Positions 1 through 29,633 of a stretch of 29,633 nucleotides of DNA are shown piece by piece. A model generated the notes under the pieces. That model saw nothing but the letters and a program-made list of their open reading frames with translations. It did not search any database and was not told where the DNA came from. Where the stretch lies: assembly GCA_001275005.1 (NCBI GenBank), contig JWZX01001563.1, positions 1 to 29,633 on the forward strand, written 5' to 3'. How positions within the stretch are numbered: the stretch's first letter is position 1; every line of letters begins with the position of its first letter. Both the position numbers and the translations under genes were made by a program. Source of the stretch: Chrysochromulina tobinii. Lineage: Eukaryota > Haptophyta > Prymnesiales > Chrysochromulinaceae.

Positions 1-645
1 CACACAATGCCTGCGTGTGGCTCGAATTGCATCGGGCTCGAGATCTTGTGTGCGGTGCTCCTGCTCGCCGGTCTGGCCGTGCAGCTCTACTCCCTGTGCC
101 GCAAGCCACGCCCGGGCACCGAATTCGCCGAACTTCAAGAGCCGATGGCGCTGCCGTCGGACCAGTCCGCGGGCGGGCGGGCGGGCCCCGGGCGTGGCTC
201 CCAATCCGCGCTCGCGCAACGAATGCGCTTCAAGTACTGCGGCGGCGCTTCGGCATCGACGGCGCCCGTGCACACCGCTACCTCGGTCACGAGTTCCTCT
301 GGCGCCTTTGAGCGCGCGGGCGTCTTGCCCGCCGGCAACGAGGCGCGCCCACGACAACGCTCGAACCGCGGCAGCGCGGGCAGCGCCGGCGAGGCGGCGC
401 TCACGACTCCCTCGTCCTCTTGGGACCGCAACGCCGCGCTGCCCAGCGACGATCCGTGGGCCAATATGGGTGTACGCCAGGCGGGGGCACCGTCGACGCC
501 ACGAACTCCCGGTGCGGAGTATGCGCCGCCCGTCGTGCCGGGGGGCGCCGTCGTGCCGGGGGGCGCGGGTGCGGCGCCGGTGCAGCCTGCGGGCGCACAG
601 TGGCCGCCCTCTCACCCTGCCTGGCCGCCGCGAGACGACGACTAA
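1..645 (+). CDS. TMEM198-like (DUF4203) membrane protein, 5'-truncated by the window edge
   Basis: Base 1 is the first base of codon 227 of the full-length copy at 11831-13153, so only the last 214 residues are visible. They hold the final hydrophobic segment (residues about 237-258 of the full protein) and a long Pro/Ala/Gly/Ser-rich cytoplasmic-type tail. An ATG at base 7 is internal and should not be taken as the start. An 18-bp unit is repeated at 532-549 and 550-567 and encodes two VVPGGA units in the tail. Whether the six upstream membrane segments exist in this copy depends on sequence to the left of the window. Confidence 0.75.
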   Translation, partial: HTMPACGSNCIGLEILCAVLLLAGLAVQLYSLCRKPRPGTEFAELQEPMALPSDQSAGGRAGPGRGSQSALAQRMRFKYCGGASASTAPVHTATSVTSSSGAFERAGVLPAGNEARPRQRSNRGSAGSAGEAALTTPSSSWDRNAALPSDDPWANMGVRQAGAPSTPRTPGAEYAPPVVPGGAVVPGGAGAAPVQPAGAQWPPSHPAWPPRDDD

Positions 646-1216
646 GGGACACTCCGGGGAGGGTCAAGTAAGACGGGATGTGTGCTCGCGCGCGACGTGA
701 CCTGGACGTGACATGATGTGCATGTCCCTCTGCTCGGCAATGGGCCACGAGCGAACAGCGAAGGCCACCGTGAGCGAAGGCCTTGGCGCTTGAAGGCCAT
801 GAGGACGCCGTAGGAGCGCCGTGGCAAGACGAGGTAGTGCAGATCTCACCTATGGTGCAGATCGACCGGCTCAAAACCGGACCGCGCCCGCACAACGCTC
901 GTGCGCCCACACGCACGACGCGCCTGCGCGTGCGCCATGTGTAGGTAGCTCGGTCAGTTACAAATCTCTCTGCGCGTGTGCCCGTACCCGCTACCGGCTA
1001 CCCGCGCCGCATACGTGTGGTGCTGGGCCGTGCCCGGTGGCGGCCGTGCGACTCTCTGGAGACAGTGGACCGTCGTGAACAATCAAAATATTGCTTTCCC
1101 ACGACAGACGACGCACGTCAGAGAGTGTGCAGGTCTCGGCTCTCGCCACACCTGAGCCGGCGTCGGATTGTCACATCTCTCGCCTCGTGTCGTCAGCTCT
1201 CGCACGCGCGCAGGTA
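646..1216. other. Intergenic, 3' ends of convergent genes (copy 1)
   Basis: 571 bases between the stop of the TMEM198-like gene and the stop of the minus-strand IF-3 gene. No credible gene is visible; open frames here are short and compositionally biased. A small hairpin is possible at 1072-1105 (arms GTCGTG and CACGAC around an AT-rich loop), which could lie in a 3' UTR. Otherwise it is GC-rich unique sequence. Confidence 0.6.
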
Positions 1217-2116
1217 TCACTGCTTGGACGCATCCGGCTTGGGCGCATCCGGCTTGGGCGCATCCGGCTTGGGCGGCGCGCTCTTGGTCGTAACGGTGCG
1301 CGGCCGGGGTGAGATCATCATGATCATCGTGGTGCCCATCACCTTGGGCGTCGCGTCGAGCACTCCGAACTCCTCCAGTTCTTCTGCGAGCCGCACCATG
1401 ATATCACGCCCCACGTCCGCGTGCGTCACCTCGCGCCCACGGAAGAGCATCGAGAACTTGACCTTGTCGCCTGACTGTAGGAACTTGATCCCCTGCTTCT
1501 TGCGCACCTCGTAGTCGTGGTCGCCGATCTTGTACGACAGCTTGAGCTCCTTGAGCTCCGACTTGCCGCGCGCCGCCGCCTTTTGTTGATCCTTCTTCTT
1601 CTTCTCGAGCGCGAAGCGGTACTTGTCGTACGAGACGATCTTGCACACGACCGGTTCCGCCTTGTTGGCGATGAGCACCAGGTCGAGCTCGCGCTCCGCG
1701 GCCGCCGCCAGCGCCTCCCGCTTGCTCATCACGCCGAGCAGCTCGTCGGTGCCACCACCGACATCCACCAACACGCGCATCACATCGTGCGGAATTTTGT
1801 CGTTGATGGGCGTCGTGTCCTTCACCGGCGGTGGCGCATTGTAGCCGCGGCCGCTGCCGCTGCTATCTCTTTTCACCGGTGGTCGAGGCGAGTAGCTGGG
1901 GCCACCGCCGCGCTGCATACGTGGCTCCGCTGCACGGCACCGCGAGGGCAAGAGCGCCGGAACGGCAGTCTGCTGGTGCCGCTGCACCACGGCACCTGCC
2001 GTGAGCGATCCCACCTGTGGGGCCAGGTTCACCAACAGCAGCAGCAGCGAGAGCGGCGACGGGCGTGGCCTCGTGGCCATCTCGCAGGAGCTTGTGGGCT
2101 GCATGGAAGTGCTCAT
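1217..2116 (-). CDS. infC: Translation initiation factor IF-3, probably plastid-targeted (copy 1)
   Basis: 299-residue bacterial-type IF-3, which binds the small ribosomal subunit and monitors initiator tRNA and start-codon selection in organelles. The IF-3 N-domain spans about residues 103-175 (INDKIP opening, then a Lys-rich linker helix EKKKKDQQK). The C-domain spans about 186-270, with the conserved GDKVKFSMLFRGRE and a following His. The first 100 residues are an extension: a hydrophobic run (PLSLLLLLVNLAP, residues 20-33) followed by a basic, Pro/Ser-rich stretch. This matches a signal peptide plus transit peptide for a complex plastid. Met13 is an alternative start that keeps the leader. 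The C-terminus has three PKPDA units encoded by a 15-bp tandem repeat near 1228-1275. It is divergent from the EEP gene. An identical copy lies at 13725-14624. The family call is firm; compartment is inferred from the leader. Confidence 0.93.
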   Translation of the reverse strand: MSTSMQPTSSCEMATRPRPSPLSLLLLLVNLAPQVGSLTAGAVVQRHQQTAVPALLPSRCRAAEPRMQRGGGPSYSPRPPVKRDSSGSGRGYNAPPPVKDTTPINDKIPHDVMRVLVDVGGGTDELLGVMSKREALAAAAERELDLVLIANKAEPVVCKIVSYDKYRFALEKKKKDQQKAAARGKSELKELKLSYKIGDHDYEVRKKQGIKFLQSGDKVKFSMLFRGREVTHADVGRDIMVRLAEELEEFGVLDATPKVMGTTMIMMISPRPRTVTTKSAPPKPDAPKPDAPKPDASKQ

Positions 2117-2331
2117 CCCACTGCGAGATAGTTTTATTCACCGAGATGGAGGCCCTGTGTAAGACAAGCTAATCGAAGTCTTGCTTCTCTAATTCTTTTG
2201 ATGGCCCTGCCTGCTCTCGCATTTCTTTTTTTCTCAGGCACACTTCGCCGAGCCTCCTCGATTCCGACGACCATCCCCGATGAAAGGCCCATCTTCCACG
2301 CCATTGGCATATCCGCCAACTCCGTGAAGTC
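2117..2331. promoter_or_regulatory. Shared divergent promoter of IF-3 and EEP genes (copy 1)
   Basis: 215 bases separate the two divergent start codons, so both promoters must lie here. The sequence is less GC-rich than its surroundings. It includes a possible 5'-leader intron on the plus strand, with donor GTAAGA at 2159 (or GTGTAAG at 2157), CTAAT branch-like sequence near 2169, and a polypyrimidine tract with CAG ending at 2237. An in-frame TGA at 2281-2283 shows that the EEP reading frame does not extend upstream, so any such intron is in the leader only. Confidence 0.5.
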
Positions 2332-3366
2332 ATGGCACAGGAGCGGTCAGAGTCCGAGCGAAGTCGCTTGCTGTCCTCAGAGTCACCGCCGCTTTATGAT
2401 CCGCAAGCGCGCCCGCTCAAGGTGTTAGTGTGGAACATTCAGTTCGCCGCTGGGACCGCCTGCCACTTCTTTTATGAGGGTGGCAGTCTAGTGAGCGTAC
2501 CCAAAGCGGCGACCGTTTTCGACACGCTGGACGTTCTGGCTGAGATCATCGCTGCGCACGATCCAGACGTTGTGCTGCTCCAGGAGGTTGATCGCAACTC
2601 GCGCCGATCATGGTACATTGACCAGCACGCAGAACTCTGCAAACGCCTCCCACTGTACGTCGCAGCTGCCTCGACGTGGTATTGGCAGGTCCCATGGGTG
2701 CCCACGCCGCTGAGCCTCGGTGGCGAGATGCTCGGCCGTGTTGACGTGCACCTCTCCGTGCTGAGCAAGTATGCGATCTCGAGCGTGCGCCGTGTGGCCC
2801 TACCGGCCATCCGCTCCGACGGCTGCTGCACACGGCTCTTCAACCTGCGGCGGGCAGTACAGCACATCACGCTCGCGACCGCCGACGGCGTTCCCGTGCA
2901 CATCCTGCACACGCACCTGTCCGCCTTCACCAAGGGCGACGGGACGGTCGAGGCGCAGGTGGCGACGCTGCGTTCGCTCATAGCCGATGCTGGTCCTCGA
3001 TGGATGCTTGCGGGAGACTTCAACGCACTGCCGCCGGGCGTCAAGGCGACCGGACTGACCGGTCAGGCGGCGCTCGAGTACCCAGCGGCGCTCGACGAGG
3101 TGCCTTCGCCAATCGCCCCACTCTTCGACATCGCCATCTCCGCCATCCCACTCACGGACCTCACCGATCCGCATCGGCGAGCCGAGCACTTGACATGCAA
3201 GTACTTTGGCTGCTCGACGGCCGAGGTCACGCTTGACTATCTCTTCCTCGCACCGGCCGCGTGGGCGGTAGAGCAGGCGCGCGTCGCACGCGACGCCCGA
3301 TGGCCTTCCGACCACGCTCCGATCGTCGCGCGACTGCGTTCAACGCTGCAGCCTCGAGGCTGCTGA
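2332..3366 (+). CDS. Endonuclease/exonuclease/phosphatase (EEP, DNase I-like) family hydrolase (copy 1)
   Basis: 344 residues with the full set of EEP-fold motifs in order: VLVWNIQ near residue 31 (Asn), VVLLQEVDRN near 84 (metal-binding Glu), ILHTHLSAF near 196, LAGDFNAL near 230 (GDFN), LDYLF near 307 and PSDHAPIV near 331 (catalytic Asp-His). The family cleaves phosphodiester bonds in nucleic acids, phosphoinositides or sphingomyelin using divalent metal, and the sequence does not decide the substrate. No signal peptide or membrane segment is seen; the short N-terminal tail is Ser/Glu-rich and includes an ERSRLL dileucine-like motif. The ATG at 2332 is the first in frame after a TGA at 2281. 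The stop at 3364-3366 is only three bases before the next frame's first ATG. An identical copy is at 14840-15874. Confidence 0.9.
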   Translation: MAQERSESERSRLLSSESPPLYDPQARPLKVLVWNIQFAAGTACHFFYEGGSLVSVPKAATVFDTLDVLAEIIAAHDPDVVLLQEVDRNSRRSWYIDQHAELCKRLPLYVAAASTWYWQVPWVPTPLSLGGEMLGRVDVHLSVLSKYAISSVRRVALPAIRSDGCCTRLFNLRRAVQHITLATADGVPVHILHTHLSAFTKGDGTVEAQVATLRSLIADAGPRWMLAGDFNALPPGVKATGLTGQAALEYPAALDEVPSPIAPLFDIAISAIPLTDLTDPHRRAEHLTCKYFGCSTAEVTLDYLFLAPAAWAVEQARVARDARWPSDHAPIVARLRSTLQPRGC

Positions 3367-3369
3367 TCG

Positions 3370-6300
3370 ATGGAGATCCTTTTTACGAATGTTCATTTTT
3401 CGAGGGTCCGTACGGACTCCCGTTTTCACGAAAAAAGAGTCAGCGCGTTCACACTTCACAGCCAGAGGACCTTTGCTCTCCCAGCCCCGCCACTACCTGT
3501 AGTCGGGAGCGGCGAGCCGTCCATGCTCCGCGAGCGGCCGAGCAGCCAAGCTGAGCCGAGCAGCAGCCGCACCCACGCCCTCGTCTCGCTCGACCAGTTC
3601 GGCAGATCTGGAGTCACAGCCTCCTCTTCCTCGCTCATCACCTCTGCATCCATGCCAGCGCTGCTGCCTTCTGCGCGTCGCCATCTCCCAGAGGACGCCG
3701 CTGACGCGCTCGACTGGCGGCTCTCGGTGATGCAGCAGCTACTGCTGAGTGGTTCGACACAGCTCGCCGCGCGCCAGTCAGCAGCGGAAGAGACGGTGCG
3801 AACCATCCTCTTCCGTTGGCGCTACCGCGACGAGTTCCTGGCGCTCCAGTCACTCAAGGCGAACGCAAAGCGCGAGCGGCTGCTGTACGGCGGTGTGCTC
3901 GCGGTCCTGCCGTCTCGGCGCGGCCGCATGCTCGAGGCGCTGTTCACCATGCGAGGCGCCGCCGCCGCCGCGCCATCCGGCACCGCTCTCCGCAGCCTCA
4001 TCGCGCGGGTGCGGAGTTGCTCTCTCGCGCGTGCGCTGGAGGCGTGGCAGCTTGACGCAGAGAGCGCACGCGTGCGGGCAACCGGCCGGCGAGCGATGCT
4101 CGCGCGTGTTCTCTCGTCGCTACTCGCCGCCGCGCGCCGCGCCGCCGCCGCGCAGCATGCGTCCCTTGTATGCGCCCAGGCCAGCAGCCAAGAGGCATTG
4201 AGCGCGTGGCGAGAGGCTCTCCCCGCGCTGCGAGCTGAGCGTGCAGATCGGTGCGCGCGGCGGGAGCATCGGGAGCATGCGCGCCGGCGCGCGCAGCAGT
4301 GCGCGTGGTCGCGCTTTCGGTACGAGCAACGCGTCGCCTCGCACTCGCACTCTCCTGGGCACTCGCGCCTGGCGGTCCGTGTTGGCTGGTCGCGATGGCG
4401 GCGGCGGTGGGCGGCGGGCGCAGCCAGGGTGGATCGCTACCTGCGGCTGATGAATATGGCCAACGGTACGAGCGCTGCGCGCCTCTTCGCGCGCTGGAGC
4501 GCCCGGGTGGCCGCTCGCACCGCCCGTGACGACAGCAGTGCCCAGGCAGCCGTGATGCACTTCGTCGCCACGCACCGAGCCACGTTCGCGCACTGGCGTA
4601 CCCGGGTGGCCGAGTGGACCACACGCGAGGTCTTCTTTGGGCAGGCGGCCGTCGTGTACGTGCGGACGACGCATCGGGCAGCGTGGCGGCACTGGAAGCA
4701 GCATGCATGGAGCGAATACCAGCGGCGCACGCTCAGGGCGTCTCTAGAGACGCAGTCCCGACGCTTCCTTTGGCGTCGCCTCTGCCGTGCCATCGGTGCG
4801 GCGGCGCAGCGGCGGCGCATGCGTAGCACCGCCGCGCGGGCGCAGGCGCGGCGGGAGTGGTCGAGGCTGTGCGCGGCTCTGCACGCGAGCGGCCGGTGCG
4901 CGCGCGCGGGTCGGCTCGGCGCGGAGGGTGCCGAGGCGGCACGCCTCGCCACACTTCGATCCGCTTGGGAAGGGCTTGCAGACGCGGCCAGCACGCATGT
5001 GCGTGCGGACGTTGCGTTTGCGTGCGTGCGGGCGGCGACGCTCGGCAAGGCGCTGCGCGGCGCGTGGGAGCGTCTGCACCTGTACAGCAGCGCATGGGTC
5101 CAGATCCGGCTGATGGTAGTGGTGCGTGGCTGCATGCATGCGCTGCACCGCTGGATTCTGAGCGCCGCCGCACGCGCCACCGCGCGGCAGGTCGCTCAGG
5201 CGGGCGCGGCCCACGCGCGACGCGTCCGGCTGTGCGTCGGCCTCGGAAGCTGGTGCGACCAGCACGGGCAGCGCCGGTGGCATGAGAGCCGGCAGCGGGT
5301 GGCGGCTGCTCGGGTGCACGAGGCGAGCTTTGAGCGCCATGCACGCGCCGCGCTCCTTTGCTGGCGCCGCCATCGAACGTCTCGGGTGCACGCGGCAGTT
5401 GCAAGGCGGCACGCAGCGGCTGCCGAGGCGGCGCGTGCCGTGCACACGTGGCGAGAGTGCATGCGCGGCGCTGGCCCTCGCAGTGCGCTGGCCGAGGCCG
5501 CGTACAGCGCCCACACGCGCCGCGCCCTGCTGAGCGCTCTGCTACTCTGGCGCGCTGTCGTGGCGCAGAGGCACGCGGCTGCCATCGTAGCACAGAACCA
5601 TCGTAGCAGGGCGCGCGCTCAGAAGATGGCGGTGATCCGTCGATGGTGCCTTGTCACTACACTCGCGGCGGCGGCGTGTGTCGTGGCACATCGGCATCGG
5701 TGGAGGGCCGAGGCGAGGGTCATGGCCGAGTGGCGATTCAACGTCACCTGGAACGATGCGGCCGCCGCGCTCATGCGACGCACAGTGGTGCCACGTGCGC
5801 AGCGGCTAGCAGCAGCACTTGCGAGTGCTCTCGAGTATTGGGCTACACTGGTCATGGTGGAGCACGGCACGTACATCATGCGTGGGCAGCGCTTCGCTCG
5901 GCGCGCGTGGGTGCGCTTCTGTGCTGGGAGCGCCGAGGTGGGCGCGGAGCGCTCGCTCTACGCGGCCGCATGCACGCAGCACCAGCACCTGGCGTGGCAT
6001 CAGTGGCGTGCGGGCAGCGCTGCACACGCGGTGCGGCAGCAGCAGCGTCGCGAGCAGCGCCAGAGAGCCGGCCAGCACCTCGCTAGCGCCCGGCTGCGTG
6101 ACTGGAGGGCGAGCGCACTCTGGCACGCTCACTGGGCCGAAGTGGACAGGGCGCTGAGCTCCTCCGCATCGGGCACTGCGACGCCGCGAGCGATCCTTGC
6201 GGCGGGCACCGCCACGCCCCTAGCCACTACACGGGCCGCGCCCTCTGCGCTCCCGCCGTCGCCGCCGTTGATGATGTGGTCACCTGCGCAGCCGGCGCCG

Positions 6301-9300
6301 CTGCCTGCTCTCGCCTCGCCTTCGCGCTCATCCACCTCCGCCTTCGCGCTGACGCCGCTCCAGAGCCTGCGCGAGCGGCGCGAGCGGCGCGAGCGGCATC
6401 AGGCGTGGGCGCTTTGGCGCCGCTCTGCTGCGGCCGCGGCGCAGCTGCAGCGGCTGTGGCGGCGGCAGGACGACAGCTCGCTACAGCGCGCCCTTGCGTC
6501 GTGGCAAGCGCTCACAGACGAAGTGAGTACGCGGCGGGGCGCCACGGGCGCCGTCGTGGGCGCGCGTGAGCGGCGCCAGCAGCTGAGCGTTTTCTTGTGC
6601 TGGAAGCTGCAGGTCAGGTGCACAACGTCAAAGGTGATCGTGCAGCTGCGGCAGCGGCAGTGGCGTCTGCGCGAGCAGCTCATGCGCTGGCGCCGAGAGA
6701 CGGCGCGCCGCGCGGTAGCCTTCGCCATCCGGCGGCGCCATGCGTGGCGCGAAAAGGCGCGCGTGGTGCATCGATGGCGTGCATACGTGAGCCTCCGGCA
6801 CGCGTCGCACGAGTTGCATGCTCAGGCTGCAGGGCCTCTCGCCCGCAAGCACCGTGCGGCCACCGCGGGCGCGCTTGCCGAATGGCGATACGAAGTCACA
6901 CTCGCCGCCGCGAGCTGCGTGGTGCGTCATCGGTCCCGGTGGCGCCTGTATGACCGGCTGCTCCGCCAATGGCGCACGCACCTCGCACTCACGAAGGCAG
7001 CCGACGCGGTGCAGGAGCGAGCATATGCCGCCTGTGAGCGGCGGCTCTCCGCCGTGACCAATGACGCGCTTCATCAGTGGGCCGATCTGGCACGGGCGGA
7101 CCGGGCCGTTATCGTCGTGGAGCAGCAGCGCCGAGGTCGGCGCGCACTCGGCGTGTGGGCGGCCAACGGCGCCATGGTGAGCGCGGAGACGGACCAGCAC
7201 GAGGGGCTGCTGGCGCTCGCGGAGGCGCATCTCAGGCTCTCGAGGCTGCGAGCGTGGGCTGCGATTGCGCGCCATCAGGCGGCGCGGCGCGAGGAGGCCG
7301 CCGCCAGAGCTTCCCCCGCTGAGGCCGCCCTGGCCGCCATGGCCGAGGTACTCGCCGCCGCTCACGTTGCCGCTGGCTTGGGTCTCGACACGTCCGCGCC
7401 CAGCACAGCGCCTGTCACGCCCGCGCCCGCCACAGTGCCCGCCACACCCGCGCCAAGCACGCCCGCCGCCGCCGCGCCCTTCTCGGCGGGCATCTCTCCG
7501 GCCTTCTACCCTGCCTCTGGCGCGTTCAGCGACGCTCCCACTTTCGAGGCGAGCGCGTTCGGCGAGGCTTCCTTTGGGCAGGCCACTCCCACCTTCGACG
7601 AGGGCCCCGCCTTTGATGATGCCGCGCCATGTGGAGAAGCCTTCGCCTTTGGGCAGGCCTCGGCCTTTGGCGAGCCCCCAGCTTTTGACGAGTCTGCGGC
7701 TTTTGGACAAGCCTTCGCCTTCGACGATGCGGCTCCCTTTGATGAAGCCGCCGCCGCTGCCGCCTTAGACGCTGCTGACGCCTTTGGCGCCGCTGCCAGC
7801 AGCTTTAGCACAATCGCGAGCTGGGCGGCGAGGGGCGACGCGGCCGCCTTCGAGCCGGTGCCGCCCAAACAGCCGCCTCCGCAGCCATCATCGCCGCTGC
7901 CGCCGCCATCCCGCGAGAAGGAGGCCCTGGAAGTGGCACGCGGAGCGATGCTCGAGCTTGAAGCGGTACGAAGGGACTACACGGCTGCACAAGCGCTCGC
8001 GGCGCGGGAGCTCGAGGGGCGTGAGGAGGCGAATGCGAGGGCGAGTGCGAGGGCGCTTGTGGAACAGCGAGAGCGGTTACGAGCCGAGTTCGAGCAAGAG
8101 AAGGAGGCAGCTCTTGCGACGGTGCGGCGCCAGAGTGAGGCGATGCAATCACCGGCACCGGTGGCGCTGGCGCAGGAGGCAGCGAAGGGGGAAGGGGGAA
8201 GGGGGAGGGCAACGGAGGCGCTGGCGCCGGAGGCAGCGAGGCAGCAGGATCGCCCTTTCGCGACGGACGCGCCAGAGGTGGCGATCCTTCTCAAGTCCAC
8301 TCCAGAGGTGGTGAGTCTCCAGGAGACGGTGGAAGAGGCGGCAGACACGCGAGGCGGAAGGGCCCTTGGGGGTGACGACTCCTTTGATGACGAATCCTCC
8401 GATGATGGACTGAGTACCTTTGCGGAGCTGCGGATGGGCTGGCGTCGCTGGGCGGCAGCGACGAAAGCCGCGCGTGCACAAGTCGTCGTCGTGTTGTTGA
8501 GACGGCGATGCGCGCTCGCAGCGGCGCTGCGGCACTGGGCGGTGGTGATGGAAGCAGCCAAGCACCGCCGCCACCTGGTGCTCGGCACGGCGCTTGGCGC
8601 GTGGCGCGAGTGGACGGCGGCCGAGGTGCACCGTGGCGTGCTTCGCTCGCTGGCAGCCCGCCACCTGCTGGCGGCGATGACGATGGAGAGAAGGACTGCG
8701 AGACGATCGGCCCTGCGGCGCTGGGGCTGCGTGGTCTCGCTTGCATTGCGACGGCACGCCGCCGCACGCCTGGCGCCGTCGACGCTCAAGCGCCGTGCCG
8801 TACAGCACTGGCGGCGGGAGGCACACGTCTGGGCGGAGTGGCAGCACCTCGCCATGCGCTGTGATCGCGCCCTTGCTCGTGCTATGCTGCGCCTCTGGCG
8901 TCGCGCGTCAGTGCAATGGCGCAGGGCCACGCTCGTTCTGGTCGCTGTGATGCGCCGATCGGCCCTCGCCAGCGCCGTCCTCGCGATTGGCTGGTGGAGC
9001 GGCTGGTCACGGACCGAGAGCGTCGTGCGCGTGTGGCGTGAGAGGCTCTTGGTGACACGTGCTCGGCGCATGCTTCTCGTCTGGCGAGTGCGCGGCGCCG
9101 AGGAGGATGCCATTGAGGCGACGCTTCGTGCGGGACTCACCTCGGGCAGTCGCGCTGCAAGCCCCGCTGCCTTCCACGTGAGCGCTGCCCTGGGTGACAG
9201 CCCCGTCTTGCTCCTCGGCGCCGGCCCCACCCTTGCCCTCGCCCCGGGCCTCGCCCCCAGCCACGCTGACAGCCTCGGCGATGGCGATGGCCACCGGTGC

Positions 9301-9747
9301 AGTCCGATCAAGGCCGAAGCCCAGCCGCCCCTACCGGCCTCACCCCTGCTAGCGAGCAGCACGCGCGCCAAGAAGGGCGGCGAAACGCTCTCCGAATGGT
9401 TTGAGAAGCATAAGGACAGCTTCGGAGGCGGCGAGGCTGGCGGCAGACGGGGCGAGGGCTTCAGTTGCGAGACGGCGGCGCCACCGGCCGCGGGGACGTT
9501 GGCGGCACGGGCGGCTCCCGTTACGAGCATCGTGTCGGACAGCTCTGGCCAGCTCCGCATCCGTCGCCTTGCCACGTCCCAGCCCACATCGCCTTCCCAG
9601 GCCCACTCCCATGCCTCCTCGCACCGTGTCTCGCGTCCCGCTTCGCGTCCCGCCTCCCGCCCCGCCTCCCCCCCCAAAAAAAAAAGAAGGCGTAGCCCGC
9701 GATGCCGCAGCCTTGGTCGAGGCCATCGGTTTGGTAGTAGGTGGTAA
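3370..9747 (+). CDS. Giant Sfi1-like centrin-binding repeat protein, 3'-truncated chimeric copy
   Basis: Open frame of 2125 residues. Residues 1-2100 are identical to the N-terminal 54 percent of the 3914-residue protein at 15878-27622. After 9670 the frame runs into foreign DNA and adds about 25 residues, beginning PPKKKRRRSPR, before TAA at 9745-9747. It keeps the first three Trp-repeat blocks (about residues 140-925, 1000-1305 and 1685-1910), the FG/FD-rich segment (about 1388-1461) and the coiled coil (about 1513-1591). It lacks the two later repeat blocks and the NDAFGAH arrays. The true start may be Met52 (ATG at 3523), because 3370-3520 looks non-coding. It may be a pseudogene, a new chimeric gene, or an artefact of a false join. 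Confidence 0.7.
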   Translation: MEILFTNVHFSRVRTDSRFHEKRVSAFTLHSQRTFALPAPPLPVVGSGEPSMLRERPSSQAEPSSSRTHALVSLDQFGRSGVTASSSSLITSASMPALLPSARRHLPEDAADALDWRLSVMQQLLLSGSTQLAARQSAAEETVRTILFRWRYRDEFLALQSLKANAKRERLLYGGVLAVLPSRRGRMLEALFTMRGAAAAAPSGTALRSLIARVRSCSLARALEAWQLDAESARVRATGRRAMLARVLSSLLAAARRAAAAQHASLVCAQASSQEALSAWREALPALRAERADRCARREHREHARRRAQQCAWSRFRYEQRVASHSHSPGHSRLAVRVGWSRWRRRWAAGAARVDRYLRLMNMANGTSAARLFARWSARVAARTARDDSSAQAAVMHFVATHRATFAHWRTRVAEWTTREVFFGQAAVVYVRTTHRAAWRHWKQHAWSEYQRRTLRASLETQSRRFLWRRLCRAIGAAAQRRRMRSTAARAQARREWSRLCAALHASGRCARAGRLGAEGAEAARLATLRSAWEGLADAASTHVRADVAFACVRAATLGKALRGAWERLHLYSSAWVQIRLMVVVRGCMHALHRWILSAAARATARQVAQAGAAHARRVRLCVGLGSWCDQHGQRRWHESRQRVAAARVHEASFERHARAALLCWRRHRTSRVHAAVARRHAAAAEAARAVHTWRECMRGAGPRSALAEAAYSAHTRRALLSALLLWRAVVAQRHAAAIVAQNHRSRARAQKMAVIRRWCLVTTLAAAACVVAHRHRWRAEARVMAEWRFNVTWNDAAAALMRRTVVPRAQRLAAALASALEYWATLVMVEHGTYIMRGQRFARRAWVRFCAGSAEVGAERSLYAAACTQHQHLAWHQWRAGSAAHAVRQQQRREQRQRAGQHLASARLRDWRASALWHAHWAEVDRALSSSASGTATPRAILAAGTATPLATTRAAPSALPPSPPLMMWSPAQPAPLPALASPSRSSTSAFALTPLQSLRERRERRERHQAWALWRRSAAAAAQLQRLWRRQDDSSLQRALASWQALTDEVSTRRGATGAVVGARERRQQLSVFLCWKLQVRCTTSKVIVQLRQRQWRLREQLMRWRRETARRAVAFAIRRRHAWREKARVVHRWRAYVSLRHASHELHAQAAGPLARKHRAATAGALAEWRYEVTLAAASCVVRHRSRWRLYDRLLRQWRTHLALTKAADAVQERAYAACERRLSAVTNDALHQWADLARADRAVIVVEQQRRGRRALGVWAANGAMVSAETDQHEGLLALAEAHLRLSRLRAWAAIARHQAARREEAAARASPAEAALAAMAEVLAAAHVAAGLGLDTSAPSTAPVTPAPATVPATPAPSTPAAAAPFSAGISPAFYPASGAFSDAPTFEASAFGEASFGQATPTFDEGPAFDDAAPCGEAFAFGQASAFGEPPAFDESAAFGQAFAFDDAAPFDEAAAAAALDAADAFGAAASSFSTIASWAARGDAAAFEPVPPKQPPPQPSSPLPPPSREKEALEVARGAMLELEAVRRDYTAAQALAARELEGREEANARASARALVEQRERLRAEFEQEKEAALATVRRQSEAMQSPAPVALAQEAAKGEGGRGRATEALAPEAARQQDRPFATDAPEVAILLKSTPEVVSLQETVEEAADTRGGRALGGDDSFDDESSDDGLSTFAELRMGWRRWAAATKAARAQVVVVLLRRRCALAAALRHWAVVMEAAKHRRHLVLGTALGAWREWTAAEVHRGVLRSLAARHLLAAMTMERRTARRSALRRWGCVVSLALRRHAAARLAPSTLKRRAVQHWRREAHVWAEWQHLAMRCDRALARAMLRLWRRASVQWRRATLVLVAVMRRSALASAVLAIGWWSGWSRTESVVRVWRERLLVTRARRMLLVWRVRGAEEDAIEATLRAGLTSGSRAASPAAFHVSAALGDSPVLLLGAGPTLALAPGLAPSHADSLGDGDGHRCSPIKAEAQPPLPASPLLASSTRAKKGGETLSEWFEKHKDSFGGGEAGGRRGEGFSCETAAPPAAGTLAARAAPVTSIVSDSSGQLRIRRLATSQPTSPSQAHSHASSHRVSRPASRPASRPASPPKKKRRRSPRCRSLGRGHRFGSRW
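3406..3417. promoter_or_regulatory. 12-bp perfect palindrome upstream of the Sfi1-like gene (copy 1)
   Basis: GTCCGTACGGAC is self-complementary over 12 bases. It sits in a short stretch of lower GC (about 3370-3520) with T- and A-runs, unlike the coding DNA on either side. That suggests a leader or promoter rather than the first codons of the giant protein. Binding by a dimeric regulator is a guess from symmetry only. Confidence 0.3.
9668..9685. other. Duplication breakpoint: C8-A10 homopolymer junction
   Basis: Eight C (9668-9675) are followed by ten A (9676-9685). The first two or three C belong to the duplicated segment, and everything from 9671 onward is unlike copy 2. The left flank is a C-rich coding repeat (RPAS units). 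The right flank is the interrupted end of a minus-strand coding fragment. A two-part homopolymer exactly at a join is unusual and is typical of either end-joining with added bases or a false assembly join. Confidence 0.85.
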
Positions 9748-10045
9748 AGGTGGAGAGGGTTTGGACGAGGGTGGGGCCGGGGGTGGAGTAGAAGAGGAGG
9801 AAGTAGGTGAGGGCGTCCGCATCGGGGGCGGAGGCGTGCTCGTCGTGGATGTGGTGGAGGAGGGTGGCGTGGACGGCGCAGCGGGCGATAGAGGTGTGGG
9901 CGTTGACGACGTCGAGTAAATGGTGGATGAAGTGGGGGTAGCGCTCGTTGATGAGCTGCATTTGGTGGACGGCGGTGTCGCAGCCTGCAGGGGAATTGCC
10001 CTGTTTTTGGGACGTCAAAGGTCCGTCACGTTCACGTTCACGCAT
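9671..10045 (-). pseudogene. Orphan coding fragment of unrecognised protein, cut by the duplication junction
   Basis: The minus strand is open from ATG at 10045 down to the junction, and codons from about 9984 down to 9686 end overwhelmingly in C or G, like the real genes here. The translated piece, from MQLINERYPHF (ATG at 9961), is rich in His, Leu and Thr and has normal complexity. I do not recognise the family. The change in character near 9984 coincides with an acceptor-like CCCCTGCAG/G, so the real unit may be an internal exon at 9671-9984 of a gene whose 5' exon I cannot identify. The reading frame then runs into the C8-A10 tract (read as Phe and Gly codons) and antisense Sfi1-like DNA, which is not its natural continuation. 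Confidence 0.5.
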
Positions 10046-10808
10046 GCATCTCAGCTTCTATAAACCCCGTCTCTCTACATCTACAAGTAACATGTAACAT
10101 TAGGAATAGATTTATATGAGGCTGTTTCACACCTTTCACTCGCGTACTTTTCTAGAGCTCGAGCCTCGACACGACGATCGGACCATGCACCGACATTGCT
10201 GTCACTCTCACCAAATTGAATAGGAAATTGTCAAGAAATGTGTGCGGTGTGCGGCAGTGAGCCGCTGCCGCCGGCGCACGCCGCCGCGGCTTAGTCGCCG
10301 CTAGAGAACCTTTATAAAATGTTAATCATCTTAGTATCATCAATGAGTATCATACGGTAACATCGAAGGTATTTATAACATAGTATCATACGGTAACGTC
10401 CGTGCCTCACGGAGCGGTGGTACGAACCGGTGCGAGCGTCTCTCTCACCGCAGCGGCTCTCACAGGCCGAGAGAGATGCACGCAGTGAACGCAGATGAGA
10501 TAGCTACAGTAGATATGCGACGGCCGTCACTGGACAGTCACCGAGTCACGCAACCGAGGGCGCCGAGCGCATGCGCAGTGGGTTCTGGTCCCGACAAGAG
10601 CAGCACATCATGGTGGCACAAGGCTCCCTCCTTATTCGGCGCACCGTCCTCCCGCGGCGCCTCGCCTCCACGCTCGTGTGCACGCCACCCTCGGTTCGGC
10701 ACGCCCCCCTCAAAGGCTCTCTCCCTCGAGCAGGCGTGCGCGAGGAGCGTGGGACATCCTCCCGATGGGGAGCCGCCCTATGGGGAGCCGCCCTGTGGGG
10801 ACCCTCCT
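10046..10808. other. Intergenic spacer, AT-rich then GC-rich, with short repeats
   Basis: No supported gene. 10046-10400 is AT-rich, with TATAAA at about 10058 and several TATAA-like stretches, and probably includes the 3' flank of the minus-strand DUF1336 gene and the upstream flank of the orphan fragment. From 10400 to 10808 GC rises. An imperfect 15-bp tandem repeat (ATGGGGAGCCGCCCT, about three units) lies at roughly 10765-10806, just beyond the DUF1336 stop. Open frames on the plus strand here are antisense or composition-driven. Confidence 0.5.
10333..10397. repeat. Short direct repeats AGTATCATACGGTAAC
   Basis: The 16-mer occurs exactly at 10346-10361 and 10382-10397, a 36-base period. 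Its first eight bases also occur at 10333-10340. All lie in an AT-rich spacer. It may be a degenerate minisatellite or protein-binding sites; nothing identifies a function. Confidence 0.7.
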
Positions 10809-11702
10809 TTAGCTCGGCAGCACACCCTCCTTGGCGAGGCCGATGAGGTCGAGATTGCGCGCCTTGCAAGCGATAAAGCAGCGCTCGTCGAGCTCGTCGT
10901 CCTCACGCCCCTCGATGGTGAGCGCGCAGTGCAGCTCAAAGGCGCCCACACCCGGCAGCAGGTGGTGCATCCCCTTGCGGGTGAGGAAACCGAACCGGAA
11001 CAGATTCATCGTGATCTCGATGTAGTCGTCGCCCCGGGTGATCGATCCAGACTTGGTGATGAGCGCGGGCTTGCCATTGTACCCCTCGAGCCAGCTCGGA
11101 AGCCCCACTGTCTTGACGTTCTCGATCCACGGGATGATCTTGAGGCGCTCCTTGACGTCGATGTCGCCCGACGAGGGCAGCACGCCCGAGGGCGCGTTCT
11201 CGATGAAGCGCGCGAAGAGCTTCGCGGCATTCGAGCCCTCGTCTCGCCATTCCTTGAGCGACGCGCCCGTCGCCGTGTACACCGTCACGACCTGGAAACA
11301 CGGCCCGTCGAGCACTGCCTTAGCAAGAGGGTTCATCGAGGGCTCGCCCTGCGGGATGACTATGTTGATTATCAAGCGGCGCGGCAGGCCGCTCTCGTTT
11401 GACGCGTCCTTGTCGGGCGGCGGCGGCAGCGTGAGGTGCTGCGCCGTGTGGAAGCAGATGCTCTGGCGCTTGTGCAGGTCCATCGTCACCGGCTGGTAAA
11501 TGTGCGTGAGCGAGTTCGTCTTCTTGCCATTCTTCTTGTAGTTTGGACCTGTCCGCAGCTGGAAGAAGGTGCCATCGCCGCTGAGGAACTCGAGTTTCGT
11601 TCCAGCCGTGGTGCACCCGAATGTGGAGGCCGACGGCGGCGGTGGCGGCGGTGGTGGCGGCGGCGGTGGCGGCACCTGCGGCAGCGCGCTCTGGCCTTCC
11701 AT
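10809..11702 (-). CDS. Stand-alone DUF1336 / EDR2 C-terminal domain protein
   Basis: 297 residues from ATG at 11702 to TAA at 10809-10811. After a short lead there is a run of 13 Pro (about residues 11-23, encoded by GGC/GGT repeats on the plus strand). From about residue 44 the sequence follows the EDR2_C pattern: an opening like GTFFQLRTGPNYKKNGKK, then LIINIVIPQGEP near 110, a KIIPWIENV segment, a DDYIEITMNLFRF segment, and a C-terminal LTIEGREDDELDERCF acid patch. In plants this domain sits behind PH and START domains in ENHANCED DISEASE RESISTANCE 2, which binds lipids; here neither is present. A lipid-related role is inferred from family. The frame extends past the ATG to a non-ATG codon at 11723, which I did not use. 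It is divergent from the TMEM198-like gene, 128 bases away. It lies outside the duplication, so only one copy is seen. Confidence 0.87.
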   Translation of the reverse strand: MEGQSALPQVPPPPPPPPPPPPPSASTFGCTTAGTKLEFLSGDGTFFQLRTGPNYKKNGKKTNSLTHIYQPVTMDLHKRQSICFHTAQHLTLPPPPDKDASNESGLPRRLIINIVIPQGEPSMNPLAKAVLDGPCFQVVTVYTATGASLKEWRDEGSNAAKLFARFIENAPSGVLPSSGDIDVKERLKIIPWIENVKTVGLPSWLEGYNGKPALITKSGSITRGDDYIEITMNLFRFGFLTRKGMHHLLPGVGAFELHCALTIEGREDDELDERCFIACKARNLDLIGLAKEGVLPS

Positions 11703-11830
11703 ATTGGCCTTTGCGCCACGCAATTCATATTCTTAGCGGCCCCATCCCCTCACAACACCTAATCCGCGTGCCCTGCCGATAGCGGCCTGTATTAATCCGT
11801 CACAAGAACTCAGTTCACACCCCCTTCCTG
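11703..11830. promoter_or_regulatory. Compact divergent promoter of DUF1336 and TMEM198-like genes
   Basis: 128 bases lie between divergent ATGs. The octamer TAGCGGCC occurs twice, at 11734-11741 and 11780-11787. A TATTAAT lies at about 11790 on the plus strand. No canonical TATA box can be claimed. Both genes' core promoters must fit here unless one initiates inside its neighbour. Confidence 0.45.
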
Positions 11831-13153
11831 ATGGCGCCTCTCTCCCTCGACATCCCTTTCGAGGGAGGCAGCGGGAGCTCCCCAGAAGCCACCCCCACCA
11901 TTTCCGCGGACCTCTTTGCCGTAGTCACCCTCCTTGTCGGCCTCGTCTTGCTCTTCGGCGGCCACAAGTTTTTCAGGGTCTTCCTCGGGCTGACGACCTT
12001 TGTCATCGTGACCGGCGGCGTGGGATACGTGCTGCTCTTCCAGTCGAACAAGAATATCATGCCTGAGTGGGCCTATGCGCTCATTGCCGTGGGCATCGGT
12101 CTCGGCACGGGCATCTTCTGCTCCTACGCCGTCACCCTCGGCCTCTTCCTGGGCGCGACCATCTCGGGCGGGGTGGCCGCTGCGCTGCCGCTGCGGCTGG
12201 TCGCGCCCAGTATGGCGGGCCCCGTCCGCCTCGCACTCATCGTCGCCAGCGCCGCCCTCTCCGCGGCCGCCACCCTCTTCATGCTGCACAAGTGCCGCAC
12301 ACCCGAAGACGAGGACGGCGCCATGCCGCTGACGGAGGCGCAGCGCAGGCAGAAGATCCGCGCGATCTACGTGCGCCGCGTGGTCACCGCGGTCGTGACC
12401 TCCATCATGGGCGCCTACTTTATCGTCCACGGCCTCAACACGTGGTGGCACGATGGCGATGCAGACGACGAGAGCGCCTTGCAGGTGCCCGCGCTCCTCA
12501 ACCCGTCGCACACAATGCCTGCGTGTGGCTCGAATTGCATCGGGCTCGAGATCTTGTGTGCGGTGCTCCTGCTCGCCGGTCTGGCCGTGCAGCTCTACTC
12601 CCTGTGCCGCAAGCCACGCCCGGGCACCGAATTCGCCGAACTTCAAGAGCCGATGGCGCTGCCGTCGGACCAGTCCGCGGGCGGGCGGGCGGGCCCCGGG
12701 CGTGGCTCCCAATCCGCGCTCGCGCAACGAATGCGCTTCAAGTACTGCGGCGGCGCTTCGGCATCGACGGCGCCCGTGCACACCGCTACCTCGGTCACGA
12801 GTTCCTCTGGCGCCTTTGAGCGCGCGGGCGTCTTGCCCGCCGGCAACGAGGCGCGCCCACGACAACGCTCGAACCGCGGCAGCGCGGGCAGCGCCGGCGA
12901 GGCGGCGCTCACGACTCCCTCGTCCTCTTGGGACCGCAACGCCGCGCTGCCCAGCGACGATCCGTGGGCCAATATGGGTGTACGCCAGGCGGGGGCACCG
13001 TCGACGCCACGAACTCCCGGTGCGGAGTATGCGCCGCCCGTCGTGCCGGGGGGCGCCGTCGTGCCGGGGGGCGCGGGTGCGGCGCCGGTGCAGCCTGCGG
13101 GCGCACAGTGGCCGCCCTCTCACCCTGCCTGGCCGCCGCGAGACGACGACTAA
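11831..13153 (+). CDS. TMEM198-like (DUF4203) seven-transmembrane protein
   Basis: 440 residues, intronless. Hydrophobic segments lie at about 26-44, 47-70, 80-98, 101-119, 132-152, 183-203 and 237-258, giving seven membrane spans. A conserved-looking GHKFFRVFLGLT sits between the first two, as in TMEM198/DUF4203 proteins. A charged loop (about 155-180) separates spans five and six. The tail from about 260 is disordered and rich in Pro, Ala, Gly and Ser, with two VVPGGA units. Animal TMEM198 has been linked to Wnt receptor signalling, but that role cannot be assumed in an alga; a plasma-membrane or endomembrane protein of unknown function is the safe reading. The start at 11831 is the first ATG after the divergent promoter. 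Codons 227 onward are also present at 1-645. Confidence 0.8.
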   Translation: MAPLSLDIPFEGGSGSSPEATPTISADLFAVVTLLVGLVLLFGGHKFFRVFLGLTTFVIVTGGVGYVLLFQSNKNIMPEWAYALIAVGIGLGTGIFCSYAVTLGLFLGATISGGVAAALPLRLVAPSMAGPVRLALIVASAALSAAATLFMLHKCRTPEDEDGAMPLTEAQRRQKIRAIYVRRVVTAVVTSIMGAYFIVHGLNTWWHDGDADDESALQVPALLNPSHTMPACGSNCIGLEILCAVLLLAGLAVQLYSLCRKPRPGTEFAELQEPMALPSDQSAGGRAGPGRGSQSALAQRMRFKYCGGASASTAPVHTATSVTSSSGAFERAGVLPAGNEARPRQRSNRGSAGSAGEAALTTPSSSWDRNAALPSDDPWANMGVRQAGAPSTPRTPGAEYAPPVVPGGAVVPGGAGAAPVQPAGAQWPPSHPAWPPRDDD

Positions 13154-13724
13154 GGGACACTCCGGGGAGGGTCAAGTAAGACGGGATGTGTGCTCGCGCG
13201 CGACGTGACCTGGACGTGACATGATGTGCATGTCCCTCTGCTCGGCAATGGGCCACGAGCGAACAGCGAAGGCCACCGTGAGCGAAGGCCTTGGCGCTTG
13301 AAGGCCATGAGGACGCCGTAGGAGCGCCGTGGCAAGACGAGGTAGTGCAGATCTCACCTATGGTGCAGATCGACCGGCTCAAAACCGGACCGCGCCCGCA
13401 CAACGCTCGTGCGCCCACACGCACGACGCGCCTGCGCGTGCGCCATGTGTAGGTAGCTCGGTCAGTTACAAATCTCTCTGCGCGTGTGCCCGTACCCGCT
13501 ACCGGCTACCCGCGCCGCATACGTGTGGTGCTGGGCCGTGCCCGGTGGCGGCCGTGCGACTCTCTGGAGACAGTGGACCGTCGTGAACAATCAAAATATT
13601 GCTTTCCCACGACAGACGACGCACGTCAGAGAGTGTGCAGGTCTCGGCTCTCGCCACACCTGAGCCGGCGTCGGATTGTCACATCTCTCGCCTCGTGTCG
13701 TCAGCTCTCGCACGCGCGCAGGTA
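13154..13724. other. Intergenic, 3' ends of convergent genes (copy 2)
   Basis: Identical to 646-1216. No gene seen. The potential hairpin falls at 13580-13613. Confidence 0.6.
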
Positions 13725-14624
13725 TCACTGCTTGGACGCATCCGGCTTGGGCGCATCCGGCTTGGGCGCATCCGGCTTGGGCGGCGCGCTCTTGGTCGTA
13801 ACGGTGCGCGGCCGGGGTGAGATCATCATGATCATCGTGGTGCCCATCACCTTGGGCGTCGCGTCGAGCACTCCGAACTCCTCCAGTTCTTCTGCGAGCC
13901 GCACCATGATATCACGCCCCACGTCCGCGTGCGTCACCTCGCGCCCACGGAAGAGCATCGAGAACTTGACCTTGTCGCCTGACTGTAGGAACTTGATCCC
14001 CTGCTTCTTGCGCACCTCGTAGTCGTGGTCGCCGATCTTGTACGACAGCTTGAGCTCCTTGAGCTCCGACTTGCCGCGCGCCGCCGCCTTTTGTTGATCC
14101 TTCTTCTTCTTCTCGAGCGCGAAGCGGTACTTGTCGTACGAGACGATCTTGCACACGACCGGTTCCGCCTTGTTGGCGATGAGCACCAGGTCGAGCTCGC
14201 GCTCCGCGGCCGCCGCCAGCGCCTCCCGCTTGCTCATCACGCCGAGCAGCTCGTCGGTGCCACCACCGACATCCACCAACACGCGCATCACATCGTGCGG
14301 AATTTTGTCGTTGATGGGCGTCGTGTCCTTCACCGGCGGTGGCGCATTGTAGCCGCGGCCGCTGCCGCTGCTATCTCTTTTCACCGGTGGTCGAGGCGAG
14401 TAGCTGGGGCCACCGCCGCGCTGCATACGTGGCTCCGCTGCACGGCACCGCGAGGGCAAGAGCGCCGGAACGGCAGTCTGCTGGTGCCGCTGCACCACGG
14501 CACCTGCCGTGAGCGATCCCACCTGTGGGGCCAGGTTCACCAACAGCAGCAGCAGCGAGAGCGGCGACGGGCGTGGCCTCGTGGCCATCTCGCAGGAGCT
14601 TGTGGGCTGCATGGAAGTGCTCAT
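13725..14624 (-). CDS. infC: Translation initiation factor IF-3, probably plastid-targeted (copy 2)
   Basis: Sequence-identical to the gene at 1217-2116, including leader, both IF-3 domains and the PKPDA C-terminal repeats (15-bp units near 13736-13783). No disabling change is visible, so both copies could be expressed if the duplication is real. It is convergent with the TMEM198-like gene and divergent from the EEP gene. Because copy 2 sits in unbroken context, this is the copy I would treat as the reference locus. Confidence 0.93.
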   Translation of the reverse strand: MSTSMQPTSSCEMATRPRPSPLSLLLLLVNLAPQVGSLTAGAVVQRHQQTAVPALLPSRCRAAEPRMQRGGGPSYSPRPPVKRDSSGSGRGYNAPPPVKDTTPINDKIPHDVMRVLVDVGGGTDELLGVMSKREALAAAAERELDLVLIANKAEPVVCKIVSYDKYRFALEKKKKDQQKAAARGKSELKELKLSYKIGDHDYEVRKKQGIKFLQSGDKVKFSMLFRGREVTHADVGRDIMVRLAEELEEFGVLDATPKVMGTTMIMMISPRPRTVTTKSAPPKPDAPKPDAPKPDASKQ

Positions 14625-14839
14625 CCCACTGCGAGATAGTTTTATTCACCGAGATGGAGGCCCTGTGTAAGACAAGCTAATCGAAGTCTTGCTTCTCTAA
14701 TTCTTTTGATGGCCCTGCCTGCTCTCGCATTTCTTTTTTTCTCAGGCACACTTCGCCGAGCCTCCTCGATTCCGACGACCATCCCCGATGAAAGGCCCAT
14801 CTTCCACGCCATTGGCATATCCGCCAACTCCGTGAAGTC
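14625..14839. promoter_or_regulatory. Shared divergent promoter of IF-3 and EEP genes (copy 2)
   Basis: Identical to 2117-2331. The possible 5'-leader intron of the EEP gene falls at about 14667-14745, with the polypyrimidine tract and CAG ending at 14745. Confidence 0.5.
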
Positions 14840-15874
14840 ATGGCACAGGAGCGGTCAGAGTCCGAGCGAAGTCGCTTGCTGTCCTCAGAGTCACCGCCGC
14901 TTTATGATCCGCAAGCGCGCCCGCTCAAGGTGTTAGTGTGGAACATTCAGTTCGCCGCTGGGACCGCCTGCCACTTCTTTTATGAGGGTGGCAGTCTAGT
15001 GAGCGTACCCAAAGCGGCGACCGTTTTCGACACGCTGGACGTTCTGGCTGAGATCATCGCTGCGCACGATCCAGACGTTGTGCTGCTCCAGGAGGTTGAT
15101 CGCAACTCGCGCCGATCATGGTACATTGACCAGCACGCAGAACTCTGCAAACGCCTCCCACTGTACGTCGCAGCTGCCTCGACGTGGTATTGGCAGGTCC
15201 CATGGGTGCCCACGCCGCTGAGCCTCGGTGGCGAGATGCTCGGCCGTGTTGACGTGCACCTCTCCGTGCTGAGCAAGTATGCGATCTCGAGCGTGCGCCG
15301 TGTGGCCCTACCGGCCATCCGCTCCGACGGCTGCTGCACACGGCTCTTCAACCTGCGGCGGGCAGTACAGCACATCACGCTCGCGACCGCCGACGGCGTT
15401 CCCGTGCACATCCTGCACACGCACCTGTCCGCCTTCACCAAGGGCGACGGGACGGTCGAGGCGCAGGTGGCGACGCTGCGTTCGCTCATAGCCGATGCTG
15501 GTCCTCGATGGATGCTTGCGGGAGACTTCAACGCACTGCCGCCGGGCGTCAAGGCGACCGGACTGACCGGTCAGGCGGCGCTCGAGTACCCAGCGGCGCT
15601 CGACGAGGTGCCTTCGCCAATCGCCCCACTCTTCGACATCGCCATCTCCGCCATCCCACTCACGGACCTCACCGATCCGCATCGGCGAGCCGAGCACTTG
15701 ACATGCAAGTACTTTGGCTGCTCGACGGCCGAGGTCACGCTTGACTATCTCTTCCTCGCACCGGCCGCGTGGGCGGTAGAGCAGGCGCGCGTCGCACGCG
15801 ACGCCCGATGGCCTTCCGACCACGCTCCGATCGTCGCGCGACTGCGTTCAACGCTGCAGCCTCGAGGCTGCTGA
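14840..15874 (+). CDS. Endonuclease/exonuclease/phosphatase (EEP) family hydrolase (copy 2)
   Basis: Sequence-identical to the gene at 2332-3366 and intact, with all EEP motifs retained (Asn of the WNIQ motif, Glu of LLQEVD, GDFN, LDYLF and SDH). The frame closes with TGA at 15872-15874, three bases before the first ATG of the giant Sfi1-like frame. Its 3' UTR must therefore overlap the leader or first codons of that gene, and the two might be read through or share regulation. Substrate is unknown. Confidence 0.9.
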   Translation: MAQERSESERSRLLSSESPPLYDPQARPLKVLVWNIQFAAGTACHFFYEGGSLVSVPKAATVFDTLDVLAEIIAAHDPDVVLLQEVDRNSRRSWYIDQHAELCKRLPLYVAAASTWYWQVPWVPTPLSLGGEMLGRVDVHLSVLSKYAISSVRRVALPAIRSDGCCTRLFNLRRAVQHITLATADGVPVHILHTHLSAFTKGDGTVEAQVATLRSLIADAGPRWMLAGDFNALPPGVKATGLTGQAALEYPAALDEVPSPIAPLFDIAISAIPLTDLTDPHRRAEHLTCKYFGCSTAEVTLDYLFLAPAAWAVEQARVARDARWPSDHAPIVARLRSTLQPRGC

Positions 15875-15877
15875 TCG

Positions 15878-18800
15878 ATGGAGATCCTTTTTACGAATGT
15901 TCATTTTTCGAGGGTCCGTACGGACTCCCGTTTTCACGAAAAAAGAGTCAGCGCGTTCACACTTCACAGCCAGAGGACCTTTGCTCTCCCAGCCCCGCCA
16001 CTACCTGTAGTCGGGAGCGGCGAGCCGTCCATGCTCCGCGAGCGGCCGAGCAGCCAAGCTGAGCCGAGCAGCAGCCGCACCCACGCCCTCGTCTCGCTCG
16101 ACCAGTTCGGCAGATCTGGAGTCACAGCCTCCTCTTCCTCGCTCATCACCTCTGCATCCATGCCAGCGCTGCTGCCTTCTGCGCGTCGCCATCTCCCAGA
16201 GGACGCCGCTGACGCGCTCGACTGGCGGCTCTCGGTGATGCAGCAGCTACTGCTGAGTGGTTCGACACAGCTCGCCGCGCGCCAGTCAGCAGCGGAAGAG
16301 ACGGTGCGAACCATCCTCTTCCGTTGGCGCTACCGCGACGAGTTCCTGGCGCTCCAGTCACTCAAGGCGAACGCAAAGCGCGAGCGGCTGCTGTACGGCG
16401 GTGTGCTCGCGGTCCTGCCGTCTCGGCGCGGCCGCATGCTCGAGGCGCTGTTCACCATGCGAGGCGCCGCCGCCGCCGCGCCATCCGGCACCGCTCTCCG
16501 CAGCCTCATCGCGCGGGTGCGGAGTTGCTCTCTCGCGCGTGCGCTGGAGGCGTGGCAGCTTGACGCAGAGAGCGCACGCGTGCGGGCAACCGGCCGGCGA
16601 GCGATGCTCGCGCGTGTTCTCTCGTCGCTACTCGCCGCCGCGCGCCGCGCCGCCGCCGCGCAGCATGCGTCCCTTGTATGCGCCCAGGCCAGCAGCCAAG
16701 AGGCATTGAGCGCGTGGCGAGAGGCTCTCCCCGCGCTGCGAGCTGAGCGTGCAGATCGGTGCGCGCGGCGGGAGCATCGGGAGCATGCGCGCCGGCGCGC
16801 GCAGCAGTGCGCGTGGTCGCGCTTTCGGTACGAGCAACGCGTCGCCTCGCACTCGCACTCTCCTGGGCACTCGCGCCTGGCGGTCCGTGTTGGCTGGTCG
16901 CGATGGCGGCGGCGGTGGGCGGCGGGCGCAGCCAGGGTGGATCGCTACCTGCGGCTGATGAATATGGCCAACGGTACGAGCGCTGCGCGCCTCTTCGCGC
17001 GCTGGAGCGCCCGGGTGGCCGCTCGCACCGCCCGTGACGACAGCAGTGCCCAGGCAGCCGTGATGCACTTCGTCGCCACGCACCGAGCCACGTTCGCGCA
17101 CTGGCGTACCCGGGTGGCCGAGTGGACCACACGCGAGGTCTTCTTTGGGCAGGCGGCCGTCGTGTACGTGCGGACGACGCATCGGGCAGCGTGGCGGCAC
17201 TGGAAGCAGCATGCATGGAGCGAATACCAGCGGCGCACGCTCAGGGCGTCTCTAGAGACGCAGTCCCGACGCTTCCTTTGGCGTCGCCTCTGCCGTGCCA
17301 TCGGTGCGGCGGCGCAGCGGCGGCGCATGCGTAGCACCGCCGCGCGGGCGCAGGCGCGGCGGGAGTGGTCGAGGCTGTGCGCGGCTCTGCACGCGAGCGG
17401 CCGGTGCGCGCGCGCGGGTCGGCTCGGCGCGGAGGGTGCCGAGGCGGCACGCCTCGCCACACTTCGATCCGCTTGGGAAGGGCTTGCAGACGCGGCCAGC
17501 ACGCATGTGCGTGCGGACGTTGCGTTTGCGTGCGTGCGGGCGGCGACGCTCGGCAAGGCGCTGCGCGGCGCGTGGGAGCGTCTGCACCTGTACAGCAGCG
17601 CATGGGTCCAGATCCGGCTGATGGTAGTGGTGCGTGGCTGCATGCATGCGCTGCACCGCTGGATTCTGAGCGCCGCCGCACGCGCCACCGCGCGGCAGGT
17701 CGCTCAGGCGGGCGCGGCCCACGCGCGACGCGTCCGGCTGTGCGTCGGCCTCGGAAGCTGGTGCGACCAGCACGGGCAGCGCCGGTGGCATGAGAGCCGG
17801 CAGCGGGTGGCGGCTGCTCGGGTGCACGAGGCGAGCTTTGAGCGCCATGCACGCGCCGCGCTCCTTTGCTGGCGCCGCCATCGAACGTCTCGGGTGCACG
17901 CGGCAGTTGCAAGGCGGCACGCAGCGGCTGCCGAGGCGGCGCGTGCCGTGCACACGTGGCGAGAGTGCATGCGCGGCGCTGGCCCTCGCAGTGCGCTGGC
18001 CGAGGCCGCGTACAGCGCCCACACGCGCCGCGCCCTGCTGAGCGCTCTGCTACTCTGGCGCGCTGTCGTGGCGCAGAGGCACGCGGCTGCCATCGTAGCA
18101 CAGAACCATCGTAGCAGGGCGCGCGCTCAGAAGATGGCGGTGATCCGTCGATGGTGCCTTGTCACTACACTCGCGGCGGCGGCGTGTGTCGTGGCACATC
18201 GGCATCGGTGGAGGGCCGAGGCGAGGGTCATGGCCGAGTGGCGATTCAACGTCACCTGGAACGATGCGGCCGCCGCGCTCATGCGACGCACAGTGGTGCC
18301 ACGTGCGCAGCGGCTAGCAGCAGCACTTGCGAGTGCTCTCGAGTATTGGGCTACACTGGTCATGGTGGAGCACGGCACGTACATCATGCGTGGGCAGCGC
18401 TTCGCTCGGCGCGCGTGGGTGCGCTTCTGTGCTGGGAGCGCCGAGGTGGGCGCGGAGCGCTCGCTCTACGCGGCCGCATGCACGCAGCACCAGCACCTGG
18501 CGTGGCATCAGTGGCGTGCGGGCAGCGCTGCACACGCGGTGCGGCAGCAGCAGCGTCGCGAGCAGCGCCAGAGAGCCGGCCAGCACCTCGCTAGCGCCCG
18601 GCTGCGTGACTGGAGGGCGAGCGCACTCTGGCACGCTCACTGGGCCGAAGTGGACAGGGCGCTGAGCTCCTCCGCATCGGGCACTGCGACGCCGCGAGCG
18701 ATCCTTGCGGCGGGCACCGCCACGCCCCTAGCCACTACACGGGCCGCGCCCTCTGCGCTCCCGCCGTCGCCGCCGTTGATGATGTGGTCACCTGCGCAGC

Positions 18801-21800
18801 CGGCGCCGCTGCCTGCTCTCGCCTCGCCTTCGCGCTCATCCACCTCCGCCTTCGCGCTGACGCCGCTCCAGAGCCTGCGCGAGCGGCGCGAGCGGCGCGA
18901 GCGGCATCAGGCGTGGGCGCTTTGGCGCCGCTCTGCTGCGGCCGCGGCGCAGCTGCAGCGGCTGTGGCGGCGGCAGGACGACAGCTCGCTACAGCGCGCC
19001 CTTGCGTCGTGGCAAGCGCTCACAGACGAAGTGAGTACGCGGCGGGGCGCCACGGGCGCCGTCGTGGGCGCGCGTGAGCGGCGCCAGCAGCTGAGCGTTT
19101 TCTTGTGCTGGAAGCTGCAGGTCAGGTGCACAACGTCAAAGGTGATCGTGCAGCTGCGGCAGCGGCAGTGGCGTCTGCGCGAGCAGCTCATGCGCTGGCG
19201 CCGAGAGACGGCGCGCCGCGCGGTAGCCTTCGCCATCCGGCGGCGCCATGCGTGGCGCGAAAAGGCGCGCGTGGTGCATCGATGGCGTGCATACGTGAGC
19301 CTCCGGCACGCGTCGCACGAGTTGCATGCTCAGGCTGCAGGGCCTCTCGCCCGCAAGCACCGTGCGGCCACCGCGGGCGCGCTTGCCGAATGGCGATACG
19401 AAGTCACACTCGCCGCCGCGAGCTGCGTGGTGCGTCATCGGTCCCGGTGGCGCCTGTATGACCGGCTGCTCCGCCAATGGCGCACGCACCTCGCACTCAC
19501 GAAGGCAGCCGACGCGGTGCAGGAGCGAGCATATGCCGCCTGTGAGCGGCGGCTCTCCGCCGTGACCAATGACGCGCTTCATCAGTGGGCCGATCTGGCA
19601 CGGGCGGACCGGGCCGTTATCGTCGTGGAGCAGCAGCGCCGAGGTCGGCGCGCACTCGGCGTGTGGGCGGCCAACGGCGCCATGGTGAGCGCGGAGACGG
19701 ACCAGCACGAGGGGCTGCTGGCGCTCGCGGAGGCGCATCTCAGGCTCTCGAGGCTGCGAGCGTGGGCTGCGATTGCGCGCCATCAGGCGGCGCGGCGCGA
19801 GGAGGCCGCCGCCAGAGCTTCCCCCGCTGAGGCCGCCCTGGCCGCCATGGCCGAGGTACTCGCCGCCGCTCACGTTGCCGCTGGCTTGGGTCTCGACACG
19901 TCCGCGCCCAGCACAGCGCCTGTCACGCCCGCGCCCGCCACAGTGCCCGCCACACCCGCGCCAAGCACGCCCGCCGCCGCCGCGCCCTTCTCGGCGGGCA
20001 TCTCTCCGGCCTTCTACCCTGCCTCTGGCGCGTTCAGCGACGCTCCCACTTTCGAGGCGAGCGCGTTCGGCGAGGCTTCCTTTGGGCAGGCCACTCCCAC
20101 CTTCGACGAGGGCCCCGCCTTTGATGATGCCGCGCCATGTGGAGAAGCCTTCGCCTTTGGGCAGGCCTCGGCCTTTGGCGAGCCCCCAGCTTTTGACGAG
20201 TCTGCGGCTTTTGGACAAGCCTTCGCCTTCGACGATGCGGCTCCCTTTGATGAAGCCGCCGCCGCTGCCGCCTTAGACGCTGCTGACGCCTTTGGCGCCG
20301 CTGCCAGCAGCTTTAGCACAATCGCGAGCTGGGCGGCGAGGGGCGACGCGGCCGCCTTCGAGCCGGTGCCGCCCAAACAGCCGCCTCCGCAGCCATCATC
20401 GCCGCTGCCGCCGCCATCCCGCGAGAAGGAGGCCCTGGAAGTGGCACGCGGAGCGATGCTCGAGCTTGAAGCGGTACGAAGGGACTACACGGCTGCACAA
20501 GCGCTCGCGGCGCGGGAGCTCGAGGGGCGTGAGGAGGCGAATGCGAGGGCGAGTGCGAGGGCGCTTGTGGAACAGCGAGAGCGGTTACGAGCCGAGTTCG
20601 AGCAAGAGAAGGAGGCAGCTCTTGCGACGGTGCGGCGCCAGAGTGAGGCGATGCAATCACCGGCACCGGTGGCGCTGGCGCAGGAGGCAGCGAAGGGGGA
20701 AGGGGGAAGGGGGAGGGCAACGGAGGCGCTGGCGCCGGAGGCAGCGAGGCAGCAGGATCGCCCTTTCGCGACGGACGCGCCAGAGGTGGCGATCCTTCTC
20801 AAGTCCACTCCAGAGGTGGTGAGTCTCCAGGAGACGGTGGAAGAGGCGGCAGACACGCGAGGCGGAAGGGCCCTTGGGGGTGACGACTCCTTTGATGACG
20901 AATCCTCCGATGATGGACTGAGTACCTTTGCGGAGCTGCGGATGGGCTGGCGTCGCTGGGCGGCAGCGACGAAAGCCGCGCGTGCACAAGTCGTCGTCGT
21001 GTTGTTGAGACGGCGATGCGCGCTCGCAGCGGCGCTGCGGCACTGGGCGGTGGTGATGGAAGCAGCCAAGCACCGCCGCCACCTGGTGCTCGGCACGGCG
21101 CTTGGCGCGTGGCGCGAGTGGACGGCGGCCGAGGTGCACCGTGGCGTGCTTCGCTCGCTGGCAGCCCGCCACCTGCTGGCGGCGATGACGATGGAGAGAA
21201 GGACTGCGAGACGATCGGCCCTGCGGCGCTGGGGCTGCGTGGTCTCGCTTGCATTGCGACGGCACGCCGCCGCACGCCTGGCGCCGTCGACGCTCAAGCG
21301 CCGTGCCGTACAGCACTGGCGGCGGGAGGCACACGTCTGGGCGGAGTGGCAGCACCTCGCCATGCGCTGTGATCGCGCCCTTGCTCGTGCTATGCTGCGC
21401 CTCTGGCGTCGCGCGTCAGTGCAATGGCGCAGGGCCACGCTCGTTCTGGTCGCTGTGATGCGCCGATCGGCCCTCGCCAGCGCCGTCCTCGCGATTGGCT
21501 GGTGGAGCGGCTGGTCACGGACCGAGAGCGTCGTGCGCGTGTGGCGTGAGAGGCTCTTGGTGACACGTGCTCGGCGCATGCTTCTCGTCTGGCGAGTGCG
21601 CGGCGCCGAGGAGGATGCCATTGAGGCGACGCTTCGTGCGGGACTCACCTCGGGCAGTCGCGCTGCAAGCCCCGCTGCCTTCCACGTGAGCGCTGCCCTG
21701 GGTGACAGCCCCGTCTTGCTCCTCGGCGCCGGCCCCACCCTTGCCCTCGCCCCGGGCCTCGCCCCCAGCCACGCTGACAGCCTCGGCGATGGCGATGGCC

Positions 21801-24800
21801 ACCGGTGCAGTCCGATCAAGGCCGAAGCCCAGCCGCCCCTACCGGCCTCACCCCTGCTAGCGAGCAGCACGCGCGCCAAGAAGGGCGGCGAAACGCTCTC
21901 CGAATGGTTTGAGAAGCATAAGGACAGCTTCGGAGGCGGCGAGGCTGGCGGCAGACGGGGCGAGGGCTTCAGTTGCGAGACGGCGGCGCCACCGGCCGCG
22001 GGGACGTTGGCGGCACGGGCGGCTCCCGTTACGAGCATCGTGTCGGACAGCTCTGGCCAGCTCCGCATCCGTCGCCTTGCCACGTCCCAGCCCACATCGC
22101 CTTCCCAGGCCCACTCCCATGCCTCCTCGCACCGTGTCTCGCGTCCCGCTTCGCGTCCCGCCTCCCGCCCCGCCTCCCGCCCCGCCTCTCGCCCATCCTC
22201 GCGGCCCGCCTCGCCCATGGCGGGTGCACCGCCGCCACCGATGCCGCCGCATTCCGCGACTGCGGAACACACCACGCCCGTCGCAACCATCAGCAGCGCA
22301 TACACGACCGCCACTGCCGCAACCGTCGTGGGCAGCATGAGTGCCCTCGTGGGCAGCATGAGTGCCCTCGCTGCCCCCGCCGCCGCCACTCCCTACGCAC
22401 CCACACCCCGTGCGACCGCCGCATTCCTCTCCCCTCCGACGCTCGCGACGCAGCTGCTTGCCCACCGACGCGCTGTCCCACGACGCAGCCGAGACGCTCG
22501 CTTGGGTGCGCTGCCTTCGGGAGTCGCGCTCCCTACCGGTATCTCGCCGCTGAGCGCTGCGGCCCTCGGAGGCGTGCGCTTGCTCTTTGGGCGCTGGATG
22601 CGGCGGGCGCACTGGTGGCACCGTACCGAGCTCCTCACGCAGCGCGGCGGGCGGCTGCGGCTGGCGGAGGGGTTTCAATGGCTGCATGCTGGCTGCGTGG
22701 CGGCGCGCTGGGCGACGCGTGCCATCATGGACTGCGCCGCTCTCCGATACAAGACCGCCCTAAGTGACGGCTTCCAATGCTGGGCGCGCATCGCTGCGTA
22801 CATGGCGCGCGGCGACGCCGCTCGTGTTGGGTGCACGCGCGCCGTGTTGGCGCGCACGCATTCACAGCTGCGTCGGTGCTTCACAGTGGTGCTGCACGAG
22901 ACTAATCGGCGCCATGTGAGCCGCGCCCTCAGCGCACACGTCCGGCTGCATCACGGCCGGCGCCGGCTCCGCGAGGCCCTCCACCGCTGGCGTGGCATGC
23001 TGGCCGCACGGGCGGATGCGCGCCGCCGCATCGCGCACGCTGCGGCGCCGCTGTACGCGAGCGGATTCGATACGTCGGCGCAGCGGGCGGATGCGCAGCG
23101 GAGGGCGGCTGCAGCGGTGGAGGCTGATCTGGTCGCTCGGCCGCGGCTTGTGCTCGGCGCCCTCGCCAGCGGAGTCAACGGGCGGCGCGCGCTCGATCGG
23201 TGGCGTGCGGACGCGCGCAAGGCGAAGCAGGCGCGCGAGGCAGAGCGCGACGTGCGCTCACGACGGCGCTCGCGCGGCATCCGGCGCATGCTCGAGGCCG
23301 TTGAGGCGGACGCCTTTGAGGTTCGCATCGAGCGGCTCGGGTTGCATGCGACGCAGCGTGCCCCACTCCGCCACTGGCGGCTGCACACCTCGCGATGCGC
23401 TGACGCGCGTGCGGCCGACGCGGCGGCCGCCATGCACCGCACGCACGTCGTGTGGCATGAGTGGCGCCACCGTGCGGCGCAGGTCCTCGCGCTCTCGCAG
23501 ATCACGCTTGCTAGCCGCGCGGCCGCGGCCGCGCACGTCTTCCTGCTGGCGTGGCATCGGTGGCGCCAGACCACACTCATGGGCTTGCAGCGCGATCACG
23601 CCGAGACCGTGGCCGCCGTTCGCTACCTCGAGTTCGTGCGCACGCTCTTCCGCGAGTGCATGCAGCAGACGCTCCAGATGTGGCGAGCCCACGCGGCCGA
23701 GTACATTAACTACGAGCTGATGGCACGGGTTGCGGTCGATCGCCTCTCCAAGCGGCGCGCGTGCGAGGGGCTGCTCGGGATGCGCGCGCATGTGCGCGCG
23801 CGCCGCCTGCGCCGTGCCGAGCGCATCGAGCTCAAGCTGCTCGTCCGGCGCCATCGGCTGATGACGCGATGGCGCGAGTGGGCGGGCGTTGCCGCCGTGT
23901 TGGCTACCAACGAGCGCGCGCACCGCCTCCGCCTCATGCGCGACGCGGCCTCTGATGCCCTCCGGCTGCGCGCGGCGACACGTCGCTGGCGGATCGAGGT
24001 GGCGAGCCTCGTCGGCGGACGCTTCCACCGCAGCCTCGCCTCGTATCACGTGCGGCTGCGGCTGCTCTGGCCGCCGCTCTGGCGCTGGCGGGCGTGGAGC
24101 GACGCGCGCGCCACCTCGGTGCACCTATGCGCCCTCGCCCAGCTCGGTGAGCGCGCTGATCGCAAGCGTGCCCTCGCCGCGTGGGCCGCGGCCGTCCGCC
24201 GCGAGCACGGCCTGCGAATGGTCTTTGCGGCCGCGCGCGCCCATTGGCTCCTCGTGCACTCCATCCGCGGCCTGCGACGTTGGCAGACGGTGATCAACTG
24301 CCGCGTGCAACGGCGGCTGTGGCTCGACTGCTCGACGGCCGCGGCGGCCCTCATCGTGTGCCGCCGCCGGCTGCGACGCGCGTGGGCATGCTGGGCCGAA
24401 GCGCGCGACGCACTCCACGTGAGCTCGGCGGCCGTCGCGACAGGGGACACGTACCTCGGCGGTGCGGCGTTCGCATGGTGGCGGCACCGGGCGCGCATGC
24501 AATTACGAGCACTGGGTGCCCAGGCGGTGGCGGAGGAGCACTGGGAACGAAAGGTGCGCCTCGACCGACTGCGTGGCCGAGGGCACGACGCAGGCTTCCT
24601 CCGCTGGCGGCGCAGCCTGCGAGCGGAGCGCGTCTTCCTCCTCACCCTCGGAGGCACGGCCGCCGCCGCCGCCATCGGGCACACAGCACGCCAGCGACCG
24701 CTCTGGAAGTACTGGGCGGCCGTGGCGGCGGCGCGCCGTGATGGGCGCGCGCTCCTAGCCGAGGCGGCGAGATTCGCGCCGCGGTGGGCGCTTCGTCACA

Positions 24801-27622
24801 TGTGGCGCAGCTGGCCGCGCCACCGCGTTCGCGCCGGGGGGCTGGGTGGGCCGTGGGCGTGGGCGGGCTGTGCCGCCGCGCACGCGCGCACGACAGGTCT
24901 GCTAGAAGCGTGGAGCCGCTGGAAGCTTGCGACGCTCCACGTGCCGTATGCGCTCAGCATGCAGGTGGCGAGAGCCCATGAAAGGGTCTCTCGGCTGCGC
25001 CATGGGCTGCTCAGCTGGTGCTCATTTGGCGCCGCCCGCTCACTCGCCGCCACCCAGCGCACGGTGCACGAGCGAGAGCGGCTGGGCGCGTGGTGGCCCC
25101 TCTTCCTCCTCGGGCTCAGTGAGCGACGGACTGACATTGGGCTGCGGGCGGGCGCCGACGCGTTTGCTCGGCGCAGCGCGCGTGCCCGAGGGTTTGACAA
25201 GTGGTTGGCACGCTGCGTGGGCTACGGCGGCGACGATGGGCGTCGCCGCAGGGCGCACGCAGCCGTCGCCGTCGATGCTCTTGCCGACGCGGATTTGGCG
25301 CGGGAGAGCGCGTCTGGCAGCGTCGCGTCCGTGAGCGACTGGGGCCTCGAGTTCGAGCGTGCCTTTAGCGGCACGGTGGCGGCGGCGGCGGCGGCGACGA
25401 CGACCATTGCGGGTCGGAGGGCCTGGTGGAGGTCTGAGGAAGCCGAGTTGCCAAATATGGGCGAGGGCGACGAGTGGCCGGCCAACGACGCCTTTGGTGC
25501 CCACAACGACGCCTTTGGTGCCCACAACGACGCCTTTGGTGCCCACAACGACGCCTTTGGTGCCCACAACGACGCCTTTGGTGCCCATAACGACGCCTTT
25601 GGTGCCCACAACGACGCCTTTGGTGCCCACAACGACGCCTTTGGTGCCCATAACGACGCCTTTGGTGCCCACAACGACGCTTTTGGTGCCCACGGCAGCG
25701 GCACGCTCGCGCTCGTCTCGGCGCCGGAGCCCCGACCATATGAGGCAACCCGCCCGACCGAGTTGCCTCATAGGGGCGCGGCGACCCCTGCGGCCTTGCT
25801 CGAGGCCATGTGGGATGATGCGCAGGTCGCCGTGCTGGAGCAGCAGGGCACCGCGCTTGAGCTCAGTGCCGCCCGCACGCTTGACGCTGTGGCTCGTCTG
25901 AGGCTGAGCGAGGCCAGCTTTCCGACGGCCACGGCGGACGGTGCTTGGGACACGCCCGTTGGTGCCCACAACGACGCCTTTGGTGCCCACAACGACGCCT
26001 TTGGTGCCCACAACGACGCCTTTGGTGCGGACCAATTTGGAGCCGCTTCGCTTCCGATCAACCCTTTTCGCGCCTCCTCCTCGTGTGGCAGCGCCTTCAC
26101 AGGCAGCGACGCCTTTCCATTCACAAGCGCCACCCCGGGCACGTTTGCGCGCGCGACGCCGCTCGCTGCGCTCGCGACGAGGCCCACGCCCCTCGACCCT
26201 TCCCGCCTTTCGACCGCCGCTGCGGCGTGGGTGGCCGCCCAACACGGCGCGGATGCGGCGGGCGGAGCCAGCGCCATCGTGGGCGCTTCTCGCAAGGCCC
26301 CGATGAGCGACGCGACTCTCCGTCACGAATTCGATCGGCTGCTCGCGGCCATCGAGGCGGACGAGGTGCTCGGCACGACGCCTCGCACTGGCTGTGGCAC
26401 GAGCCCCATGGCAAGGGCCTCCCTAGCCGACGATGCTCGGAGTGATGCGCGGAGTGTGGCTTCGTCCGCCGCTGTCACCACGACGGCGCCTCCCACCACG
26501 ACGGCGCCTCTGACGCAACCCGAGCGTCGACGCATGGCATTGCTCCGCACGCCGAGTGCCCCGCGGCTCTCGCGCCCGCTGCTGCGCTGGCGGCGGCGCG
26601 CGGCGGCGTCTCGCCACGTCGCGTCGCTCTTGGCACTTGCTGCCCCAGTGGCCGCTCGGTCGGTCCAGCTCCGCGCGGCGGCGGCCCTCTGGCGCGCGGC
26701 TGCCGCGGGCCGTGCTGCCGACGAGCTCATGCGCACCGCGCTGGCCGCTCACACTGGGCGTACCTGCCGCACGGCGCTGCGCAAGCTGCTCGTGGTGGCG
26801 CGCGCGCCGTGGTGGCGGATCTGGCGCGAGCAGTCGGCGGCGCACGCCCTTGCTGGCCGTTACCGGCGCGCCCACGCCGCGTGGCGCGTGTGGGTCGAGC
26901 TCATCGCGCCCCTCGCGCTCGCAGCGCGTGTGGAGCGCCATGGGCACCGGCGCCGGCGCGTGCGCGCCGCGATGGTCGCGTGGCACTCCAGGTGGGAGGC
27001 CGTGAGATCGATGGCGCATGGCTATCTCGGGCTTCTCTCGCGCGTCGGCCGGCGCGTCGTTCACGATGCGTACGCGCGATGGTGGCTCGTCGGACGGCTT
27101 CGGCAGCGCTCTGCCGCCGTGCGCGCCGTGTCGCGCCGTGCACGGCGTGTCGAGGCTATGCGTGCGTGGCGCGCGCTGGCGGCGCATGGGCAGGCTGCGA
27201 TGGGCCTCGAGCGATGTGCTCTCGACTTTTGGGTGCCGCGGCAGCTCGGGTTGCGCATGATGGCCCTCGAGGCGTGGCGGTGTGCAGGCGTACGCACGCA
27301 CGCCGCGGAGCTCGCTCGCGAGCTCGCCGACGCGAGCGCCGCGCGCAGCCGCGTAGCCGATGGCGTCGCGCGCTGGCGGCGATACGCGGATCGCCGGCAC
27401 GAGGGGGCGGCGGCGCGCAGCCTCGACATCATCATGACGCTCGTGCGCCACTCGACCGAACGCCAGCTGGCGAGCCGGATGGTCGCCTGCTTCGCCCACT
27501 GGCGCGACGCGTGCCTGCTCCACGTGCATCCCGTCGTCAAGCGTCTCATGGCTGCGCGCAAACGGCTCGAGGCGTGCGGCATGCGTCCCCTCGGCGCCGA
27601 CCGGCCGGGCCGAGCCCTGTAG
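15878..27622 (+). CDS. Giant Sfi1-like centrin-binding scaffold protein (3914 residues, full length)
   Basis: A single uninterrupted frame. It has five blocks of Trp-centred helical repeats, at about residues 140-925, 1000-1305, 1685-1910, 2228-3120 and 3566-3905. Typical cores are HWRTRV, AWRHWK, CWRRH and AHWRD. Several neighbouring cores are exactly 33 residues apart, the spacing known for Sfi1, whose repeats each bind one centrin at spindle poles, centrosomes and basal bodies. Linkers are a Pro/Ser segment (932-995), an FG/FD-rich segment (1388-1461), a charged coiled coil (1513-1591), an acidic patch DDSFDDESSDDG (near 1669), RPAS repeats (2087-2111) and two NDAFGAH arrays (3203-3272 and 3365-3385). 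The protein is very rich in Ala, Arg and Trp. The start is unresolved: the maximal frame is given, but Met52 at 16031 is more plausible because the first 150 bases look non-coding. A calcium-responsive fibre or basal-body scaffold is the inferred role. Confidence 0.82.
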   Translation: MEILFTNVHFSRVRTDSRFHEKRVSAFTLHSQRTFALPAPPLPVVGSGEPSMLRERPSSQAEPSSSRTHALVSLDQFGRSGVTASSSSLITSASMPALLPSARRHLPEDAADALDWRLSVMQQLLLSGSTQLAARQSAAEETVRTILFRWRYRDEFLALQSLKANAKRERLLYGGVLAVLPSRRGRMLEALFTMRGAAAAAPSGTALRSLIARVRSCSLARALEAWQLDAESARVRATGRRAMLARVLSSLLAAARRAAAAQHASLVCAQASSQEALSAWREALPALRAERADRCARREHREHARRRAQQCAWSRFRYEQRVASHSHSPGHSRLAVRVGWSRWRRRWAAGAARVDRYLRLMNMANGTSAARLFARWSARVAARTARDDSSAQAAVMHFVATHRATFAHWRTRVAEWTTREVFFGQAAVVYVRTTHRAAWRHWKQHAWSEYQRRTLRASLETQSRRFLWRRLCRAIGAAAQRRRMRSTAARAQARREWSRLCAALHASGRCARAGRLGAEGAEAARLATLRSAWEGLADAASTHVRADVAFACVRAATLGKALRGAWERLHLYSSAWVQIRLMVVVRGCMHALHRWILSAAARATARQVAQAGAAHARRVRLCVGLGSWCDQHGQRRWHESRQRVAAARVHEASFERHARAALLCWRRHRTSRVHAAVARRHAAAAEAARAVHTWRECMRGAGPRSALAEAAYSAHTRRALLSALLLWRAVVAQRHAAAIVAQNHRSRARAQKMAVIRRWCLVTTLAAAACVVAHRHRWRAEARVMAEWRFNVTWNDAAAALMRRTVVPRAQRLAAALASALEYWATLVMVEHGTYIMRGQRFARRAWVRFCAGSAEVGAERSLYAAACTQHQHLAWHQWRAGSAAHAVRQQQRREQRQRAGQHLASARLRDWRASALWHAHWAEVDRALSSSASGTATPRAILAAGTATPLATTRAAPSALPPSPPLMMWSPAQPAPLPALASPSRSSTSAFALTPLQSLRERRERRERHQAWALWRRSAAAAAQLQRLWRRQDDSSLQRALASWQALTDEVSTRRGATGAVVGARERRQQLSVFLCWKLQVRCTTSKVIVQLRQRQWRLREQLMRWRRETARRAVAFAIRRRHAWREKARVVHRWRAYVSLRHASHELHAQAAGPLARKHRAATAGALAEWRYEVTLAAASCVVRHRSRWRLYDRLLRQWRTHLALTKAADAVQERAYAACERRLSAVTNDALHQWADLARADRAVIVVEQQRRGRRALGVWAANGAMVSAETDQHEGLLALAEAHLRLSRLRAWAAIARHQAARREEAAARASPAEAALAAMAEVLAAAHVAAGLGLDTSAPSTAPVTPAPATVPATPAPSTPAAAAPFSAGISPAFYPASGAFSDAPTFEASAFGEASFGQATPTFDEGPAFDDAAPCGEAFAFGQASAFGEPPAFDESAAFGQAFAFDDAAPFDEAAAAAALDAADAFGAAASSFSTIASWAARGDAAAFEPVPPKQPPPQPSSPLPPPSREKEALEVARGAMLELEAVRRDYTAAQALAARELEGREEANARASARALVEQRERLRAEFEQEKEAALATVRRQSEAMQSPAPVALAQEAAKGEGGRGRATEALAPEAARQQDRPFATDAPEVAILLKSTPEVVSLQETVEEAADTRGGRALGGDDSFDDESSDDGLSTFAELRMGWRRWAAATKAARAQVVVVLLRRRCALAAALRHWAVVMEAAKHRRHLVLGTALGAWREWTAAEVHRGVLRSLAARHLLAAMTMERRTARRSALRRWGCVVSLALRRHAAARLAPSTLKRRAVQHWRREAHVWAEWQHLAMRCDRALARAMLRLWRRASVQWRRATLVLVAVMRRSALASAVLAIGWWSGWSRTESVVRVWRERLLVTRARRMLLVWRVRGAEEDAIEATLRAGLTSGSRAASPAAFHVSAALGDSPVLLLGAGPTLALAPGLAPSHADSLGDGDGHRCSPIKAEAQPPLPASPLLASSTRAKKGGETLSEWFEKHKDSFGGGEAGGRRGEGFSCETAAPPAAGTLAARAAPVTSIVSDSSGQLRIRRLATSQPTSPSQAHSHASSHRVSRPASRPASRPASRPASRPSSRPASPMAGAPPPPMPPHSATAEHTTPVATISSAYTTATAATVVGSMSALVGSMSALAAPAAATPYAPTPRATAAFLSPPTLATQLLAHRRAVPRRSRDARLGALPSGVALPTGISPLSAAALGGVRLLFGRWMRRAHWWHRTELLTQRGGRLRLAEGFQWLHAGCVAARWATRAIMDCAALRYKTALSDGFQCWARIAAYMARGDAARVGCTRAVLARTHSQLRRCFTVVLHETNRRHVSRALSAHVRLHHGRRRLREALHRWRGMLAARADARRRIAHAAAPLYASGFDTSAQRADAQRRAAAAVEADLVARPRLVLGALASGVNGRRALDRWRADARKAKQAREAERDVRSRRRSRGIRRMLEAVEADAFEVRIERLGLHATQRAPLRHWRLHTSRCADARAADAAAAMHRTHVVWHEWRHRAAQVLALSQITLASRAAAAAHVFLLAWHRWRQTTLMGLQRDHAETVAAVRYLEFVRTLFRECMQQTLQMWRAHAAEYINYELMARVAVDRLSKRRACEGLLGMRAHVRARRLRRAERIELKLLVRRHRLMTRWREWAGVAAVLATNERAHRLRLMRDAASDALRLRAATRRWRIEVASLVGGRFHRSLASYHVRLRLLWPPLWRWRAWSDARATSVHLCALAQLGERADRKRALAAWAAAVRREHGLRMVFAAARAHWLLVHSIRGLRRWQTVINCRVQRRLWLDCSTAAAALIVCRRRLRRAWACWAEARDALHVSSAAVATGDTYLGGAAFAWWRHRARMQLRALGAQAVAEEHWERKVRLDRLRGRGHDAGFLRWRRSLRAERVFLLTLGGTAAAAAIGHTARQRPLWKYWAAVAAARRDGRALLAEAARFAPRWALRHMWRSWPRHRVRAGGLGGPWAWAGCAAAHARTTGLLEAWSRWKLATLHVPYALSMQVARAHERVSRLRHGLLSWCSFGAARSLAATQRTVHERERLGAWWPLFLLGLSERRTDIGLRAGADAFARRSARARGFDKWLARCVGYGGDDGRRRRAHAAVAVDALADADLARESASGSVASVSDWGLEFERAFSGTVAAAAAATTTIAGRRAWWRSEEAELPNMGEGDEWPANDAFGAHNDAFGAHNDAFGAHNDAFGAHNDAFGAHNDAFGAHNDAFGAHNDAFGAHNDAFGAHNDAFGAHGSGTLALVSAPEPRPYEATRPTELPHRGAATPAALLEAMWDDAQVAVLEQQGTALELSAARTLDAVARLRLSEASFPTATADGAWDTPVGAHNDAFGAHNDAFGAHNDAFGADQFGAASLPINPFRASSSCGSAFTGSDAFPFTSATPGTFARATPLAALATRPTPLDPSRLSTAAAAWVAAQHGADAAGGASAIVGASRKAPMSDATLRHEFDRLLAAIEADEVLGTTPRTGCGTSPMARASLADDARSDARSVASSAAVTTTAPPTTTAPLTQPERRRMALLRTPSAPRLSRPLLRWRRRAAASRHVASLLALAAPVAARSVQLRAAAALWRAAAAGRAADELMRTALAAHTGRTCRTALRKLLVVARAPWWRIWREQSAAHALAGRYRRAHAAWRVWVELIAPLALAARVERHGHRRRRVRAAMVAWHSRWEAVRSMAHGYLGLLSRVGRRVVHDAYARWWLVGRLRQRSAAVRAVSRRARRVEAMRAWRALAAHGQAAMGLERCALDFWVPRQLGLRMMALEAWRCAGVRTHAAELARELADASAARSRVADGVARWRRYADRRHEGAAARSLDIIMTLVRHSTERQLASRMVACFAHWRDACLLHVHPVVKRLMAARKRLEACGMRPLGADRPGRAL
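15914..15925. promoter_or_regulatory. 12-bp perfect palindrome upstream of the Sfi1-like gene (copy 2)
   Basis: GTCCGTACGGAC, the same site as 3406-3417. It supports the reading that 15878-16030 is leader or promoter DNA and that translation begins at Met52 (16031). Confidence 0.3.
20036..20262 (+). repeat. FG/FD-rich low-complexity coding segment (second instance at 7528-7754)
   Basis: About residues 1388-1461 of the Sfi1-like protein contain short degenerate units such as SAFGEASFGQ, PTFDEGPAFDD, FAFGQASAFG and QAFAFDDAAPFDE. Phe is followed by Gly or Asp at near-regular intervals. Unlike the NDAFGAH arrays the DNA units are diverged, so this is an older repeat. The local DAFGA wording is shared with the later arrays. 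Confidence 0.7.
22137..22210 (+). repeat. 12-bp coding repeat (RPAS units) at the duplication edge
   Basis: Units close to CGTCCCGCCTCC / CGCCCCGCCTCC encode about six tandem Arg-Pro-Ala-Ser tetrapeptides (residues about 2087-2111). Copy 1 diverges inside this array at 9671 (equivalent to 22179), so the C-rich repeat marks the breakpoint. Confidence 0.8.
22328..22369 (+). repeat. 21-bp tandem duplication in the Sfi1-like gene
   Basis: GTGGGCAGCATGAGTGCCCTC occurs twice in direct succession (22328-22348 and 22349-22369), encoding VGSMSAL twice in a disordered linker. Its length equals one NDAFGAH unit and it is in frame, so it is an independent recent slippage event. Confidence 0.85.
25484..25693 (+). 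repeat. 21-bp minisatellite array 1: ten NDAFGAH units
   Basis: Ten perfect in-frame heptapeptides (residues 3203-3272) are encoded by ten 21-bp units. The units differ only at a few silent positions, for example CAT for CAC and GCT for GCC. There are no spacers. The protein repeat is likely disordered or a short linear motif array lying between Sfi1 repeat blocks. Confidence 0.95.
25961..26032 (+). repeat. 21-bp minisatellite array 2: three NDAFGAH-type units
   Basis: GAH followed by NDAFGAH, NDAFGAH and NDAFGAD (units from 25970), 268 bases beyond array 1 and with essentially the same DNA unit. Near-identity across the unique gap points to recent copying or ongoing homogenisation between the arrays. 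Confidence 0.93.
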
Positions 27623-27626
27623 ACTG

Positions 27627-27766
27627 ATCACTCAGTTTGTAATCAGGGTATGAGGAAGCTAGGGGTGCAAATCCAGATATTAATCCCTCCCCTACCCCCT
27701 TGGGTAAATCACTCAGTTTGTAATCAGGGTATGAGGAAGGGGTGCAAATCCAGATATTAATCCCTC
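27627..27766. repeat. Paired direct repeat, 63 and 59 bp, just after the Sfi1-like stop
   Basis: 27627-27689 and 27708-27766 match throughout, apart from a 4-base gap after the shared GAGGAAG. Both begin ATCACTCAGTTTGTAATCAG and end AGATATTAATCCCTC. The first copy starts five bases after the stop codon, so both may be in the 3' UTR. It may be a local tandem duplication or part of a dispersed family. Confidence 0.92.
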
Positions 27767-27819
27767 AATGATATCTGACAGGGAGACTGTCTTTTGATGT
27801 TTTTATTCCACTTTTGGAA

Positions 27820-27926
27820 GAGGCCACTTTCAGAGGCCAGATTCTAGAAGAAGAAGGTCCGGAGGCCAGATTCCTTCTTGATGAGGCCAGATTCTCAAAA
27901 GATGATAATTGGTTGGAGGCCGCACC
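27820..27926. repeat. GAGGCCAGATTC short-repeat cluster
   Basis: Exact 12-mers at 27833-27844, 27862-27873 and 27883-27894, with partial versions (GAGGCC core) at 27820 and 27916. Spacing is irregular at about 13-33 bases, in AT-rich DNA. Function unknown. Confidence 0.8.
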
Positions 27927-28373
27927 TCGTTAATTTTATTCGAAATGAGAATTTAAAAATAATATAAAAGATTCTCGCTTCCCTTCCTTTTCTTTTCTGG
28001 ATTCCTTTCTGTTTGTGTTGCAGCGATCATTTGAAAAAAATTAAACGGGGCATTTAGGATTGGGTTCTCAAATAAATATACACAGGACTGTATGGCTGAA
28101 GAGCGATGCTCTAGATGGTTTCCGACACGATTTCATCCATGACTTGATCTCGTCTTCATCTCGTCTGCACGTCTATTTTGCTTGAACAATCACCTCAAGT
28201 GTTAAGTTCAAGTGTAGAGTAGATATGATTTTTGCGCACATTCCATTCCCAAACACGAAGCAGGTGTAAAGGGATGGGCCCTTACAAACATGAAAAATAG
28301 TAGACCACTCTAACCCTTTGGGTCAAGGCCACCTCTCTCTCTCAGGTCGCTCACAGGCTTCAGGGCTTCAGGC

Positions 28374-29633
28374 TCAGCGCGGTCTCACAGCGTGTGAGAG
28401 GCGCTCGCAGTCTGCGGCGCTCAGCACGTAGCGCGTGGTGGAGTTGGCGCTCTCTTCCACGCGCATCCATTTGAAGTCGACCGGAATGATCTTCGGTTTC
28501 GTGAGGACAGTGCGCTCGCCATGCGGCTGCGACCACGCCTCGTAGTGCACGTTTCCGTCGGAATCGGTCTTGATCTTGACGAGCCCGCCGTCGAGTCTTC
28601 GAGGTTGCCCTTGGACGCGAGCGGCGTGCCCTTGGTGCTCAGATGGTCGCCCAGGAAGGAGATCAAGTTGTTGACGAGGCGCCGCTTAAGCTCGTCATCG
28701 GAGCCCGTGTTGCAGGCCTCCAAGGCGCGCCACTCGCTGATCTCCACGAGCTTGGCCGCGACCTTTTGTGCATTCTTTTAACCCGCCAGCGTTCGCGAAG
28801 AGCTGCGTCACAGCTGCCTTGGCCTGCTTCTGCGCGGTGGGCGTGGAGATCTCTTCACGCTCCGAAGCCGTAGTCTTGGCCAACAGCTCTAACGCCTGCT
28901 GATTGGTCGTCCCGCGTCGCACCATAGACGCGGCGGCCTGCTGCGCTATCTTGCCCTGCGCCGCCTTCCACGCTGGAGCCCCTCGTGTGCGGTAGCGGTG
29001 CCCGGCCGGCTCGGCGCTCGAAGAAGCGGCAGCTGCTGGCGACGGCGAGGCCAGATCAGAAGTTGGCGAGGGCAACGGCTTCTCTTCCTCACGGAGGTCC
29101 TCCTGGAGTGCCAACAGCTCTCCCGGTGACGGCTGCGACTGCGAGATGCCCTCACCGACAGCTGCCCAACTGTGCCAGTGAGGGGACCCGATCTCGCCCT
29201 CGATGGTCGCCTCCTGAGCAGCAAGCTCAGGCGAGGCCACGGCAGCAAACTGCGGGTCTTCCTCGCTCGCCACCTCAAGAATGTACTGTATCCAGAACTT
29301 CAGAGCGATCACCTTGTCCTCGGCCTTCATGTCTCGCCGCGCCTCGAGACGGCGAATCGCCGCGTCATCGTCCCGATGTATGCCTTTACCCTCGAGCTGG
29401 ACCTTAACATCGTCGATGCTGCGTCAGCCGCCTTTCTCGTTCTCGAGCATGCCGCTCAGCATGGACAGCAGCGTACCCATCTCCTCGGCCCACGCCTCGT
29501 CGTCCATCTCCTCGGCCCTCGCCTCGTCCTCACTGCCCTCCTCACCGCCCTCCTCGTCGCCCTCGCCCTCCTCGTCGCCCTCGCCCTCCTCGTCGCCCTC
29601 GCCCTCTCCCTCGCCCTCGCCCTCTCCCTCGCC
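28374..29633 (-). pseudogene. Broken gene of unknown family, acidic and Ala/Glu-rich, 5' end beyond the window
   Basis: One minus-strand reading frame can be followed from the window edge to TGA at 28374-28376, with three interruptions. The visible N-terminal part is an acidic Gly/Glu/Asp repeat (18-bp units at 29550-29603). An in-frame TGA lies at 29424-29426, yet both sides are open in the same frame. A +1 shift near 28777 lies at an AAAA run, and a compensating -1 shift near 28600 restores the original frame. Across all parts codons look used: a helical FWIQYILEVASEE stretch (near 29280), a Ser/Pro-rich linker, an SEWRALEACNTGSDDELKRRL segment (near 28710) and a C-terminal PVDFKWMRVEES segment (near 28470). 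I do not recognise the family. Sequencing errors could explain the shifts; a decayed gene is the alternative. Confidence 0.55.
29550..29633 (-). repeat. 18-bp acidic coding repeat
   Basis: Three exact units CTCCTCGTCGCCCTCGCC (29550-29567, 29568-29585, 29586-29603), then related CTCGCC/CTCTCC hexamers to the window end. Read on the minus strand they encode GEGDEE-type acidic repeats. The array continues past the window edge. Confidence 0.85.

Follow-up and report, generated by a model that had tools for sequence, protein, structure and literature searches.

The window analysed here, a stretch of 29,633 nucleotides, contains at positions 15878–27622 an open frame for a giant tryptophan-repeat protein (P0001), and we consider it likely that this protein is an Sfi1-repeat-type scaffold that carries centrin on its sites and works at basal bodies or roots, either as a fibre or as an anchor. 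The earlier note, made from the letters of the DNA, had read this stretch as a 3914-residue Sfi1-like frame; its interpretation finds partial support, and the observation is confirmed: the frame stays open over 3914 codons, and its Trp spacing and motif statistics lie far above those of shuffled sequences. The direct observations comprise the frame, these motif statistics, a helical phasing of the sites, related frames and centrin loci in the genome and conservation in a close relative, P0003.

The P0001 frame, its blocks and joints

The features of the window are as follows:

15878–27622, + strand: P0001, giant Trp-repeat, Sfi1-like protein; open frame, to which the close relative P0003 aligns through the last residue
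16175–18682, + strand: repeat block 1, residues 100–935, 17 distinct loose sites
18875–19837, + strand: repeat block 2, residues 1000–1320, 10 distinct loose sites
19838–20929, + strand: joint between blocks 2 and 3, residues 1321–1684, Ala/Pro-rich with DAFGEA-type motifs and an acidic stretch
20930–21622, + strand: repeat block 3, residues 1685–1915, 8 distinct loose sites
21623–22549, + strand: joint between blocks 3 and 4, residues 1916–2224, Ser/Pro-rich, (SRPA)n
22550–25252, + strand: repeat block 4, residues 2225–3125, 21 distinct loose sites
25253–26569, + strand: joint between blocks 4 and 5, residues 3126–3564, NDAFGAH heptad arrays
26570–27619, + strand: repeat block 5, residues 3565–3914, 10 distinct loose sites, 1.1% different from P0003
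1–9670, no strand given: copied segment, identical to 12509–22178; starts at contig base 1 and ends in a C8A10 run
3370–9747, + strand: second, cut-off P0001 frame of 2125 aa that runs slightly past the end of the copied segment

The frame encodes 3914 aa with a mass of about 430 kDa and a pI of about 11.6. Because ATG 15878 lies only 3 bases past the stop of an upstream frame on the same strand, and because the G+C content is lower in the stretch coding for residues 1–99, translation may in truth begin at Met52 (16031) instead. The five long blocks with low-complexity joints that had been described are borne out, with 127 of the 137 Trp residues falling within blocks whose boundaries were drawn by hand from the Trp-spacing analysis. 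The blocks make up 2639 of the 3914 residues but hold few prolines, 30 of 152. The joint between blocks 4 and 5 holds 21-bp tandem arrays at 25483–25693 (10.0 copies) and 25959–26028 (3.3 copies), and NDAFGAH occurs 12 times in P0001. P0003, which stems from a separate record, keeps the frame, end and Trp positions of P0001 over 1464 residues (2451–3914): all 59 Trp and all 23 Lys/Arg at position +1 are conserved, the differences amount to 2.8% and 1.1% in the blocks and 5.5% in the joint, and the alignment gaps of 7, 7 and 4 residues are confined to the joint.

Tryptophan spacing and site motif

Trp cores 33 residues apart had been claimed for the blocks. Trp-Trp distances exceed those of local shuffles at 3, 29, 33, 36, 62, 65, 91 and 94 residues (z 3.5 to 7.7): the 33-residue spacing is thus present, but not as the sole one, since the spacing is mostly 29, 33 or 36. 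For site counts, a loose site was defined as a Trp with a hydrophobic residue at −3, a strict site as [FLW]xxW[KR], and sites more than 13 residues apart were counted as distinct. Another loose site follows 28–37 residues downstream in 43 of 79 cases, compared to 3.9±2.2 in 500 local shuffles, and the strict motif occurs 31 times against 3.8±1.9 expected, with a maximum of 11 in 500 shuffles. Taking all in-block Trp without selection, position −3 is hydrophobic at 75 of 127 (p 5e-12), with L/W/F enriched, and position +1 is Lys/Arg at 56 of 127 (p 2e-10). From the full motif Ax7LLx3F/Lx2WK/R, positions −3, 0 and +1 are kept, −7 is weak, and −8 and Ala −16 are not enriched. A Trp matrix of P0001 gave a sum p of 0.0004 against four published SFI1 peptides (3/4 at p≤0.025) and did not favour two centrin-target peptides of reverse orientation; together with the spacing and strict-motif counts, this supports the assignment of the repeats as Sfi1-like. 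The pair distances of the loose sites display their strongest period at 3.60 residues, which is one helical turn, with a power of 37.4 and a null maximum there of 9.3 in 1000 jitters.

In total we counted 70 distinct loose sites, 66 within the blocks (17+10+8+21+10) and 4 outside. A profile made from 64 hand-picked sites found 56 domains at ≥0 bits, a count that is partly circular because these sites came from the same protein; profiles built from each half of P0001 found 15 domains at ≥0 bits in the other half vs 0.98 by chance, and 11 vs 1.24. The site number is some 55 to 70 (31 strict, 56 profile, 66 loose in-block). An estimate of 60–80 had been put forward, with which the loose count agrees both in-block and in total, whereas the strict and profile counts fall below it; the claim that P0001 exceeds yeast Sfi1 holds from the strict to the loose in-block count, the yeast protein being described with 21 repeats (PMC5112337).

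Family searches and related frames

The lack of an Sfi1 profile match had been named as one of two results that would tell against an Sfi1-like protein, and P0001 indeed does not match: the Pfam search returned no family at E≤1, and PF08457 (Sfi1) was absent from separate block scans as well. We do not take this as fatal, because the genome, searched with PF08457, yielded a single place at E≤1 (gene C2049, 14.2 bits, cut-off 22) despite many frames with clear repeats, and because the 407 kDa Plasmodium protein PfSlp was named Sfi1-like on [FLW]XXW[KR] despite, as PMC10180636 puts it, absent sequence homology. An hmmscan of the C2049 frame itself did not list PF08457. P0001 is not classed here as an Sfi1 orthologue. 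These results suggest that the Pfam Sfi1 model misses the giant Trp-repeat class, and surveys relying on that model would therefore overlook it.

Other searches covered further profiles, structures and the proteins of sequence databases. Pfam matches on the blocks and on locus L009 (IL2RB_N1, DUF7822, Ku_PK_bind etc.; E 0.007 to 0.56) were taken as chance, and NCBIfam gave nothing of use. The second result named as telling against an Sfi1-like protein was a predicted structure lacking the long single helix typical of Sfi1; the 3.60-residue period and the scarcity of Pro speak for such a helix, and AF2 models were all-helix but broken, with a low-confidence mean pLDDT of 48. A fold search using the second of these low-confidence models, which had been run without an alignment, returned no informative match. 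Among four PDB sequence matches of P0001, three fell on the NDAFGAH stretch and the fourth was a histidine kinase (E 0.19), none being relevant; hepsin (E 2.5), found in the PDB with a 30-repeat profile (30 of the 64 picked sites, some rows starting with M where the codon is GTG/TTG), was likewise regarded as chance. Full-length P0001 gave 0 matches at E≤0.001 among 1828 scored candidates, and block 4 gave P0003 as its sole match at E≤1 among 7983 scored.

Within the genome, which is similar in size to that given in PMC4580454 for Chrysochromulina tobin (59 Mb, 3472 contigs and 63.4% GC), we found Trp-repeat frames on 14 contigs, 16 in all and together holding about 485 loose sites. P0001 is the longest seen and one other reaches 3624 aa; some of these frames also carry an EF-hand pair, a filamin repeat or WD40 repeats. 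Built from 444 repeats in 13 other frames, a profile recovers P0001 domains (24 vs 1.14 by chance), and a pooled matrix of 14 other frames gave a sum p of 0.0014 against the four SFI1 peptides, with 1/4 at p<0.05. In the pooled other frames (684 Trp), Ala −16 is enriched 1.7-fold, Leu −7 2.6-fold, Leu −8 0.9-fold and Arg +1 only 1.4-fold, so that positions −7 and −16 are weaker in P0001 than in the pool. Two further proteins from the sequence databases, P0005 (1531 aa) and P0006 (1510 aa), show P0001-type Trp repeats with spacings of mostly 29 and 32–33; they were found from the C2049 paralogue and not from P0001, a paralogue search did not reach P0001, and [FLW]xxW[KR] in P0005 (5 vs 2.9) is not clearly above chance. 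As to possible partners, at least seven clear centrin loci (L002, L004–L008, L018) were identified among 28 EF-hand loci looked at, a lower bound because 150 candidates out of 1706 were scored in the EF-hand search. The best PDB match of L002 is caltractin (1.7e-85), and a second centrin type is present in dispersed copies.

Possible role and comparison with known Sfi1-type proteins

As a centrin scaffold, P0001 would consist of five long helical blocks connected by flexible joints, each block with a row of centrin-type docking sites in which a Trp core would be preceded one turn earlier by a bulky hydrophobic residue and often followed by Arg/Lys. Sites mostly 8, 9 or 10 helical turns apart would therefore stay near one helix face and bound centrins could touch: neighbouring centrins could contact each other along the helix, as in the published Cdc31/Sfi1 structure, and the strongly basic character of the helix would match acidic centrins. 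Centrin would occupy the P0001 sites, the array may owe its length or stiffness to bound centrins and calcium, and the fibre or anchor would be expected at basal bodies or at flagellar or haptonemal roots, not elsewhere. The Trp-repeat frames are, from their sequences, candidates for calcium-responsive fibres at basal bodies, roots or the haptonema.

In weighing the alternatives, an artefact, whether a frame left open by chance in G+C-rich DNA or a misassembly product, appears extremely improbable. The contig opens with a suspicious identical copy of 9670 bp, which together with its cut-off frame is probably an assembly artefact, and it also holds long antisense frames; however, the copied segment stops at P0001 residue 2100, before the stretch that P0003 covers, and the retention of frame, end and Trp in P0003 refutes an artefact for residues 2451–3914. 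Furthermore, the spacing test was passed by 0/7 control frames and 0/9 other frames of the Trp-repeat loci, albeit in a small control. A Trp-rich helical repeat protein with no EF-hand partner, such as a bare structural rod, is improbable to a lesser degree: it would agree with the lack of any Pfam match or relevant PDB match, and any amphipathic rod would show helical phasing, but a rod has no need for Lys/Arg at +1 and L/W/F at −3, nor would it call for the conservation of 59/59 Trp in P0003. Calmodulin is able to bind basic amphipathic helices that carry bulky anchors, and a calmodulin-like gene (L001) is present in the genome, yet binding of calmodulin or other EF-hand proteins in place of centrin seems rather less probable again than a bare rod, given that IQ motifs are absent from P0001 (0 strict; 1 loose vs 0.72 by chance) and that its −3/0/+1 pattern agrees, orientation included, with the SFI1 centrin peptides that have been published.

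The alternative to which we give the most room, although we would still bet against it, is a housekeeping centrosome or basal-body duplication factor, a longer functional counterpart of yeast and human Sfi1: the Sfi1-types of yeast, human, Toxoplasma and Plasmodium are described as acting at centrosomes or their equivalents (PMC5112337, PMC9406199, PMC10180636). Against this stand the weaker −7 and −16 positions of P0001 and the location of the genome's sole sub-threshold PF08457 place in C2049; since 16 such frames exist, P0001 need not be the Sfi1 counterpart. A narrower form of the centrin-scaffold reading, compatible with it and modelled on ciliate lattices and myonemes, has P0001, its relatives and centrins form a contractile or twist-generating fibre in flagellar roots or the haptonema, which we regard as unlikely. 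The giant size and dozens of sites do resemble ciliate contractile scaffolds, the 16 frames and the seven or more centrin loci call to mind how centrins have diversified in Paramecium (PMC5483020), and haptonema coiling is described as motor-independent and of unknown mechanism, calcium-binding microtubule-associated proteins having been proposed (PMC6398456). However, the only centrin that the same source describes is a small dot where the haptonematal microtubules end distally, coiling is ascribed there to microtubule conformation, and seven or more loci are few compared to the 50 genes given for P. tetraurelia (PMC5483020). Somewhat more doubtful still is the idea that giant centrin scaffolds arose independently in this haptophyte as a large system, and that this system is the motor-independent, calcium-driven actuator still missing for the haptonema or its root.

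The preferred reading, a centrin scaffold at basal bodies or roots, can be set beside known proteins. P0001 shares with yeast and human Sfi1 the rows of Trp-centred repeats, the 33-residue periodicity, F/L at −3 and K/R at +1 (PMC5112337; peptides from PMC8622359, Table 2); it differs in lacking a PF08457 match, in not keeping Ala −16 and Leu −8, and in its three main spacings of 29, 33 and 36 and its five blocks with joints. In Toxoplasma SFI1, position −3 is reported as F at 12, L at 11 and W at 9 of 32 sites (PMC9406199), and PfSlp came down with centrin (PMC10180636): like P0001, both are divergent Sfi1-like proteins recognised by motif, but unlike it they are centrosomal parasite proteins.

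The giant Sfi1-like scaffolds of ciliates (the infraciliary-lattice centrin-binding protein of Paramecium, and the myonemes of Spirostomum and others) were compared by description only. In work by Gogendeau from 2007, Paramecium CenBP1 reportedly has about 460 kDa and about 89 repeats. P0001 resembles these scaffolds in its giant size, its dozens of centrin-type sites and the several centrin genes of its genome (PMC12661445, PMC5483020), but comes from the haptophyte lineage. Its multi-block design had been called unusual, which was overstated: for protist myonemes, PMC12661445 describes giant scaffolds of the Sfi1 type whose binding sites number in the hundreds, and discusses those of ciliates as ultrafast calcium actuators. 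P0001 is hence an extension of a known class, giant Sfi1-like scaffolds having already been described in ciliates. A haptophyte set of such scaffolds would show that they are not special to ciliates, and the Trp-repeat frames would supply genes to test for haptonema coiling.

Some minor observations concern the remainder of the genome. In a search for viral contigs 13 stretches fitted a pattern and 0 were confirmed, and a phage search with an IF-3 neighbour gave no placement. Two antenna proteins were encountered: one (L061), which lends no support to a haptophyte host, has its best match in 9vfj polyprotein chains (168.1 bits), whilst the other (L059), which points to such a host, best matches 9jj8 (318.7 bits), 8z11 (299.4) and 9uh3 (270.5), the next chain reaching 180.7 bits; 9JJ8 and 9UEN are described as E. 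huxleyi photosystem I chains and 8Z11 as being from I. galbana (PMC12716418, PMC13219633).

Tryptophan spacing and candidate sites in P0001

The Trp-repeat protein P0001 is encoded by a single open frame of 3914 codons (window 15878-27622, + strand), and 127 of its 137 Trp residues fall in five blocks joined by Ala/Pro/Ser-rich stretches. Trp-Trp distances of 3, 29, 33 and 36 residues, as well as 62, 65, 91 and 94, exceed local shuffles: the 33-residue spacing in five blocks described in the earlier note is thus recovered, but accompanied by peaks at 29 and 36. Without any selection of sites, a hydrophobic residue is found at position -3 of 75/127 in-block Trp residues (L 35, W 18, F 9; p 5e-12) and Lys or Arg at +1 of 56/127 (p 2e-10); position -7 is weakly hydrophobic (50/127, p 0.011), and neither -8 (34/127) nor Ala at -16 (x1.2) is clearly enriched. 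When Trp residues with a hydrophobic residue at -3 are taken as loose sites, 43 of 79 have a further site 28-37 residues downstream, compared to 3.9+-2.2 in shuffles.

Of all periods in the distances between loose sites, 3.60 residues is the strongest (power 37.4; maximum of 1000 jittered nulls 9.3 at period 3.6, with 99% below 9.2 at all tested periods), and sites therefore lie mostly 8, 9 or 10 alpha-helix turns apart; with all Trp residues instead, the strongest period is 3.25, followed by 3.65. We read the 3.60-residue period as evidence that the inter-site stretches would be helical, with changes in length corresponding to whole turns. AF2 models calculated without alignment for residues 618-917 and 352-456 are nearly all helix, but broken into several helices and with mean pLDDT values of just 48.8 and 48.4, respectively, so that the single long helix anticipated previously stays putative.

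Counting as distinct those loose sites that lie >13 residues from one another gives 70 (66 in blocks), whilst a profile built from 64 hand-picked sites of P0001 itself finds 56 domains at >=0 bits versus 1.4 in shuffles. Held-out halves yielded 15 domains versus 0.98 and 11 versus 1.24, with whole-sequence scores that were not outstanding. The strict motif [FLW]xxW[KR] occurs 31 times (3.8+-1.9 expected). A fair statement is hence some 55 to 70 predicted sites, with a floor of 31 under the strict rule: the 60-80 sites estimated earlier fit the loose count, but not the profile or strict counts.

Conservation and likeness to Sfi1

A close relative, P0003 (1447 aa, ENA), aligns with residues 2451-3914 of P0001 (95.6% match), and the two proteins terminate at the same residue. 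All 59 aligned Trp residues and all 23 Lys/Arg residues at +1 are kept, and 2 of 32 hydrophobic -3 residues are altered (L3009, preceding W3012, to Gln; V3152 to Met). Differences amount to 2.8% (19/675) and 1.1% (4/350) in the blocks and 5.5% (23/421) in the joint, to which the gaps of 7, 7 and 4 residues are confined. The frame contains two NDAFGAH-coding arrays:

25483-25693, inside the P0001 frame: 21-bp minisatellite
25959-26028, inside the P0001 frame: 21-bp minisatellite

P0003 has seven residues fewer in each array, and exact NDAFGAH copies number 12 in P0001 and 7 in P0003. Judged from the two protein sequences, P0001 and P0003 diverge in the way expected of a repeat protein that is translated and under constraint.

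The Sfi1 motif is printed as Ax7LLx3F/Lx2WK/R with a periodicity of 33 residues (PMC5112337), and its first half is poorly kept in P0001. The same three -3 residues are present in TgSFI1 (F 12, L 11, W 9; n=32; PMC9406199), and the minimal motif [FLW]XXW[KR], through which the centrin-interacting Plasmodium protein PfSlp was named despite absent homology (PMC10180636), also accumulates in P0001. With a matrix of all in-block P0001 Trp residues, four published SFI1 peptides taken together beat their own shuffles (sum p 0.0004); among the four, yeast R19 alone did not (p 0.29), and two reverse-orientation centrin targets were not favoured. A matrix from P0005, a Trp-repeat database protein, was significant for the SFI1 peptides (0.025) but favoured the AtRAD4 control as well (0.012). 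The Sfi1 profile match set as a check in the earlier note is missing: the Pfam search found no PF08457 match to P0001. Since, in addition, no relevant PDB match to the protein or its repeat profile was found and the first motif half is poorly kept, P0001 is filed as a putative motif-defined Sfi1-repeat protein and not as an Sfi1 orthologue.

Related frames, centrins and possible function

The way to further frames in the genome (53.15 Mb, 2253 contigs) was a weak PF08457 hit of 14.2 bits on contig C2049, whose 1373-aa frame exhibits the same repeats. Searching with this frame matched 17 contigs, the P0001 contig C654 not among them, and P0001 is therefore a distant member of the set. On 12 of 15 further contigs examined, the spacing test is passed by 14 frames, compared to 0/7 control frames and 0/9 other frames of the same loci (a small control). 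With C2049 and P0001 this gives 16 frames on 14 contigs with 485 loose sites; these are frames rather than genes, as six are cut off by the end of a contig or of the fetched stretch, and adjacent frames could be exons belonging to a single gene.

C2198:3-10874 (L043, L044), - strand: Trp-repeat frame, 3624 aa, largest of the others; 84 of its 103 loose sites distinct; open at contig end
C1903 (L045) 531-5771 and 5720-7870, - strand: neighbouring Trp-repeat frames, one with EF-hand pair (Pfam PF13499, 1.5e-10), the other with filamin repeat (Pfam PF00630, 3.1e-14)

A calcium-binding domain within one frame with an Sfi1-like scaffold, as on C1903, would be unusual. WD40 repeats lie inside the frames on C1829 (L051) and C717 (L047), with 54 and 10 loose sites outside them. 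The pooled 14 frames (684 Trp) resemble the Sfi1 motif in its first half more closely than P0001 does (Ala -16 x1.7, Leu -12 x2.7, Leu -7 x2.6, W/F -3 x5/x6), but with Leu -8 x0.9 and Arg +1 just x1.4, and their matrix is significant for the SFI1 peptides (0.0014), whilst that of C2049 is not (sum p 0.24). The strict motif occurs 112 times over all 16 frames (27.8 expected), near chance in those of C1513, C1078, C1757 and C676. A 444-repeat profile, to which 13 of the 14 frames contributed, detects 24 domains in P0001 versus 1.14 in shuffles.

An EF-hand search (150 of 1706 candidates scored, 28 loci examined) revealed at least the following centrin loci: L002, of centrin-2/caltractin type; five dispersed loci (L004-L008) of a second, acidic-tailed type, which share 94-96% identity over ~490 to 600 bp of coding part and are unlike over the rest of the 3.2-kb loci; and L018, a split third type. 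L016 (C1219) is a 400-aa centrin-like frame with extra EF hands after the centrin part.

An Sfi1-type centrin scaffold is the best reading of P0001 and a quite probable one, slightly weakened by the non-significant matrix test with C2049 and by a search for paralogues that misses P0001. By analogy with characterised Sfi1-type proteins it may reside at the basal body or roots, and by analogy with ciliates could act as a calcium actuator. A haptonema, should the species bear one, would be another candidate site, proposed because this organelle coils rapidly without a known mechanism (PMC6398456); however, the same source locates centrin just at the tip of the haptonema and prefers changes in the microtubules as the cause of coiling, which argues against a scaffold of this kind running the length of the organelle. 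In the literature searched, which takes in a minority of the subscription journals, giant Sfi1-like proteins were not found described for haptophytes.

The genome is photosynthetic, with 51 antenna-protein matches at E<=1e-15. Antenna protein L059 matches photosystem I chains of E. huxleyi and I. galbana (318.7 and 299.4 bits) far better than others, the fourth-ranked chain dropping to 180.7 bits; for L061, nearness to haptophyte photosystem I was not supported. On balance, a haptophyte host is considered likely. One contig, C1323, carries both an antenna-protein match and a Trp-repeat frame.

A copied segment in the window

Positions 1-9670 are identical to 12509-22178 with zero mismatches, extending to 1-9675/12509-22183 with one mismatch next to the joint. 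The copied segment starts at contig base 1 and ends in a C8A10 run followed by unlike sequence, and the genome search found no near-identical further copy of 9676-22183 outside C654 (best 74% over 0.7 kb). It is likely an assembly artefact that creates a false truncated gene copy, though it may instead be a very recent duplication. Neighbours of P0001 in the window are:

11831-13153, + strand: TM7S3/TM198-like protein
13725-14624, - strand: bacterial-type translation initiation factor IF-3
14840-15874, + strand: endonuclease/exonuclease/phosphatase family protein

Behind the P0001 stop (27623-28300) the sequence switches sharply to AT-rich DNA with the doubled motif CACTCAGTTTGTAATCAGGGTATGAGGAAG.
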